Origin: Candidatus Obscuribacterales bacterium
GTDB lineage: Bacteria; Cyanobacteriota; Vampirovibrionia; Obscuribacterales; Obscuribacteraceae
NCBI GenBank assembly: GCA_020050685.1
Contig: JAGVKG010000029.1
Coordinates: 124,001-188,000, forward strand
Direction: 5' to 3'
DNA: 64,000 nt
A program made the translations under genes and the position numbers. Shown one piece after another: positions 1-64,000 of this stretch (position 1 is its first letter; the number at the start of each line of letters is the position of its first letter). The notes below the pieces were generated by a model. The model was not told the origin of the DNA and did not search any database. It worked only from the letters and a program-made list of their open reading frames with translations.

Positions 1-94
1 TTGTGGTATTCCGGTCGAAAAATATAGTCAATGACCTTCTGGAATTGCCCCTGCTCAAACTATGTAGCTCCCCTAGACTTCTGACGTTCGGCGA

Positions 95-622
95 TTAGCC
101 TGTGGCAACAACAGCGGCGGGTGCCACCATTGTCCATGGTTCGGCACCATGCTTGCTAAAACCATCAGCTTTGTATCCCGCTTTTGCCAGCTCGGTTTTG
201 TATTTGGCCGGATCATTGGCGGCTTCGATCATGACATTCGATACGAATTCCAGCGCTGATTGCCAGGTTCTCTTCATGTCTTCAGTCCAAGCCCCCTCTT
301 TTGACAAATGTTCTCCCAGAACGGCGACTAGATTCTCACCAACAGCAGGATAATGTGCATTGTCTGTTTTGTATGCCAAATGGCGAATACCCATGGCGTG
401 AAGATACGGTACTAGTGCTTCCGGGTTTTCTACTGCAGCAACAATTGCACCAACAGACGCCATCAACTTCTTGTGTTGTTGTTCCGTTGGCGTGGTGAAA
501 AGTGGACGGACCGCTGGATACTTCGCAAATAGACGAGCATAGAAACTCAAGCCTAAGCTTCTTAATCCGCCATTTTCATTTTTTGCGCGTTGAAATGTCT
601 CTCTTAAAAGTTCAATATCCAT
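95..622 (-). CDS. Globin-family haem protein
   Basis: This 175-residue protein looks like a single-domain globin of the flavohaemoglobin/neuroglobin-like type, expected to bind O2 or NO in the cytoplasm. Visible landmarks are F42 after the KYPAVRPLF stretch (CD1 position), Q49 at the likely distal E7 position, and H81 in GIRHLAYK as the proximal histidine. HYPAVGENL follows, matching the H..YP.VGE.L segment of flavohaemoglobin globin domains. No reductase domain follows, so electrons must come from another protein. The ATG has GGAG 9 bases upstream. The gene stands alone, with about 150 bases of non-coding DNA before it. The family is confident; the ligand and physiological role are unknown. 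Confidence 0.88.
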   Translation of the reverse strand: MDIELLRETFQRAKNENGGLRSLGLSFYARLFAKYPAVRPLFTTPTEQQHKKLMASVGAIVAAVENPEALVPYLHAMGIRHLAYKTDNAHYPAVGENLVAVLGEHLSKEGAWTEDMKRTWQSALEFVSNVMIEAANDPAKYKTELAKAGYKADGFSKHGAEPWTMVAPAAVVATG

Positions 623-774
623 AAGATTGTCTCCAAACTAAATTTGCTCCAATTTAGTCTGTTTTTAGTTCCGTTTTATCGTGCTTCGGGATGAATTTCA
701 AATACTTTAGACAATCATTCTTGCGGATGATTGACTAAAGTATTTGCTAAATTGTTGCCAGAAAAGCTGATTGT

Positions 775-1155
775 TTATTCAGGGTGGAATAACAAGACAA
801 TTCGTGCTCGTGTTAAATGAATCCTTGGGTCCAGGCTGATATGAAAGGCAACTTTGTCGGATTGTTTCGTAGCTCGGAGTACGGAATAATCGGAAGTCTG
901 CATGCCACCACTTGTGAGTGTCCAGCCTTTTGCTTTGAGATCTTGTGTGTAAAATTCACTTATCTGCTTAGCTGATTCGGTAGTTGTGTACTCCGCGATC
1001 TGAGCTGCACTATTATCGCTCGACTCTACTAGAGTTCCACCAGGGCAGGCGGCAAATGGAAAACCTTTAGGCAAAGTTTCTGCTTGGGCAATTGGGCACA
1101 GCGTGAGTGTGGCAATCGCAAACGCAAAAACAGCGATTCTTCTTATCGTGCTCAT
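775..1155 (-). CDS. Small secreted protein of unknown function
   Basis: About 126 residues with an N-terminal signal peptide (IRRIAVFAFAIATLTLC, likely cleavage after AQA). I chose the ATG at 1155 because GGAG lies 8 bases before it; an upstream in-frame start at 1170 has no such site. The mature part carries a SEFYTQDLKAKGW segment. FY...L...GW motifs occur in several small envelope proteins of unknown role that bind nothing known. The gene lies 27 bases downstream of the VOC-protein gene on the same strand, so the two are probably co-transcribed. No enzymatic motif is visible. Confidence 0.7.
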   Translation of the reverse strand: MSTIRRIAVFAFAIATLTLCPIAQAETLPKGFPFAACPGGTLVESSDNSAAQIAEYTTTESAKQISEFYTQDLKAKGWTLTSGGMQTSDYSVLRATKQSDKVAFHISLDPRIHLTRARIVLLFHPE

Positions 1156-1182
1156 GTATTTCTCCAGCAAGGTAAATCTAGA

Positions 1183-1578
1183 TCACTTCTTAGGAACAAA
1201 TCCGAAGATGGAAAGCAAGTTGCCGTCTGGATCTTTGAAGTCAGCGGAGAGCCCTGCGGAATCTCCCTCTTCGCAGACTTGTCGCGGCTCGGCATCAAAT
1301 TTCACACCGTTTGCCTTGAGTGCCTCGAATGTTTCGTGAATCTTCTCGACATGAAAGACCATAATCGGTTGTCCTTGACCGCGCGCAACTGAAGGTTTCT
1401 CTTCTCCATGTAATGCCAAAATCGTATGTCCTGTTTCCAGTTCAACCCAACCTGGATGTTGCATTTTTACTTTGATGCCGAGCAAGTCTCTATAAAATGG
1501 AACTGACTTTTCTGTGTCCTTCACGTAAATGATCACGTACGCCAAATTAGACAGGGATACGTTTGCTTTGACCGTCAT
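1183..1578 (-). CDS. VOC superfamily (glyoxalase/bleomycin-resistance-like) protein
   Basis: A 131-residue vicinal-oxygen-chelate protein. It opens with an AYVIIYVKDTEKSVPFYRD segment, then LLGIKV, WVELETGHTILALH, a second beta-alpha-beta unit, and closes with FKDPDGNLLSIFGF, the usual C-terminal VOC signature. Such proteins bind a divalent metal or a small hydrophobic ligand and act in detoxification, ring cleavage or resistance; the substrate cannot be read from sequence. GGAGAA precedes the ATG by 7 bases. It appears to be the first gene of a two-gene unit with the secreted protein downstream, and it is divergent from the Rieske oxygenase. Confidence 0.85.
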   Translation of the reverse strand: MTVKANVSLSNLAYVIIYVKDTEKSVPFYRDLLGIKVKMQHPGWVELETGHTILALHGEEKPSVARGQGQPIMVFHVEKIHETFEALKANGVKFDAEPRQVCEEGDSAGLSADFKDPDGNLLSIFGFVPKK

Positions 1579-1602
1579 AATTCATTCTCCGGAATGTACA
1601 AA

Positions 1603-1615
1603 GTGGTGCCACCAC
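1603..1615. promoter_or_regulatory. Short palindrome in the divergent VOC/Rieske intergenic region
   Basis: GTGGT-GCC-ACCAC is a perfect 5-bp-arm inverted repeat just upstream of the VOC gene, in a 158-base divergent intergenic region. It could be a repressor operator. It also contains one copy of the over-represented octamer TGGTGGCA (reverse strand), so it may be no more than that motif. Confidence 0.25.
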
Positions 1616-1737
1616 GACAACCAGATCATCATAAAGCCATTACATTGGATGTTCGCATTTAATTAGATTCTCTAAATGAATGATGTATATTATAGGAACT
1701 TAGTTTAAGACGCACTAGAAATGGAATCCCAATAGAT

Positions 1738-2874
1738 ATGCACTCGATAGCCAAGTTTTCACCACAACCAAATAACGAATATGCATTCGATGAGATATTC
1801 AACGTAGATTCATCGTATATGCCAAATGGTGTTGGGAAAACATTTACTCGAAATATCTGGTATTACGCAGTTGCAGGAAATGATTTAAAACCAGGAAAGA
1901 TGATCGCCAAGACCATGCTTGGTGAGCCGGTCTTGGTTGGACGCGATTCAAATGGTGTGGCATTTGCTCTAAAAGATGTCTGCCCGCACCAAGCCGTACC
2001 TTTAAGTAAAGGACATTTCGACGGCAAGCAAGTTGTTTGTTGTTTCCATGGTTGGGCCTTTAACACAAGCGGTGTGTGTGAACAAATTCCTTCGTTGTCC
2101 GAATGCCAGGACCAAGCAATTTGCAGTAAGTTTAAGGCTAAGTCTTATCCTTGTCGCGAAGTGCAAGGAAACGTTTGGGTTTTCTTTGGTGATCGCACAG
2201 AGAATTTGCCGGATGTTCCCGAAGCTCCAGGACTTGAAGGTTTGTCCTCGGATAAAACCAAGTCGACGTTGTTTATTCCCACGCATATTGATTATGCCGT
2301 TGCCGGTCTAATAGACCCGGCTCATGTGCCATATGTGCATAATGCCTGGTGGTGGCGTTCAGCCAAGTCGATGAAGGAAAAGGTCAAAAAATACGTTCCT
2401 GAAGCTACCGGTTGGACAATGGTGAAGCATAAGCCAGCTGCCCACTCAATTGCTTTCAAATTAATTGGCAGATTTATCGAAACAGAAATCAGCTTCCGTT
2501 TGCCCGGCTGTCGGCTTGAATATATTCAATTCAATGGTCGTACGATCCTATCTGGTATCACAACTCTAACGCCAATTGATGATACACATACGGAAATGAA
2601 CCATACGACTTATTGGACAATTCCATTTATTGCTCCAATTGTCACTCCAATTGTGAATTACTTCGTCAAGGAATTTCTTGGTCAAGACAAGAGAATTGCC
2701 GAAATGCAAGAAATTGGTTTGCGTTCAAATCCAAAGCTGTCGATGTTTGTTAAGGATGCCGGTATGCCTGGCGCCTGGTATTTCCAATTAAAAAAGGAAT
2801 GGAGCGAGTCGCAATCTGAAGGACGCGCCTTTGAAAATCCAATTAAGGAATCCGTTCTTCGCTGGCGCAGTTGA
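1738..2874 (+). CDS. Rieske non-haem iron oxygenase (PaO/VanA-like)
   Basis: A 378-residue oxygenase. The Rieske [2Fe-2S] ligands are C82-P-H84 and C101-C-F-H104 within a CPHQ...CCFHGW frame. The mononuclear iron site is D193-P-A-H196-V-P-Y-V-H201 (D..H....H). Enzymes of this class use an external reductase to hydroxylate or O-demethylate aromatic or macrocyclic substrates. The layout (N-terminal Rieske, C-terminal catalytic) resembles the pheophorbide-a-oxygenase/vanillate-demethylase group. The substrate is unknown and no dedicated reductase is adjacent. The ATG at 1738 has only a weak upstream purine run. The next gene starts 3 bases after its stop, which suggests coupled translation and a shared pathway. 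Confidence 0.9.
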   Translation: MHSIAKFSPQPNNEYAFDEIFNVDSSYMPNGVGKTFTRNIWYYAVAGNDLKPGKMIAKTMLGEPVLVGRDSNGVAFALKDVCPHQAVPLSKGHFDGKQVVCCFHGWAFNTSGVCEQIPSLSECQDQAICSKFKAKSYPCREVQGNVWVFFGDRTENLPDVPEAPGLEGLSSDKTKSTLFIPTHIDYAVAGLIDPAHVPYVHNAWWWRSAKSMKEKVKKYVPEATGWTMVKHKPAAHSIAFKLIGRFIETEISFRLPGCRLEYIQFNGRTILSGITTLTPIDDTHTEMNHTTYWTIPFIAPIVTPIVNYFVKEFLGQDKRIAEMQEIGLRSNPKLSMFVKDAGMPGAWYFQLKKEWSESQSEGRAFENPIKESVLRWRS

Positions 2875-2877
2875 GCT

Positions 2878-3708
2878 GTGGGCATAATAAACGAAGTCGC
2901 AGAATCTACGCTCAAGCGCTTTGCAGAAGTAGGCTTGAAAGAAACTGATTTGGCGATGACTTTGGTTCAGTTTGAAGACGGCAAAGAAATTTGTCAGGAC
3001 TATCGCGGCAATGAAAGAATCTATCCGGCAAGCATCGTCAAATTGTTTTATTTGGCTGCCGTTCATCAATGGTTGGAAGATAGGAAGCTGGAAGTAACCG
3101 AAGAACTTGATCGTGCTGCTACAAGCATGATTGTCGAATCGTCTAATGACGCAACCAATTACTTGGTCGATCTGCTTACTGATACAACAAGCGGCCCTGA
3201 GCTTTCCGAGGAAGAGGCTGTCCTCTGGCGGAAGAAACGCAATCGCGTCAATGAATATTTAGTCTCGCTTGGTTATCAGAATTTCAACGTTAACCAGAAA
3301 ACCTGGGGAGATGGCCCGTTTGGCAGAGAACGTGTTTTTCTCGGTCTCAACTTTGAAAATCGCAATTATCTGACTACCAACGTCACAGCACATTTACTTT
3401 CGGCAATTGTTCAGGGTAAATGTGTCAGCGCTTCACGCAGCCAACAAATGCTGTCTCTCATGGAACGCGACTACACCAAACCTTCAACAGATCCTGATGA
3501 TCAAGCAACCTGTTTTTCCGGCAAAGGCTTGCCTGCCGGATGCAAACTCTGGTCAAAAGCCGGTTGGACATCAACCGCCAGACACGACGCAATTTATGTT
3601 GAACTTCCCAACAATAAGCGACTCATCTTTGTCATCTTCACCCTCAATTGCGCCAAGCAATACGAGATCATCCCTTTTGCTGCAAGCGAAGTGATCAAGC
3701 GGCTGTAG
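2878..3708 (+). CDS. Serine hydrolase, class A beta-lactamase-like
   Basis: A 276-residue penicillin-recognising serine hydrolase. The nucleophile motif is PAS52IVK55 (S-x-x-K), the second motif is S88-S-N90 (SDN-like), and SK227AGWTS takes the place of KTG. Length and motif spacing match class A beta-lactamases and related esterases/DD-peptidases. I see no signal peptide, which is unusual for a true beta-lactamase and suggests a cytoplasmic esterase or amidase, or a start placed too far downstream. The GTG start lies 3 bases after the Rieske gene stop, without a clear ribosome-binding site, so translation is probably coupled. Family confident, substrate unknown. Confidence 0.82.
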   Translation: MGIINEVAESTLKRFAEVGLKETDLAMTLVQFEDGKEICQDYRGNERIYPASIVKLFYLAAVHQWLEDRKLEVTEELDRAATSMIVESSNDATNYLVDLLTDTTSGPELSEEEAVLWRKKRNRVNEYLVSLGYQNFNVNQKTWGDGPFGRERVFLGLNFENRNYLTTNVTAHLLSAIVQGKCVSASRSQQMLSLMERDYTKPSTDPDDQATCFSGKGLPAGCKLWSKAGWTSTARHDAIYVELPNNKRLIFVIFTLNCAKQYEIIPFAASEVIKRL

Positions 3709-3769
3709 ACGGCGAAATCTAGCTGGCATAGAAGGCTTTAATGATCGGTGCATAAACATATAACGCTGT

Positions 3770-5695
3770 TCAATTCAATAGATACTTCTCCATGAAGAGA
3801 ATGGTGGAGTAGAAGAGGTAGTCGCTGTTTTTCTTTTTGGCAAAGCCGTGTCCTTCGTCATTGGCCATTAGATACCAGACTGGGGTTTGGTTTTTGCGCA
3901 CGTTTGCCACCATTTGTTCTGATTCGCTTGCTGGCACTCTTGGATCGTTTTTGCCTTGGACGACGAAGAGCGGCTTTTTGATCTTGCTTGAATGATTGGC
4001 TGGTGCGATGCGCTCGAGAAACTCATTCATTTTTGGATCGCGCTCGTCACCGTATTCGACACGACGGAGATCGCGGCGATAGCCGGAAGTATTTTTGAGA
4101 AAGGTGACCAAATTCGAAGGACCGACTATATCGAGTGCACAACGAATATGATCATTGTAATTTGTGGCGCAAGCCAAGGTCATAAAGCCGCCGTAACTTC
4201 CGCCCATGACCATCACACGATCGGAATCTAGTTCTGGTTGTGTCTTTATCCAATCCAGAAGCGCTTTGATATCTTTGTAGGAATCTTCGCGGCGGAAGCC
4301 ATTGTCCATCGCCAGAAATGTCTTGCCGTATCCGACAGAACCACGCACGTTCGGGAAAAGAATAGCAATTCCTAGCTCATTCAAATAATAGTTTGTCTTG
4401 CCGAGAAAGTACGGGCGGAATTGGCCTTCTGGTCCACCGTGAATGTTGATCACGACAGGCCGCTTGCCTGTGAATTTCGCCTGTGGGCGATAAAGGAATC
4501 CGGAAATTGATTTATCATCAAATGTTTTCCATTTGACCAGCTCTGGTTGACTGAAGTTGCTGGTATCAATTCCACCTGTTTCACTTGTTGTCCAGCGTTC
4601 AATTTTATTGTCTTGCAGATTGTAAGAATAAATGTCTTCCGGTGAACGAGCATTTTCGTAAGTGAAGGCAAGGTCTTTGCTGTTCTTGTGCCATTTGACA
4701 GAGGAAATTACACCTGGTGCTAATTTGGGTATGTCCTTTTCTTGTTTTGTTTCCAAATCAAGCACGTGCAATATGCTAATGCCATCTTCATTGGTTACGA
4801 AAGCAATGTATTTGCCGTCTTCAGTCAAATCGAATCCTTCTACATCCCATTTGATTTTGTCGCTCAGATAGGTATGAACTTTCGTGGACAAATCTATATA
4901 AGTTAGGCGTGAGAAATCATTGTTCTTGTCGCAAGCCGTAAAGATACCTTTGCCATCTTTACTAAATTTGGCACCGCCATAATAAACTTTCTCCGAACCG
5001 CCTTTCGGTGTAATCAAAGTTTTGCTGCCTGTCTTCACGTCAATCAACCACAAGTAACTTTCGTTGGCAGAAAGTTCTTCTTGAGCCAGGATTTCCTGAT
5101 CATTTGGTGACCAATCCAAGACATCCCAACCACCACCTTTTAGTTCGGCAACCATGCGATTGCTGCCGTTCTCATGCGGGTTGACAGTCCAGATATCTAC
5201 ATCATCGCCATTGCGCTTGGTTGAGCCATAAGCATATTGCAAGCCAGAGTGTGACCAGACACCACCAGTATTGCGGGATTTGCCATCGGTGATTAGGCTG
5301 ACGCCGTAGTCACTCATAGTGTACTTGTACTTTTGGAAATTCTCGTCTCCGCCAACATCTTTGCTAAAGACCATGAAGTTACCTGCTGTGGGCTGAAAAG
5401 ATCCGCTGGTGGCACTATCTTTGAAGAAGGTCAATTGCGTGCGGGCAGCACCAGGAAATTTGACTAAGTGCACTTGTTTGGTATCGGCGAATCTTGTGCC
5501 GATCAACATTTGCCGTTCAGTCGGATGCCAGCTGTCAAAATCGGCAGAGCGAAATTCGGTATAACGATTGACACCATCAATCATTGTTGCCGGTGGAGTC
5601 GGAATACCTTCCACAACTAAATTCTCAGCCAAAGAAAAAGCTTGTGGTGAGCTCAGTGCAATTGCCAGACAAAGTGCGGAAACTTTCGCCTTCAT
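3770..5695 (-). CDS. S9 family prolyl oligopeptidase-type serine peptidase, secreted
   Basis: About 641 residues. A signal peptide (VSALCLAIALSSPQAFSLA) is followed by a WD40/PD40-like beta-propeller and an alpha/beta-hydrolase domain. The catalytic triad is visible (numbering from the upstream ATG): S502 in GGSYGG, D586 in GKNDPRVP and H618 in DEGHGF. HGGPEGQ forms the oxyanion region. Such enzymes cleave short peptides, often acylated or after proline, in the periplasm. GGAGG abuts an upstream ATG at 5701 but lies 6 bases before the ATG at 5695, so 5695 is the better start. It is transcribed alone and convergently with the beta-lactamase-like gene. Confidence 0.92.
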   Translation of the reverse strand: MKAKVSALCLAIALSSPQAFSLAENLVVEGIPTPPATMIDGVNRYTEFRSADFDSWHPTERQMLIGTRFADTKQVHLVKFPGAARTQLTFFKDSATSGSFQPTAGNFMVFSKDVGGDENFQKYKYTMSDYGVSLITDGKSRNTGGVWSHSGLQYAYGSTKRNGDDVDIWTVNPHENGSNRMVAELKGGGWDVLDWSPNDQEILAQEELSANESYLWLIDVKTGSKTLITPKGGSEKVYYGGAKFSKDGKGIFTACDKNNDFSRLTYIDLSTKVHTYLSDKIKWDVEGFDLTEDGKYIAFVTNEDGISILHVLDLETKQEKDIPKLAPGVISSVKWHKNSKDLAFTYENARSPEDIYSYNLQDNKIERWTTSETGGIDTSNFSQPELVKWKTFDDKSISGFLYRPQAKFTGKRPVVINIHGGPEGQFRPYFLGKTNYYLNELGIAILFPNVRGSVGYGKTFLAMDNGFRREDSYKDIKALLDWIKTQPELDSDRVMVMGGSYGGFMTLACATNYNDHIRCALDIVGPSNLVTFLKNTSGYRRDLRRVEYGDERDPKMNEFLERIAPANHSSKIKKPLFVVQGKNDPRVPASESEQMVANVRKNQTPVWYLMANDEGHGFAKKKNSDYLFYSTILFMEKYLLN

Positions 5696-5893
5696 TGTCA
5701 TCCTCCATAAGTCCGAATACCATGGTCGAAAATGATACCGCAGGCAGTGCGAATTTTCGTATTGCCTGCGCTCTGAACGTTACGAGAAACTTCTCTTGAG
5801 ATGCTCGAAAAGCCGAATTGGCAGTCGGCAAGATGAGCCAGTGCTCATTAAAAGCTGGACTTTGTCATCCTGTTTGTTAGAATTTGGAGAATC

Positions 5894-7042
5894 ATGTTTT
5901 CAAAGGTAAACAAGGTTTCGGCAATCTTGATCGCAGTCACAATTGTGGCTGCGCTTTTGGCTTACTTCGTTAAGCCCCAAGCGCCTATGTCCGAGCTGGT
6001 TTCGCCGAAACAAGAACTGCCGAACTACCAGATGCATTTGCCGGGCGATACAACGCTGGCAAATCGTGTCACCAAGTCTTATGGCATTGCTCTGGTGCTG
6101 GTCAGCACGCCATTTACGCAGAAAAATGTGATTGCCCTCGATTCTATTAGAAGCTGGGCTCGAGAGAAGTTTCAAACTGAGCCGGACTTCTTGCATCCGG
6201 TCGCGCTTGAGCCAATAAATGAGAGAAGACACACATTTATTGAGGCGTTTACATACAATTTATTTACGGCTCCTCGGTATATGCTCGAGGATCTGGCCGG
6301 ACAATTTCTCCAAGGACAAATTGCTCGCTTTCACGATACTCGCGCTTATGCCAGCTTCCGCCAGTCGTACTTTGATTTGTTTGGTTGGGATGCAGATGCT
6401 GCAGCGTTATTAGCGCGCTATCAATCAGACAAAGCCTTGCTGGCAGAACCTGTTGTTCTCTGGGCCGCATTTTGGTTTGCCGCACTTGCCGCAGCTGCCG
6501 TTTACTTGATTCGTTCCAAGCGCTCGCAAACATACATGCGCTTGCAAACAGTGCTTTATTCCACCTGGTTTTTACTTGCTTTTGGTTATATCGCGCGAGC
6601 CTGGATTGAAAATCGGGTGTCGGTGCTTTGTTCGGCTGTAATTTGTGCCGCGATTGCACTTTACTTGAAGTATCCATTTACGATCAAAGTGGAATCAACC
6701 AGTGGGCAAGTGATTCTCAAAACTCGTTTGCTTGATGTAACACAAATTGTATTGGCAGCTTGGCTTTCCTATAGCTTATTTGCTATCCAAGTGTTTACTT
6801 GGACAAAGACGAGCGCCATGGACGATCCTGATCCACTTACTTTGCTCATCTGTTGCATTTCCGGTAACTTCGTCCATGATCCATTCATGACGAAAAAAAT
6901 TGTCGCGCGTGTAGTTGCATTAGTTTGGTTATTTGTGAGCATTTGGGCCGCTCGTCAAACGCTGGCTCAAGATCAAATTGAAGCAGAAGAAAAACTTGCC
7001 TCGCTCAACAATCCGCTGGCATTATCCCGCTGGGAAAAATAG
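5894..7042 (+). CDS. Polytopic membrane protein of unknown function
   Basis: A 382-residue protein that I do not recognise. Hydrophobic segments lie at about residues 9-26, 187-206, 217-236, 242-258, 283-303 and 337-355. The first is followed by a periplasmic or cytoplasmic loop of about 160 residues containing FIEAFTYNLFTAPRYMLEDL and RQSYFDLFGWD. This suggests one membrane anchor, a soluble domain and a C-terminal helical bundle. GGAG lies 4 bases before the ATG. The ACT-domain gene starts 22 bases downstream on the same strand, so the two probably form a unit. No catalytic motif was found. Confidence 0.72.
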   Translation: MFSKVNKVSAILIAVTIVAALLAYFVKPQAPMSELVSPKQELPNYQMHLPGDTTLANRVTKSYGIALVLVSTPFTQKNVIALDSIRSWAREKFQTEPDFLHPVALEPINERRHTFIEAFTYNLFTAPRYMLEDLAGQFLQGQIARFHDTRAYASFRQSYFDLFGWDADAAALLARYQSDKALLAEPVVLWAAFWFAALAAAAVYLIRSKRSQTYMRLQTVLYSTWFLLAFGYIARAWIENRVSVLCSAVICAAIALYLKYPFTIKVESTSGQVILKTRLLDVTQIVLAAWLSYSLFAIQVFTWTKTSAMDDPDPLTLLICCISGNFVHDPFMTKKIVARVVALVWLFVSIWAARQTLAQDQIEAEEKLASLNNPLALSRWEK

Positions 7043-7064
7043 CAGCAAGGTGTTTGATTAGCTG

Positions 7065-7472
7065 ATGGCTGAAAAGAATCTCGCAAAACTTTTGCTCAAC
7101 ATGAATCCCGAGCTGCATGCCGGTGAATATGTTTTCTGCAGTCTGCCGGAAAGCAAATTCAAATTGCTTTCCATAAATCCTGTTTGTATGTTCAGAGAAG
7201 TGGAAGGCATATCCATAATTGTTTCTCAATCAGATGCTGACGCTCTTGGTCTGACATATGAAGGCTCATGGTCTCTGATTACCTGCAACGTAACATCCGA
7301 TCTCGCATCCGTTGGTTTCCTTGCTCGCATGTCGACTGCCCTTGCACAGGCAGGAATTTCCGCTAACGCTGTGTCTGCATATTTTCACGATCATCTTTTT
7401 GTGCCTAAAGAAAAGGCGAACGAAGCTCTTGCTATCCTGCAAAAGCTATCTTTTGATCTAAGGATTGAATGA
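7065..7472 (+). CDS. ACT-domain protein (COG3603-like)
   Basis: A 135-residue protein made of two ACT-like units: roughly residues 20-65 (EYVFCSLPES...) and 67-130, the latter containing WSLITCNVTSDLASVGFLARMSTALAQAGISANAVSAY split by a turn. The SVGFLARMSTALAQAGIS helix is typical of ACT ligand-binding domains, which sense amino acids or similar small molecules in the cytoplasm. No enzyme domain is fused, so it may be a stand-alone sensor. The ribosome-binding site is weak. The gene ends 2 bases before the 3' end of the opposing tRNA-Leu gene. Confidence 0.8.
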   Translation: MAEKNLAKLLLNMNPELHAGEYVFCSLPESKFKLLSINPVCMFREVEGISIIVSQSDADALGLTYEGSWSLITCNVTSDLASVGFLARMSTALAQAGISANAVSAYFHDHLFVPKEKANEALAILQKLSFDLRIE

Positions 7473-7474
7473 AA

Positions 7475-7560
7475 TTGCCCTTGGAGGGATTCGGACCCTC
7501 AATTCCTTACGGACACCGCATTTTAAGTGCGGCTCGTATACCAGTTCCGACACAAGGGCA
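7475..7560 (-). tRNA. trnL-UAA: tRNA-Leu, anticodon UAA, without intron
   Basis: Read on the minus strand, the sequence folds into a long-variable-arm tRNA. The acceptor stem is TGCCCTT/AAGGGCA with an A discriminator. The anticodon stem CCGCA/TGCGG encloses the loop CTTAAAA, giving anticodon TAA. A variable arm (TGTCCGTAAGGA) and the T arm GAGGG-TCCGAAT-CCCTC follow. CCA is not encoded. The anticodon loop is uninterrupted, whereas many cyanobacteria carry a group I intron in this gene. At 86 bases it has the normal class II size. Confidence 0.95.
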
Positions 7561-7601
7561 AGCATTTGTAATTCTACCAAAACTTACAAGTCAAGCACTA
7601 A

Positions 7602-8078
7602 CTAAACAGGCAATGGTTGGTGCTCATGCAGTCTAATCATATGTTTATTACGCGAGAGTTTGAATCCTTGGTTCTCGTACAACTTGTGCGCACGTTCATT
7701 CATGTGTGCCACTTGCAAACTTAAGCCCACTGACATGGTGTCAAATTCTTTCGATACCCATGCCAAGAATTGGCTGCCAACTCCACGACCGCGGGAGTTG
7801 CCTGCTACCAACAACTCGTCGATTTCTATGATGTTGCCTTTGTATTCGTTGCTCCAAAAGAAAACGAGAATGGTGTAACCAATCAAGTGACCTTCCGATT
7901 CAAAAACGATGATTCGACCTTTGGCCGGATGGCTTTCAAATTCATCAAATGTAAGTTTTACAGTCGGGCGATTGTCTTTCAAGTTCGCATCGGCAGCATA
8001 AAGCTCCTCGACGAATTCTTGCAGCTGGCTAAGATCACCAAGACGACAGGAACGAAAAGTAATTGTTTGAGTGTTCAT
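7602..8078 (-). CDS. GNAT family N-acetyltransferase
   Basis: About 158 residues with the GNAT fold: FRSCRLGDLSQLQEFV at the N-terminus, IIEIDELLVAGNSRGRGVGSQFL carrying the acetyl-CoA pyrophosphate loop (R-G-x-G-x-G-type, here SRGRGVG), and VGLSLQVAHMNERAHKLYENQGF at the C-terminus. The substrate is unknown. I chose the ATG at 8078, which overlaps the stop of the upstream gene as ATGA with GAGAG upstream. A longer frame to 8162 would overlap that gene by 88 bases. This is the third gene of the FAH / PRTase-like / GNAT operon. Confidence 0.86.
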   Translation of the reverse strand: MNTQTITFRSCRLGDLSQLQEFVEELYAADANLKDNRPTVKLTFDEFESHPAKGRIIVFESEGHLIGYTILVFFWSNEYKGNIIEIDELLVAGNSRGRGVGSQFLAWVSKEFDTMSVGLSLQVAHMNERAHKLYENQGFKLSRNKHMIRLHEHQPLPV

Positions 8079-8797
8079 GATTTTTGATCTCTCAATTGTG
8101 CTCCACGCATTTGTGTCCAAGGTATCAAAGGTTGCGAATTTGCTTGGCTGCAAATTGGACAATCTTTCGGCGCGTACACATTTATATCAACAGAAATGGT
8201 GGCATAGAACTTGCTGCCATAGCGGCACTCGGCATCTTTAACACCGGCTGCGGTGCCTTTGGCAAAGACTGCAGCAGCTACGACTTTGCCTCCATGTTTT
8301 TCCACAAATTCCGGAAGACGCATACCGACACAACGTCCTTGTTGTGTGACTCCATTGAAGACGAGCACGTTTTGATTAGGCGAGATTTTACCTTCGACAA
8401 GACTTTCGCCAAACCAACCTTGAGGAAGATATTCTAAAAACGCAGAGCTTGCACCAGTTTTCTTCGCCAGGCTGCGAACAATCTTTTGTACAGCCGCTTG
8501 AGCCGGCGCAAAAATCGTATCGAAGCTGATTTGTTCTTTATCCAGCCACAAGCAAATATCACTCACCAGGGTATCAACAAAGGCATCGCTTTGAGTCAGC
8601 GGCTCAATGACAAAAAGGGTATCGAGGTGATTGCCGACTTTTCCCTCATATGTCACCGGATATTCGAAGTGCCCCTCGGGAAACAATATTCCCTTAGTCT
8701 TCAAAATGCGATCCACGACCAAACGCGGAATTGTCTGCGAGACAACTTTTACTTTCGTGCTTTCGCTTTGTTCCGATTGTTGATCCACTTGAGGCAT
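8075..8797 (-). CDS. Phosphoribosyltransferase-like protein
   Basis: A 240-residue protein with a type I phosphoribosyltransferase-like layout: FDTIFAPAQAAVQKIVRSLA in the flexible-loop region, then VLVFNGVTQQGRCVGM at the position of the PRPP-binding loop. In genuine enzymes this loop reads like VLVVDDVITTG; here the two acidic residues are replaced by N-G, so catalysis is doubtful. A C-terminal CPIC pair could bind metal. An orotate-PRTase-like fold is plausible, but the activity may be lost or altered. The start overlaps the stop of the FAH gene by one base (TAATG), and its own stop overlaps the GNAT gene (ATGA), so all three are made from one transcript. Confidence 0.65.
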   Translation of the reverse strand: MPQVDQQSEQSESTKVKVVSQTIPRLVVDRILKTKGILFPEGHFEYPVTYEGKVGNHLDTLFVIEPLTQSDAFVDTLVSDICLWLDKEQISFDTIFAPAQAAVQKIVRSLAKKTGASSAFLEYLPQGWFGESLVEGKISPNQNVLVFNGVTQQGRCVGMRLPEFVEKHGGKVVAAAVFAKGTAAGVKDAECRYGSKFYATISVDINVYAPKDCPICSQANSQPLIPWTQMRGAQLRDQKS

Positions 8798-9747
8798 TAT
8801 TTGACGGTGGCAAATTCTTCGCGGGCAACGCGCACAGTGTTTTCCAAGACGCCTATTCCCTTAGCTTCCATTGTTACCACATCGCCTTCCTTCAACCAAG
8901 GATAACGCGCCGGCTCGATCACTTCGCCAGTTTGTGGATTGACCTTGGCGGAGAATTCCGCAATGCAACCATTACCGACAGTTCCGGAACCTAAAATATA
9001 GCCAGGATAAAGTGCGATATTCGCCTGACCGAGCCAAGAAATTATGCGTGGGAAACTCCAAGCTTGTTTCTTTTGTGTCTGCGGATGTGTGTGATAAATC
9101 GTATTGTAATTAGAACGGCAACGCTCTTCACCATTCACTGTCAGGATCATTTCCATATCCATGACACCATTGGAATCTAAATCAAATTCCGATACTGGGA
9201 AAATTTGCGGTCCTATGCTTTTGCCGAGAATCGATTTGCTATGAGTTGGACCAAGTCCTTCCAAATCTTTCTTCTGAATGTCGCGAGCCGACCAGTCATT
9301 AAGAATGGTGAGGAAACAATGCTTGCGGAAAAACTCGCGTGCCTCATCGAAATCTTTTATCAGAGCTTGTTTGCCAATGATGCAACCGATTTCAAATTCG
9401 TAATCGGGCGCTTGCACAAACGATGGAATTACCACTTCTTCGCCAGGACCAAAAAGCCTTTCTGGCGGTAAGTCGATTGAATAATATGCTGCGTGGTCAT
9501 ACCAGCCTGGCCAAATGGTGGCACCACGTTTTTCGCGAATTTGCACCAAATGCTTTTCAAATCCCAAAAAATCTATTAGTACTCTGGGCTCAGGAATTCC
9601 GGCATTAAGACACTGTACTGTGCGATCGTCACGCTTAAAAAGCATTGGCAAAAACCTCCCAGACCTAACTGATTCGTGGTCAAATATTTCAACTGCATAA
9701 ACAATACCTGATCGGGCACCAAATTGTCTGCCAAAATTGCCTTTCAT
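8797..9747 (-). CDS. Fumarylacetoacetate hydrolase family protein
   Basis: A 316-residue member of the FAH superfamily, hydrolases/decarboxylases of beta-diketo or acylpyruvate compounds in aromatic and amino-acid breakdown. The metal ligands are visible as E117-F-E119 in DYEFEIG and D151 in ILNDWSARD, 32 residues apart as in FAH. GYILGSGTVGNG forms the C-terminal active-site strand. Length and motifs suggest full-length FAH-like rather than the short acylpyruvase type. It is first in an operon with the PRTase-like and GNAT genes. No other tyrosine-degradation gene is visible, so the substrate is uncertain. Confidence 0.9.
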   Translation of the reverse strand: MKGNFGRQFGARSGIVYAVEIFDHESVRSGRFLPMLFKRDDRTVQCLNAGIPEPRVLIDFLGFEKHLVQIREKRGATIWPGWYDHAAYYSIDLPPERLFGPGEEVVIPSFVQAPDYEFEIGCIIGKQALIKDFDEAREFFRKHCFLTILNDWSARDIQKKDLEGLGPTHSKSILGKSIGPQIFPVSEFDLDSNGVMDMEMILTVNGEERCRSNYNTIYHTHPQTQKKQAWSFPRIISWLGQANIALYPGYILGSGTVGNGCIAEFSAKVNPQTGEVIEPARYPWLKEGDVVTMEAKGIGVLENTVRVAREEFATVK

Positions 9748-9845
9748 AAAGCCGAGCAGTTTGATTGCCTATGAAAGATAATGGGAAAGTCGTTAAGAGT
9801 CTATCCAAAAGATGCGCTGTCCTGAATTAAACGAACGAGGTTGTC

Positions 9846-10217
9846 ATGAAGCATTCGGTGGCATTTGAAAAATTAGCCGAGGACGCCCGAGCCAGAATTA
9901 AGGAAACGACTTTGGAAGAAGTTGTGAGCCGGCAGGAACGGGACCAGATATTTCATTTGATCGATGTGCGCGAAGATCATGAATGGCAAGAGGGTCACAT
10001 TAAGGGAGCCATTCACATTGGGCGCGGCATTATCGAAAGGGACATCGAAAAGGAAATCCCTGACTACCAAGCCGAAATCGTCCTTTATTGTGGCGGGGGC
10101 TATCGTTCGGCGCTGGCTTGCGACAACCTGCAAAAAATGGGCTACCGGAATGTTTTTTCCATGGCTGGCGGCATTCGCGGCTGGCGAGATCGGCACCTGC
10201 CGGAAGTAAAGCCCTAA
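9846..10217 (+). CDS. Rhodanese-like sulfurtransferase
   Basis: A 123-residue single rhodanese domain. The entry motif LIDVREDHEWQEGHIKGAIHIG contains D40 and the H-x-x-G-A-x-x-I signature. The active-site loop is C82-G-G-G-Y-R, carrying the persulfide-forming cysteine. GAGG lies about 8 bases before the ATG. It is a cytoplasmic sulfur carrier or thiosulfate sulfurtransferase; the partner is unknown. It is divergent from the FAH operon and 166 bases upstream of the di-haem cytochrome gene. Confidence 0.92.
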   Translation: MKHSVAFEKLAEDARARIKETTLEEVVSRQERDQIFHLIDVREDHEWQEGHIKGAIHIGRGIIERDIEKEIPDYQAEIVLYCGGGYRSALACDNLQKMGYRNVFSMAGGIRGWRDRHLPEVKP

Positions 10218-10383
10218 CCTCAAATCTGTAAGCAAAAAAAATTATCCAGATTGCATAGCTAAATCTTCACCGTGGAAGAAATAGATTATACTGAACTAAT
10301 CAATATCTTTATATATACCTATTGAAAACTCAAATGGCTTTTGTGTAGGAAATATTTGCTAGACAACGGAGAAGGTGGCAACT

Positions 10384-11778
10384 ATGACGCTAAAGGGTGA
10401 TGACAAATCGGACAAGCCAGAAAATGGCGCAACGGCAAAAAAGTTTGGCATTAAACAAGTAATTGTGGGCGTGGTGGTGGTTGCTGCCGGCTGGTTGTTT
10501 ATTCAGCAAGTGTACGTGCCGGCTCCGGATGAAGGACAACTTGGCGGTCCAGTTAAAGGACTATCGCCTACACAGCTGCGCAAGTTTTACGCCACACGTG
10601 AGGTTTTCAAAAAGGAATTTACGCCAGAAGAAGGACTTGGTCCACTATTCAATGGCAAGAGTTGTTTTGAGTGTCATGGTCAGCCAACCAGCGCCGTTGG
10701 TGGAGAAGGTCGTGACGTGGCGTCGACTGGTGTTGTGCGTATTGGTACCAGATTGCCCAATCGCCCGGCGGCCAAAAAGCCTCTGAAAGAAGTCATATCG
10801 AATTTAACTCAAGAAGATGTGGACATATTGCTCTTTAAGGGCGGTCCAGCTCTTGAGCGTAAGACGATTACCTCGGAATTCGTCAACAAGTATCCGCATG
10901 ATTGTCAGATTGAAATTGGTACTGTGCCAACCGGTACGGAATTAATTTCCATGCGTCACGCACCTGCTGTTTTTGGTTTTGGATTAATTGAAGCAATTCC
11001 GGATCAAGATATTGTGGAGAATGTTTTCAAAGAATTGAGAGAAAATCCGGGTTTGGCGGGACGCGCACTTTCCCAAATTGATCCTTTGACTTATCAACCA
11101 CGCATCAGCCGCTTTGGTTGGAAGAACCAAAACTCAACTTTGTTGACATTTACCCAAGAAGCGCTGAATGTGGAAATGGGCATCACGACATTTTTCCAAA
11201 AGAATGAAAAGTCAGCTACGGGATTATCTGATTTCCCACGTTGTATATATAAATATCTACCTCCTGAGCCAAATGATGTGGGCACAAATATGGCCAAGTT
11301 GGCATATTTCCAGGCTCTTTTGGCACCACCTACTCGTGGACCAATTACCGAGCAAGTGAAGCGCGGCGAAAAGCTATTTGAGCAATTGCAGTGTGCAGTT
11401 TGCCACCGCCCGGAAATGTCGACTGCCCCCGTTGTCTATGTTGTTGATCCGGATTCCCCGGCTCCGCAATTACGTTATTTGGAAGTGCCTGCTTTAGAAA
11501 GTAAGCCGGTCAGAGCCTATTCCGATTTTCTGGTTCACCAAATGGGTCCAGGACTTGCCGATGGTCTGCCGCAAGGTGGAGCTAAGGGCGGGGAATGGAG
11601 AACCACGCCACTCTGGAACTTACGTAACAAAAAGTTTCTTTTGCATGATGGCAGAACCTCAGATATTAGCGAGGCAATTTTGGCTCATGGTGGACAGGCA
11701 ACACCTGTGGTTATGGGCTTCAAATCCTTGCCAGACCAGGAAAAAGACGATCTGCTCGCTTTTCTCAAGTCGCTTTAG
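10384..11778 (+). CDS. Di-haem cytochrome c, DUF1111/thiol-oxidoreductase-like
   Basis: About 464 residues. The N-terminus has a membrane anchor at residues 23-41, then a periplasmic domain with two c-type haem motifs, C94-F-E-C-H98 and CAVCH at about residue 332. The C-terminal TTPLWNLRNKKFLLHDGRT, SDISEAILAHGG and QEKDDLLAFLKSL segments match the di-haem oxidoreductase family (COG3488, related to MauG/cytochrome c peroxidases). I chose the ATG at 10384, with AAGG 8 bases upstream, over a GTG at 10375 that lies only 3 bases after GGAG. Likely a periplasmic redox enzyme; the substrate is unknown and no partner is adjacent. Confidence 0.88.
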   Translation: MTLKGDDKSDKPENGATAKKFGIKQVIVGVVVVAAGWLFIQQVYVPAPDEGQLGGPVKGLSPTQLRKFYATREVFKKEFTPEEGLGPLFNGKSCFECHGQPTSAVGGEGRDVASTGVVRIGTRLPNRPAAKKPLKEVISNLTQEDVDILLFKGGPALERKTITSEFVNKYPHDCQIEIGTVPTGTELISMRHAPAVFGFGLIEAIPDQDIVENVFKELRENPGLAGRALSQIDPLTYQPRISRFGWKNQNSTLLTFTQEALNVEMGITTFFQKNEKSATGLSDFPRCIYKYLPPEPNDVGTNMAKLAYFQALLAPPTRGPITEQVKRGEKLFEQLQCAVCHRPEMSTAPVVYVVDPDSPAPQLRYLEVPALESKPVRAYSDFLVHQMGPGLADGLPQGGAKGGEWRTTPLWNLRNKKFLLHDGRTSDISEAILAHGGQATPVVMGFKSLPDQEKDDLLAFLKSL

Positions 11779-11921
11779 AGCCAATGTCCAACAATTTGTT
11801 GATTGATTCTGGCAAAGTCTAATCTTGCTTGGTGTTTCGGGCTGTCTAAGCCATGATATTTTGGGAATAATACAGCTTATAAAGCTGGGCGTTATCGGAC
11901 TGGGGAAATTCAATTTATTTT

Positions 11922-11942
11922 GCGTCATTCAGGTAATGACGC
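11922..11942 (+). promoter_or_regulatory. Hairpin in the leader of the large adhesin gene
   Basis: GCGTCATT-CAGGT-AATGACGC is a perfect 8-bp inverted repeat about 110 bases before the adhesin ATG, in a 272-base intergenic region that otherwise shows nothing recognisable. No T-run follows, so it is not a standard terminator. An operator or a leader RNA hairpin is possible. Confidence 0.4.
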
Positions 11943-12050
11943 TAGCTATGCTTTATCATATTTGTCTTTCAGGCATTCAAGCACTTGCTCCAAGCAAGCC
12001 ATGTATTGATTCCTATTTGCATCGTTGCGATTAAACAAGAGGTGGAGATT

Positions 12051-15000
12051 ATGAGGCACGTACCAGGCAAGAAGCCACAGTTTGTATTGGCATTGCTTCT
12101 TTCGTTTTTGACTTTGCAGGTTACCTCCCCATTTGCTCCGGCATTCGCGCAAGGCTTCGCCGAACGGCAGGAAGCACGGCAAGCGCAAGCGGAATTCTCA
12201 AACAATGCGGCCGCCTTCAGGGCAGCGGCAGGTCGGCATATGGATCTTGACCTGGCATCGACTCAAGCCAGTGTTGCTGTCACACAAGCGATGCTTGGTA
12301 CTGCTCAGCAAGCCGAAATCAATGTAGGAAATCTGACTCGCCAAGTTGGCGTAGGTGACATGCTGACCGCATCAGAATTTGTTGCCTTGGCCCAAGTGAT
12401 GACAGGTAAGTCGCAAAGTCTAATGCTCAGCGATCTTGGACACGCAGTTGGTGGAACTTTCTCTCTTGCTGATCTCAATACCTCGAAATTTTCTTCACTA
12501 GTTGTCCCGCAAGGTGTGACTGCAGTTTTGGAAGGGCGTTCCAACTTACATGTGTCGGATACGCTTTCGGCCCAGGGAACTCTTCTCGGCATGGGCAATA
12601 ACGCTCTAAACATGGTGAATGTTCGTGCAGGCAATGTGCTTGTTGATGGCGCGATGATGACCGCACCAGGTGGCGTCAACATGAGTGTATTTGCGCTGCA
12701 AGATCTGACCAATAATGGCAATATGAGCGCAAGCGGTGTTCTGTCTGTTTTGGCTGGTGGCAATTTGTCTAACACAGGCACGATGTCCGGTGGACAAGGT
12801 TTGCACCTTTATAGTGATGCTGGTCAGTTTTCTAACTCCGGTCAAATGATGGCTCAATCCGGAAATGTTTACGTCAGCACTAATGCTAATAGCAATCTTT
12901 TGTTTTATAACCCAGGTGGTTCGGTGCTTGCCAATCAAGGTTCTATATATGTACGCGATGCGGGATTTTCTGCCAAGCTGGCAACCGAACTATCTGGCGG
13001 TACGTTTGCTGCCAATTCCTTGAATGTTTATGGCGGTGATGGTGATGTGCGGGTCAATGTCGATCAAGTAAGCGGCGTGCTCAATATATATGGTGGCACC
13101 GCTCAAGTGGTTAACCGTGTTGGCGACCTTCAGATGGGAGTTGTCTCGCTAACCGGAGATCCTACATTTGCTAACAGTGGTGGCAACGTTGTCTTACTGA
13201 ATGACCTAATTTTCCCGGGACAAGATCTGGCAATTCTGGCATCAGGAAATGTAGTTGCTGCCTCAAATGTTAAGCTCATCAATGTATCCGGCCTCGATCC
13301 TGGTGATGTTTATATAGTTGCTGGTTTTAACTTTACGCCAAATACAGGTGGAATCACTGAGGGGCCGCCCGCCAATAATGCCACGCCTTATACGTACGCG
13401 CTGGCTGCTACGGCATCACCCGACGGTGGTGGAATCAATTTGGGATTAGTCTCAATAAACGCAAGCAGTACTGCCTTATCTGGATCGGGTACTTCTGGAA
13501 ATGTCACTTTGATTGCGAAGGCAGGAACCCTGCCTGAGCCGGCAAATATCGCTACGATAGAGATTAACAACGTTACGACGACCAACAAAAAGGCTGACAA
13601 TGGCGGAAATATTTTGATGATTGGTCAAAACGGTGTACAGGTCAATGGAACACTTGATACTTCGGCAAATAGAGAAAGCGGTAATGTTTCTATCTTTGGC
13701 GCCACGCCAGTGGTCAGTGGCGGGTCCATCATATTCACAAATGGTACTAAAACTGGAACTGGTGCATTTGGGGCTCCTGCTCTTAGCAGCGCAAACGAAG
13801 CAGAAATTCTCGTAAAAGGAAAGATCCTCACTACCGGTGTTGCCCGCAATGGTGGCGATGTATTTATCAAATCGGATGAGGTTATCACTGTCTCTGGTCT
13901 GATCAATGCCTCAGGAGGAAATTACACTCTGGACACCTTCCAATCAGCTGGCAATGGAGGCAAAGTAGATATCACTAGCTCAGGCGACGATATATTTCTG
14001 AATAGTGGTGTGATGAGCAATGGTGGCGTTTTTGCTACCAGTGGCGATTCAGATTTTGCCGGCAATGGTGGTGAGATAATACTTACTGCCTCAGGGCTGC
14101 TCTCTGTAACTGGCGGCATATTTTCCAAAGGCGGTGATAATAAATCAACCGCCGACTTCCCCTTCTCTAGAGGAGGTAATGGTGGACCTGTGACCCTTAA
14201 TGCCTCATCCATAAACATCGTAAAAGGTGGGGTTGATGTACATGGTGGCAAACCGGGTTATAAGGGCGATGCTGGTAATGGTGGAAGTGTAACGAGTACA
14301 AGCCAAACAATTTTTGTCGATGGAACCATCGACACAAGGGGTGCGAATGCTACACACCATTTCGACGGTGGTGATGGTGGTAATGTCACAATTAGCTCTA
14401 CTGGCAATCAATCCCTTTCCGATATCATTACAGTTGGGGGCAACAATCCTGTACATGATGACGAACAATCTGGTGCCTTTGCTGGTAATGGTGGCAATGT
14501 CACTCTTACAACAACGAATAAGCTTGCGAATCTTTTAGTGGACGGTGACATCATTTCTTCTGGCGGCAACGGTGGTGACCTTGCAGGCAATTCTGGAACT
14601 ATTAGATTTTCGCCAAATGTGCTGAATCCTGTCAGTTTTAACACAGTTACAATCAATGGCAATTTAATTGCCGCTGGAGGTAACTCAGGCAGTGATGCTA
14701 CAGGCGGCACTGGCGGCCAAATCATTGCCGAGAACGTCGTTAACGGATTTACTGTCAATGGATACGTGAGTACTAAGGGCGGCAACAGTAAGACTTTCGA
14801 TGGTTCTTCCGGAGTAGGTGGTGATGCCGGTAACATTACGATTCTCACTCTTGTTAATACATTTGGTGATACACCACGGGCTTTCAGACGCGGACAAATC
14901 GTAATTAAATCCTACGTTGATGGACGAGGGGGAGATGGTATAGGCGCGGATGCTGATGGTGGTGCTGGTGGGGACATAACTTTGGCAGCAGCCACAATTC

Positions 15001-17273
15001 AAGTGTTAGGTAAGAATGGTGACTTCAGCGTCAGCGCATCGGGAGGTAAATTTGGTCTTCCGACTGGCGTTGCCGGTTCACCTGGAACAGTTGACATTGA
15101 TACGTTCGGTTTGCAATTTATTCCCCAGAATTTCAATACAGTGAGCATGACACCAACAGAATTTGTTGCACCAGGTGGTGTCTTCAATGTTGGCAATGCC
15201 TCGGTCAATGGTACAGCCGGTAATGTTGTTGGTGGACTAAGTATCGCTAATTCCACAAATGCAAATCACGTGACGGATGGTGGCGGTGCGTTCACCAGTG
15301 CTAATGTGAACATTACCGCAACTGGTGATAGCTTCGATGTAATTATCGGCAACGATCCACCGGTGGCGTTCACGACCGACAATGGACCGGGAACTCCACG
15401 TAATAAAGTAACACCAAGTATTGCTTTAGCTTTATTCCAAGTTACGCATGATGCTGCCGTTGATGCTCAAACAGTAGGTCTGATCACTCCTCCTCTAAAA
15501 CCGCTTAATAACAGTGTGATGAGTGATACCAATCCTGAGTCTCTTTCAAACCCGAGTCTTCTCACGGTTCCATCTGATGAGATCTATAGACCGTTTACGG
15601 CATTCAATATGCTTACTTCAAGTGGAGACAATGACTTCCGCATGGATGTTGTTACAGGTGATCCAGTGACATTCAATCTCACTCAAGCATCGCTGATTAA
15701 CATTGGCGGGTTTATTGATGTTACTGATCCTTCCACTGCCACATTCAATTTCGGTGGAAAGGCACCTCTGGTTTCTGCAACAGGTAGAGTTGAAGCAGAT
15801 TCCCTAACATTCTCAGCTACAAATTCAGCTTGGACAATCAATGGTGTCATTCAGGCACCGTTTATGACCTTCACTAACCCAAGTGGTGCTATTGCTCTTA
15901 AGATGGCATCTACCGGTCAACTGATTGGGCCGGGAGCGTTGGGAACACTAAGCGTCAATGTTGCGAAAGGGAGTTTCGTCCTTAGCAACTCGACGCCCAC
16001 ATTGCCAACCACACCATTCATCGATGTTGATTTGTTCATATTGGCACCAGCAATTCAAATTGGAACTGTTCTTGCGCCAGTTACATTTGGCAGTGATGCT
16101 AGCTTGACTTCTTTAATAGCTACCGGAGCTGTTAGCGTGGTAAGCAAAGGAAATCTCCTTGTTGCGAACAACGGATTCGTTTCGGGAGGCGGAGGAGTAA
16201 CACTTACGACTACCGATGGTGGAGATTTAACCGTTGGGGACATGACGGGAGTTTCCAATTTTGATTACATGGATACGTTTACCCTTGATCCAGCGGTGAC
16301 ATCGAAAGGTCTAGTTAATCTAACTTCGGCTGGTGAACTCTTCATAGGTAATATGTCCGTGGTAAGAGGAGGTGGAGGAGTAAACCTGAAATCCGTAGAC
16401 GACCTCACCTTGGATCACGCAAGCGGTATTTTCAATCAAAATGGTGCTGGTAACATAAATCTTACAAGTACTCTCGGTGATGTTTTCTTGGGCGATGTCG
16501 CTACGATTCAAGCCGGCCGCCTCAATGCCGCACTTGGCACTAATCCATTGGTAAAAGCTGATATCAAGTTCACTGGAGGTGTATTTGTGACTGCTGCTCT
16601 TAATTTGCAAGTTGGTAATGCCAGCGGCAATATCAATTTAATTCAATCAGTAGGAGGAGATGTAAGATTTCTTGCCAATGGCGGAGATATCGTAGTGGAC
16701 AACACTGTTGCTGGTGGAGAGATTCGCGCAGATGGTGGCAATATCCTCTGGGCTGCTTCAGGCGACATCGCAAATGTAGATGATCAGTCCAGTGAACTGC
16801 TTGCTCGTTCTGTGGGAACAATTAGTTCATTTACCGGTGGTGGCATGGCCTTTGCTGCCGGCAACAATAATATGACTGCCCTAGTTGCTGGCCTTGTTCT
16901 AACTCTCAAGACCAGACCGGTCGCATTCACGGAAACTCCGGTGGGTGTGGGAGCTCTAATTGGTGCTGACATTAATAATGAAAGTACAAGAGGTGTCGTT
17001 TCTGCCACGGGAACTGTTGCTAATATTAATATGGATGCGAACGCGAATTTATCAACCCTAAATATGTTTGGCGGTGTTGTGAAGTTATCTGCTGATGGAG
17101 TGGGGAATGCCATTTCAATGGACAATCTGCAAGTTACCGCAACGGCACCACCCGGGCAAGTAATCAAATTTGAATCGGAAGATTATGCCTCTGAATCTGA
17201 GCTTATCGTAGACACGGGAAGCGATTGTGATGAGGAGAGTGAAGGCAATGGCGGGATCGCCTTAGCGCCATAG
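12051..17273 (+). CDS. Giant glycine-rich adhesin-like secreted beta-helix protein
   Basis: 1,740 residues from the ATG at 12051, which has GGTGGAG just upstream; the frame is open further upstream but without a site. A signal peptide (VLALLLSFLTLQVTSPFAPAFA) is followed by a Gln/Ala-rich stretch, a filamentous-haemagglutinin-like segment (about 120-320, many NNGNMSASG / LSNTGTMSG turns), a glycine-rich repeat block (about 630-980) with recurring GNGG units, and a long Asn/Gly/Thr-rich C-terminal part of beta-strand pairs. The end is acidic (DCDEESEGNGG). I see no autotransporter barrel, LPXTG or PEP-CTERM tail, and no TpsB partner is in the window. Most likely a surface adhesin or matrix protein; the secretion route is open. 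Confidence 0.8.
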   Translation: MRHVPGKKPQFVLALLLSFLTLQVTSPFAPAFAQGFAERQEARQAQAEFSNNAAAFRAAAGRHMDLDLASTQASVAVTQAMLGTAQQAEINVGNLTRQVGVGDMLTASEFVALAQVMTGKSQSLMLSDLGHAVGGTFSLADLNTSKFSSLVVPQGVTAVLEGRSNLHVSDTLSAQGTLLGMGNNALNMVNVRAGNVLVDGAMMTAPGGVNMSVFALQDLTNNGNMSASGVLSVLAGGNLSNTGTMSGGQGLHLYSDAGQFSNSGQMMAQSGNVYVSTNANSNLLFYNPGGSVLANQGSIYVRDAGFSAKLATELSGGTFAANSLNVYGGDGDVRVNVDQVSGVLNIYGGTAQVVNRVGDLQMGVVSLTGDPTFANSGGNVVLLNDLIFPGQDLAILASGNVVAASNVKLINVSGLDPGDVYIVAGFNFTPNTGGITEGPPANNATPYTYALAATASPDGGGINLGLVSINASSTALSGSGTSGNVTLIAKAGTLPEPANIATIEINNVTTTNKKADNGGNILMIGQNGVQVNGTLDTSANRESGNVSIFGATPVVSGGSIIFTNGTKTGTGAFGAPALSSANEAEILVKGKILTTGVARNGGDVFIKSDEVITVSGLINASGGNYTLDTFQSAGNGGKVDITSSGDDIFLNSGVMSNGGVFATSGDSDFAGNGGEIILTASGLLSVTGGIFSKGGDNKSTADFPFSRGGNGGPVTLNASSINIVKGGVDVHGGKPGYKGDAGNGGSVTSTSQTIFVDGTIDTRGANATHHFDGGDGGNVTISSTGNQSLSDIITVGGNNPVHDDEQSGAFAGNGGNVTLTTTNKLANLLVDGDIISSGGNGGDLAGNSGTIRFSPNVLNPVSFNTVTINGNLIAAGGNSGSDATGGTGGQIIAENVVNGFTVNGYVSTKGGNSKTFDGSSGVGGDAGNITILTLVNTFGDTPRAFRRGQIVIKSYVDGRGGDGIGADADGGAGGDITLAAATIQVLGKNGDFSVSASGGKFGLPTGVAGSPGTVDIDTFGLQFIPQNFNTVSMTPTEFVAPGGVFNVGNASVNGTAGNVVGGLSIANSTNANHVTDGGGAFTSANVNITATGDSFDVIIGNDPPVAFTTDNGPGTPRNKVTPSIALALFQVTHDAAVDAQTVGLITPPLKPLNNSVMSDTNPESLSNPSLLTVPSDEIYRPFTAFNMLTSSGDNDFRMDVVTGDPVTFNLTQASLINIGGFIDVTDPSTATFNFGGKAPLVSATGRVEADSLTFSATNSAWTINGVIQAPFMTFTNPSGAIALKMASTGQLIGPGALGTLSVNVAKGSFVLSNSTPTLPTTPFIDVDLFILAPAIQIGTVLAPVTFGSDASLTSLIATGAVSVVSKGNLLVANNGFVSGGGGVTLTTTDGGDLTVGDMTGVSNFDYMDTFTLDPAVTSKGLVNLTSAGELFIGNMSVVRGGGGVNLKSVDDLTLDHASGIFNQNGAGNINLTSTLGDVFLGDVATIQAGRLNAALGTNPLVKADIKFTGGVFVTAALNLQVGNASGNINLIQSVGGDVRFLANGGDIVVDNTVAGGEIRADGGNILWAASGDIANVDDQSSELLARSVGTISSFTGGGMAFAAGNNNMTALVAGLVLTLKTRPVAFTETPVGVGALIGADINNESTRGVVSATGTVANINMDANANLSTLNMFGGVVKLSADGVGNAISMDNLQVTATAPPGQVIKFESEDYASESELIVDTGSDCDEESEGNGGIALAP
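13945..14975 (+). repeat. Internal GNGG-unit repeats of the adhesin
   Basis: Ten or so degenerate units begin with a Gly-Asn-Gly-Gly-type turn, at about 13951, 14062, 14176, 14274, 14371, 14484, 14565, 14706, 14817 and 14955. Each is followed by a hydrophobic strand and a G-x-I/V-x-S/T-x-G-G turn. Spacing is about 80-140 bases (typically 100-115), near 35 residues, consistent with rungs of a right-handed beta-helix. Repeat identity is moderate, so this is old duplication rather than recent slippage. Confidence 0.7.
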
Positions 17274-17300
17274 CGTGTACTTGTACCCAATCCTTCAAAT

Positions 17301-17341
17301 ATGAGCGGATAATCTTTGAGATTGTCCGCTCATAATTTTTC
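17301..17341 (+). terminator. Rho-independent terminator after the adhesin gene
   Basis: A 14-bp stem (17301-17314 with 17320-17333, one G-T wobble) closes a five-base loop TTTGA and is followed by AATTTTT. It lies 28 bases after the adhesin stop. Its right arm overlaps the last codons of the convergent response-regulator gene. Confidence 0.88.
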
Positions 17342-18568
17342 TTCAGCTAGTTTGATTAACTTGTATGGCCGGTGACTGTCGTTTGGATAATTTGCCACAC
17401 TTAGTTTGAGCTCGGTTCTGAAGGTTTTCCCGTCATTGCTAGTAAAGTCGTAAACTGCAAAATTGCCAGCAAATGTTTTGAGGAGTGATGTAATTTCGTC
17501 GCTTGTACTGTCCGGGAAGGCGGCAATGATTTTGTCCTCGCTCAGATGGCCAATGAGATCGGAGGCTTCACATTGTTTTGCTAATAGTTGACCACAAAGT
17601 GCTACTACATCATCTGCTGCCCGGAAACCAAAAGTTTCCCGAATCTGTTTGAAGTCTTTTGGCGTAAGCACAGCTAATGTAAGCGGGAAGGACTTTCGCT
17701 TGGCCAATGCAATCAGGATTTGCAGCTGATCGACAAATGTTCGATGCAAAGGCAATCCAGTAATTGGATGCCTGCTCGTCATCTGTTTGAGCAATCGATA
17801 TCTCCGGATATGTGATTTCAGGATACTTACTAGTTCTTCTTCATTAAATGGTTTGGCAATATAGTCATCAGCTCCTACATTGAAGGAAGAAACACGGACG
17901 TCCATTGTTGTGTGTGCCGTCATCACAATTATGGGAATGTCTTGCCAACGCGCGGAAGTTCGAATCATTTTGCAGACATCAAAGCCGTTAAGACCAGGCA
18001 TAAGTAAATCTAGCAAGAGCAAATCAGGACGAACTTCGTGCAATGCATCGAGAATGCGGATTGGCTCATTGAGTGTGCGCACGTAAATGTCATGTTTTTC
18101 CAGTGTGGCTGCCACGATATCGGACATTTCTTGATCGTCATCGACAAATAAAATTCGATAACGATTGTCCGATGAAAGACTGAGCAGGTATTGCACGGCA
18201 GAATTGAGAGCATCGAGCGAGAGTGGCTTGGTCAAATACAAGGACGCGCCGGCATCGGCTGCAGCCACCCGATTGTAAATGTGAGCCTTGCCGGAAATGA
18301 AAGCCAGCGGCAAACACTGATTGCCTGGTAACTTTCTTAAGGCTGATGCAAGCTCAAAGGAAATATCTTCACCCGCTAACTGAACATCTAGAATTGCGCC
18401 GTTGAGAGATGTTTTGCTTGCCTTTTCCAGTGCTTCTGCCGAGGAGTTAGCCCGGACTATATCGATGATTAGTTGTTTGCCTAAGAGCTCAACGATATCG
18501 AGAAAGTCTGGATCGTCATCGACGACTAAGATGCGCACAGCTAAATGAGTTTCGACTGCTAATGACAT
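17330..18568 (-). CDS. Tandem-receiver response regulator with degenerate GGDEF domain
   Basis: About 412 residues from the ATG at 18568, preceded by AGGA. Receiver 1 (about 10-130) has VVDDD and phospho-acceptor D61 in AILDVQL. Receiver 2 (about 137-255) has FVDDD, D187 in LLLLDLLMPG and K239 in AKP. The C-terminal part (about 262-412) begins HPITGLPLHRTF like a GGDEF domain, but the signature loop reads IGHLSEDKII rather than GGDEF, so it should not make c-di-GMP. It may instead bind nucleotide or act as an interaction module. It follows the cellulose synthase gene by 11 bases on the same strand and probably controls or senses for it. Confidence 0.87.
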   Translation of the reverse strand: MSLAVETHLAVRILVVDDDPDFLDIVELLGKQLIIDIVRANSSAEALEKASKTSLNGAILDVQLAGEDISFELASALRKLPGNQCLPLAFISGKAHIYNRVAAADAGASLYLTKPLSLDALNSAVQYLLSLSSDNRYRILFVDDDQEMSDIVAATLEKHDIYVRTLNEPIRILDALHEVRPDLLLLDLLMPGLNGFDVCKMIRTSARWQDIPIIVMTAHTTMDVRVSSFNVGADDYIAKPFNEEELVSILKSHIRRYRLLKQMTSRHPITGLPLHRTFVDQLQILIALAKRKSFPLTLAVLTPKDFKQIRETFGFRAADDVVALCGQLLAKQCEASDLIGHLSEDKIIAAFPDSTSDEITSLLKTFAGNFAVYDFTSNDGKTFRTELKLSVANYPNDSHRPYKLIKLAEEKL

Positions 18569-18579
18569 ACTTTCATTTC

Positions 18580-20712
18580 CTAAGTGCGGCGGGAGTGCCA
18601 AGTTTTCCAAGCTACGCGGACTGGTGTGCTAATTAAGTTCCAGTATGATTGGTAGAGTGAATCAAACGGTTCTGAAAAGTGAGACCATGTTTTTTGATCT
18701 GTATAAGCAAGGTGAATTAATGATGTGGTTGATTCAGCTGAAAGGTTGGTAAATTCAATTGCCACCACTTTTTCGCCTTTGGCTGTTTCTTCTATGCGTC
18801 GAACAATTCCATCCACTTTTAGTTCGATAGCACCGCGGCTGGGATTGGAAAATGAAAGGACAACCGATTGGTCTGGTTGAAATGGTGCTGTTTCGCTTTG
18901 TAGATTGTCCAAGATCAGCGACATGCCGTATTCATTTATATCTTTTGATATGCCTGAGACTCTATTATTTGAGCCAGGTAGGGCAAGCAGAATTGAAAGC
19001 CCGCGAGGAATTCGGTGAGTGCGTCTGTAATATGGTCGTTCCAAAGCAATTAAGAGAGCAGCCAGGATCAAAAGAAAGTTATACGAAGCCCAGAAGGCAT
19101 TGATGCCGGTAACGACCTTTTCAGCATAATCATGACTGGCTGCCAATTTCATCGGTACTGCGAAAAGACCTAGAAGGCACAGAACAAAACAAATAAGCAA
19201 TGGCCAGGCAATCTTTAAATCAAAATCAGGCTTGTCGCTCATAATACCTTTTGGCGTGACATTGAATTTGCCAGCTTTGGGATTTAGTAGAGCTAAGGTT
19301 GTTGCATAAGCAGCATATGGCGCCATCACAGTTTCATAGACTTCTGACCAATATGAATGCCTGAAATTATGATACTGGTAATTGCTGGATAAATTGGCTA
19401 AAAGCAAGTGTGGTACAAACATCACAAGTAGATTGGCTGGTGCCACCTGGAAAGGGTGGAGATTGAAAAGTAAATATGCTAATGGTGCCAGGAGAAATAT
19501 CAGTCGTGGCACGCCGAAGAGAAAGTGAATCATGCCGCTGAAATAGCAAAGGCGTTGCGGCCAGGTTAATCCCTTTTTGAACAAAGGATTATCAAGACGC
19601 AAAATTTGTGCCATGCCGCGTGCCCAACGAGTGCGCTGAATGACATAGCCGGAAAAGCTTTCGGGAGATAGACCAACAGAAAGCGGAATAGAAATGAATA
19701 TCGATTTATAGCCAAGAGCGTGCATTTTCATGGAAGTATGACAGTCTTCGGTGACCGTTTCGACAGCAATGCCACCAATTTCTTCAAGCACTGAGCGTCT
19801 GATCACAGCAGCTGAGCCGCAAAAAAATGCTGCGTTCCAATTATTGTTGCCTACTTGAACTAGTTGATAAAAGAGTTCACCTTCTTGGGGTAAGACTCCT
19901 TCCAGATATAAATTTCTTTCTACGGGTGCTGGATTCATGAATCGATGGGGCGTCTGCACCAATGCTAATTTGGGATCTTTGAAGAAGTGCACGGTGTGTT
20001 GGAGAAAGTCCGGAGAAGGAATAAAATCAGCATCAAATATGACAATCAATTCGCCTTTGGTTTTCTTCAAGGCATTGTTTATATTGCCTGCCTTGGCATG
20101 CACGTTATCCAATCGGCTAATGTAATTGCATCCCAGCTCATTTGCCAGTCGTTTCATTTCTTCGCGATGCCCATCATCGAGAACGTAGATCTTCTTGTTG
20201 AAATAGGCAATTGCTTGCGCACCGCATATGGTGCGCCTCAAAATGTCGACGGATTCGTTATAGGTAGGAACGAAAATATCTACCGACGGCATGTAACTCG
20301 GCTCAGGCTGAATTTCGTCATAGGAACGGTTGAGCTGTAAAAGCTGAAATGAGTTGATAATCAAAATTAGGACAATATAGCTTTCTGCAGCATATAAAGC
20401 CAGACTGACTAGCGCATCCAAACAAGTATTGAAATTTAGTGTATGCGTACCGCGCCAAAAAATGTAACGCAAACTTGCAGTTACGGATAAGACAATTAAA
20501 CTAAGCCGCACCTGATCGTTGCTTTTCTTAAGCCACAAGAGTATGCCGGTAAAAATAAAAAAGAGTGAAAATAAAACTTGTTCGGCCATTGGCACATCGG
20601 CCAATAAAATCACTAGCAAGACGACGGAAACCAAGGTTGAGACAATGCCAACCAAAGTGGCATTGTCTTGCCACGAGGTAACCGAGGCGATTAATGATTT
20701 GTTTGCCCCCAT
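18580..20712 (-). CDS. bcsA: Cellulose synthase catalytic subunit, GT2 with PilZ domain
   Basis: About 710 residues. Four N-terminal hydrophobic segments precede a GT2 core: DD at 179-180, DAD at 227-229, TED at 321-323 and QRTRW at 359-363, all needed for processive beta-glucan synthesis. More membrane helices follow, then a C-terminal PilZ-like domain with RRTHR (R-x-x-x-R) and DINEYG, where the usual D/N-x-S-x-x-G has Asn for Ser, so c-di-GMP binding is likely but not certain. The ATG at 20712 has GGGGGA about 7 bases upstream. No bcsB, bcsZ or bcsC is adjacent, which resembles the single-chain CesA arrangement in cyanobacteria. Cellulose is the best guess; another beta-glucan is possible. 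Confidence 0.88.
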   Translation of the reverse strand: MGANKSLIASVTSWQDNATLVGIVSTLVSVVLLVILLADVPMAEQVLFSLFFIFTGILLWLKKSNDQVRLSLIVLSVTASLRYIFWRGTHTLNFNTCLDALVSLALYAAESYIVLILIINSFQLLQLNRSYDEIQPEPSYMPSVDIFVPTYNESVDILRRTICGAQAIAYFNKKIYVLDDGHREEMKRLANELGCNYISRLDNVHAKAGNINNALKKTKGELIVIFDADFIPSPDFLQHTVHFFKDPKLALVQTPHRFMNPAPVERNLYLEGVLPQEGELFYQLVQVGNNNWNAAFFCGSAAVIRRSVLEEIGGIAVETVTEDCHTSMKMHALGYKSIFISIPLSVGLSPESFSGYVIQRTRWARGMAQILRLDNPLFKKGLTWPQRLCYFSGMIHFLFGVPRLIFLLAPLAYLLFNLHPFQVAPANLLVMFVPHLLLANLSSNYQYHNFRHSYWSEVYETVMAPYAAYATTLALLNPKAGKFNVTPKGIMSDKPDFDLKIAWPLLICFVLCLLGLFAVPMKLAASHDYAEKVVTGINAFWASYNFLLILAALLIALERPYYRRTHRIPRGLSILLALPGSNNRVSGISKDINEYGMSLILDNLQSETAPFQPDQSVVLSFSNPSRGAIELKVDGIVRRIEETAKGEKVVAIEFTNLSAESTTSLIHLAYTDQKTWSHFSEPFDSLYQSYWNLISTPVRVAWKTWHSRRT

Positions 20713-20822
20713 AGCAGATCCCCCACTGGATCTAATATTCCCTGGACGCAAGCAATTCGTTCTAGATTAATTTGGATCTCATGACAACAGCCATTTCAAC
20801 CGTCCAATTGCCCAAACAGAGT

Positions 20823-22115
20823 CTATCGGCGCTGGTATTTGCTTGCCCATTTGACTATGGATTCGCCAGATCCGCTTGTCACAACTTGATGTTCCTGTCC
20901 TTCGCCTTCAATCGTTTCGGTTGTCGGATCGTAGATCAGAATGTATTCTGTGACTGTATATCCTTGACCTGGGTGTTGAGTTTCCTTTCGCCACACTATC
21001 CTGTTTCCTTCAAGGGTACCTAAAAGTGCTTCTTGACCGTCGCCGATCACAAATACTTGGTTGCCGTCTTGCCTGAGTGTTACGACTTGCGTGCTTGTGC
21101 CATAGCCGGGGATGGGCATACTGTAGCCTGGTCCTCTGGAAATTCCGCCTAGGCTTGAGAAGGTATGAAGCCACTCGCCGTTTAGTGTCGATGCCTTTCT
21201 TCCCGAATTTGCAGGCATAGATGGTGGCACAATCGTGGGTGTGCTTGCTGCTTGTGCTGCTGGCATAAGTTCAATCATGCCGCGCTGGCGAAAACCACGC
21301 TCCGCACGTTCTATTGTACATTTGCCGGAGGAGTCCTTTGGCATGCGGGCAATTTGACGTCGGGGTGATTCTGCTAAGACGCGGCAGGCACGCCCGTTAA
21401 TTTTTACCCTCGATGTAGCGCTTCTTCCGTCGCAGCGCCCTTCGATCAGCAGTGCCTTGCCGCACTGCCCACTTGTTGGTAATTTGCAAACCGGCGGATT
21501 GGCCTGACTTATAGGTGGCAATGACTTGTAGGCTGGTTTGGCGCGTACTTGCTTTCGGCATAGTTCCTTACCGCTGGCTTCACGCAAAACGATTGTAATT
21601 TCACCGCAATTTGGTGGCACCTGGCACGTGAATCCTTGATCTGGTTTGTGCCCTAGCTTTATATATGGAGCAGACTTTTCAATTTTTGGCTCTGGCACTG
21701 GCTGAACAGTAGAAGTGCCATGACTTTCCGGAGGGATTTCTTTGGCTGGTCTCGTTTCATTTAAATCTGATTCTGCTGCTTCAGCGATTTGTTCCGGTTC
21801 CTTGACTTCATTGGTCTTTTCGATCTCAACCACTATACCGCTCAGCTCGTCTTCATTTTGAGCAATCTTTTCTTTTTCCTCTCCCTTTGGCTCGACAAGC
21901 ACAGTGCCGGATATGGTGTCACCATCTGCGAGATCATCAGGTAGATCGACTTCGACGCGGCCGTTCAATGTATCGAATGAAACCGATTCTAGACCGTCTT
22001 CTTCTTTTACACTGGCAGTGACAGGGGTGTCCTGTCCCTGAATGCTCATTGCGTTGAAGAAACAAAAGTTGCCAATTATCAGAGACATTAAAAGCAATTG
22101 AATCCAATTTCTCAT
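20823..22115 (-). CDS. Secreted protein of unknown function with acidic and Pro-rich regions
   Basis: A 430-residue protein with an N-terminal signal segment (LLLMSLIIGNFCFFNAMSIQG). Residues about 30-145 are very acidic and low in complexity, rich in Glu, Lys and Pro. A cysteine-containing middle part (about 155-280) repeats short CxLP/CQVPP-type pieces, and a C-terminal domain (about 310-430) has beta-strand patterning: EWLHTFSSLGG, VVTLRQDGNQVFVIG, GTLEGNRIVWRKE. The last piece reads like a lipocalin-like or calycin-type barrel found in small secreted proteins. It lies upstream of bcsA on the same strand (110-base gap). No function can be assigned. Confidence 0.7.
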   Translation of the reverse strand: MRNWIQLLLMSLIIGNFCFFNAMSIQGQDTPVTASVKEEDGLESVSFDTLNGRVEVDLPDDLADGDTISGTVLVEPKGEEKEKIAQNEDELSGIVVEIEKTNEVKEPEQIAEAAESDLNETRPAKEIPPESHGTSTVQPVPEPKIEKSAPYIKLGHKPDQGFTCQVPPNCGEITIVLREASGKELCRKQVRAKPAYKSLPPISQANPPVCKLPTSGQCGKALLIEGRCDGRSATSRVKINGRACRVLAESPRRQIARMPKDSSGKCTIERAERGFRQRGMIELMPAAQAASTPTIVPPSMPANSGRKASTLNGEWLHTFSSLGGISRGPGYSMPIPGYGTSTQVVTLRQDGNQVFVIGDGQEALLGTLEGNRIVWRKETQHPGQGYTVTEYILIYDPTTETIEGEGQEHQVVTSGSGESIVKWASKYQRR

Positions 22116-22339
22116 TGCAAACCTCAGCGGAAAACATCTACTAGAATTGATACCGTTACTAGTATTTCCCGGCTGCCAAAGTTTCTAACTCTGTATGAAG
22201 AAAACGATGCAAGGTACTTTATCGGACTCTAGATCGGGCTCTGAGATTTTGGCATTTAGAACTTCGCCTATGTAATAACGTCAAGCTGTTGGGAAAACTG
22301 TTAGAGTTAGGTAGTGAAAAGTTTTGGGAGGCAGGAGCG

Positions 22340-23044
22340 ATGAAGACATCCGATAGCATGAACCTGGCAATGAAGATGTCAGGCAATAGACTCAACAAGA
22401 AGTTGGCTGTAGCCGCAAGTCTAGCGCTTGTGATGAGTATTCCTTGTTTGAATGCTATGGCTGATAGCGATACGACAACTGCTCCGAATTCTGCCAGTCA
22501 AAATGCACCAGAAGCAAGTTCAACAGTTTTGCAAGGTGGCGTGCAAAAGACAGCTAAGCAAGCCATGTTAGGTTTGAGATCCATTACCGATGCTTCTGGA
22601 AAGTTGAAGCGGGCCGCGTCTGACTTATTTGGTGAGTGTTCCAGGCACGATCAACAAATTGAAGAAGAGCCAGAAATGATCGGTGGCACAATTATTGAAA
22701 TTCCAATTAGTTTTGATCTCGGACCGTGTTTGCCGCCGCGCAAGAAGTATGTTGACTTGTTCATGAGTCATATCGAGCAATTTGATAACCTTTTGGATGA
22801 GGAAGTTGCAGGGATTTTGATTCCTGATGATAAGACTGAATCAGTCAATCCGGTGATGAGCAATATGAATGTGGTTATGCAAGATGTGGATTCTCGTTTA
22901 GCGAGCTTGAAGCAGTTGACTGGCACTAAACCATATCCGGGCACTGCAATTGGGCAGCAGTGCAAACTCATATCAGATGATATGAAGCAATTGAATGAGT
23001 TGACCAAAAAAGCATTTCACTTGGTTAAGGATAAACATAGCTAG
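22340..23044 (+). CDS. Secreted helical protein, first of a paralogous pair
   Basis: About 234 residues from the ATG at 22340, preceded by GGAGGCAGGAGCG; the frame is open upstream from a TTG without a site. A signal peptide (KLAVAASLALVMSIPCLNAMA) precedes a Ser/Thr-rich linker and a helical domain with a GECSRHD motif, a GGTIIEIPISFD segment and LIPDDKTESVNPVMSNMNVV. The next gene encodes a protein with the same order of elements (GECYRAD, GGFGMVIPLSPD, VIPEDRAALLNPMLDQL), so the two are paralogues. Probably periplasmic. Role unknown. Confidence 0.75.
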   Translation: MKTSDSMNLAMKMSGNRLNKKLAVAASLALVMSIPCLNAMADSDTTTAPNSASQNAPEASSTVLQGGVQKTAKQAMLGLRSITDASGKLKRAASDLFGECSRHDQQIEEEPEMIGGTIIEIPISFDLGPCLPPRKKYVDLFMSHIEQFDNLLDEEVAGILIPDDKTESVNPVMSNMNVVMQDVDSRLASLKQLTGTKPYPGTAIGQQCKLISDDMKQLNELTKKAFHLVKDKHS

Positions 23045-23062
23045 GCAGTGAGGTTGGCAAAG

Positions 23063-23833
23063 ATGATTGGCAGAGTTTCACTGGCATGTTTAATTGTCGG
23101 TTCTACGTTTGTGACGACTGGATTTACTTTGGTTTTTGCTGAGGATGCGACTCAGCCCGTTGTGCCAAGCGATGAAGCCAAGTCTAAGGTAAAAGACGAG
23201 AGTACAAGCGATAGTGCGACAAGCGGAACCAAAACAGAAATAAAAGAAGAGAAGCCTGAAGACAAGAGTGAAGGCAGTCAGTTGCCTGCCCCAGCGGAAG
23301 CTAAATCGTCTGGAAAAAACAAAAAGGAAAAAACGCCGAAGACAATTGCTGAGGCAATAAAGCTGATTAATCAAAAGCTCAATGGCATTCAACGTTTAGC
23401 TAAGCAAATGGAAGGTGAGTGTTACAGGGCTGATACGGCCATGAGCCAGGGTCAGGAGGTGACTGGTGGATTTGGTATGGTGATACCGCTTAGTCCAGAT
23501 AGTGCATCAGGTAGTCAGAACTATCAGGCACCAAGACCAAAACAAATCAGGCAATACGCTAAACACATAGAGACCAATGTTTCCGATATCCAAGAATTAC
23601 TTACTTCTATTGTGATTCCAGAAGATAGGGCGGCTCTACTTAACCCGATGCTTGATCAGCTTAAATCATCGATTGCTGCGGTGCAGCAACACCAAAATAA
23701 TGTTAGCGGCAATTTGAATGCCATGGAAATTGCTCGAGGGACTATTTTGAGCGAAGCGCATTTTTTTCAAGGCGTAACAAACCGTGTGCGTGAAGATGGC
23801 GATAAACTGAGCAAGGCGGCGTCTAAAAAGTAG
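23063..23833 (+). CDS. Secreted helical protein, second of a paralogous pair
   Basis: About 256 residues. The ATG at 23063 has GAGG 9 bases upstream; a GTG at 23048, 3 bases after the previous stop, is an alternative. A signal peptide (VSLACLIVGSTFVTTGFTLVFA) is followed by a highly charged Lys/Glu/Ser linker (about 35-95) and a helical domain sharing GEC-x-R/H-x-D, GG...IP.S.D and IPED/IPDD...NPM elements with its neighbour. The single Cys in GEC is kept in both. Likely co-transcribed with the preceding gene. Its last 11 bases overlap the end of the convergent methyltransferase gene. Confidence 0.75.
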   Translation: MIGRVSLACLIVGSTFVTTGFTLVFAEDATQPVVPSDEAKSKVKDESTSDSATSGTKTEIKEEKPEDKSEGSQLPAPAEAKSSGKNKKEKTPKTIAEAIKLINQKLNGIQRLAKQMEGECYRADTAMSQGQEVTGGFGMVIPLSPDSASGSQNYQAPRPKQIRQYAKHIETNVSDIQELLTSIVIPEDRAALLNPMLDQLKSSIAAVQQHQNNVSGNLNAMEIARGTILSEAHFFQGVTNRVREDGDKLSKAASKK

Positions 23834-24746
23834 CATCGCTACGCAAAAGTGTTTGCATGGCAAATTGTACGGAGCGCACATCCAATGAATTCCCGAGCAG
23901 TCTCCAGCGTGCATTGAATGAGAATTGCTCTGGAAAAGTAAAAGTATTTCTGAATCCGAGCAAGCGCAGTATTTCTCGATCGGAAAATCGCCTCAGCGTG
24001 TCATCGTAGTTTTTTAGAAATGAGCCGCTAGCCTTCATGCATTTCCAATAATTGCTGGTAAAGCAAATGGCATAGGCATCATCCACCTTGGGGTCAATAA
24101 CATTCAATGATTCACCAAACCGATTCATTTGTTCCCGTTCCAAGGTAAGTTTTGGATCCGGATTGGTTTCTAAAAATGATGACAAGGACGCACTGTCGCT
24201 ATGCTCTATTCGGCTATCACCGATTGTTTTTCCATCACGCCTGGCAAGCAAGAAATAGCGCGGACGTCTCATTGGTACACCGAACATTGTTGGGCAAATG
24301 TGCAATTGCTTAAAACTATATCCGGCATCTTGCAGCATGGTAACCAAGCGCGCTTGTGCTTGCGAATCGGCAAAACCCAAAACATTTTCTAGTAAGAGGT
24401 ACTTTGGCAAATGTTTGCTAAATAATTGCATGACGTTTAAGAAAGAAACGGCTCTGGCATCGTTCATGTCTTTTGCCTTCCCACGTCTGCTATAGGGAGT
24501 ACAGGGTGGGCTGAGCCACCATAGATCTGATTCATGAATATGTTCGTGCCTAATGCTGTCCAAATTATGAGCAGTCGGTCTTCTGCCGAAGTTGGCAAAA
24601 TATACTTCATTTGCCTCGGCACTTTGATCAAATGAACAAACTATATCTATTTCTTGCCAGTCGAGCTTGCCGTAATCTAAAGTCCGGCAAGCTTCAGCAA
24701 ATCCGCCAATGCCGGAAAAGAACTCAACGGCCCTCAGCGATGACAC
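23823..24746 (-). CDS. DNMT2-like cytosine-5 methyltransferase (predicted tRNA C38 type)
   Basis: 307 residues. Motif I is VEFFSGIGGF; the catalytic cysteine is C82 in SPPCTPYSR; motif VI is LLLENVLGF; motif VIII is RPRYFLLAR. Features special to the DNMT2/TRDMT1 family are present: ANEVYFANF after motif II, the CFT motif (AICFTSNY...ASGS) in the target-recognition region, and the closing LLGF...FP...RWRLLGNSL. DNMT2 proteins, including known bacterial members such as that of Geobacter, methylate C38 in tRNA rather than DNA. No restriction enzyme lies nearby. The start is a GTG 1 base after the TPR-gene stop, so it is coupled to the xylA operon. The fold is certain, the tRNA target an inference. 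Confidence 0.85.
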   Translation of the reverse strand: MSSLRAVEFFSGIGGFAEACRTLDYGKLDWQEIDIVCSFDQSAEANEVYFANFGRRPTAHNLDSIRHEHIHESDLWWLSPPCTPYSRRGKAKDMNDARAVSFLNVMQLFSKHLPKYLLLENVLGFADSQAQARLVTMLQDAGYSFKQLHICPTMFGVPMRRPRYFLLARRDGKTIGDSRIEHSDSASLSSFLETNPDPKLTLEREQMNRFGESLNVIDPKVDDAYAICFTSNYWKCMKASGSFLKNYDDTLRRFSDREILRLLGFRNTFTFPEQFSFNARWRLLGNSLDVRSVQFAMQTLLRSDATF

Positions 24747-24747
24747 T

Positions 24748-25314
24748 CTAGTCTACCGGCTTGTAACCAAGCTGTTCGACTTTGGCTCTGTCCTTTTCCG
24801 CTAAGTCTCTGCGACCCACCTTGATATAGGCCAAAGCACGATTGTAATAAGCATTACCGTCTTTGGGATTGAGGGCGATGGACAGTGTACAGTCGTCAAT
24901 ACCTTTTTGATCGAGACCAAGTTGCATGTAAGCAACACCGCGCTCCATGAAGTATCGCGAATGAGTCGGATCAAGTGCGATTGCTTTTGTGAACGCATCG
25001 ATTGATTCTGGATAACGTTTCAAAAAGTATAAGGACTCAGCTTTGTTGAAGTAAGCCTTGGCAGACTTAGGTTCTATGGCAATCTGTTCATTGAAACAAT
25101 TTAGTGCGTCGGTGTATTGGCCAAAGGATTTGAGATTCTCACCTTTGAACTCATAAAACCAAGCGGCTTGTCCTTGTGTACAGGCTAGTATTCCTAAAGC
25201 TGTACAGACCAATGTCGATATGAGAATAATTAGGTTCAACTTGGAATGAGGCGAGATCCTTCTTGCGCTCTTGGTCGTTGATTGTTCTGGTTGTGTAATT
25301 GTATTGTTAGTCAT
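24748..25314 (-). CDS. Membrane-anchored TPR-repeat protein
   Basis: A 188-residue protein with an N-terminal cytoplasmic tail, one membrane segment (about 27-46, LNLIILISTLVCTALGILAC) and four tetratricopeptide repeats from about residue 56: WFYEFKGENLKSFGQYTDAL, AKAYFNKAESLYFLKRYPES, SRYFMERGVAYMQLGLDQKG and GNAYYNRALAYIKVGRRDLA. TPRs mediate protein-protein contacts, here on the periplasmic side if the anchor is type II. AGGAAG lies 11 bases before the ATG. It sits 14 bases after xylA and 1 base before the DNMT2-like gene, all on the same strand. The partner is unknown. Confidence 0.85.
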   Translation of the reverse strand: MTNNTITQPEQSTTKSARRISPHSKLNLIILISTLVCTALGILACTQGQAAWFYEFKGENLKSFGQYTDALNCFNEQIAIEPKSAKAYFNKAESLYFLKRYPESIDAFTKAIALDPTHSRYFMERGVAYMQLGLDQKGIDDCTLSIALNPKDGNAYYNRALAYIKVGRRDLAEKDRAKVEQLGYKPVD

Positions 25315-25328
25315 CTTGATGTAACTTC

Positions 25329-26549
25329 CTATGCACGGGCAGCAAGAGTTGTTTGTTTGGCGGCTGTCGAAGCGGTGTTGCCGCGCACGCCAAGCAAGAG
25401 TTCAAAAACGAGTTGATCGAGGCGTTCATAATTACGGCCAATCTCAGCCAGGTGTTGAGTGTCAAAAGCCGCTGATTTCAGCTTGCTAGCAGATGCTTTG
25501 CTGTATGTGCCAAGTTGATATTCATCGTGTCCGCCTTCGGCACGAATTTCTTTTAGCAGAGACTGTATCTCTTTGTCTTCGGCGAATTGGTGCGCTTTCT
25601 CTTTCAAGATGTTGTAGCTGCGCATGCAACCAAGGGCAAAGGCAAAGACGCCTTCTTCATCTTCTGATCTATAAGCATGTGCGTCGAAATGTCTTGGACC
25701 GGCGTAACCCGATTCTTCCAAGAGCTTCACCAGATAAAACATTGGCTTAATGGACTCGGATGCAAATCGTAAATCTTGATCGTATCTACCGGGCTTTTGA
25801 TCATTCAAATCTATATGGAACAATTTGCCGGCATCAATAGCCTGCGAAATTGAATGGTAAAAATTCAAGCCACTCATATGCTCGTGCGCTACTTCCGGAT
25901 TGACTCCGACAATTTCCGGATGATCCAAAGTTTCGATGAAAGCCAGCATATGACCGGTTGTCGGCAAATAAATATCTGAGCGTGGCTCATTTGGTTTGGC
26001 TTCTAAAGCAAACTTCAAATTGTATTTTTGATCGAGAGCATATTCGGTTAGGTAATTTACACCTTCGCGATACCACTTAAGGGCTTCGATGGCATCTTTC
26101 GCGGCATCGACTTCTGTTCCTTCACGTCCACCCCAGAGTACAAATATTTCTGCTCCCAGTTCGACACCTAAATCCATGGCCTTCATTGTCTTCTGAATGG
26201 CAAAGGCGCGCACGCGGGCATCGGACGAGGTGAAAGCACCGTCTTTGAAAATCGGATGGTAGAAAAGATTGACGGTTGCCATTGGCACTTTCATGCCATG
26301 TTCGCTCAGGGCTTTTTTAAATTCGCTGACGATTTTCGTGCGCTCAGTTTCATTCGCCTCAAATGGCACTAAGTCATTGTCGTGTAAATTGACGCCATAG
26401 GCTCCCAGCTCAGACAGTCGCTTCACTATTTGAGTTGGCGAGATAGCACCGCGTACTGCATCGCCAAATGGGTCGCGCCCACGGTTGCCGACAGTCCAAA
26501 GTCCAAATGTAAAGTGGTCTTCTTTCTTGGGTGTATATTGATCGGACAT
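25329..26549 (-). CDS. xylA: Xylose isomerase
   Basis: About 406 residues, class I (Streptomyces-like) xylose isomerase, converting D-xylose to D-xylulose (and D-glucose to fructose) in the cytoplasm. Active-site residues follow the Streptomyces enzyme with an offset of two: H56, D59, E183, K185, E219, H222, D247, D257, D259 and D289, seen in [40 protein letters not shown] and RHFDAH. I chose the ATG at 26549 with GAGG upstream; a GTG at 26564 has no site. It is divergent from xylB across a 174-base gap and heads an operon with the TPR and DNMT2-like genes. Confidence 0.96.
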
Positions 26550-26723
26550 AGCGCTTGACCTCACACGACAAATGCGGGAATGGAACGTATAAAACTTCGA
26601 GTTATCATGTTATCGCAACTTTCCTCTTAGAAACCCCTCTAAAAACCATTGCATTGTCGCCTATGGGTTATATTGTTCAAAACATTCCTTTTGGGTGAGA
26701 ATTTCCACTGTTTGGAGAGTTTT

Positions 26724-28250
26724 ATGTCTCGTTTTCTTGGCATCGATGTTGGTACGTCCGGAACAAAGACATTGGTTATTGATGATCAGGGGCGCATTCT
26801 GGCTGAAGCGACTGCCACGTATCCTTGTGCTCATCCTGAGCCGCTTTGGAGTGAACAGGACCCGGACGATTGGTGGCAGGCGACAGTCACTACTGTGCGC
26901 CAAGTTATGCAAAAGGCGGGTCTCAAGCCGGAGGATGTCAAAGCTATCGGTTTATCCGGACAAATGCATGGATCGGTGTTTCTCGATAAAGCTGGCAATG
27001 TGATTCGTCCGGCAATTCTCTGGAACGATCAACGTACCCAAGCCGAATGTCTTGAATTGGAGAAAGTTTGTGGGGGCAGACCGAGTTTGATCAGCCTGGT
27101 TGCCAATCCTGCCCTAACCGGTTTTACTGCGCCAAAGATTTTGTGGTTGAGGAAAAATGAGCCAGCCAATTTTGCCAAGTTGGCCAAAGTTCTTTTGCCG
27201 AAAGATGAAATTCGCCGGCGTCTAACGGGCGAATATGCCACTGATGTTTGTGATGCTAGCGGTACATTGCTCTTTGACGTGGCGCACCGCCGGTGGTGCT
27301 TGCCGCTTATGGAAAAGCTGAAACTGGACACGAGCATCTTGCCGGAAAGTTATGAATGCGATCAAGTGACGGGCAAATTAAGCACAAGTGCTGCCAAAGA
27401 ATTAGGCTTGAGTACAGAGTGTCTTGTGGTTGCTGGTGCCGGTGATAATGCAGCTGGTGGCATTGGTAATGGCATTGTTCAACCTGGCGAAGTATCTACG
27501 TCAATTGGTACATCTGGCGTGATCTTCTCTTATCTCGACAAACCAATTGTTGATCCTGAAGGTCGTGTACACACTATATGTCATGCAGTTCCAGGTAAGT
27601 GGTATATGGCTGGCGTGAATTTGTCCAGTGGTGCGTGCTTACAATGGTTTGGCGAGGAGCTCTGTCAGGCGGAAGCGAAAAGCACTAATGGCAATCTGTT
27701 TAGTGTTCTGACTAAGGAAGCTGAGGGAATTCCACCCGGAGCAGACGGTTTATTCTTCTTGCCTTATTTGGCAGGAGAACGAACACCACATGCTGACCCC
27801 GATGCGCGTGGTTGTTTTATTGGCATGACTTTATCACATCGCCGCGGCCATATGATTCGGGCAATTATGGAAGGGGTGACGTATGCGCTGCGTGAGAGTA
27901 TGGAAATTATGCGCGGGCTGAATATTCCCATAACGGAAATTCGTGCATCTGGCGGTGGTTCGCAAAGTAAGCTTTGGCGACAAATTCAATCGGACATGTT
28001 TGGTCAACCTGTGAAAACCTTAAATGCTGAACAAGGTCCAGCCTACGGCGTGGCATTATTGGCGGCAGTGGGAGCCGGTGCATTTAATTCGATCCAAGAA
28101 GCCTGTGCGGCAACTATCAAGGTGGTGCAGGAAACACCGGTGAACACGAACAATAGTAAATATTATGATCGTGCTTTCCCTCTTTATAGAGATCTATATA
28201 GATCGTTGAAAGCCGATTTCAAAAGCATTAGTGCATTGGCAAAAGTATGA
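26724..28250 (+). CDS. xylB: Xylulokinase
   Basis: About 508 residues of the FGGY carbohydrate kinase family, phosphorylating D-xylulose to xylulose 5-phosphate. The N-terminal phosphate loop is LGIDVGTSGTKT. Substrate-contact segments are LSGQMHG and ILWNDQRT. The catalytic Asp lies in GAGDNAAGGIGNG, and the second FGGY region includes ASGGGSQSKLWRQIQSDMFG. I chose the ATG at 26724 with GGAG 6 bases upstream over an in-frame start at 26649. Divergent from xylA. Its stop overlaps the start of the next gene (ATGA). No xylose transporter or xylR is visible in the window. Confidence 0.96.
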   Translation: MSRFLGIDVGTSGTKTLVIDDQGRILAEATATYPCAHPEPLWSEQDPDDWWQATVTTVRQVMQKAGLKPEDVKAIGLSGQMHGSVFLDKAGNVIRPAILWNDQRTQAECLELEKVCGGRPSLISLVANPALTGFTAPKILWLRKNEPANFAKLAKVLLPKDEIRRRLTGEYATDVCDASGTLLFDVAHRRWCLPLMEKLKLDTSILPESYECDQVTGKLSTSAAKELGLSTECLVVAGAGDNAAGGIGNGIVQPGEVSTSIGTSGVIFSYLDKPIVDPEGRVHTICHAVPGKWYMAGVNLSSGACLQWFGEELCQAEAKSTNGNLFSVLTKEAEGIPPGADGLFFLPYLAGERTPHADPDARGCFIGMTLSHRRGHMIRAIMEGVTYALRESMEIMRGLNIPITEIRASGGGSQSKLWRQIQSDMFGQPVKTLNAEQGPAYGVALLAAVGAGAFNSIQEACAATIKVVQETPVNTNNSKYYDRAFPLYRDLYRSLKADFKSISALAKV

Positions 28251-30184
28251 GCGAATCGCAAGACGCCAATCCGAACATTTCTCAGCCGGAAGATTCGGCA
28301 GGAGATTCCTCTGTCCAAAATCGTTCTCGCATGCGACCGCTATTGATTTTTGATGGTGATTGTGGCTTTTGCAGATTCTGGGTTGATGCGTGGCGGGTGA
28401 AGGTCAAAGATAAAATTGACTTTGCGCCGTTTCAAGAAGTGTCCGGCGAGTTTCCAGAGATTGCCAAAGATGAATTCAATAGATCAGTTCAATTGGCCAT
28501 GCCAGATGGTCAGATCTTTTCTGCTGCCAATGCCGTCTTTCGTGTTTTAAGTGTTGATCCAAAAAGCAAATGGATGCTGGATCTTTACGAAAGGAATTCG
28601 GCTTTTAGAAAAATAACGGAATGGTTCTACCGATTGGTGGCAGATAATCGTCCGCTTTTCTCAATGCTCACGCAGGTATTGTGGGGACAAGCCGAGTCCG
28701 ATTACTGGCTGGCGCGCTGGCTATTTCTGCGTTTGCTTGGTCTTGTGTATCTCATCGCCTTCTTTTCTTTAGGCACTCAAGTACTGGGCTTAATTGGATC
28801 GCACGGGATGTTGCCGGCAAATTTGTTTTTAGATCTGGTAAGGCAACAAGCTGGAGATATGCGTTTCTATTTTGCTCCCACGCTTGCCTGGTTGGATTCA
28901 AGCGATACTTTTTTGCAGTTTCTTTGTATTGCTGGTGCATTGGCTTCTTGTTTTGTGACGTTAGGAATTGCCACAGGGGCAGCTTTGGTAATTTGTTGGC
29001 TCTTCTATCTTTCGCTTGTCACCATCGGCGGTGACTTCCTTACCTTTCAATGGGATGGATTGTTGTTAGAGGTCGGTTTTCTTTCGCTATTTTTAACGCC
29101 GTGGCAATTCGCTGAACCGCCCTGGCCTTTCAATAAAAAACAAACTTCTAGACCACCCTCGATTGCCGTGATTTGGCTTTTGCGTTTAGTACTGTTCAAG
29201 CTTACCTTTATGTCCGGTGCAGTTAAACTAATCAGTGGAGATCCCTCATACAGGGATCTAACTGCGCTTACCTACCACTGGTGGACGCAACCACTGCCAG
29301 TGCCGCTTGCCTGGTACATGGACAAATTGCCTCTGGCATTGCAGAAGTTTTCTTGCGCTTGCATGTTCTTCTTTGAGCTGGCTGTACCATTTACTATATT
29401 CACACCGCGGAAGATTAGAGTCCTTGGCAGTCTTTTGATGATCTTCTTTCAATTCATGATCATATGGACTGGCAATTATACGTTCTTCAATTGGCTGGCA
29501 ATTGCTATGGCGTTATTGCTCATTGATGACAAAGCATTCAGCCGAGTTCTTCCCTCCCGTTTATACGATGCTGTCATTAATGCGGGCCGTTTGGCCAGAA
29601 ACACGCCTTTGCGATTACTATGGCTTTCACCGCTAGTAGCCTTCCTGCTTCTTCTTGCTGGCGGAAAGGCATTAGCGATTATGTCCGGTCTCAACCCGCT
29701 TACCTTGCCGGTGCTTACGCTAAATCAGTATCTTGCACCATGGCACATTACTAATGATTACGGTGTCTTTGCTGTGATGACCAAGTCGCGCCAGGAAATT
29801 ATTGTCCAGGGCAGTGATGATGGTGAGAGCTGGAAGACTTATGAATTTCCTTACAAGCCAGGTGACTTGAAGCGCTCACCGCCCATGGTGGCACCGCTGC
29901 AGCCGCGTTTAGATTGGCAAATGTGGTTTGCTGCCTTGGGTACTTACCAAAGGAATCCCTGGTTTACCAATTTTATGATCCGCTTGTTGCAAGGCGAGCC
30001 CGATGTGCTCAAGCTCCTGCAATACAATCCATTTCCGGATCATCCACCTAAATATGTACGAGCCCTTTTGTTTAATTACCGCTTCTCCAGCGCTCAGGAC
30101 AAGCAATCAACCGGAAATTGGTGGCAGCGCTCATATGAGGATGTCTATTTCCCAATGATCTCGCTTTCTTCCGCAACCGATTAG
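28247..30184 (+). CDS. DCC (DUF393) thioredoxin-like domain fused to lipase maturation factor-like membrane protein
   Basis: A 645-residue fusion. Residues about 31-140 form a DCC/DUF393 domain with the signature IFDGDCGFC, a thioredoxin-like fold with a CxxC-type redox or metal site. Residues about 150 to the end match the lipase maturation factor family (LMF1-like): WLFLRLLGLVYLIAF, GLIGSHGMLPA, FLTFQWDGLLLE, KLISGDPSYRDLTALTYHWWTQPLP, then several membrane helices and a C-terminal soluble part. LMF proteins aid folding of secreted enzymes in the ER; the bacterial role is unknown. Translation is coupled to xylB by an ATGA overlap, an odd pairing. Domain calls are confident, function is not. 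Confidence 0.88.
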   Translation: MSESQDANPNISQPEDSAGDSSVQNRSRMRPLLIFDGDCGFCRFWVDAWRVKVKDKIDFAPFQEVSGEFPEIAKDEFNRSVQLAMPDGQIFSAANAVFRVLSVDPKSKWMLDLYERNSAFRKITEWFYRLVADNRPLFSMLTQVLWGQAESDYWLARWLFLRLLGLVYLIAFFSLGTQVLGLIGSHGMLPANLFLDLVRQQAGDMRFYFAPTLAWLDSSDTFLQFLCIAGALASCFVTLGIATGAALVICWLFYLSLVTIGGDFLTFQWDGLLLEVGFLSLFLTPWQFAEPPWPFNKKQTSRPPSIAVIWLLRLVLFKLTFMSGAVKLISGDPSYRDLTALTYHWWTQPLPVPLAWYMDKLPLALQKFSCACMFFFELAVPFTIFTPRKIRVLGSLLMIFFQFMIIWTGNYTFFNWLAIAMALLLIDDKAFSRVLPSRLYDAVINAGRLARNTPLRLLWLSPLVAFLLLLAGGKALAIMSGLNPLTLPVLTLNQYLAPWHITNDYGVFAVMTKSRQEIIVQGSDDGESWKTYEFPYKPGDLKRSPPMVAPLQPRLDWQMWFAALGTYQRNPWFTNFMIRLLQGEPDVLKLLQYNPFPDHPPKYVRALLFNYRFSSAQDKQSTGNWWQRSYEDVYFPMISLSSATD

Positions 30185-30239
30185 GCGCAACACTTGCAAG
30201 AATGTCGGCAATTATCCAGATAAGTTCAATAGGCAAATA

Positions 30240-31604
30240 TTATGGATTCGGATTTCTGGCTTCAAGGGTCATCCGGATTCCGTGCTTTGCGCGCAAGGTT
30301 ACGGCTGGCATTAGTTCTACCGGATGGTTTGGGACTAGTGATAAGCGAAATTCTTGTATGATAGAAGCTAACATTAAGACAGCTTCTAGCATGGCAAATG
30401 TATTCCCAATACAGGTTCTCGGACCACCGCCGAATGGGAAGTAAGCAAACTTTGGTAGTGATTCGGTAAATTCTTCCGTCCAGCGATCCGGATCAAATTT
30501 ATCCGCGTCTTTGAAATAACGTTGGTCGTGGTGCATGACCCATTGGCTCATAATGAAAGCAGTGCCTTTGGCAATGGCGTGACCGCCGAGCTGGCAATCT
30601 CTGGCAGCTTCTCTGGCGATTGCCCATACTGGTGGGCGTATACGCATTGATTCTTTTATGACCTTTTCCGTGTACGACAATTGGAAGTAGTCAGACGCTT
30701 GTGGTTGGCGACCATTTAGAAGTTGTTTGACTTCATTGAGCAATGTCGCTTCAACGTGCGGGTGTTGGGAAATTAAATAAAGTGTCCAGGTCAGTGTCAA
30801 TGCAGTTGTTTCGTGACCGGCAAAAAACATCGTAAAGAGCTCATCGCGAATTTGCTTATCGGTCATGCCACTGCCATCTGTATCATCCTGCACGTTAAGC
30901 AATATGGACAATAGATCTCGACGCCCATCCGTGTGTCCGCGTCTTTCTTCAATTAATTTATAAAGAAAATGATCGATAGTTTTGATTGCCTTGAGCAAAT
31001 TTATATTAGTGGGAAAGGGCACCCATTCGGGCATGAGAAGCAAAAGCGGATCGTTCATTCGTTCGTTGAGATGTTTCTGGGCAGCGGTTAGGGCGTCCTC
31101 CAGTTCCTGATTGCCATGTGAAAGATCTACATCAAAAAGCGTCTTAGTGGCAATCCCCAGAGTCAGCACCATCATGTCATGCTGAATGTCCACCTGATTG
31201 ATACCATTTGCCACATTACCCTTCCACCGTTTTATAAGAAGGCTGGCATGATCTGTCATCACTTGAGCATATTCTTCCAAGCGTTTAGGACTAAATGAAG
31301 GTGCTGCCAATTTCCGTTGTCTCTTCCAGTACTCGCCTTCGCTGGATAAAAGTCCTTGTCCAAAGAAGGCTCGATTGTTTTTTAGAGCGATATCTTTTAC
31401 ATAATTACTTGCCTCTGATACCAAAACAATTTGAATCAGTTCTGGATCACTAAGCAATACGATTGGTGCCATGCCAATCTTAAAGGGAACTATATTGCCA
31501 TAGCTCTCCTTAAGCTCAGTAAGAAATTCCAATGGCCTATTTTTCAACGAATTAGAAAAATCGTTGAAGTACTTTTCCTTTGGTCCGGGTGGCAATGTTT
31601 TCAT
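30240..31604 (-). CDS. Cytochrome P450
   Basis: A 454-residue P450. The haem-binding loop is FGGGPRTC398IG with the axial cysteine; the I-helix oxygen-activation motif is FAGHETT; the K-helix E-x-x-R is ESMR; a proline-rich N-terminus (LPPGP) precedes the catalytic core. No membrane anchor is obvious. The overall pattern resembles CYP110/CYP102-like fatty-acid or terpenoid hydroxylases. Electron donors are not encoded nearby. AGG lies 8 bases before the ATG. The gene starts 31 bases after the methyltransferase gene on the same strand, so the two may modify one product. Confidence 0.94.
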   Translation of the reverse strand: MKTLPPGPKEKYFNDFSNSLKNRPLEFLTELKESYGNIVPFKIGMAPIVLLSDPELIQIVLVSEASNYVKDIALKNNRAFFGQGLLSSEGEYWKRQRKLAAPSFSPKRLEEYAQVMTDHASLLIKRWKGNVANGINQVDIQHDMMVLTLGIATKTLFDVDLSHGNQELEDALTAAQKHLNERMNDPLLLLMPEWVPFPTNINLLKAIKTIDHFLYKLIEERRGHTDGRRDLLSILLNVQDDTDGSGMTDKQIRDELFTMFFAGHETTALTLTWTLYLISQHPHVEATLLNEVKQLLNGRQPQASDYFQLSYTEKVIKESMRIRPPVWAIAREAARDCQLGGHAIAKGTAFIMSQWVMHHDQRYFKDADKFDPDRWTEEFTESLPKFAYFPFGGGPRTCIGNTFAMLEAVLMLASIIQEFRLSLVPNHPVELMPAVTLRAKHGIRMTLEARNPNP

Positions 31605-31635
31605 GAAATTTACCTGTCGTGACTTGGTCCAAGGG

Positions 31636-32715
31636 TTATGGTTTCAATTCGTAGAGAGCTGAAAATGGATCTTCAATTGGCAAACGGCGAAACTCTCGGA
31701 AGCCTGCTTGTATGGCCAGCTCGCGTGCCTTCGATTCACCCATCAAAGCACCAATGCCGGCGCCACCTTCGGCAAGGGATGTCGTCATGCAATAAAGCGT
31801 GCTAATAGAATAAAGAAGTTTTCCCATGTCAGAAATATTTTCTGCTACATCATTTGAGACATTCATTTCCACCATTAGAAAAGTACCGTCATCCTTCAAG
31901 GCTTGCTGAATTGACTTGAGCAAATCGACAGGGGCAACAGAATCATGAATGACATCAAATGCCGTGATCAGATCAAATTGTTGTGACGGCAGCTTCGTGC
32001 AATCGATGACTTGAAATTTCAAATTGCCGCCCGCACCGGAGGTTGTTGCGTTTTGCTTAGCACGCTCGAGCGAACCGTCATGATTATCAAAGCCCAGCAC
32101 CTCTGATTTGGGAAAGGCTTTCGCTAAAACTATAGCCGCTTGCCCGCATCCGCATCCTACATCGCAGACTTTCGCACCAGCTTGAAGCTTCTGGATAACA
32201 TCGGGCATTGTCGGTAACCAATTCTGAATCAACTGATTTTTGTACCAGCTGCCTGATGTTCGCTCAATGCCTTCAAAAAGATCCGCCGAGTACTGATCCT
32301 GCTTTACTCCTTTGCCGGTTTTGAAAGACTCAGCAACCTGGGGAGTAACCTTAGCCAAAGCAGCAATCTGTTGAAAAATCCCGCCGAAAAAGTAAGGGAA
32401 GGAATCATCGGCCAATGGCAACGCGTGTTCTTTGGGAAAACAATATGTTTTCTTGCTTGCATCGTAATCAACATACTTAGCCGCAACCATGCTGCCAAGC
32501 CATTCTTGCAAGTAGCGTTGATTCAATTTCGTTGCGGCTGCCAGTTGATCTAAAGTAAATGTGTCAAGCTTAGCCATTGCCGAAAAAATGCCAAGCCGGT
32601 CTCCAACATAACAGAGCAGTCCGTGCATCACGGTTGCCGAGTCGGATAACAACCGCTCAACAAATTGATCTACTTTGCTTTGGTCCAGGTCTGCGCAAGC
32701 CGTCTTGCCTTTCAT
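31636..32715 (-). CDS. SAM-dependent class I methyltransferase with N-terminal winged helix
   Basis: 359 residues. An N-terminal helical/winged-helix dimerisation region (about 15-100, FTLDQLAAATKLNQRYLQEWL) precedes a Rossmann methyltransferase with motif I VCDVGCGCGQAAI, motif II VLGFDNHD, motif IV FDLITAFDVIHD and LKDDGTFLMVEM. This arrangement is typical of O-methyltransferase-like proteins such as the Rv2258c family. The acceptor is unknown. GAGGAG lies about 8 bases upstream of the ATG. It is followed by the P450 gene (31-base gap), which suggests a small hydroxylation/methylation unit. Confidence 0.88.
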   Translation of the reverse strand: MKGKTACADLDQSKVDQFVERLLSDSATVMHGLLCYVGDRLGIFSAMAKLDTFTLDQLAAATKLNQRYLQEWLGSMVAAKYVDYDASKKTYCFPKEHALPLADDSFPYFFGGIFQQIAALAKVTPQVAESFKTGKGVKQDQYSADLFEGIERTSGSWYKNQLIQNWLPTMPDVIQKLQAGAKVCDVGCGCGQAAIVLAKAFPKSEVLGFDNHDGSLERAKQNATTSGAGGNLKFQVIDCTKLPSQQFDLITAFDVIHDSVAPVDLLKSIQQALKDDGTFLMVEMNVSNDVAENISDMGKLLYSISTLYCMTTSLAEGGAGIGALMGESKARELAIQAGFREFRRLPIEDPFSALYELKP

Positions 32716-32864
32716 TACACATCACTCCTCTGGCATCATTCATACGTCGCCGAAATGCTGTTCATCAAGATACTTATTATAGATAACCAGGCAGAAATCA
32801 CCTGAATTTCGCCTGCTTGACATTATTCTCTTTACTTGACTTTCGAACATTCAGCTCTTGACGC

Positions 32865-32870
32865 TATAAT
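32865..32870 (+). promoter_or_regulatory. -10 element of galM, probably giving a leaderless transcript
   Basis: A perfect TATAAT ends 6 bases before the galM ATG at 32877, which places +1 at or next to the start codon. A weak -35 (TTCGAA) lies 17 bases upstream. No ribosome-binding site precedes the ATG, which fits a leaderless mRNA. Confidence 0.5.
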
Positions 32871-32876
32871 CTGCCA

Positions 32877-33911
32877 ATGGTTTTAATTGATAGCGACAGC
32901 AAAATGTTTGGCGTGACCGGCGACGGTAAGCAAATTGAACAGTATGCTCTCAGTAACAAAAATGGAATGGTGGCAAAGTTCATTACTTATGGTGCGACGC
33001 TTACAGAGTTGCATGTTCCGGATCGTCATGGACAAACTTCTAATGTCGTCCTTGGTTTTGATAATCTCCAACAGTACTTAGGTGAGCACCCGTGGTTTGG
33101 CTCTACAATTGGTCGGGTTGCGAATCGTATTGCTGGCGGCCGATTCACATTGAACGGCATCACTTATCGTCTGACCCAGAATGATGGCGCAAATACTTTG
33201 CATGGTGGCATGCGTGGATTTGATAAACAAATTTGGCAAGCCGAGCTATCTGGTAGTAACTCGATCAAGTTTTCTTATCTAAGCAAACACCTGGATGAGG
33301 GTTTTCCAGGAAATGTGAATGTTACGGTGTCGTATTCACTTACTGAAGACAACGAACTGATAATTGATTACACCGCGAATACAGATCAGCCAACACCGCT
33401 TAACTTGACTCATCATAGTTATTTCAATCTTGCTGGTGCGGGCTGTGGCAATATTTGCGATCATCTTCTTCAGATTGCCGCCTCACGACATACTGTGATG
33501 AATGATAATCTCATTCCAACTGGAGAGATTGCTGCAATTGCCAATACGCCCTTAGACTTTAAGAATCCTACTCAACCGGGATCACGGATTCCGAATATCA
33601 TTGATGGTTATGATCTCAATTACGCATTAGATTCAGCCGACGGTTGTCTTAAGTTTGCAGCAAGATTGGTTCATCCTGACGCAAATCGATCCATGGAAGT
33701 GTGGACTACACAGCCAGGTCTGCAACTTTACACCGCTAATTCATTTGATGGCACCATATCTGGTATCGGTGGAAAGTATGGGCAATACGCAGGCATTGCC
33801 TTGGAGACTCAACATTTCCCAGACTCAGTCAATCATCCGCATTTTCCCAATACTATCTTGGAGCCAAATGCGACTTATAGGCAGACGACGATCTATAAAT
33901 TCAGCTGGTAA
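32877..33911 (+). CDS. galM: Aldose 1-epimerase (mutarotase)
   Basis: 344 residues interconverting alpha and beta anomers of aldoses in the cytoplasm. Family signatures are YGATLTELHVPDR, VLGFDNLQQYL, GSTIGRVANRIAGGRFTLNG, TLHGGMRGFD (first catalytic His region), LTHHSYFNLAG with the acid His, IDGYDLNY and IALETQHFPDSVNHPHFP with the base Glu. The length is normal. The ATG at 32877 has no ribosome-binding site and is very close to a TATAAT. It complements xylA/xylB and ribokinase in the same window. It is divergent from the methyltransferase-P450 pair. Confidence 0.95.
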   Translation: MVLIDSDSKMFGVTGDGKQIEQYALSNKNGMVAKFITYGATLTELHVPDRHGQTSNVVLGFDNLQQYLGEHPWFGSTIGRVANRIAGGRFTLNGITYRLTQNDGANTLHGGMRGFDKQIWQAELSGSNSIKFSYLSKHLDEGFPGNVNVTVSYSLTEDNELIIDYTANTDQPTPLNLTHHSYFNLAGAGCGNICDHLLQIAASRHTVMNDNLIPTGEIAAIANTPLDFKNPTQPGSRIPNIIDGYDLNYALDSADGCLKFAARLVHPDANRSMEVWTTQPGLQLYTANSFDGTISGIGGKYGQYAGIALETQHFPDSVNHPHFPNTILEPNATYRQTTIYKFSW

Positions 33912-33913
33912 TG

Positions 33914-34210
33914 TTATCGCCAGAGTTGCGCATCGATAGTGCCGACGACAATACTGATAAGTGGTAGCAAGGACAATGCAAATGCTATCTTGTGCTTCTT
34001 AATTTGATACATTCGCCAGGCAAAAAAGACAGAGGTGGCTGCTACAGGCGGATAGGTCATGATCGTGAAGAGTAAAATCCAAATTACTGGATTTTCCGTA
34101 GACCCTGGTGCATCAAACATCATGGGCGAAAACATTAGCATGAGAGCAGTTGGCAACAAAAGGAGACCATACACAACTGTGGCAATGATCAACCAAACTT
34201 TCAATGCCAA
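33914..34210 (-). CDS. Small three-helix membrane protein
   Basis: A 98-residue hydrophobic protein with membrane segments at about residues 5-27, 42-65 and 75-92. It starts with TTG; a perfect GGAGG lies 8 bases before it, which decides the start. No family is recognised. It ends 2 bases from the convergent galM stop. It lies 49 bases downstream of the DUF2314 gene on the same strand and may share its transcript. Confidence 0.65.
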   Translation of the reverse strand: MALKVWLIIATVVYGLLLLPTALMLMFSPMMFDAPGSTENPVIWILLFTIMTYPPVAATSVFFAWRMYQIKKHKIAFALSLLPLISIVVGTIDAQLWR

Positions 34211-34259
34211 GGGTACAACCTCCAGCTTTATCTATGAGATCAGCAAATGCTCTATGGAA

Positions 34260-34742
34260 TTAGTGTTTAAGCGAACTTAAATAATTTCCGACGAGGTTGC
34301 CTTCTTGCGAACCATCTTTGTTGATGATCGTCCAGTCTTCTACATCGCTTTCGTTGACTTCAATCTTGTCGCCTTGCTGTGGACCTTTGAGATTGACTTT
34401 GCTGCCGATCACGCCGGTAAGTTTGTCGCCCTGCCAGGCAAGCACTTTGACAAATACATGCTCTTGATTTTTGGCAGAATCAAAAATTGGGGTGGTGATA
34501 AAGAAATTTTGTTCTTTCAATAAACCTTTGACATAGCGTTCCTTAACTTGAGGAAGACCTTGCTTCGCTTGACTAATCAGTTTATCGATTGCCTTGTTGG
34601 TCTCCGCCTCTGTTACATGCACAGCACGATCTGATGCTGCTTGGTCTTTTGCTGGTGTTGATGTAGTTTCTTCAGCCAAACAGGTACTACTGACCAAGGA
34701 AAGCGAAAGGCAACCTATACAAGCTAAAACCAATTTGTTCAT
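34260..34742 (-). CDS. Secreted DUF2314-domain protein
   Basis: A 160-residue protein with a signal peptide (LVLACIGCLSLSLVSSTCLA) and a DUF2314-like domain at about 65-160. Matching features are FFITTPIFD, EHVFVKVLAWQGDKLTGVIGS, GDKIEVNESDVEDWTIINKDG and the downstream GN. DUF2314 proteins have no established activity. AAGGAGA lies a few bases before the ATG. The gene follows the secreted protein at 34767 by 24 bases and is probably co-transcribed with it and the amidase. Confidence 0.78.
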   Translation of the reverse strand: MNKLVLACIGCLSLSLVSSTCLAEETTSTPAKDQAASDRAVHVTEAETNKAIDKLISQAKQGLPQVKERYVKGLLKEQNFFITTPIFDSAKNQEHVFVKVLAWQGDKLTGVIGSKVNLKGPQQGDKIEVNESDVEDWTIINKDGSQEGNLVGNYLSSLKH

Positions 34743-34766
34743 CTGTCTCTCCTTTTGATCATAATG

Positions 34767-35780
34767 TTACTGTGCACGTTGCACGGTTCCATACAAGACA
34801 ATTTTGTCTTGAAATACACCTTGTTGATTATAGCCAATACAGGCCGCTTGAACATAAAGTTGCTTATCGCTTTGCTTGTAAAAGCGAATCACATTTTCTG
34901 AATAGTCGATTCGTATTTTGCCGGATTGTGGATTTCGCACTTGTTCGGCAATCACCAATTGTTGTTCGATGACAGAAGACGAAAGCTTTCTGATTTCGTT
35001 TTTGACAATTTCGCTGTTCAGTGTATTGCCCGTCACTCCCATGCCATTTTGAATCGCTCCAAGATGCAGAGCATACATGTATGGCACGCTGGCAATTAGG
35101 GCAGCCATGCCAGGCATCTGAGAAAGTTGGGATAAATCAGCACCACCAAATAGACCTTTCAGTTCCGGAGAAGCCGATTGCAATTGCGTTAGCGTGTCCT
35201 GCCATTTGGCTTGATCCATTGGCGCAGTAAACGTAATTTGTGTTGGTTGAAGTAAAACATTGCCGGGATTTGGTTCTGAAAATTCAAAGGAAACTTGCCC
35301 TTGCGTGCCTGGTGCAGTTAATTGTTTTTCTTTGCTTGCTTCCTTTGCGTCAAAGACATAACGTCCCTGTGCATATTCAGAGGCAAAAATTGTCAACGTT
35401 CCTTGCCATACACCCTTAAATTCTCCCGGAAAAGAAGAAACCACCAAGCCGCTATATCTGGTTTTTGCTCCAGCAGCACTAATCTTTCCACTTAAGCTGG
35501 TATCAAACTTTGGCTTTAGTGCTTTCAGTACATAGGGCAGCTTAGCTCCTGGACCGGAGACGATTTCTTCGATGCGACCATAAAGAGTTGTGGTTTTAGG
35601 CTTACCAGGTGGTGTCATCGTGCTGGTTGCCGGTTTGCTTTCGCTTGGTTTGGCCTGCGACGTACTTGCTTCACTTGGCTTTGTTGCAGGTACTTGATCA
35701 TTGTCAGCCGCAATTGAAGGCAGCGACATCAAAATGATGGTGTTGACCATAAGCATCGACAAGAAGAATTTTGTTGTCAT
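34767..35780 (-). CDS. Secreted protein of unknown function
   Basis: 337 residues: a signal peptide (FFLSMLMVNTIILMSLPSIAA), a Ser/Pro/Lys/Thr-rich linker (about 26-64), then a domain beginning TTTLYGRIEEIVSGPGAKLP and rich in beta-strand patterning, with a middle helical part containing short LSQLSQMPGMAAL pieces. I recognise no family. The gene overlaps the amidase stop as ATGA, so it is translated from the same message. Likely periplasmic. Confidence 0.7.
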   Translation of the reverse strand: MTTKFFLSMLMVNTIILMSLPSIAADNDQVPATKPSEASTSQAKPSESKPATSTMTPPGKPKTTTLYGRIEEIVSGPGAKLPYVLKALKPKFDTSLSGKISAAGAKTRYSGLVVSSFPGEFKGVWQGTLTIFASEYAQGRYVFDAKEASKEKQLTAPGTQGQVSFEFSEPNPGNVLLQPTQITFTAPMDQAKWQDTLTQLQSASPELKGLFGGADLSQLSQMPGMAALIASVPYMYALHLGAIQNGMGVTGNTLNSEIVKNEIRKLSSSVIEQQLVIAEQVRNPQSGKIRIDYSENVIRFYKQSDKQLYVQAACIGYNQQGVFQDKIVLYGTVQRAQ

Positions 35781-37009
35781 GAATGAAGAATCTCGGACAA
35801 TTTGCAGGCTAAATCCAAAAGCATCATATCCGATCCGCGGGCGCCGATTAGGGAAAGTCCGACCGAAATCGTATTAGAAATTGCAATTGGCATTGTCACT
35901 TCCGGCAATCCTCCGACGGGGCTTATGCAGGAGAATTTGATCAGGTTCTTCCGATTGGCGGCAAGTTCGTCCCAAGTTGCCGACCTCTTCGGCGGTAGTG
36001 CATGCGCTGTCGGCAGACATAAGACTGCATTATCATTGATAAGCAAATTGACAGCATCTTGCATGGACTTTATTTCCGCTAAGGCCGCTCGACTTTCTGC
36101 CAAAGTGACGCATTTGGCATAGTCGAAATTTGCTTGGATATTTTTGCCAAAGTCTGGCTTGGTATTGCTTACCCACTGACCATGTTGCTGCCAAACTTCC
36201 CAACCTTTGTGTTGGCTGTAAGGTTTCGGCCAGGCATCAATGCTGATACTATCGAGACTCTTATACTCACTTTGCGGCAGAACTGATTTTACCTTTGCAA
36301 TCGCAGAGTCGATAGATTCGCGCAATGCCGGATCAAGAAAGCCGAGTGGTTCCACGGCAATGAAAAGATGCTTTGGCGTTTTGTCCTTTTCAAAGTCCTG
36401 CAAAAGAATTTCACCGCAGGTTTTTAAAAGATCTGCTCGGCGCGCAAACCAACCGACACTGTCATATGAAACTGAAAGAGGTACGACACCTTGTATGCCT
36501 ACGGCATCATGAGTCGGACGAAAACCAAATATTCCACAGTAGCTCGCTGGAACGCGAATTGATCCGGCCGTATCTGTACCAAGGGCAAAATCAACCAGGC
36601 TTGCGGCGACCATCGATGCCGAACCACTGGAAGATCCGCCCGGTAGGCAATCGGGCAATTGTGGATTCACCGGTGTGCCGTAGTGCTTATTGATTCCATC
36701 CAAGCTAAAAGCAAGCTCATCACAAATGGTTTTTGCCGTGTGGCTTGCCCCAGCATCAAGCAACTTTTGAATTGCCGGTGCCGTCGATGGTTCCGGATGA
36801 TGCGTACTCAACCATTCCGGATTACCGGCTCCGGTCACATGCCCTTCGACAGCAAAGAGATCCTTGGCGGCAAAGGTCAGTCCAGCCAATGGACCGGACG
36901 AAGAGCCAGTCAATTGAAGCTCCCGAATGATACCGTTGACAACGGATTGAGAATTAGCGCCAGTCACTATTTTGCCTTCTTGAGTGAGCTTTTGATCCAG
37001 GCTGGCCAT
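35777..37009 (-). CDS. Amidase-signature hydrolase, AMI1-like
   Basis: 410 residues. The Ser-cisSer-Lys triad is visible: K49 in FAAKDLFAVEG, the cis-Ser at 127/128 in PGGSSSGSASMVAA, and nucleophile S150 in GTDTAGSIRVPASYCG. The stretch up to FGFRPTHDAVG is closely like AMI1 indole-3-acetamide hydrolases and related small amidases. Other aryl or alkyl amides are possible substrates. It has no signal peptide, so it should be cytoplasmic, unlike the secreted proteins encoded downstream in the same operon (ATGA overlap with the next gene). Confidence 0.9.
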   Translation of the reverse strand: MASLDQKLTQEGKIVTGANSQSVVNGIIRELQLTGSSSGPLAGLTFAAKDLFAVEGHVTGAGNPEWLSTHHPEPSTAPAIQKLLDAGASHTAKTICDELAFSLDGINKHYGTPVNPQLPDCLPGGSSSGSASMVAASLVDFALGTDTAGSIRVPASYCGIFGFRPTHDAVGIQGVVPLSVSYDSVGWFARRADLLKTCGEILLQDFEKDKTPKHLFIAVEPLGFLDPALRESIDSAIAKVKSVLPQSEYKSLDSISIDAWPKPYSQHKGWEVWQQHGQWVSNTKPDFGKNIQANFDYAKCVTLAESRAALAEIKSMQDAVNLLINDNAVLCLPTAHALPPKRSATWDELAANRKNLIKFSCISPVGGLPEVTMPIAISNTISVGLSLIGARGSDMMLLDLACKLSEILHS

Positions 37010-37106
37010 TATAGGCTGTGCCCGATCTATATTATGGCGTCCTGCCTAGGCTATCCGAAATCTTTCCAGGGCATGGCTATATTAGAAGTTGACAAGAAAT
37101 GGGCGG

Positions 37107-37128
37107 ATTGTCTCATGGGTGAGACAAT
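37107..37128. promoter_or_regulatory. Perfect 9-bp inverted repeat upstream of the UMF1-type transporter gene
   Basis: ATTGTCTCA-TGGG-TGAGACAAT lies 27 bases before the transporter ATG. A TTGACA hexamer at 37089-37094 precedes it, so the repeat would sit over the -10/+1 region. An operator is the simplest reading; a leader hairpin is the alternative. Confidence 0.45.
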
Positions 37129-37154
37129 TATCTGAGTTTCAAGGGGGATTGAAG

Positions 37155-38486
37155 ATGCCGACGAGCGAGCTTGCCGATTCAGTGAAATCAACTGCGCCAA
37201 TATACAAAGCAACCAAGGCGGAAGTAATTTCCTGGATTGTTTATCACTTTGCCAACGCTGGTTATACGGCTGTGGTTGTGGCAGCAATCTTCAACGCTTA
37301 TTTTGTTGAAACCGTCTGTGGCAGTGGTATGCCAAAAGGTACACCAACTTTGCTCTGGACACTCGCGGTTGGTCTTTCCAACTTTATGGTTGTCGCCAGT
37401 GCACCACTCTTAGGCACGATTTGTGATTACAGTGCAGCCAAGAAAAAGGTTCTTGTTGCAAGTACAATAGGCTGCATCATCCTTACTGCCATGCTTTATT
37501 TTGTTGGCCCTGGTGCAGTCACTCTCGGATTTGTCCTCGTAGCATTTTCCTACTTCATGTTTTCCACTGGGGAAAATGTTCTCGCCTCATTTTTGCCGGA
37601 AGTATCTGATATCAGCACACTGGGCAAAATATCCGGACTTGGTTGCATGATTAGTCATTTGGGCGGACTTGCTGTTCTCGGACTTTGTCTCGGCTATGTA
37701 AATTGGGCTCAAGCTCACGGACAAGTTGCTGCGCAATACGTTCCAGTAACTGCACTATTTGTTGCCACCAATTTTGCGATTTTTTCCATTCCACTCATGC
37801 TCTTTCTCAAGGAAAAGGCCAGCCATCATACTTTGCCAAAAGGAAAAACGCACTGGCAAGTTGGCATTGAACGTATTCAACATACAATTGCTCAAGCACC
37901 AAAGTTTCGAGACCTCTTCCGCTTGCTTGCAACAATCTTTGCTTATACTTGCGGAACATCAACCGTCGTCGTCCTGGCTGGTGTTTATGCCAAACAGGTA
38001 ATGGGATTTACTTTCCCAGAGACTATCACGATGTTTATCGTCATCAATTTGACAGCCACGGCTAGCGCTTATATTTTTGGTTGGATAAACGACAAGCTTG
38101 GCTCCAAACCAACTTTGATATTGACTCTGCTTACTTGGATCGGCTCAGCTCTCGTGCTTGCTCTTGCCCAAGATAAAACCGTTTTCTGGATCGCCGCCAA
38201 TTTAGTTGGTATCGCCAATGGTGCTAGCTTCACCGTTGGTCGCGCCATGATTGGTCAATTCGCACCACGCGGACGTGCAGGCGAATTTTTCGGTCTCTGG
38301 GGATTAGCTGGAAAGTCAGCAGCAATTGTCGGACCAATCAGCTACGGTCTTGTAACTTCTTTAACTAGTAACAATCACCGTTTAGCTATCATGTGTCCAG
38401 CTGTTTATTTTGCAGTTGCCCTCGTCATTCTATTTTCAATCAACGAGCAGCGCGGAAGACTGGCCGCAACCTCTGACGAGGCGTAG
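37155..38486 (+). CDS. MFS transporter, UMF1/Atg22-like
   Basis: About 443 residues, chosen from the ATG at 37155 with AGGGGGA just upstream; the frame is open from 37089 without a site. Roughly 12 membrane helices are visible. The N-terminal VISWIVYHFANAGYTAVVVAAIFNAYF split over helix 1 and the MFS-like GNGASFTVGRAMIGQFAPRGRAGEFFGLWGLAGKS region near the C-terminus are characteristic of the UMF1 (vacuole effluxer Atg22-like) family. The substrate is unknown. The ribokinase gene follows 62 bases later on the same strand, so import of a nucleoside or pentose is an attractive guess, not shown. Confidence 0.85.
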   Translation: MPTSELADSVKSTAPIYKATKAEVISWIVYHFANAGYTAVVVAAIFNAYFVETVCGSGMPKGTPTLLWTLAVGLSNFMVVASAPLLGTICDYSAAKKKVLVASTIGCIILTAMLYFVGPGAVTLGFVLVAFSYFMFSTGENVLASFLPEVSDISTLGKISGLGCMISHLGGLAVLGLCLGYVNWAQAHGQVAAQYVPVTALFVATNFAIFSIPLMLFLKEKASHHTLPKGKTHWQVGIERIQHTIAQAPKFRDLFRLLATIFAYTCGTSTVVVLAGVYAKQVMGFTFPETITMFIVINLTATASAYIFGWINDKLGSKPTLILTLLTWIGSALVLALAQDKTVFWIAANLVGIANGASFTVGRAMIGQFAPRGRAGEFFGLWGLAGKSAAIVGPISYGLVTSLTSNNHRLAIMCPAVYFAVALVILFSINEQRGRLAATSDEA

Positions 38487-38548
38487 GCTTGTTGCCGGTC
38501 AATCAATAGATTCATGTCCAGGCATGAGGCAGAATCGTTGGAGCGAAT

Positions 38549-39481
38549 ATGACAAACAAAGTGGTCGTAGTCGGTAGCCTAAGTCTTGATCTCGTGATGC
38601 AAGTACCGCGTCGCCCAGGCAAAGGCGAAACGATAATTGGATCTACATTCCAAACTTACGTTGGCGGCAAAGGCAATAATCAGGCCATTTCCGCCGCACG
38701 GGCTGGAGCTTCTGTTTCCATGGTAGGCAAAGTGGGAACTGATGCTTGGGGCGATACTATTTTGGCAACCCTAACCAAAAATGGTGTTGATACCACTTGC
38801 ATGACCAGGGACACTAATGCTGATACCGGTATTGCCAATATCTATGTCGATCCCGATGGGGACAATAGCATTGTCATTGTCCAGCGAGCCAATGCTCTAT
38901 TATCACCGGATGATGTTGATAATGCCAAGTCATTGATCACTTCTGCTGATGTCTTGCTCATGCAAATGGAAATCCAAGTTGAGACTGTTATGCACGCCGC
39001 CAAAATTGCACGTCAAGCTGGCGTCAAGGTAATTCTCAATCCAGCGCCAGCACCTAAGGTATTACCATCTGAACTTTTGCAAAATGTAGATATCCTAGTT
39101 CCCAATCAGCCAGAAGCAGAATTGCTTACAGGCAAAACAATTGATTTGGCTGATCCTGATTCAGCAATTGATGCTGCCAAATGTTTGCAAAAGATGGGAT
39201 CGAAAACCATCATCATTACGCTCGGCGAGCATGGTGCTCTTGTTTCAGAAGCTGACGAAAAACCATACATAGTTTCAGCCTATCCTGTAGTACCAGTTGA
39301 TACCACTGCTGCCGGTGACGCCTTTTGCGGAGCACTCGCCGCCGCCTTAGCCAATCAAAAATCATTGAGGGAAGTAGTGCAATTCGGCAGCAAAGCCGGT
39401 GCTCTAGCCACGACCAAACCTGGTGCGGAACCCTCACTTCCTTATCTCAAAGACATCGAACGACTTGGCTGTCCCTGCTAG
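38549..39481 (+). CDS. rbsK: Ribokinase, PfkB family
   Basis: 310 residues phosphorylating D-ribose (or a related sugar) at O5. PfkB signatures are GSLSLDLVMQVPRRPGKGE at the N-terminus, YVGGKGNNQAISAARAGA, NPAPAP, PNQPEAELLTG and the ATP/anion-hole loop DTTAAGDAFCGALA with the catalytic Asp. GGAG lies about 7 bases before the ATG. It sits 62 bases after the UMF1-type transporter. Other PfkB sugar kinases are close relatives, so the exact sugar is a family inference. Confidence 0.9.
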   Translation: MTNKVVVVGSLSLDLVMQVPRRPGKGETIIGSTFQTYVGGKGNNQAISAARAGASVSMVGKVGTDAWGDTILATLTKNGVDTTCMTRDTNADTGIANIYVDPDGDNSIVIVQRANALLSPDDVDNAKSLITSADVLLMQMEIQVETVMHAAKIARQAGVKVILNPAPAPKVLPSELLQNVDILVPNQPEAELLTGKTIDLADPDSAIDAAKCLQKMGSKTIIITLGEHGALVSEADEKPYIVSAYPVVPVDTTAAGDAFCGALAAALANQKSLREVVQFGSKAGALATTKPGAEPSLPYLKDIERLGCPC

Positions 39482-39588
39482 GTCGATTGTATTTATTGCA
39501 TATTCAAACCATATAGAAAAGACGTCTCCTTGATGTTTACTTTATGCAAACGTGATACCGCTGAGATGAGATAGCAAAATTCCTCCAA

Positions 39589-39612
39589 AGCGTTATCAGA
39601 CTCATGAGATCC
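39589..39612 (+). repeat. 24-bp direct repeat, left copy
   Basis: AGCGTTATCAGACTCATGA, then G, then ATCC. It matches 42544-42567 at 23 of 24 positions in the same orientation. It lies about 110 bases after the rbsK stop in non-coding DNA. The two copies enclose higBA, the DUF2141 gene and the carotenoid oxygenase gene. Confidence 0.85.
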
Positions 39613-39716
39613 GGGCTGGATCCGGACTCGCTAGAGCTCGTAGTAAGCTGGGGCGCTTGCGACTACTGCCAAAAAGATTAAATTTCGCGGAATGCGATAG
39701 ATTTTACTTGCCAGCC

Positions 39717-39731
39717 ATCGCGTTTTGCGAT
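39717..39731. promoter_or_regulatory. Putative HigA operator/promoter region
   Basis: ATCGC-GTTTT-GCGAT is an inverted repeat placed directly before a TATAAA hexamer and 26 bases before the higB start. GCGATAG also occurs 33 bases upstream at 39694. Type II antitoxins commonly bind such repeats at their own promoter; the assignment here is inference. Confidence 0.4.
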
Positions 39732-39756
39732 AGGCTATAAATGAGAGGGTCAAAGG

Positions 39757-40038
39757 ATGCTTATCGAAAACCGCACGGCTATCGAGAGGTTCACCAGCAA
39801 ACATGCCGATTCACGCGTACCTTTCGCCGAATGGATCGAAAAAGTAGAAGCAGCCCAATGGTCTGACCCGGTCGATGTAAAAAGCACATTCAACAGTGTG
39901 GACTACGTCAAAGGTCTCGCAGTATTCAACGTCGGCGGCAACAATTTCAGGGTAGTGGCAGAAATCGCATATAAAGACAGAGTCGTTCGAATAGCAAAAG
40001 TCGGAAAACATTCCGATTATGATGGGTGGAAACTATGA
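39757..40038 (+). CDS. higB: HigB-type toxin (mRNA interferase)
   Basis: A 93-residue toxin of the HigB family (RelE superfamily). The pattern WIEKVEAAQWSDPVDVKSTF, VFNVGGNNFRVVAEIAY and VRIAKVGKHSDYD follows the family consensus W...A.W..P.D.K, FN..GN.YR, I..V.TH..YD. Such toxins cleave mRNA on the ribosome. AAAGG abuts the ATG, with GAGGG further upstream. The antitoxin gene overlaps its stop (ATGA), the usual toxin-first order for hig. Confidence 0.92.
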   Translation: MLIENRTAIERFTSKHADSRVPFAEWIEKVEAAQWSDPVDVKSTFNSVDYVKGLAVFNVGGNNFRVVAEIAYKDRVVRIAKVGKHSDYDGWKL

Positions 40039-40451
40039 CTACAACAATATCTGTGAGCAAAGAATATCTAACGCTGATCAAGCGTTTTCCTTTGCGTCCA
40101 ATTCGTGATAAGGAAATGCTCGATGCTGCCTCGGAACTTTTTAGTGAACTTGTATTAAAGGCAGGAAAACGGACACCGGATGAAACCGACTATGTCGATA
40201 TTTTGGGTAAGCTAATTCGGGAATACGAAGTATCACATACTCCGACCAGGCGACGTATGACACCACAACGAGCACTTGAATCTTTGATGGAGGACAACAA
40301 GCTTAGTCAATCAGAACTTGCCAGACAATTGGACGCACCACAGTCTGTAATTTCGGAATTTCTTTCAGGCAAGCGCGGCATCAGCAAATCATTACTAGTC
40401 AAATTGGCAGATCATTTCAAAGTATCGCCGGAACTTTTCTTATCAAAATAA
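40035..40451 (+). CDS. higA: HigA-type antitoxin, helix-turn-helix
   Basis: About 138 residues. The N-terminal half (about 1-70) wraps the toxin; the C-terminal half is a Cro/C1-type HTH with KLSQSELARQLDAPQSVISEFLSGKRGIS. The ATG at 40035 overlaps the toxin stop (ATGA) and has GGTGGA upstream; a GTG at 40026 is in frame but less likely. The protein should neutralise HigB and repress the operon. Confidence 0.92.
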   Translation: MTTTISVSKEYLTLIKRFPLRPIRDKEMLDAASELFSELVLKAGKRTPDETDYVDILGKLIREYEVSHTPTRRRMTPQRALESLMEDNKLSQSELARQLDAPQSVISEFLSGKRGISKSLLVKLADHFKVSPELFLSK

Positions 40452-40482
40452 GTCCGAGCGGACAATCAACCTTTCAGTGCAT

Positions 40483-40962
40483 CTAAAGACCGGCGTGTTG
40501 CATTTTAATTTCCATATTTAGTTCTTCGGCGTCGAACTTAAATTTTGCTTTGTCATAACCGGCGGGTCCCATATTGGATTTTGGATTGTTGGAAAATCCA
40601 TATTGCAATTTTGGAATACCAAACATGCCGGTGACAAATTTGCCGCTGTTGTCCGGATCGTGGAAAAGCCTGATTGCATATTCACCATGAGGTACATTTT
40701 CGAAAGTATAGTTTGCTTCGTTAGCAGCGATATCTGCTACACCTTTCATCAGTGCTTTTTCACCCGTAAACTTATCTGCCGAATAACTGTCGTCTGAATT
40801 GAATAACGCGACCCGAACAGATCCTTCGTTACTATTCAAACCTGTGACATGCACTTTTAATTTGCCCTGCGTTGCTGCTTGAGCAATTGTTGCTGTCACG
40901 AACATCAGAACTAAAGCAAGTAGGCGTGCAAGAAATAGCGCACCAAATTTCGATCTAGACAT
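40483..40962 (-). CDS. Secreted DUF2141 protein
   Basis: A 159-residue protein with a signal peptide (LFLARLLALVLMFVTATIAQA) and a DUF2141 domain: KLKVHVTGLNSNEGSVRVALF, NVPHGEYAIRLFHDPDNSGKF, MFGIPKLQYGFSNNPKSNMGPAGYDKAKF. The HD-x-D/N-N-x-x-G-K and FGIP...YGFSN motifs are diagnostic. The function of the family is unknown; the fold suggests an extracytoplasmic beta-sandwich. It starts 4 bases after the carotenoid oxygenase stop, so the two are one operon. Confidence 0.88.
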   Translation of the reverse strand: MSRSKFGALFLARLLALVLMFVTATIAQAATQGKLKVHVTGLNSNEGSVRVALFNSDDSYSADKFTGEKALMKGVADIAANEANYTFENVPHGEYAIRLFHDPDNSGKFVTGMFGIPKLQYGFSNNPKSNMGPAGYDKAKFKFDAEELNMEIKMQHAGL

Positions 40963-40966
40963 TTAT

Positions 40967-42457
40967 CTAGCCTCCCCATTCAATAAACTGACCGTGAAAT
41001 CCAAAGGGTATCCATATCGGTAACCAGGCGCGTCCAATTTCTGTCATCGTTTGCGCATCGAGAACTAAGAGAAAAGATTTTTTGGCTTGTGCATCCAAAA
41101 CGAGAGACAAAAGAACACCGTTATCTTCTTTTGTGCTATCCCCATTGGGATTGGCAATGAAAACTGGCTCACCAGGATAACAATGCTCTTGCTGCCAAAT
41201 TAGAGAATCTCCCTTGCCCACATCAATGCGCAAGAGTCTATCCAGGAATTGGGATTCGGGGGACAATCCTACGCCGTAGGCAATTCTGTAATCCTTGCCA
41301 TTGTCAATCTGATAGTTGATCCGGCAAAGCTCAATTCCATTTTGCGACAACTTTTCCATCGTCACTTTCTTTGACTGCAAATTGATTCTAATTCGCTTCA
41401 ATTGCATCTCCGGCGGGCGATTATGCAACAAGTTTTTCAAATAGAGAGCGTCCACGATTGACGCATCATCATAACAAGACAAATCAATGCATACTTCATC
41501 ATTTGTTTCGAACGCATTGACATGATGGAAACAAAAGAAAGCCTCTGTTTCAAAAGTTCCGGCAAGCGAGCCGGTTTCTTTATCAACAAGTAAAATGCGC
41601 GAGCCGCGTTCCGGCTTCCAATGAGCATTTTCAATGAACGGTTTTCCACTGAGAAGCAGCTCAAGTGGATTGATCAAAAGCGGACATTCCACGTGAACGA
41701 TGTAACGACTGGTCATGCCGAAACTGTGAAGATAACCAGGTTCCTTAACGGGAATTGAAATTAGTGGGCGGCGCTTCATACCACTGCCTGCCGATGCATC
41801 CAAACGATACCAATTGTAAGAACTTACCCTTGAAATATTGGTAAGGATGTTATAAAAAGAATTGCTCCTCGGATCAAAATGTGGATGTGCGGATGTAATT
41901 TGTCCTGGCATTTTGTCGTCAAATTGCACTTTGCCAACGGTGGCAAGATCATCGCGTCGAAATTCCATAGTCGACACAGTCTCTGTCATGGCAAAACAAC
42001 GATTAGTCTCGGCAATATGCATAATGTTGACGTTAGCGTTGTCAGTCAATTCTGGTTTAAAGAATGTGGAAAGCCTTTCCCAAAACGAACGCTGAGGATT
42101 TGTAGCAAATTCTCCGGATGAGACGCGCTCGGATGATAAAGCCTCGATATAAGCATTGCTGGCGAGAAACTTTCCACTATAAGTGACGATGCCACCATAG
42201 AAGAAAAATTTATTGAGCATCGCCAAACCATCAAACCAATGCTTATATGATCCGTTAACTAGTGAAAATATCGCTGGACCATTGCGAATTAGATCGCCAG
42301 AAAGCCAATGCGGAATATTGCCATGAACAGGCAACGTAATCCTTTCCAACTCTCGGTGGGGGCTCTGGAAGCCCAGCTCATATTCAGCGATAGCGGCTTC
42401 CATTTCGCAATAATAGGGTTCGGGTCTTTCAGTGATTTTACAGTTCATTACAACCAT
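40967..42457 (-). CDS. Carotenoid oxygenase (RPE65/CCD family)
   Basis: 496 residues of the carotenoid cleavage dioxygenase fold. The four iron-binding histidines are H191 (AHPHFD), H244 (YLHSFGMT), H311 (FHHVNAFE) and H488 (FGFHGQF). IRNGPAIF and the Y-K-H-W-F-D-G-LAML segment are typical of the family start. Such enzymes cut carotenoids or apocarotenals to apocarotenoids, including retinal. No carotenoid biosynthesis or rhodopsin gene is in the window, so the substrate is open. The start may be the first ATG or the fourth codon; no strong ribosome-binding site helps. Operon with the DUF2141 gene. Confidence 0.93.
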   Translation of the reverse strand: MVVMNCKITERPEPYYCEMEAAIAEYELGFQSPHRELERITLPVHGNIPHWLSGDLIRNGPAIFSLVNGSYKHWFDGLAMLNKFFFYGGIVTYSGKFLASNAYIEALSSERVSSGEFATNPQRSFWERLSTFFKPELTDNANVNIMHIAETNRCFAMTETVSTMEFRRDDLATVGKVQFDDKMPGQITSAHPHFDPRSNSFYNILTNISRVSSYNWYRLDASAGSGMKRRPLISIPVKEPGYLHSFGMTSRYIVHVECPLLINPLELLLSGKPFIENAHWKPERGSRILLVDKETGSLAGTFETEAFFCFHHVNAFETNDEVCIDLSCYDDASIVDALYLKNLLHNRPPEMQLKRIRINLQSKKVTMEKLSQNGIELCRINYQIDNGKDYRIAYGVGLSPESQFLDRLLRIDVGKGDSLIWQQEHCYPGEPVFIANPNGDSTKEDNGVLLSLVLDAQAKKSFLLVLDAQTMTEIGRAWLPIWIPFGFHGQFIEWGG

Positions 42458-42543
42458 GGCTCTGTTGGCCTCTAGTGAGAGCCGAACTGGAGGTAGGAAA
42501 ATCTTCGTGGAGACGCGATCTCGAAAAGGTAAACTAACCCCGT

Positions 42544-42567
42544 AGCGTTATCAGACTCATGATATCC
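42544..42567 (+). repeat. 24-bp direct repeat, right copy
   Basis: AGCGTTATCAGACTCATGA, then T, then ATCC. It lies between the divergent carotenoid oxygenase and secreted-protein genes, 86 bases before the former's start. Same orientation as the copy at 39589. Confidence 0.85.
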
Positions 42568-42648
42568 AAATTTTATTAGCATTATTTATAGATTTATCAG
42601 TACAATATTGGCGTCTGAATTCAAATCGCTTGCTAGAAAGTTATCCTC

Positions 42649-43977
42649 TTGTTACTCACATACGAAAAAACTCCGGCCATTGCAGCCTGCTTAGCAATGC
42701 TTTTGAATTGCTCCACTAGCGCATCTCTTTGCCAAACATTACGACCAAGAATAGACACTAGCCAGGCAGACGCCAGTTCTGCCAATGGCTTTCAAACAAA
42801 CAATGTTCAGACAGCGCCTACACCTGGTGCGACAGGCCATTCTGCCGCGACGCAAATTCCCATGGTCATATCAACCCCATTGCCGAATGGCGAAACTTCT
42901 ATTCTCGCAACACCGAGCAACAATCAGCTAGCTAGCCTGCCACAAGACCCGTCCTCAGTTGCCGGCGGCATACCTACCATTGCGGGATTGTTTCTTGTCT
43001 TAGGGCAACTCGATAATCAAATGCAAGCCCAAAACGATCTAGCCTCCGGACAAGCAACCGGCATTCACAAGGTCTCCCAAAGAACAAAGTCGATGGGCGG
43101 AATGGTACTCGGCTTCCAGGGTTTTGATCCATCCAAGACCGGTGCAAACATTGCCCTCGACGAAGGGTACGGCAAAGGTTACCAAGCAACTGAATACTTC
43201 AATCAAAAGCAAAATGACGAGAAGCACGGCAAAGTGGTATCAGCCATTATGGATCTCGCCTGCGGTCTTGGTATGCAAAATAGCAAACAGTCTCGAGAAA
43301 TCATTTCTAGATCGCTTGAGACTTTGCGCTCCCTAGTCGACTATCAAGAAGCAGAAAACATTGTCTCGGCTTTGGAAACAACGCGCGACCTGCTTGCTAG
43401 CAAGCAATATACTATGCCACAAGAAGCTTGGTCGATTGATAAACGCGATCAACTGCTGAAGCAAATCATCGATGCATTAACAGCAAACGATCCAGTAGTC
43501 ACCACTTGCGTTGCCCAACTGCATAAGTACAATACGCTGAGCGAAGCTGCTCAAAATTCCGCCAAGACAATTGGTGGCGTGCTTGGCATTGCTTCCTTCA
43601 TCCCGACAATAGTTGCGCCAATTGCCGACATTTCCAAATTGGCCTTCACCTCCACCACAGGTGGACCGGAACAAGAAAAGTTGCTCAAGGAACTTTATTA
43701 CAGTAAGACCTTAGAGCACCGCTTGGATATGATCAAAGATGAGGCAAACATGATCATGGATTCTTATTTCATGTCACTTGCCACCAACAACATGGTTTTG
43801 CTTTCCGCTAGCCGCTCTTTGCTGGAGCATGCGACTGGTCCCACAAGCCCAGTTGTTTGCGATATGTACAATTCACAGAACCAAGTTGCTGGAAAAATAA
43901 TTCGCTACGCACCATATAATCCGCAGCCACGCTACCAACCCTTTGTTTCCGACAAGGCATTGGTTCCGGGCTCGTAG
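42649..43977 (+). CDS. Secreted helical protein of unknown function
   Basis: A 442-residue protein beginning with TTG; an ATG 16 codons later (42697) is an alternative, and neither has a clear ribosome-binding site. The N-terminus (TPAIAACLAMLLNCSTSASLC) looks like a signal peptide. A Thr/Pro/Asn-rich linker (about 35-110) is followed by a mainly helical domain (about 110-400) with charged helices, a short hydrophobic stretch (IGGVLGIASFIPTIVAPIADI, about 304-324) and ending in Pro-rich residues. No family is recognised. It ends 1 base from the convergent gene at 43979. Confidence 0.65.
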   Translation: MLLTYEKTPAIAACLAMLLNCSTSASLCQTLRPRIDTSQADASSANGFQTNNVQTAPTPGATGHSAATQIPMVISTPLPNGETSILATPSNNQLASLPQDPSSVAGGIPTIAGLFLVLGQLDNQMQAQNDLASGQATGIHKVSQRTKSMGGMVLGFQGFDPSKTGANIALDEGYGKGYQATEYFNQKQNDEKHGKVVSAIMDLACGLGMQNSKQSREIISRSLETLRSLVDYQEAENIVSALETTRDLLASKQYTMPQEAWSIDKRDQLLKQIIDALTANDPVVTTCVAQLHKYNTLSEAAQNSAKTIGGVLGIASFIPTIVAPIADISKLAFTSTTGGPEQEKLLKELYYSKTLEHRLDMIKDEANMIMDSYFMSLATNNMVLLSASRSLLEHATGPTSPVVCDMYNSQNQVAGKIIRYAPYNPQPRYQPFVSDKALVPGS

Positions 43978-43978
43978 A

Positions 43979-44776
43979 TTATTTCTCGTTTGCCGTAATC
44001 TTATCCAAATACTTACGCATTTTAGGATTTGATTCATGTTCTTTCATGCAGATTTTCTTGACCGCTTCATGCTGACGACAATTTGACTTTAGTGACCACA
44101 TAGCAGCTTCGCCAATTAGACGTTGTTCCATGGTGGCGTTTGGTAAGTCTGTCAGCGGCAGTGCGTCCATGATTCTCAAAACATATTGAGAATCGCCGGA
44201 GGCAGAAAAGCATGCCCACAATTCGTCAAGAACCAGTGGATTGAGCGGTTGTTCGACATAAGGAACTGTCTGTTTGCTCAAAAGATCATTGCACAACTTT
44301 CGATCTTGGCTTGGTCCTGTTGAGGCAATCTCCTGCAAGACTTTCTGGCAAGCCTGATTGTCTGCATACCAGAGGCTAATCCAAATCAAATTACGATGCG
44401 CTGGCTTCAGACCCAACCACTCATTTTTCCATTTAGCCAAACTCTCGGAATTAGCTTGAAAAATTACGCTCAAAAAGGCCGTCATGATTGGTTGAATTGC
44501 TTTGTCATTCACGCCACCGGAATTAGCCGAGCTGTAGAAACTAGAAAGCAGCTTGTCCGGTTGAGGATGCTTATAGTAATCCGTCATCAATTGATTCAGT
44601 TCGTTTTTTGCCTTAGTTGCATCGATTGGCGCAGGCACGCTGACAGCAGTTCCAATTGCCGGATCGGAATTACTGCTAGCCGCTTGAACGTCTTCAGCAA
44701 AAGACGACTGGACAAAGGTAGAGGTAAAAAGTACTGGTGCGAAAGCAAGTAACCAGCCTGACAATTTCATTTCCAT
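43979..44776 (-). CDS. Secreted helical protein of unknown function
   Basis: A 265-residue protein with a signal peptide (LSGWLLAFAPVLFTSTFVQSSFA). The mature part is helix-rich, with WKNEWLGLKPAHRNLIWISLWYAD and paired short helices resembling an armadillo/HEAT-like or TPR-like stack, and several cysteines. I do not recognise the family. It may start at the first ATG or at the third codon. Related-looking proteins of this style (secreted, alpha-solenoid) appear elsewhere in the window. Confidence 0.65.
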   Translation of the reverse strand: MEMKLSGWLLAFAPVLFTSTFVQSSFAEDVQAASSNSDPAIGTAVSVPAPIDATKAKNELNQLMTDYYKHPQPDKLLSSFYSSANSGGVNDKAIQPIMTAFLSVIFQANSESLAKWKNEWLGLKPAHRNLIWISLWYADNQACQKVLQEIASTGPSQDRKLCNDLLSKQTVPYVEQPLNPLVLDELWACFSASGDSQYVLRIMDALPLTDLPNATMEQRLIGEAAMWSLKSNCRQHEAVKKICMKEHESNPKMRKYLDKITANEK

Positions 44777-44952
44777 TTTGAATAATTTGACTCGATAAAG
44801 TTGATTTGTGCCCCCATAAGCATATACCAGAGCACCAATTGCAAACGAAAAGATTTACAAAATATGAAATCTCGCAGAATCACAATATATACGTAGAGCA
44901 AAGTAAATAGATATACAATCGTCGCTGAACATTAAATCGAGAGGGCCATATC

Positions 44953-44988
44953 ATGCACCACATATGGCATCATTTTGCTTGCACATAA
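44953..44988 (+). CDS. Possible His-rich 11-residue leader peptide
   Basis: ATG at 44953, 8 bases after GAGAGGG, encodes MHHIWHHFACT and stops at TAA 44986-44988. Four of 11 residues are His. The start lies in the loop of an inverted repeat GCCATAT/ATATGGC (44945-44951 with 44962-44968). A perfect AAGGAGG follows at 45000, 22 bases before the next gene start. This could be a regulatory upstream reading frame or chance. Confidence 0.3.
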   Translation: MHHIWHHFACT

Positions 44989-45028
44989 CACTTGATAATA
45001 AGGAGGAACAGAAAGGAATTGCACAAAG

Positions 45029-45661
45029 ATGGATGCAAAGGAAACAATCGCTAGAGAAGTTAGCGAACAACTAGTTAAAGTCGAATCGACACCAATTGTA
45101 AAAGAATCGGACCTTACAACAGAGATCATTTACCAACAACTATCTCTGTCCCGATCACTAGAAATGAGAGCAGGCTTATATCAGACCTTGCTCACCTACA
45201 TCAAACAAATTAGCCCGTCAGAGATAAATCTCGAAGTTTCAAAATCATTCAAATCGGAACTAGCCTCTGTGCTAGAAGGATTTGTGCGGGTTTTGCGCGG
45301 AGACAATGCCCAAGCCATCAAAGACGCGCAAGCACTTGAGCTGGAAGAATTGCGGAAAACTTTGGCAGATGCAAAAGACAAGATCATCGTCCTTCTTACA
45401 GAGCAAGGAAAAGATCGCGCAAAAATTGCCAGAATGGAAACGGAACTGAAGTTCTTACCGGACTTGCAATCGCAAGCCGATCGCGCCTTGGCTCTCGTGA
45501 ACGGAGCCGGCAACTTGCAGGAAGAATTGATTCGCTTGCGTGTAGAGCTGAACAACGCGCATCTTTCACGTGTTCGCTCCAAACTGCACAGAGATCACGG
45601 ACAACGCAACTGGTGGTCACGAGTCCGGGCTCACCTGCGCGTGATTGCTTCCGATAGATAA
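45029..45661 (+). CDS. Coiled-coil protein of unknown function
   Basis: A 210-residue soluble protein. The first part (about 1-85) is helical with SLSRSLEMRAGLYQTLLTYIKQI. Residues about 95-185 form a likely coiled coil rich in Leu, Glu, Lys and Ala (ALELEELRKTLADAKDKIIV, KIARMETELKFLPDLQSQAD, NLQEELIRLRVELNNA). The C-terminus is strongly basic (SRVRSKLHRDHGQRNWWSRVR), which could bind nucleic acid or membrane. No signal peptide or known domain. A GAAAGG run lies 12 bases before the ATG; the strong AAGGAGG is further upstream. Confidence 0.7.
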   Translation: MDAKETIAREVSEQLVKVESTPIVKESDLTTEIIYQQLSLSRSLEMRAGLYQTLLTYIKQISPSEINLEVSKSFKSELASVLEGFVRVLRGDNAQAIKDAQALELEELRKTLADAKDKIIVLLTEQGKDRAKIARMETELKFLPDLQSQADRALALVNGAGNLQEELIRLRVELNNAHLSRVRSKLHRDHGQRNWWSRVRAHLRVIASDR

Positions 45662-45662
45662 C

Positions 45663-46712
45663 TTATTTGCGACCTTGTTTCAATTCCCATTGACGCAAAG
45701 CTTTGACACCCTTTTCAAAGCCGGCTTCGTCGGTGTAAAAATTATGTTTGCCATCATTGCGATTGGGATCGCGAACATAATATAAGTAGTTGGTTTCTGC
45801 CGGTGTTAAGGCTGCAGCCAAACTAGCATAGCCGGGCGAACAAACCGGACCTGGCGGCAAACCTTTGTACTTGCGTGTGTTATAGGGTGAATCTATATCT
45901 AAATCGCTTTGGTAAACACGCCCATCATTGCGCCATTTGGATGCCAACTGTGATGCATAGACAACAGTCGAGTCCATACCAAGCGGCATATCCTTTCTTA
46001 TTCGATTGAAAATCACAGATGCAATTACCTTACGTTCTTCTTTCAATTTTGCTTCAGTTTCAATAATTGAACCAATCGTGACAATGTCGTGAATGGACAA
46101 ACCACTGCCTTCTGCTTTGCTAGCCAACTTTTCTTGCCAGACGTTTTTGAATTGCTTGACCATCTGGTCAATTAGATCCTTTGGTTTATCTTTCAAATAA
46201 ACCAAATAAGTTTCCGGAAATAGATAACCTTCCAGATTGGTAGCGGCTGGATCGAGATCAGCAATCAGCTTTTTATTATCCATAAGCTTGAGCGCCTGAC
46301 GGACATCACTGATGTGCAAACTTCGCATCGCCATCATTGCCTGAGCAATATCAAATCGATTCCATCCTTCAATGACAGTAAGTTTGTTGGCGCTCAGCCC
46401 ACCTGATTTAAGTTGCTCAAGAACTTCCACAGATGAAATTGGTGTGGGAAATTTATAATCGCCTGCCTTGATCAGAGGCCCCTGATCCGTCAACTTGATA
46501 TATGCCAACAAAACCTGTGGCTGGTTGACAATACCTTTACTAGCCAAGTCTTCGACAATTTGATTTGGCGTGGAACCTGGCGCAATGGCAATGTATCGCT
46601 CAGCATAACCATGATTTATCTTTGCCTGCAGCGAGAGCTCAAACCAGTTGACGAGCCCGAAGCCAGCCAAACAAATGATTGCAATAGTGGCAAGAAATCG
46701 AATCAAAGACAT
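45663..46712 (-). CDS. mltG: Endolytic murein transglycosylase MltG
   Basis: About 349 residues. A single N-terminal membrane helix (about 4-22) is followed by a LysM-like segment (IAPGSTPNQIVEDLASKGI) and the YceG/MltG catalytic domain: FPETYLVYL, IVTIGSIIETEAK with the catalytic Glu at 218, SVIFNRIRKDMPLGMDSTVVYA, SPYNTRKYKGLPPGPVCSPG and YLYYVRD...HNFYTDE. The enzyme cuts nascent glycan strands to end peptidoglycan synthesis. I took the ATG at 46712 with GGGAG only 2 bases away; a GTG at 46736 is the alternative, so the start is uncertain. Convergent with the coiled-coil gene, 1 base apart. Confidence 0.93.
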   Translation of the reverse strand: MSLIRFLATIAIICLAGFGLVNWFELSLQAKINHGYAERYIAIAPGSTPNQIVEDLASKGIVNQPQVLLAYIKLTDQGPLIKAGDYKFPTPISSVEVLEQLKSGGLSANKLTVIEGWNRFDIAQAMMAMRSLHISDVRQALKLMDNKKLIADLDPAATNLEGYLFPETYLVYLKDKPKDLIDQMVKQFKNVWQEKLASKAEGSGLSIHDIVTIGSIIETEAKLKEERKVIASVIFNRIRKDMPLGMDSTVVYASQLASKWRNDGRVYQSDLDIDSPYNTRKYKGLPPGPVCSPGYASLAAALTPAETNYLYYVRDPNRNDGKHNFYTDEAGFEKGVKALRQWELKQGRK

Positions 46713-46764
46713 AGCTCCCAATCTGTTTTCAAGCACTACAAGAATGCTTTTCCCAGAGCTAGAT

Positions 46765-46841
46765 ATATAAGAGGTCCGGTAAACAATCTATAGTATCACC
46801 GGCCCTTAATGTAGTTGCAATCGTACCTTGGCCTCTTATAT
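46765..46841. promoter_or_regulatory. Mirrored promoter elements between mltG and the channel gene
   Basis: ATATAAGAGG at 46765-46774 and its exact complement CCTCTTATAT at 46832-46841 face each other across 57 bases in the divergent intergenic region. Each carries a -10-like TATAT(A/T) in the direction of its gene. For the plus strand, TTGCAA at 46815 lies 16 bases before TATATT at 46837. No matching -35 is clear on the minus side. Confidence 0.4.
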
Positions 46842-46873
46842 TATTGCTAAGCTGAAACCAAGGGGCAGAAGCA

Positions 46874-47614
46874 TTGTTGAACCTATCTAGACCTCTTAAG
46901 ATAATGCATCAATTGCTGATGCCAAGAAATTATTTTGGCATGCTGATTAGTTTGGTATTGCTTATTTTGACGGCACCATTTGAACTTTCCTCTTCAGCCG
47001 GTCGAGTTTTGCTCTCGATAATTGTTGGCTGCATTTTGTTGAGTTGTAGTTTGGCGGTTAGTCCTGGTAAGCACTATTCCTGGACAGCTTTATTTCTGGC
47101 TTGTCTGACCACATTACTTTGGGCGGGCACTTCATTTTTTGATGTCTTCCCATTTAATTCTGTTCCCTTCCGTGGTTTCACCTACGTTTGCGGCTTGTTT
47201 TTTCTGGTTGCCACGCTTTGCTTCATAGTCCGCGATGTCTTTTCCGGCAAAGTTACGCATAACCGCATTTGTGGTGCGGTTTGTGCTTATCTGCTAGCCG
47301 GATTTTCCTTTGCCATTCTCTACACAATGATCTACTTCGTCGACCACTCCTCATTCTTACACTCAGATCAAGCAATTGATTGGTCGCTGCTCAGCAAAGA
47401 AGATCGCTTTTCCTTATTCTCTTATTATAGTTTCTGCACAATGAGCACGCTTGGCCTTGGCGATATTATTCCTGGATCTAAAATCACCCGCGCGCTTTCT
47501 TGGATGCAGGCAGTTCTTGGACAAATGTATTTGACAATATTGGTGGCACGACTGGTCGGTCTACAGATTTCCCAAAGCGAGCATAAAAGGCATGAACATC
47601 AGCATGAGGCATAA
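46874..47614 (+). CDS. Two-TM-type potassium channel-like membrane protein
   Basis: A 246-residue protein with about six hydrophobic segments; the last two flank a pore loop SFCTMSTLGLGDIIPGS. The filter T192-LGLGD197 replaces the classical TVGYGD; GLG variants occur among K+ channels. FSYYSFCTMSTLG matches the Ion_trans_2 pore helix. The first four helices are not a clear voltage sensor. The TTG start has AAGGGG about 9 bases upstream. The next gene begins 23 bases inside its 3' end. K+ conductance is a family inference. Confidence 0.78.
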   Translation: MLNLSRPLKIMHQLLMPRNYFGMLISLVLLILTAPFELSSSAGRVLLSIIVGCILLSCSLAVSPGKHYSWTALFLACLTTLLWAGTSFFDVFPFNSVPFRGFTYVCGLFFLVATLCFIVRDVFSGKVTHNRICGAVCAYLLAGFSFAILYTMIYFVDHSSFLHSDQAIDWSLLSKEDRFSLFSYYSFCTMSTLGLGDIIPGSKITRALSWMQAVLGQMYLTILVARLVGLQISQSEHKRHEHQHEA

Positions 47615-48383
47615 CTTGTCGCCGAATACGGCTAGCGAATCTGGTATCCGAGCTAAATCGCTGGCAAAAATCTTGCTCGTGCTCTTATTCCTGACTCTCA
47701 TTACAACCAGCGAAGCAAACGCTCAGGCATTACTAGATACACCATTTTCCCAATGCACCAAGAGTGATTTTATCTCGCACTTTGATTTTGTTGAAGCTAA
47801 GACGGTGGAAGGACCAAAGGACACAACGCTGCACGTTTTTGTCAGCCGCGGCTGGGCAGCGGTACTCTCGCTCGGTGTGGACAAATCAGGCCGGATCGTT
47901 TACCTAAGGATGGTCTTGCCACGGACGTTTATTGACGATAAAGCTAACACTATTCGTGGTCGCGATCTAATTAAAAGCTTTGTGGTGGCATCAGTAACCA
48001 ATACGGCCGATCTACCTCCCATGCGTGACCTTGCCGATGAAGTGTTTTTCCGCGATCTCGATTTGCACCCAGTCGACGTTACAACAAAAACTTTTGCCGA
48101 CACCGGTAATCCCATACCACCATATTGCTACAAGCTTGGGCCTGGACCAATGGAAAAGGGCGACAGCATGTTGCCACTTTCTGCACCACCGCCAAAGCTA
48201 GCACCTAAACCCTCAGACCTCTATCAAGCCATAATGGGCAAGATCCCGGAGCTCGGTCAAATATATCAATATTGCCGATTGGGATTTTCAAACGATAAAG
48301 CTCCAGATGGCACAACAATACTATGGTGCGAAACCTGGGACGAAGCTTACTGGCAATTACACGACAAGCCAAAGCAAAAATAA
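47592..48383 (+). CDS. Secreted protein of unknown function
   Basis: 263 residues with a signal peptide (LAKILLVLLFLTLITTSEANA) after a polar N-terminal tail. The mature part has LHVFVSRGWAAVLSLGVDKSGRIVYLRMVL and a Pro-rich central linker. No family is recognised. It overlaps the channel gene by 23 bases, so translation may be coupled. The start could be 47592 or the ATG four codons later. It ends 6 bases from the convergent TolC-like gene. Confidence 0.65.
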   Translation: MNISMRHNLSPNTASESGIRAKSLAKILLVLLFLTLITTSEANAQALLDTPFSQCTKSDFISHFDFVEAKTVEGPKDTTLHVFVSRGWAAVLSLGVDKSGRIVYLRMVLPRTFIDDKANTIRGRDLIKSFVVASVTNTADLPPMRDLADEVFFRDLDLHPVDVTTKTFADTGNPIPPYCYKLGPGPMEKGDSMLPLSAPPPKLAPKPSDLYQAIMGKIPELGQIYQYCRLGFSNDKAPDGTTILWCETWDEAYWQLHDKPKQK

Positions 48384-48389
48384 ATAGCA

Positions 48390-50219
48390 CTATTGCTTGA
48401 GAGGAGCGTTCGCGGTAAGTGTTGGAGCAGAAATGCGTCCAATTGCGTGAAGAATGCGTGCTTGTGCCACGTTGTAATCGACAAGAGCTGTTGCCTTATC
48501 AATCAGAGCCGCTGTGTAATCGCGTTGGGCGTTAATCACGTCCAAGTACGTACCGACTCCATCTTTAAGACGCACAACCGCAACCCGTAACTGCTCGCGT
48601 GCGTAAATAACTGCATCAGTTGTTTCGTTGATCAAATTTTCAGCGGTTATGGATGAAAGGTAAGCTTCACGCACTTCTTCATAAGTACGCTCGAGGTTGC
48701 GATTGAAATCTAACGTGGCTTTGCGCGCCTCCGATTTAGCAGCTTGAACTTTTGCAGCTTCCGAAAGAGCCATGCCACCCAAGTTCCATTGCACATCCAT
48801 GCCAATTATGAATAAAGATCTCCCAGCCCATTCTTTACTGCCACTACTTGAGCTGGTGTTACCGATGGGTAGGCTGGAAGCACCAGAGACACCACCAACA
48901 CTGGCACCACTGGAAGATAATGATGTACCTTGCGATCCACTTGTGCTGATTATCTTAGACGCCGAGCCGACTATCGTTCCTGTCGCAGCGACTGACGGCA
49001 GAAGCGCCGATCGTTGAACTTTGATATTTTCCTTTGCCGCCAGTCTCAACTGATCATATCGTCTCAAGCTTGGTCGACTATCGATGGCAATACGTAGAAG
49101 GTCGGCAACGGTCAAATCCTGATCGATCAATCTATGCTTGACCATAACACGTTCAAGAATGGTCAAATCCTGATCTGTATCCAGATTTAGGGCAGTGGCT
49201 AAATTGACTGCAGTCTTTCTCCGCTCCACCTGTTGCTTAATCAGCTTTTGCCGATCGGCAGACAGTTGATACTTTGCTTGATATAAATCCAGTTGCGTGT
49301 TCACACCATTATCAAAGAGATCCTGGCTAACGACCACAAGACCGGAAGAGTATTCAACCATCTTTACGCGAATCTGCAACAAAATATCGTTTAGGACCAA
49401 TTTATAATAGAGTTTCGTCGCTTCCAAAAGCACATCATTAACAGATCCCTTGAGACCAAACTGCGAGGCCTTGTACTGGTGATTGGCCTCAAGTGCAGTG
49501 TGCAATATGCCACCACCTTTGTAAGCGTAGGCCGTGAATCCGTTGCCTGAGGTTATGTATGGGTTCTTAATTGGAATTGCAAATCCAGCCGGGCTAACAT
49601 ACTGGCCGTTCAATCCTTGAACAGTTAATTCGTTTGCCAGACTGGGCAGAAAATTCCCTAGCGTACTTATGTAGTTCCACTTTTTCGTCACAACATCGCT
49701 TTGGGCAACCTTCAGGTCCAAATTATTCCTCAACGCTGTTTCAATCGCACCACGCAAGGTGATAGCAGCCGATGTCGTAGCATCAAGCTGGTACGGTGAA
49801 AGATTTCTATTCAAAATAATCAAAGCCGAAAGCAATGGTGGTTTCACAACCACCTTCTCCGGATCAACAAATACGGCACCACCATATTTAGTTGATTCGC
49901 TGGTTATTTCGTCGATATTGGCTTTGGCTTTTAAATCGACCGGCGTTAAAGGCGAGACAAGCTGCGCTGGTGTTTCGGTTTGAAATCCCTTGGCTGGACT
50001 TAGATCAGGCTGGGGTGTTTGCGGCTTCCAGTTGGGATTCGGCGTTTGATTTTGATTTGTACTGCCGTTAGACTTGTCTTTCGGTTTGGTGCCTTGAGCA
50101 AGTTGACTCTGAGCAGCGAGGGCAAAAGCTTGCTGAGTACAAAACAACATGCAAGCACAAGAAACCAAAACCCGTTTCTGAGCCTGCTTCAACCCAAATG
50201 ATTCCAAGAGCGCTCGCAC
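48390..50219 (-). CDS. TolC-family outer-membrane efflux protein
   Basis: 609 residues starting with GTG, with AGGA 8 bases upstream. A signal peptide (VLVSCACMLFCTQQAFALA) precedes a Gln/Pro/Asn-rich linker (about 35-85) and two outer-membrane-efflux repeats (about 150-350 and 370-600). Typical pieces are AITLRGAIETALRNNLDLKVAQSDVV, YKLVLNDILLQIR, GVNTQLDLYQAKYQLSADRQ and TYLDVINAQRDYTAALIDKATALVDYNVAQARI. The TolC fold makes a beta-barrel with an alpha-helical periplasmic tunnel. It lies 2.3 kb from the RND genes on the opposite strand, so it is a candidate exit duct for that pump. Confidence 0.92.
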   Translation of the reverse strand: MRALLESFGLKQAQKRVLVSCACMLFCTQQAFALAAQSQLAQGTKPKDKSNGSTNQNQTPNPNWKPQTPQPDLSPAKGFQTETPAQLVSPLTPVDLKAKANIDEITSESTKYGGAVFVDPEKVVVKPPLLSALIILNRNLSPYQLDATTSAAITLRGAIETALRNNLDLKVAQSDVVTKKWNYISTLGNFLPSLANELTVQGLNGQYVSPAGFAIPIKNPYITSGNGFTAYAYKGGGILHTALEANHQYKASQFGLKGSVNDVLLEATKLYYKLVLNDILLQIRVKMVEYSSGLVVVSQDLFDNGVNTQLDLYQAKYQLSADRQKLIKQQVERRKTAVNLATALNLDTDQDLTILERVMVKHRLIDQDLTVADLLRIAIDSRPSLRRYDQLRLAAKENIKVQRSALLPSVAATGTIVGSASKIISTSGSQGTSLSSSGASVGGVSGASSLPIGNTSSSSGSKEWAGRSLFIIGMDVQWNLGGMALSEAAKVQAAKSEARKATLDFNRNLERTYEEVREAYLSSITAENLINETTDAVIYAREQLRVAVVRLKDGVGTYLDVINAQRDYTAALIDKATALVDYNVAQARILHAIGRISAPTLTANAPLKQ

Positions 50220-50412
50220 TTGTCGTTTCCTAAGTCTTTCAAGTCATAAGTATATCAAGTACTACGTCATCACTTGCATATTTCTATCGCGGTATATGCA
50301 AACGATAGCCAGCCACAATATGCAAGCAAAAATCCAAGCGGAAATAATCAGAGAGTGCATGAGCTTTCTTTTCTGCGAGAATATAGGGATGGTTATAAGA
50401 AGGTAGTAAATC

Positions 50413-51339
50413 ATGAAATTCAGGAACTCATGTTCCAGCTACATTGTTGCTATTATCACGGTAGTCGGTCTTGCCGCCATATCTGGCCCACAGGCATCGG
50501 CGCTAGTGGAAACATCGCGAACAAACAATCCGGGCGTAATTACAAACGAACAAATGATTCGCAATCAAGCCAAGGACTTTGAAAAGGCCTTCGCAGCTGG
50601 AGATGCTACTGTAATTTCGGCGATGTGGACAAGCGATGGCTCTCTTATAGACGAATCCGGCCAAAGGATGCAAGGCAGATCGCAGATTCAAAAATACTAC
50701 GAGCAATTTTTTACAACCTCAGGTCCCCAAAAAATTGCCGTGGAAATAAGATCGATAAATTTCCCCTCTGATAGCCTTGCCGTTGAAGAGGGCATGACCA
50801 AACTTGGCAACAAAAGTTTCAGCTACTATTCTGCCCTGCATTTAAAACAAAACGGCAAGTGGCAAATGGCGAATGTCGTCGAATTTCCTGGTTCAAATTC
50901 GCCAACCTATCCCTCGGGTAATCTCAAAGATCTCAGTTGGCTGGCAGGGAATTGGACTGCGACAAGAAAGGACTCCAACACAAAAGAACATTTCCAAGTA
51001 CGTCCGCTGGGCAAGGCTTTTCTCAGTTGTCGTTTTTTTTCGGACAAGGACGAGCTTGACTCTCTGGAAATTATTGGTATGAATCAAGCCGGACAAATTA
51101 TTTCCTGGACTTATAATGCTGATGGCGGCTATGCCATAGGCAGGTGGATTAATCGCGGTAACAACTGGAGTATTTTGTCTAAGTCTTACGAGGCCGGGGG
51201 CAAAATTGGCAGGGCACTTTATCTTCTAAATAAGGCAGGCGCAGACAAATTTTCCTGGAAGTCTCAGAGTCGTATGATCGATCAAATGAGGCTAGCTGAT
51301 AGTGCCGCAATCGAAGTGATTCGTGATCAGAGCAAATAA
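50413..51339 (+). CDS. Secreted SnoaL-like (SgcJ/EcaC-type) domain protein
   Basis: 308 residues. A signal peptide (SYIVAIITVVGLAAISGPQASA) is followed by a SnoaL/NTF2-like domain (about 45-155): QMIRNQAKDFEKAFAAGDAT, MWTSDGSLIDESGQRMQGRSQIQKYYEQFF and LHLKQNGKWQMANVVEFPG. A C-terminal lipocalin-like beta part (about 165-290) begins LSWLAGNWTATRKDSNT. NTF2-like domains bind small hydrophobic ligands; no catalytic set is visible. AAGG lies 9 bases before the ATG. The next gene starts 10 bases downstream. Confidence 0.8.
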   Translation: MKFRNSCSSYIVAIITVVGLAAISGPQASALVETSRTNNPGVITNEQMIRNQAKDFEKAFAAGDATVISAMWTSDGSLIDESGQRMQGRSQIQKYYEQFFTTSGPQKIAVEIRSINFPSDSLAVEEGMTKLGNKSFSYYSALHLKQNGKWQMANVVEFPGSNSPTYPSGNLKDLSWLAGNWTATRKDSNTKEHFQVRPLGKAFLSCRFFSDKDELDSLEIIGMNQAGQIISWTYNADGGYAIGRWINRGNNWSILSKSYEAGGKIGRALYLLNKAGADKFSWKSQSRMIDQMRLADSAAIEVIRDQSK

Positions 51340-51349
51340 CGGAGTCGTT

Positions 51350-52408
51350 ATGAAATTAGCATTCTTCTTTCTTGTTGTCTTAACACTGCTCATAGCCCAA
51401 GATGCGACCGCTCGTGGTGGTGGCGGAGGTTTTCACGGTGGCGGCGACTTTGGCGGCGGTAGATTCGACGACTTTGCTCGTGGAGACTTTGGCAGAGAAA
51501 CAGACAGGGCTCCAGACGATGATATCGATAAAGGCTATGATCCTGGCAGAGGAGATGCTGATGCGCAAAGAGATCAGGTCGAGCCAGCCCATGTCTGGAA
51601 TGCGCCACTTGCGTCCGATGGTGGCTTTGGCAAAATAGCAAGTCCTCCCGGTGCAGGAAATGCCGGCAAATATATTACTCCTGGACACAATACATATAAC
51701 ATCACTCACAATCAAATCAATAACACTGCCAACTTTGTCAGGCAAAACTTCAATTGGAACCACATGTTTACACCAAACTGGTGGCACAATCATCCATGGG
51801 CCTGGTGGAATCCACGCTGGAATGACCGTTGGGCCTGGGGTGTAACTGCATGGCCGGATTTAGCATCCTGGTGGGGTGTGGCAAGTAATGATTATCCGGG
51901 AGATTATGATTATGGCGACAATATCTATTATCAGGGTGACACAATCTATTACGGCTCTCAGCCCATAGAATCAGCAGATGCCTATTACCAACAAGCTCAG
52001 TTATTGGCGCAATCTGCAACTGATACCAACACTGCTTCTGCAAATTCGTCTGCATCTGCGAATTCACAGGCCGAACCCAATGAAATAGACTGGAAACCTA
52101 TGGGTGTCTTTTCCCTGGTCCAACAAAATCAGAAGGATACAACTACAGTTTTTCAATTAGCGGTCAACAAAACAGGACAAATCAAGGGCAACTGCTATAG
52201 TGTCTTGACAAATGAAGTTAAGCCGGTGACCGGAGCTGTTAACAAGAAAAATATGCGAGCTTGTTGGACAGTCGGCAGCAACAAAGATGTTGTATATGAC
52301 ACTGGTGTGAAGAATCTTTTGCAAAAGCAAGGTGCAATTTTGGTTCACTTGGATCAAAATCATACTGAACAGTGGCTGCTTGTTCGCCTGCAGGAAGGAT
52401 CATCATAA
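51350..52408 (+). CDS. Secreted Gly/Trp/Asn-rich surface protein
   Basis: About 352 residues from the ATG at 51350, preceded by GGAG; a start at 51323 would overlap the previous gene. A signal peptide (AFFFLVVLTLLIAQDATA) leads to a Gly/Asp/Arg-rich run (GGGGGFHGGGDFGGGRFDDF), then an unusual Trp/Asn/His-rich stretch (about 130-175: FNWNHMFTPNWWHNHPWAWW, RWNDRWAWG), a Tyr/Asp-rich stretch and a C-terminal domain of about 100 residues (EIDWKPMGVFSLVQQNQKDT...). The Trp-rich layout resembles proteins loosely annotated as surface or protocadherin-like in other bacteria. Function unknown. Confidence 0.75.
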   Translation: MKLAFFFLVVLTLLIAQDATARGGGGGFHGGGDFGGGRFDDFARGDFGRETDRAPDDDIDKGYDPGRGDADAQRDQVEPAHVWNAPLASDGGFGKIASPPGAGNAGKYITPGHNTYNITHNQINNTANFVRQNFNWNHMFTPNWWHNHPWAWWNPRWNDRWAWGVTAWPDLASWWGVASNDYPGDYDYGDNIYYQGDTIYYGSQPIESADAYYQQAQLLAQSATDTNTASANSSASANSQAEPNEIDWKPMGVFSLVQQNQKDTTTVFQLAVNKTGQIKGNCYSVLTNEVKPVTGAVNKKNMRACWTVGSNKDVVYDTGVKNLLQKQGAILVHLDQNHTEQWLLVRLQEGSS

Positions 52409-52532
52409 ATCAGACAAACTGCATTCCGGCCAACTACGTCCACCAACTCCATATGGAATACCGAGATCAGATCTGACACAATATAAGGAAGGCGAAACGC
52501 CTGTTTATGACTGCTCGTGAGAAGCGTCTGCC

Positions 52533-55500
52533 ATGTGGATAGTTGAGCTTGCGCTCAAGCGACCTCATACCTTTATTGTACTGGCATTGACGATTGCCAT
52601 GTTTGGCATTCTGTCTATTGTTAGAATGCCTGTGGATATCTTTCCAACTATTGATGTACCTGTAGTCAGTTGCGTCTGGACATATCAGGGCATGTCGCCT
52701 TACAACATGGAGAACCTCGTAACTACGGTTTGCGAGCGTGCCTTGACGTCAACTATCAATGGCATCAAATATATGGAATCGACATCTCTCAGTGGCATGA
52801 GTATTGTCAAACTGTATCTCCAAAAAGGTACAGAAATCGGTGAAGCAGTGGCAATGACGGAAGCAGTTGGCACGGCAATTCTTCGCCAGCTACCGCGCGG
52901 CATTAGCCCTCCATTTGTCACTGCCTCCAGCGCAACGGATGTACCAGTTATTCAGCTTGGCTTATCAAGCGATACTCTCAACGAGGCGCAACTCTTTGAT
53001 ATTGCCAACAACTTTGTGCGTAGCCAATTGGCAACAATTCAAGGCACGACGGTACCATTTCCTTATGGTGGCAAATATCGCCAGGTTTCGATTGATCTTG
53101 ATCCAGACGCTTTGGTGGCATTTGGACTTTCTGCAAATGATGTGATGAATGCGGTGAAGAATCAAAGCGTTGTCTATCCGTGCGGCACAGCCAAGATGGG
53201 TCCCTTTGAATATATTGTGATCATGAACAATATTCCCGCCACTATCGAAGAGCTGAATGCTTTGCCCATAAAGGCAGCAAACGGCGCTGTCATTTTTGTT
53301 CGTGATCTTGCACATGTGCATGACGGCAATCAACCGCAGCTGAACATAGTCAATCATAACGGTAAGCGCTCTGTACTGTTCAATATACTGAAAAGCGGTA
53401 ATGCCTCAACACTCTCCGTAGTCCAGCGCGTTAAGGCGCTCTTGCCTCATATTCGCTCGATAGTGCCACCAAGCTGTAAAATTCAGATCCTCACGGACCA
53501 ATCAACCTTTGTTCGCGAATGTGTTTTTGAAGTTGTCCGAGAAGCAATCACAGCAGCCACGTTAACAGCCTTTATGATGCTTGTGCTTTTGGGTAGCTGG
53601 CGATCAACATTGATTGTCGCAAGCTCGATTCCATTGGCTATGCTGGCATCAATCATCGGTCTGAATATTTGCGGGCAAACTATTAATTCAATGACACTGG
53701 GCGGACTGGCATTAGCAGTTGGTATGTTGGTAGACGACGCCACTGTTGCTGTGGAAAACCTGCACGTCAATTTGTCCATGGGTAAGGATATTGAGCGTGC
53801 CATTCTTGATGGAGCCGAGCAAGTTGCCTTGCCTGCATTGGTATCAACTCTGTCCATATGCATTGTTTTCGTGCCGGTGCTTTTCTTGACGGAACCGGCA
53901 CGATCACTGTTTATCCCATTGGGAATGGCAGTTGTTTTTGCCATGCTCGCATCTTACGGGCTTTCACGCACAATCGTGCCACTTATGTCCAAGGCATTAC
54001 TTTCATCTGAGGTGCGTAATGCAGATATCCAACCGCACTTAAATCAACCGGGAAATATTATTGCCAGGACGTTCGCTTCAGTGCACGACTTTGTCGAACA
54101 CTATTTTGAATTGGCACGAGAACAATATCAGCACGCCCTTGAGTGGGTGCTTGAGCATCGTCGTCCCGCAGTTCTCATGTTTCTTGGCTTTTACGCACTT
54201 TCATTTTGTTTGACCTGGACAATTGGCGCAGACTTCTTTCCAACAATTGATGCCGGACAATTGCGTCTGCATGTGAACGCGCCCGCAGGCACTCGCATAG
54301 AACAAACGGAGAGAATATTCCATCGTATTGAAAATGCAATCACGAAATCATTAGGTAAGGATTTGGTCGAAAGCATGACGGACAATATCGGACTACCGAT
54401 AAGCGGGGTCAACTATGCCTATTCCGACAGTCAGACAATTTCCGAAGCTGACGGCGAAATTCTTATTAATCTTTCTGAACATAAGTCTCAACCAACCACT
54501 TATTATCAAAAACAGATCCGACGATTAATCGCGCACGACTTTCCTGAGGTTAAATGCTATTTTCAGCCGGCCGATATCGTCACTCAGATCCTCAATGCTG
54601 GTCTGCCGGCACCTATTGATGTCAAAGTCCTCGGAATGAATAGAGAGAAGAATATCGAAACTGCCCAAAAACTAAAGCACCAAATTCAACAGATTGAAGG
54701 TGCAGCGGATGTCTGCTTACATCAAGCTTCTAGCGCACCACATTTTCGTTTTGACGTAGATAGAATTCGCGCCGAACAAGTCGGTCTTTCCCAAGAGGAC
54801 GTCTCAAATTCACTCAATATATCACTGACTTCAAGCTTCCAAACCAATCCCAACTTTTGGATAAATCAAAAAAATGGCATCAGCTATAATCTGGCAGTCC
54901 AGACGCCACAATATCAATATCGATCGATTGACGATTTGCGCAATATGACAGTGACGTCCGGCATATTTGCCAAGACGAAATACAAAAGTACAGGGCAAGC
55001 TCAGCCCACTGCCTCACCTAATGTTGTCTCGACTTCCCAATCGGCACAATTTGCTACACCGGAGCTGTTAACCAACTTGGCTTCATTCAGCCGAGTACCA
55101 ACACCAACTGTCATCAATCATTTTGACGTTCTTCCCGAATACGACATTTTTGCTGCCTGTCAGGATAGAGACTTGAACGGAGTTTCTCAAAAGGTGATAC
55201 AAATCGTCAGCGAAACACGCAAAACCTTGCCACAAGGAACTTTTGTTTTTACCGCTGGGCAGGTTAAGAGCATGCTAGAAGCATTCATAGGTCTTATATC
55301 AGGTCTTGCCTTTGCTCTTGTACTCGTCTATTTGCTTTTGGTGGTAAATTTCCAATCCTGGACAGATCCCTTAATTATTCTCATGGCGGTTCCCGGCGCA
55401 TTTTCGGGAATCATCTGGAGCTTGTTTGTTACCCATACTTCTTTTAGTATTCCCGCTTTAATGGGGACGATCATGACGGTAGGTGTTGCATCAGCCAACT

Positions 55501-55826
55501 CAATTTTGATGATTACATTTGCCAATGACGAATTGCTGAAGGGGTGTGATCCAAAGACAGCAGCCCTTAACGCCGGCTTCCAACGCTTTCGCCCAGTCAT
55601 AATGACGGCCACTGCCATGATAATCGGTATGATACCAATGGCAATTGGCGCCGGGCAAGGCGGATCACAAAATGCACCTATTGGTCGTGCTGTAATTGGT
55701 GGACTGACTGTAGCAACATTTTCAACTTTACTTTTCGTGCCCTTGATCTTTAGTTTATTTAGAGAAAAATGGAAAAGCTCAGCACAAGCAGGCTCCAGTA
55801 AAATATCGGACGGGGGAAGCAAGTAA
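52533..55826 (+). CDS. RND efflux permease, first of a tandem pair
   Basis: A 1,097-residue inner-membrane transporter of the RND superfamily (HAE1-like length and layout). TM1 is TFIVLALTIAMFGILSIV with the PVDIFPTIDVP loop; the TM4 motif GMLVDDATVAVENL keeps both proton-relay aspartates; TM10 reads VGVASANSILMITFAN, where the usual Lys of AcrB-type pumps is absent. It has 12 helices and two large periplasmic domains, with a Ser/Thr/Pro-rich insertion at about 815-850. A second permease follows 5 bases later and the adaptor after that, so all three form an operon. The substrate is unknown. Confidence 0.93.
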   Translation: MWIVELALKRPHTFIVLALTIAMFGILSIVRMPVDIFPTIDVPVVSCVWTYQGMSPYNMENLVTTVCERALTSTINGIKYMESTSLSGMSIVKLYLQKGTEIGEAVAMTEAVGTAILRQLPRGISPPFVTASSATDVPVIQLGLSSDTLNEAQLFDIANNFVRSQLATIQGTTVPFPYGGKYRQVSIDLDPDALVAFGLSANDVMNAVKNQSVVYPCGTAKMGPFEYIVIMNNIPATIEELNALPIKAANGAVIFVRDLAHVHDGNQPQLNIVNHNGKRSVLFNILKSGNASTLSVVQRVKALLPHIRSIVPPSCKIQILTDQSTFVRECVFEVVREAITAATLTAFMMLVLLGSWRSTLIVASSIPLAMLASIIGLNICGQTINSMTLGGLALAVGMLVDDATVAVENLHVNLSMGKDIERAILDGAEQVALPALVSTLSICIVFVPVLFLTEPARSLFIPLGMAVVFAMLASYGLSRTIVPLMSKALLSSEVRNADIQPHLNQPGNIIARTFASVHDFVEHYFELAREQYQHALEWVLEHRRPAVLMFLGFYALSFCLTWTIGADFFPTIDAGQLRLHVNAPAGTRIEQTERIFHRIENAITKSLGKDLVESMTDNIGLPISGVNYAYSDSQTISEADGEILINLSEHKSQPTTYYQKQIRRLIAHDFPEVKCYFQPADIVTQILNAGLPAPIDVKVLGMNREKNIETAQKLKHQIQQIEGAADVCLHQASSAPHFRFDVDRIRAEQVGLSQEDVSNSLNISLTSSFQTNPNFWINQKNGISYNLAVQTPQYQYRSIDDLRNMTVTSGIFAKTKYKSTGQAQPTASPNVVSTSQSAQFATPELLTNLASFSRVPTPTVINHFDVLPEYDIFAACQDRDLNGVSQKVIQIVSETRKTLPQGTFVFTAGQVKSMLEAFIGLISGLAFALVLVYLLLVVNFQSWTDPLIILMAVPGAFSGIIWSLFVTHTSFSIPALMGTIMTVGVASANSILMITFANDELLKGCDPKTAALNAGFQRFRPVIMTATAMIIGMIPMAIGAGQGGSQNAPIGRAVIGGLTVATFSTLLFVPLIFSLFREKWKSSAQAGSSKISDGGSK

Positions 55827-55831
55827 ATTAT

Positions 55832-58800
55832 ATGTGGATTGTTGAGTTAGCCCTAAAGCGTCCGCACACATTTGTAGTTATGGCTTTGTCGATTGCCTTG
55901 TTTGGCATTCTTTCAATCACACAAATGGCTGTTGACATATTTCCGGTAATTGATGTGCCAATCGTTAGCTGCATTTGGAGCTACACCGGAATGTCGCCCA
56001 AGAATATTGAGAATCTGATTACAACTGTCACGGAAAATTGGCTGACTTCAACTGTCAACGGTATCGAGCACATAGAATCGCAGTCGATGTCAGGCATGAG
56101 CGTGATTAAAATCTATTTGCACAAAGGCACAAATATCGGCGAAGCTGTGGCTATGGTGACGGCGGTAGGCAATGCCTGTCTGATTTATTTGCCGTCCGGT
56201 ATCACACCACCATTTGTCACGGTATCAAGTGCAACAGATGTGCCTGTCTTGCAGCTTGGCCTTAACAGCAAGACTTTGTCGGAAGCACAACTGTTTGATA
56301 TCGCCAATAATTTCGTACGTAACCAGCTGGCTACAATTCAAGGAGCGACCATCCCATTTCCATATGGTGGCAAATATCGTGAAGTGTTGATTGATCTCGA
56401 TCCGAATGCCCTAATCTCTACAGGACTATCGGCCAACGATGTTGTGCAAGCAGTCAATTCCCAGAGCATCATTGCGCCATCCGGCACAGCCAAAATGGGC
56501 CCATACGAATACATTATTACGCTCAACAACATTCCCAATGTGCTGGATAAGCTCAACGATATTCCCCTCAAGTCAGTGAACGGTGCTGTTGTCTTTGTCA
56601 AAGACGTCGCTCACGTTCATGATGGCTATCAGCCACAGCTCAACGTCGTCAATCAAAACGGTCGGAGAGCAGTTCTATTCAATATCTTGAGAAATGGCGA
56701 TGCCTCGACTCTAGCAGTAGTGGATCGAATCAAGCAAGCCTTGCCAAAAATTCAAGGTATTGTGCCGCCAGCCTGCAAGATTGAACTGCTCTCCGACCAA
56801 TCAATCTTCGTCAAAGAATGTGTCGCTGATGTTTTACAGGAAGCAATTACTGCAGCCGGTCTGACTGCATTTATGATGTTGCTTTTACTGGGATCATGGA
56901 GAAGCACCCTAATTGTTGCCACGTCCATTCCGTTGGCAATGCTTTCGTCTGTAATCGGCTTGCACGTTTGCGGACAAACAATCAATTCGATGACGCTCGG
57001 TGGCTTGGCACTGGCTGTCGGTATGCTAGTTGACGACGCAACCGTGGAAATTGAAAACTTACATCGTAACATGGATATGGGCAAACCAATTGTACAAGCC
57101 ATTCTAGATGGTGCACAACAGGTGGCCTTACCTGCATTGGTATCAACATTATCCATATGTATTGTTTTCGTGCCGTTGGTCTTTCTTACTGAACCTTCGC
57201 GATCGCTTTTCGTACCTCTCGGTATGGCAGTGGTCTTTGCCATGCTTGCCTCATATGGATTGTCGCGAACGATTGTACCGCTCATGTCCAAAACACTTTT
57301 AGCCTGCGAGGCACATACCGAGGAAAAACCACGCGAACAAATTGCTCAAGAGTTAGGTAAAACTTGGTTTGGGCGTATTCACGCATTTATCGATCATTAC
57401 TTTGAATTAGCGCGTGAAAGTTACAAGGGCGCTCTGGAATGGGCATTGCGTAAACCACGCACCGCTTGCATGCTTTTTCTCGGCTTCTATGCAACATCAT
57501 TTTGTTTGCTGCCCTTTATTGGCGAAGACTTCTTTCCGGCAATTGATGCCGGTCAACTGCGTTTACACGTTACTGCCCGTCCGGGAACGCGTGTCGAGGA
57601 AACGGAACGCTTATTTAAGAGAGTCGAGCGGGCAATTAGAAAGTTGATACCGAAAGAAGAAATTGGACTGATTACAGATAATATCGGCATGCCGGTGTCA
57701 GGTGTGAACTTTGCATTTTCAGACAGTCAGACATTTAGCGAGGCCGATGGCGAAATACTAGTATCATTAAAAGAACATCGCAGCCACAGTACATTCTGGT
57801 ATCAGAAGCAAATCAGGAAGATGATGACACATGATTTCCCGGAGGCGAGTTATTATTTCCAGCCAGCCGATATTGTCACCCAGATACTCAATGCCGGTCT
57901 GCCTGCTCCGATTGATATCAAATTAACAAATTTGGATCCGGCAACGAATTACAAAATAGCACAAGACATTAAGCGAGAGATTCAAAAAGTTCCTGGTGCC
58001 GTTGATGTTTGCTTGCACCAAGTCGTGGATGCACCGCAGTATGTATACAACGTTGACCGGACAAAAGCCCAACAACTTGGACTAACACAAAAAGATATTT
58101 CCGACTCAATGCTGATATCACTATCCTCAAGTTTTCAAGTCATGCCAAATTTCTGGCTCAATACCAAAAATGGTGTCAATTACGATCTCGCCGCACAAAC
58201 TCCGCAATATAGAATTTCATCACTCGATGATCTGCGCATTACTGCCTTGACTGCCCAGGACAACAATTATCAAATGCCGCCAAGCCAAACTCAGCCCCAA
58301 CAAGTGACACCACCATCGCCGCAACCGCAGATGCTCACCAATGTTGCCACGCATGAGCGTACGCCGACGCCGGCAGTCGTCAGTCACATGAATGTCCAAC
58401 CCGTGTTCGATATTTACGCGGCTTGCCAAGGTAGAGATTTGGGTGGCGTTGCAAGAGATATACGCCGGATTCTCGAAAAATATAGAGCGCACTTGCCGCA
58501 CGGCAGTTTCTTGACCATGGGCGGACAGGTTAAGAGCATGATTTCAGCTTTTGCCGGTCTTTTGGGCGGATTGATTTTTGCCCTGGTCTTGGTATATCTC
58601 TTGCTCGTCGTTAATTTCCAATCCTGGAGTGATCCACTGATTATTTTGATGGCCATACCCGGTGCATTTTGCGGAATTCTCTGGAGTTTGTTCGTCACTC
58701 AAACCACCTTTAGCATCCCAGCTCTGATGGGCACAATCATGAGCGTCGGCGTTGCATCCGCTAACTCAATATTGATGGTCACCTTTGCCAACGAACAGCG

Positions 58801-59071
58801 CCTGGAGGGATTTGATGCCAAGACATCAGCACTAAATGCCGGCTATCAAAGATTTAGACCAGTTATTATGACTGCCACTGCTATGATTATTGGCATGATT
58901 CCAATGGCCATTGGCAGCGGGCAGGGAGGCTCGCAAAACGCACCAATCGGCAGGGCAGTAATTGGTGGTTTGACTGTAGCAACATTTTCTACTCTATTTT
59001 TCGTCCCCTTAATTTTTAGTCTGCTGAAAGGTAGACAACAAAAGTCCACAAAGCAGGAAACAACAAAATAG
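55832..59071 (+). CDS. RND efflux permease, second of a tandem pair
   Basis: 1,079 residues, closely similar to the preceding permease throughout (MWIVELALKRPHTF at both starts; identical TM4 GMLVDDATV, then EIENLH here). TM10 again reads VGVASANSILMVTFAN without the AcrB Lys. The linker at about 815-845 is Pro/Gln-rich. Tandem permeases with one adaptor recall MdtBC or TriBC, where two different subunits make a heterotrimer. The gene starts 5 bases after the first permease and ends 2 bases before the adaptor ATG. Confidence 0.93.
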   Translation: MWIVELALKRPHTFVVMALSIALFGILSITQMAVDIFPVIDVPIVSCIWSYTGMSPKNIENLITTVTENWLTSTVNGIEHIESQSMSGMSVIKIYLHKGTNIGEAVAMVTAVGNACLIYLPSGITPPFVTVSSATDVPVLQLGLNSKTLSEAQLFDIANNFVRNQLATIQGATIPFPYGGKYREVLIDLDPNALISTGLSANDVVQAVNSQSIIAPSGTAKMGPYEYIITLNNIPNVLDKLNDIPLKSVNGAVVFVKDVAHVHDGYQPQLNVVNQNGRRAVLFNILRNGDASTLAVVDRIKQALPKIQGIVPPACKIELLSDQSIFVKECVADVLQEAITAAGLTAFMMLLLLGSWRSTLIVATSIPLAMLSSVIGLHVCGQTINSMTLGGLALAVGMLVDDATVEIENLHRNMDMGKPIVQAILDGAQQVALPALVSTLSICIVFVPLVFLTEPSRSLFVPLGMAVVFAMLASYGLSRTIVPLMSKTLLACEAHTEEKPREQIAQELGKTWFGRIHAFIDHYFELARESYKGALEWALRKPRTACMLFLGFYATSFCLLPFIGEDFFPAIDAGQLRLHVTARPGTRVEETERLFKRVERAIRKLIPKEEIGLITDNIGMPVSGVNFAFSDSQTFSEADGEILVSLKEHRSHSTFWYQKQIRKMMTHDFPEASYYFQPADIVTQILNAGLPAPIDIKLTNLDPATNYKIAQDIKREIQKVPGAVDVCLHQVVDAPQYVYNVDRTKAQQLGLTQKDISDSMLISLSSSFQVMPNFWLNTKNGVNYDLAAQTPQYRISSLDDLRITALTAQDNNYQMPPSQTQPQQVTPPSPQPQMLTNVATHERTPTPAVVSHMNVQPVFDIYAACQGRDLGGVARDIRRILEKYRAHLPHGSFLTMGGQVKSMISAFAGLLGGLIFALVLVYLLLVVNFQSWSDPLIILMAIPGAFCGILWSLFVTQTTFSIPALMGTIMSVGVASANSILMVTFANEQRLEGFDAKTSALNAGYQRFRPVIMTATAMIIGMIPMAIGSGQGGSQNAPIGRAVIGGLTVATFSTLFFVPLIFSLLKGRQQKSTKQETTK

Positions 59072-59073
59072 TC

Positions 59074-60435
59074 ATGCAAGATAATTCTCTTCCCAACTAC
59101 GTGCAAGCCTCCGGATCAAAACCAGAACGCAGTGGACTGTTTAAGTTTCTCGCAATTCTTTCGGCAATCATCATCATTCTTTTTATTTTTGGCCTGGTGC
59201 CGCGCATATTTGAGCAAATTGAATTAAAGAAGGCACACGAGGAAACTGTTGGTGCAATTCCGGTTGTCCATACAGTGGTGGCAAAAACTGCACCGGCAGA
59301 AGAATCTTTGACACTGCCAGGCAACATTGGGGCAATTCTTTATACAAGCATTTATGCACGGGTTGATGGTTATCTGAAGAAACGCTTTGTTGATATTGGT
59401 GATGCGGTTAAAACCGGACAGCTCTTAGCCCTAATCGACACACCAACTGTTGATCAAAAACTTGCTCAAGGTGTTGCCGATCTTGATGAAGCAAAAGCAG
59501 ATTTGGCTGCTTCTAAGGCTGAATTAAAAGAAGCCATTGCTAAAGATGTGGCAGCCAAAGCAGAAATCAACAAGACACAGGCCAATTTGAATTATGCAAA
59601 TGTCACAGCCAAACGTTGGATTGACTTAGCAGCACGCGGTGCAGTGTCAGAACAAAGTCGCGATGAGAAGGTACGCACACAAGAAGCCCAAACTGCGCAA
59701 TTGCAAGTTGCCATCGCTAATGAAAAAGCCACAGCCGCAACGGTGAAAACCGCTGAAGCCAAAGTTGAAGAAGCAAAAGCAATGGTTGTGGCAAAGAAAG
59801 CAAATGTCCTGCGCTTGGAGGCAGAACAAGGCTTCCAAAAAGTTGTTGCACCATTTGATGGCGTAATTACTTTGCGTAAAGTAGATCCCGGTGCTTTGAT
59901 CACACAAGGCAGTCAAACATCCAGCCTCGAACTTTTCCAGATGGCTAATATCGACAGGTTGAGAATTTACGTGTCGGTGCCTCAGCGTGTTGCACGATAT
60001 TTAGTACAGGGTATGCCTGCACAAATCAAAGTGCCGGAATTTCCCGAACGCAAATTCATCGGCACCGTGACCAACGTCAGTGGTGCTCTTGATCCAAACA
60101 CGCGCACAAGGCAAACAGAAATTCAAATCGATAATCGCGATCACACACTTTTGCCAGGCATGTATGCCGAAGTACAAATCACGGGCGTACGCGAAACACC
60201 TTGGATTCGCGTGCCAGGCACAACAATTGTCACTCGAGTCGATGGACAATTTGTTGTTGTCGTCAAAGATGGTAAGGCACACTATCAACCGGTAACCATG
60301 GGGCGTGATTTTGGTGACAAGATAGAAATCAAAGTCGGTCTGAAAGACAATGACCTGGTAGTAGTCAGCCCATCTGATGATTTACGCGAGGGAGAGCCGG
60401 TCCAACCAGTAGCGGTTCCGCCAGGCGAGCAGTAA
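59074..60435 (+). CDS. RND periplasmic adaptor (membrane fusion protein)
   Basis: 453 residues. An N-terminal membrane anchor (about 24-42) is followed by a lipoyl/barrel-sandwich half-motif (SLTLPGNIGAILYTSIYARVDGYLKKR split over two strands, VDIGDAVKTGQLLALI), a long Ala/Lys-rich helical hairpin (about 130-250), the second lipoyl half (VVAPFDGVITLRKVDPGALI), a beta-barrel and a C-terminal domain (GQFVVVVKDGKAHYQPVTMG). It bridges the two permeases to an outer-membrane duct such as the TolC-like protein. It starts 2 bases after the second permease stop. Confidence 0.94.
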   Translation: MQDNSLPNYVQASGSKPERSGLFKFLAILSAIIIILFIFGLVPRIFEQIELKKAHEETVGAIPVVHTVVAKTAPAEESLTLPGNIGAILYTSIYARVDGYLKKRFVDIGDAVKTGQLLALIDTPTVDQKLAQGVADLDEAKADLAASKAELKEAIAKDVAAKAEINKTQANLNYANVTAKRWIDLAARGAVSEQSRDEKVRTQEAQTAQLQVAIANEKATAATVKTAEAKVEEAKAMVVAKKANVLRLEAEQGFQKVVAPFDGVITLRKVDPGALITQGSQTSSLELFQMANIDRLRIYVSVPQRVARYLVQGMPAQIKVPEFPERKFIGTVTNVSGALDPNTRTRQTEIQIDNRDHTLLPGMYAEVQITGVRETPWIRVPGTTIVTRVDGQFVVVVKDGKAHYQPVTMGRDFGDKIEIKVGLKDNDLVVVSPSDDLREGEPVQPVAVPPGEQ

Positions 60436-60499
60436 AGCCCGCCAAACAAGCACCAGACTAAGGTAAATACCTGGATTTTATGAGACAATATATACATAA

Positions 60500-60535
60500 G
60501 GTAGGTGAGTGCGCTCAAAATTGAGCTTTACTACC
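60500..60535 (+). promoter_or_regulatory. Nested hairpin between the adaptor gene and the GIY-YIG-like gene
   Basis: GCTCAA-AA-TTGAGC (60513-60526) forms an inner hairpin, and GGTAG (60500-60504) can pair with CTACC (60531-60535) outside it. There is no T-run after it. The rest of the 220-base intergenic region shows nothing recognisable apart from GAGGA before the next ATG. Confidence 0.3.
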
Positions 60536-60655
60536 GAAGGTTGATGCAATTAACAAGACCGTAATCCGTACTGCTGAGAAATCGCTTCCTTTGTTATGTT
60601 CTATCCATGGTGGCGATGATGCTGGTTGCGAGATAAGAAACGAGGAAGATAAACA

Positions 60656-61003
60656 ATGAGTACAGTGTCCTTTGGTAAGCGCACCCGCATCAAATTCAAT
60701 TCAGCCGGTTCAATCAAGAACGGTCCACCACAAGTTGGTCCGGCGGTTTACGCCATCACCTACAAGAAAGATGTCAGTGCCCGACCGAAGTCGCACACCG
60801 TGCTTTTCTTCGGCGAAGCACATGATTTATCCCAACAGGGACCAACCATCATTAGCAACATTACAAAGTGGTGGTTAACTCATGGTGGCAACGACTCCGA
60901 TCTATTCATGTTCTTTCACGAGATGCCAGGCTCAAGCGCCTTTGAACGCGATCACGTTCAGCATCAACTGGTCATGGAATATGATCCCCAGGCAAATAAC
61001 TAG
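60656..61003 (+). CDS. Small protein resembling a degenerate GIY-YIG domain
   Basis: 115 residues with GAGGA about 10 bases before the ATG. The order of elements resembles a GIY-YIG nuclease fold: VGPAVYAITY for GIY, HTVLFFGEAHDL for YIG, a central helix ITKWWLTHGG and FERDHVQHQLVMEYDPQANN for the closing R...E..L...P..N. The catalytic Glu position appears to be Gln, so nuclease activity is unlikely. This is a pattern-level reading and could be wrong; otherwise the protein is unassigned. Cytoplasmic by lack of a signal. Confidence 0.5.
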   Translation: MSTVSFGKRTRIKFNSAGSIKNGPPQVGPAVYAITYKKDVSARPKSHTVLFFGEAHDLSQQGPTIISNITKWWLTHGGNDSDLFMFFHEMPGSSAFERDHVQHQLVMEYDPQANN

Positions 61004-61076
61004 CTCAATCAAAAGAGTCGCGAGAGCGTGAGCGTCATGACTGTTCTATACATGTCTTAAAGCACATGCCTTAAAA

Positions 61077-61096
61077 CTGTATCTTATAAGAGACAG
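61077..61096. other. Near-palindrome identical in part to the Tn5 mosaic end
   Basis: CTGTATCTTA-TAAGAGACAG is a 20-bp inverted repeat with one mismatched pair. Its right 12 bases, TATAAGAGACAG (61085-61096), equal the inner part of the Tn5/Nextera 19-bp mosaic end. It lies in a 129-base intergenic gap, beside a near-perfect direct repeat ACATG(T/C)CTTAAA at 61050 and 61064. Confidence 0.6.
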
Positions 61097-61132
61097 GGCA
61101 ATATCAATTTTGCTTTTGTCAGATTCTGAATA

Positions 61133-61333
61133 CTACTTATCTTTATTCGCGTTGTTTTTCTCGGCTTCTTTGATTTTGCGTAGGTTATCTTCAAGACTTC
61201 CGACCTGGTCTTGGTTTGTGGAACCTTGTTCAGCGGAATTGTCTTTCCGATTCGTCTGATTTGGCCCGTTGGTTTTCTGAGGTGTGGAACTGCCAGGCGG
61301 GAATTCGGGAAGTGGTGTTTCAAAAATAGGCAT
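61133..61333 (-). CDS. Small disordered protein
   Basis: About 66 residues from the ATG at 61333, which has GGAGGAG about 9 bases upstream; a longer frame to 61405 lacks a site. The sequence starts MPIFETPLPEFPPGSS and is then rich in Asn, Gln, Lys and Glu, ending in a short charged helix (SLEDNLRKIKEAEK). No known domain. The strong ribosome-binding site is the main support for it being a gene. Confidence 0.6.
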   Translation of the reverse strand: MPIFETPLPEFPPGSSTPQKTNGPNQTNRKDNSAEQGSTNQDQVGSLEDNLRKIKEAEKNNANKDK

Positions 61334-61575
61334 AGGGAATCTCCTCCACCCTGCAAATGCAGTGGCAGACAGCGGGCAACTAGTAAGATGAGAAGAGCTT
61401 AACAAAGTGGAGATTGCTTGTCAAGCGAAATTAATTCCGGGGCAATCAAGCTATTCGGGGCCCAAGCCAAGCGAAGAGGAAAACGGATAATTAAGTCGCT
61501 AAGATTAGGCTAGACTAGGTTTCCAGCGTATAACCTAAAGATTGTCAAGCTTTGGTATAGTATTAGCCTCGCTCA

Positions 61576-61581
61576 TATATA
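61576..61581 (+). promoter_or_regulatory. Possible -10 element for the GT-C-like gene
   Basis: TATATA lies 18 bases after TTGGTA (61552-61557) and about 31 bases before the proposed TTG start at 61613. The match to consensus is fair. The 279-base intergenic region around it shows no other clear element. Confidence 0.3.
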
Positions 61582-61612
61582 AGTAGTACGCTCACTAAGA
61601 GACTTTCGGATT

Positions 61613-63349
61613 TTGGCAACCATTACTGGCAAGTGGCACAAGCTCTTAGCTTTACCAGTGAAGTATCACGTGGTAACTGCACTTGTCTGCCTTTCACTCA
61701 TTGAGCTCATCTGTTTTGGCAAAGTCATCCGCCAAGTTGGTTTTTACTTGGATGATTGGACAACTCTTTGCACTCTGCATTTTGGACCACAAGACTTTGG
61801 CTCGATGCTCAGTCATTATCTCTTGGTCGATCCCAAAGTGATTATTCGTCCGGTGGAAGTTTTGCATTTTGCCGGACTCTACAAATTATTCGGCATCCAT
61901 CCCTTTGGTTATCACATCTTCAATGCTTTGCTGGAAGTAGGATGTGCGTGGTTGTTTTACCTCTGTTTGACTCTGCTAACCAACAATCGTTCCTTTTCCT
62001 TTTTAGCATCCGTGCTTCTCTTACTTCTGCCTTTGCATGATTCAACACATTATTGGGTCTTGTGTTCATCTGTCACCCTCAGCCTTTTCTTCTATCTGGC
62101 AAGTTTCTGGCTGACGATTCAATCCAGCCGGAAGCGCAATGCCAGTTTCCTGCTCTTGGCCGTTTTCAGTTTTGCTATTTCGATTTTCAACTATGAATCA
62201 TTCCTGCCGCTTTGTTTATTGAATGTGGCATATTTGGCATTTGCCGACCGTAGATCAGAGACTGAACATCGCATCTTTCAAGTTAGAAAGTTTTTCTCTG
62301 GCTTGCTGGCATTTGGTTTAGCGATTGGTTCGCTTTGGGTCTATCAAAAGGACATAGTGCCAAAACTTGTTGCTCTCAACTGGCGTCACATCGTCACCTT
62401 TGATCCACTCAATATTGCTAACACATTAATCGCCGGGATCAATACAACGCTGCCAAGTCAAACCATCCCATTTTTCGGTCGTTTGATAGTCTCGCATTTT
62501 CAAAGCCATCTAACGGCCATCGATGTACTCAATTTGATTTTGATTGCAGCGATTACTTGTTTTGCATTCATAAATTTCTATCGCCAAGACAAACATAATC
62601 AAAGACAATATTTTGCTCTGGCGGCAATTGGTGCAGGCATCATTGTCTTGTCTTATGCAATTTTTGCCCTTAATCCAAGCTACATTCCTAATCTCAATAC
62701 GATCCTCAATCGCATCAACACTGGCGCTTGCATCGGGCTCAGCCTGATCATCGCGGCCATGGTGGCACTCTTGCTTGACCTTTCCACAAGACCAGGTTTC
62801 AGGCAAGCTTTATCCTTAGGTCTCTTGATCCCGCTTATTTCGTTTTTGACGCTTGCCAATTGGGCAATGGCTCAACCTTGGATTCTTTCCTGCCAGACAC
62901 AAAAACATGTCTGGAATTTGATAGAAGGGCAAAAGGAAACTCTCACACCACAAGCATCGCTCATTTTAGCCAACTGCCCACGCTACACAATGTGGAGTCC
63001 GGTGTTTGATGGTGTCTGGGATTTCCAATCTATGGTACGGCTGGCAACAAACAACAAAGAAGCCAAAGGTGGCGTGGTGTCAGAGCGAATTCGCATTTAT
63101 CAAGATCACGTGGCCGATATTTCTGCCGGGTATACCTGTGGCACGTATCCATTCAAAGATATGTATTTAGTCTTTGGCCATGAACAGATACTGGTGCCGA
63201 TTCACGACGCAAAAACTTTTGTCGAGACAATTGCCGCACAAGGAATGACTTTCGATCTCAATCAAAAGTCCCTTGATACCTGGGCCAAGCAAATTGCTTT
63301 GTTTAGCAACAAAGCTAAAGCCGCCGCAAGCGCAAAGGCAGTTTATTAG
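61613..63349 (+). CDS. Polytopic membrane protein, GT-C glycosyltransferase-like
   Basis: A 578-residue protein with about 10-11 membrane helices over residues 18-435 and a C-terminal soluble part. After helix 1 comes GFYLDDWTTL, an acidic pair in the first extracytoplasmic loop as in GT-C (PMT/ArnT-like) glycosyltransferases. Asp/His pieces follow (VIIRPVEVLHFAG, FGYHIFNALLEV). I see no further family signature, so GT-C is a suggestion. The start is a TTG with only a weak purine stretch upstream. The next gene starts at the stop codon (TAGTG), so the two are coupled. Confidence 0.7.
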   Translation: MATITGKWHKLLALPVKYHVVTALVCLSLIELICFGKVIRQVGFYLDDWTTLCTLHFGPQDFGSMLSHYLLVDPKVIIRPVEVLHFAGLYKLFGIHPFGYHIFNALLEVGCAWLFYLCLTLLTNNRSFSFLASVLLLLLPLHDSTHYWVLCSSVTLSLFFYLASFWLTIQSSRKRNASFLLLAVFSFAISIFNYESFLPLCLLNVAYLAFADRRSETEHRIFQVRKFFSGLLAFGLAIGSLWVYQKDIVPKLVALNWRHIVTFDPLNIANTLIAGINTTLPSQTIPFFGRLIVSHFQSHLTAIDVLNLILIAAITCFAFINFYRQDKHNQRQYFALAAIGAGIIVLSYAIFALNPSYIPNLNTILNRINTGACIGLSLIIAAMVALLLDLSTRPGFRQALSLGLLIPLISFLTLANWAMAQPWILSCQTQKHVWNLIEGQKETLTPQASLILANCPRYTMWSPVFDGVWDFQSMVRLATNNKEAKGGVVSERIRIYQDHVADISAGYTCGTYPFKDMYLVFGHEQILVPIHDAKTFVETIAAQGMTFDLNQKSLDTWAKQIALFSNKAKAAASAKAVY

Positions 63350-64000
63350 TGGTGGCGAGTAGCAAACTACCTTCAATAAGCAAACTGGCCGGCAGTACGT
63401 TTCTGCTTACCGTCTTGATCCTTATCGGCTTTGACTTGCTAGTCTCTGCCACCGATCCCTTGAAGCGGCTGAATGCTACAGGCTTCACTTCTTTGCGCCA
63501 ATATTTTGTGGTATCAAAATTGCCTGAGTTTCTCACATCAGCACGCAAGCCGGAAATTATCATCACTGGTTCATCGCTCATGCTCTATCCAAACGTAAGA
63601 GCTGATGATGCGCTTGCCGGTCGCAGGCAAAGAACCGATGCCGCCTATGTACGTGACGTAATTGATCCTTATGCTTATGCACATTATTTGGAACAGTCGC
63701 TCAAACATCTGACTGGACGAAATTATGATATTGCCAATTTAGCAACGGCAGGTGGCATGATCTCCGATCAATTTGTCGTCTTCCGCAAATGTTTATCGGC
63801 GGACAAGAAACCTAGTCTGCTTATCTGCGACATTTCGCCGCGAGAGTTTTTGGACAATAACCAGGTCGAGCCGGACAAGACACCAGTGTATGTGGTGCTT
63901 TCTGATTTCACTTGCTTGGCTGATCTGCTTCAAGCCAAAGCAAGCGTGGATGAAACCGGCAAGGCAGCGATTGCCAATCTTTGGAGCTTCTATCGCAATC
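63349..64000 (+). CDS. SGNH-hydrolase-like membrane-anchored protein, cut by the window end
   Basis: A reading frame open from GTG at 63349 (or GTG at 63352) to the window edge, about 217 codons. One membrane segment lies at about residues 17-35 (STFLLTVLILIGFDLLVSA). It is followed by EIIITGSSLMLYP, like block I of SGNH/GDSL-type esterases with Ser in G-S-S, then NLATAGGMISDQF and LLICDISPREFLDN. This layout resembles DltD/AlgX-like or DUF1574-type acyl-transfer proteins in envelope polymer modification. The catalytic D-x-x-H block would be beyond the edge. It overlaps the GT-C-like gene stop, suggesting joint work on a surface polymer. Confidence 0.65.
   Translation, partial: MVASSKLPSISKLAGSTFLLTVLILIGFDLLVSATDPLKRLNATGFTSLRQYFVVSKLPEFLTSARKPEIIITGSSLMLYPNVRADDALAGRRQRTDAAYVRDVIDPYAYAHYLEQSLKHLTGRNYDIANLATAGGMISDQFVVFRKCLSADKKPSLLICDISPREFLDNNQVEPDKTPVYVVLSDFTCLADLLQAKASVDETGKAAIANLWSFYRN

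Follow-up and report, generated by a model that had tools for sequence, protein, structure and literature searches.

A DNMT2-like methyltransferase of the bacterial family Obscuribacteraceae and its relation to the eukaryotic DNMT2 enzymes

The locus and its genes

The window (the whole 64-kb stretch of DNA that was analysed) is a portion of a 4.2-Mb genome bin of an uncultured Candidatus Obscuribacterales bacterium of the Obscuribacteraceae, a family of non-photosynthetic relatives of the cyanobacteria. It carries a gene for a DNMT2-like protein, listed here with the genes directly around it:

23048..23833, plus strand: convergent gene for a secreted-looking protein without a Pfam match, overlapping the 3' end of the methyltransferase gene
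23823..24746, minus strand: DNMT2-like cytosine-5 methyltransferase, 307 aa, GTG start
24748..25314, minus strand: TPR-repeat protein, 188 aa, directly upstream of the methyltransferase gene; a DNMT2 neighbour in this genome alone
25329..26564, minus strand: xylose isomerase gene xylA (TIGR02631, 557 bits), an incidental neighbour of the methyltransferase gene
26649..28250, plus strand: FGGY-family sugar kinase (xylB-like), divergent from xylA

The methyltransferase reading frame runs on the minus strand from a GTG at 24746 to a stop at 23823 (307 codons); translation of 23823-24746 on the plus strand gives many stops. Along the minus strand the order is xylA, 14 bases, the TPR gene, 1 base and the methyltransferase GTG, exactly the spacing reported in the initial annotation. 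The convergent gene at 23048-23833 shares 11 bp with the methyltransferase 3' end. By sequence comparison the reading frame is confirmed as a real gene and chance is excluded, because 23 of 35 family members have orthologues with ~40-50% identity, and the catalytic residues are invariant.

Several other genes of the window were recorded in passing. The convergent gene is the second of two adjacent genes for secreted-looking proteins without a Pfam match (22340-23833), and next to the sugar kinase lies a bacterial protein in which a DCC1-like thiol-disulfide oxidoreductase domain and an LMF1 (lipase maturation factor) domain are fused (28247-30184). Further away are a Gly/Asn-rich repeat protein of 1762 aa, secreted-looking and without a Pfam match (11985-17273), and two AcrB-type RND pumps in tandem with one HlyD-type fusion protein after them (52533-60435).

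Placement among the cytosine-5 methyltransferases

When the window protein was searched against PDB sequences, the best matches were the DNMT2 proteins of human, S. pombe, Entamoeba and Spodoptera (E 7e-39 to 3e-27), with M.HhaI at E 3e-16 or weaker. A profile built from 23 family members gives the same picture, scoring 231-210 bits to DNMT2 against at most 131 bits to HhaI. The segments EANEVYFANF, SPPCTPYS, ENV, CFT and RLLGNSL (RLLGNS at residues 282-287) are all present; the DNMT2-like character first read from ANEVY..NF, CFT and RLLGNSL is upheld, in agreement with the tree and the PDB matches. CFT, reported as a motif of DNMT2 only (PMC3227630), occupies residues 228-230 and recurs in all 23 complete relatives compared; among 45 DNA cytosine-5 methyltransferases from the same class, the phylum, plasmids and viruses it was found in none.

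A phylogeny against DNA methyltransferases had been proposed as a check and was carried out with 24 Obscuribacteraceae proteins, four eukaryotic DNMT2s and the 45 DNA cytosine-5 methyltransferases. In the maximum-likelihood tree the 24 bacterial and four eukaryotic DNMT2 proteins fall together on one side of a branch (support 100/100), which has a length of 3.24 and parts them from the DNA enzymes. On that side the Obscuribacteraceae proteins form one group (100/99) and the eukaryotes another (98/85). Placement among the DNA methyltransferases, named beforehand as the outcome that would speak against DNMT2, was not seen: forcing the clade to join the HhaI-like enzymes costs 103 log-likelihood units and is rejected (p-AU 8e-55). 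Given sequence, tree and motifs, it is well supported that the window protein sits on the DNMT2 side of the family.

Active site, recognition residues and predicted fold

For comparison we used the eukaryotic DNMT2/TRDMT1 structures of human (1g55/9hgm), S. pombe (Pmt1, 6fdf), Entamoeba (3qv2) and Spodoptera (4h0n). The window protein has in common with these enzymes the catalytic Cys, ENV, the RxR motif, CFTxxY, the equivalent of human R95, the proline of PCxP, the fold and the length class. Cys82 (in SPPCT), Glu120 (in ENV, 120-122) and Arg161/Arg163 are invariant in the family, and so is R98, the equivalent of human R95, whose mutation mostly abolishes DNMT2 activity (PMC5995894).

The equivalents of human R275 and R371 are Arg in the window protein. 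Some residues that have been connected with tRNA binding by the eukaryotic enzymes are lost, which counts against the DNMT2 reading: K295 is replaced by Ser and K367 by Asn, neither of them basic, and an Asp of the acidic pocket is replaced as well. An acidic pocket, Phi-D-I-V, and the motif CFTxxYxxY have been described from the eukaryotic enzymes, where the pocket Asp is strictly conserved (PMC3380923). In the window protein this Asp is replaced by Asn (L-N-V-I) and the CFT context reads CFTSNYWKC; the pocket residue is D in 5 of 23 relatives, and the clade typically has Phi-N-(I/V)-(I/V). Since neither eukaryotic pattern is found in the window protein, we file it as a separate bacterial DNMT2 branch and not as eukaryotic-type DNMT2.

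Motif IV also differs from the eukaryotic PPCQ in most clade members. That the window protein has PPCT, as noted at the outset, is correct; it is not unusual, however, since PPCT is found in 18 of the 24 clade members (of the 23 relatives, 17 have T after the Cys and three have Q, while K, A and L occur once each). PPCT is the clade norm and no oddity of the window gene. The S. pombe Dnmt2 is active with PSCQ (PMC5372726); changes within motif IV can thus be tolerated, although the residue altered there is another one.

The AlphaFold model of the window protein (pLDDT 93.7) matches the DNMT2 structures with Z scores of 37.4-32.9 (3qv2 37.4, 6fdf 34.0, 1g55 33.4), with M.HhaI close behind at 32.2. 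The predicted fold therefore agrees with DNMT2 but is weakly discriminating, and does not alone decide between an RNA and a DNA substrate. Neither does the size of the target-recognition region, which had been put forward as an argument for an RNA target: the span between motifs VIII and IX counts 98 aa in the window protein, 117 in M.HhaI (DNA) and 121 in S. pombe Dnmt2 (tRNA). This makes the argument a weak one, and length was discarded as a test.

Distribution, gene neighbourhood and origin

A DNMT2 gene is present in 23 of 35 genomes of the same family and thus, with the window's own, in 24 of 36. Three genomes of the same order (belonging to another family) are without it, and a search of 385 further genomes from the phylum gave nothing of comparable score (best 138 bits). 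One of the orthologues, from a Candidatus Obscuribacterales MAG, is 43% identical to the window protein. A mobile origin was considered and set aside: no DNMT2 occurs among the plasmid, phage and viral-contig matches listed, all of which have at most 30% identity.

Directly downstream of DNMT2, on the same strand and often overlapping it, eight relatives have a gene for an RluE-like RNA pseudouridine synthase (loci L038, L046, L047, L048, L049, L050, L052 and L053, for example L049:8551-9225). Seven of these pairings come from one subclade of the tree and the eighth belongs to the earliest-branching protein of the clade, a distribution that would fit an ancestral pairing. Most genomes of the family have the synthase, with or without DNMT2, and it mostly lies elsewhere in the genome, as in the window's own. 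Because of this occurrence in genomes that lack DNMT2, and its separate position in the window's genome, the gene order is only suggestive of the synthase as an RNA-modification partner, or operon partner, of DNMT2.

DNMT2 is known mainly from eukaryotes, and in the literature found, bacterial DNMT2 is rare, as had been claimed: a 2011 survey reports it in Geobacter only and explains that gene as probably acquired from eukaryotes (PMC3227630). The Geobacter sulfurreducens Dnmt2 (GSU0227) is likewise a bacterial member of the family, from another phylum (PMC3227630, PMC6850298, PMC5456315). The Obscuribacteraceae proteins are a new, family-wide bacterial DNMT2 clade outside Geobacter (24 of 36 genomes) in which residues of motif IV and of the acidic pocket are altered.

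In the tree this clade is the sister group of the eukaryotic enzymes. Topologies that join the Obscuribacteraceae to Entamoeba (p-AU 0.46 with S. pombe included, 0.48 with Entamoeba alone) are not rejected either, so that any transfer may have run in either direction, including from a eukaryotic source. It might be argued, as a speculation to which we give rather low credence, that the clade is an old and largely vertical lineage, sister to the eukaryotic enzymes and not derived from them, that DNMT2 may therefore have arisen in bacteria, and that the clade enzyme acts on an altered set of tRNAs. A second bacterial group with a divergent and conserved DNMT2 reopens the question of the enzyme's origin. 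Its natural variants of motif IV (Q/T/K/A/L) and of the acidic pocket (D/N/H) provide material for testing tRNA recognition, and caution is needed with annotation that names such genes DNA or type II methyltransferases.

Predicted function and alternative explanations

We consider it probable that the product is an RNA methyltransferase, a bacterial enzyme of the DNMT2 type. What we computed in favour of this reading is the membership of the DNMT2 clade, the intact catalytic residues, the DNMT2-like predicted fold, the C38 in tRNA-Asp and tRNA-Glu and the presence of Tgt and QueA in the genome; the substrate, the methylated position and possible consequences for decoding or for the stability of the tRNA are what we infer beyond that. 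Judged from the family, formation of m5C38 on tRNA-Asp or tRNA-Glu is the most likely reaction of the enzyme. Among the tRNAs recovered from the genome, C38 is present in Asp(GUC), Glu(UUC), Ala(CGC, UGC) and Val(CAC, UAC); the Gly tRNAs have A38. The anticodon loop of tRNA-Asp is CUGUCAC, and its C38 was seen at all 30 loci examined, including those of genomes without DNMT2. We therefore dropped C38 as a correlate of the gene: it is permissive and not diagnostic. With both Tgt and QueA encoded, queuosine at position 34 is likely; in S. pombe this modification stimulates methylation of tRNA-Asp by Dnmt2 (PMC5995894). GluQRS is an enzyme that needs C38 on tRNA-Asp (PMC5372726); its model has no match above cut-off in the genome, and the best-scoring frame (499 aa, 211 bits) probably encodes GltX.

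The main alternatives concern the substrate. That the protein is an orphan DNA cytosine-5 methyltransferase (solitary and Dcm-like), which methylates chromosomal DNA and merely resembles DNMT2, is a reading that automated labels invite: Pfam assigns it to the general C5-methylase family PF00145 only, PADLOC calls it a DNA/type II methyltransferase and NCBIfam TIGR00675 (dcm) scores 100.3 bits, just under the cut-off of 100.65. M.HhaI and other type II enzymes moreover share the fold (Z ~32) and the common C5-methyltransferase motifs, and such enzymes are regarded as ancestral to DNMT2 (PMC3227630). Nonetheless, human DNMT2 matches the same PADLOC models, for which reason the PADLOC, Pfam and PHROG labels were discarded as evidence of DNA methylation, and the type II enzymes differ in lacking CFT, in their identity of ~21-27% to the window protein and in the long, fully supported branch between them. 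Several plasmid DNA methyltransferases that served as controls adjoin a restriction endonuclease, unlike the window gene. Its neighbours between 20.8 and 30.2 kb (xylA, the TPR gene, the sugar kinase, the LMF1-domain protein and three proteins that match no Pfam family) include no match to a recognised restriction-endonuclease family, although the three Pfam-less proteins could hide an unrecognised one. The DNMT2-like protein is the only PF00145 protein of the genome. In view of the DNMT2 grouping, the rejected HhaI grouping and the CFT motif, we regard a DNA methyltransferase as unlikely. A more serious, though still minority, possibility is a DNMT2-family RNA methyltransferase with a main target other than C38 of tRNA-Asp, be it C38 of tRNA-Glu or of a further tRNA (Ala, Val), or an RNA of another kind. 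The window protein deviates from eukaryotic DNMT2 at several positions of the tRNA contacts and the pocket, the other tRNAs listed above likewise have C38, and the synthase beside DNMT2 in the eight relatives is an RluE-type enzyme, a name that refers to 23S rRNA. PMC6850298 and PMC5456315 also cite the Geobacter enzyme as a tRNA-Glu C38 methyltransferase that prefers tRNA-Glu. On the other side stand the highly conserved tRNA-Asp loop with its C38 and the queuosine genes, given the stimulation known from S. pombe.

The initial annotation also placed the gene in a xylose-utilisation operon that couples tRNA modification to pentose supply. The short spacings on one strand, with no terminator-like site between the xylA, TPR and methyltransferase genes on the minus strand, are compatible with a single transcript. 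The arrangement is, however, found in the window's genome only: up to ~9 kb on each side of the other DNMT2 loci of relatives there is no xylA. A xylA of this family is present in just 4 of 22 other family genomes searched, and 12 of 14 DNMT2-bearing relatives lack it; the other two (G003 and G019) carry xylA and DNMT2 on separate contigs, and G002 and G021 have xylA without DNMT2. Some of these bins are incomplete, which makes single xylA absences weak, yet the overall pattern is clear. In the four relatives xylA is sometimes accompanied by a sugar kinase and never by the TPR gene or DNMT2. The pentose link was accordingly dropped, and we hold such an operon function to be very improbable. 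Under the preferred reading as a DNMT2-type RNA methyltransferase, the gene would have come to lie behind xylA and the TPR gene in this genome, where co-transcription may occur. The gene order is unconserved and says nothing general on function; most simply it would be a local rearrangement.

A separate observation concerns the anticodon stem of tRNA-Asp (loci L098-L127), where position 40 is C in some Obscuribacteraceae and U (a G30-U40 wobble) in others. Counted by eye and uncorrected for kinship, DNMT2 is carried by 11 of the 13 family genomes that have U40, compared with 7 of the 14 that have C40.
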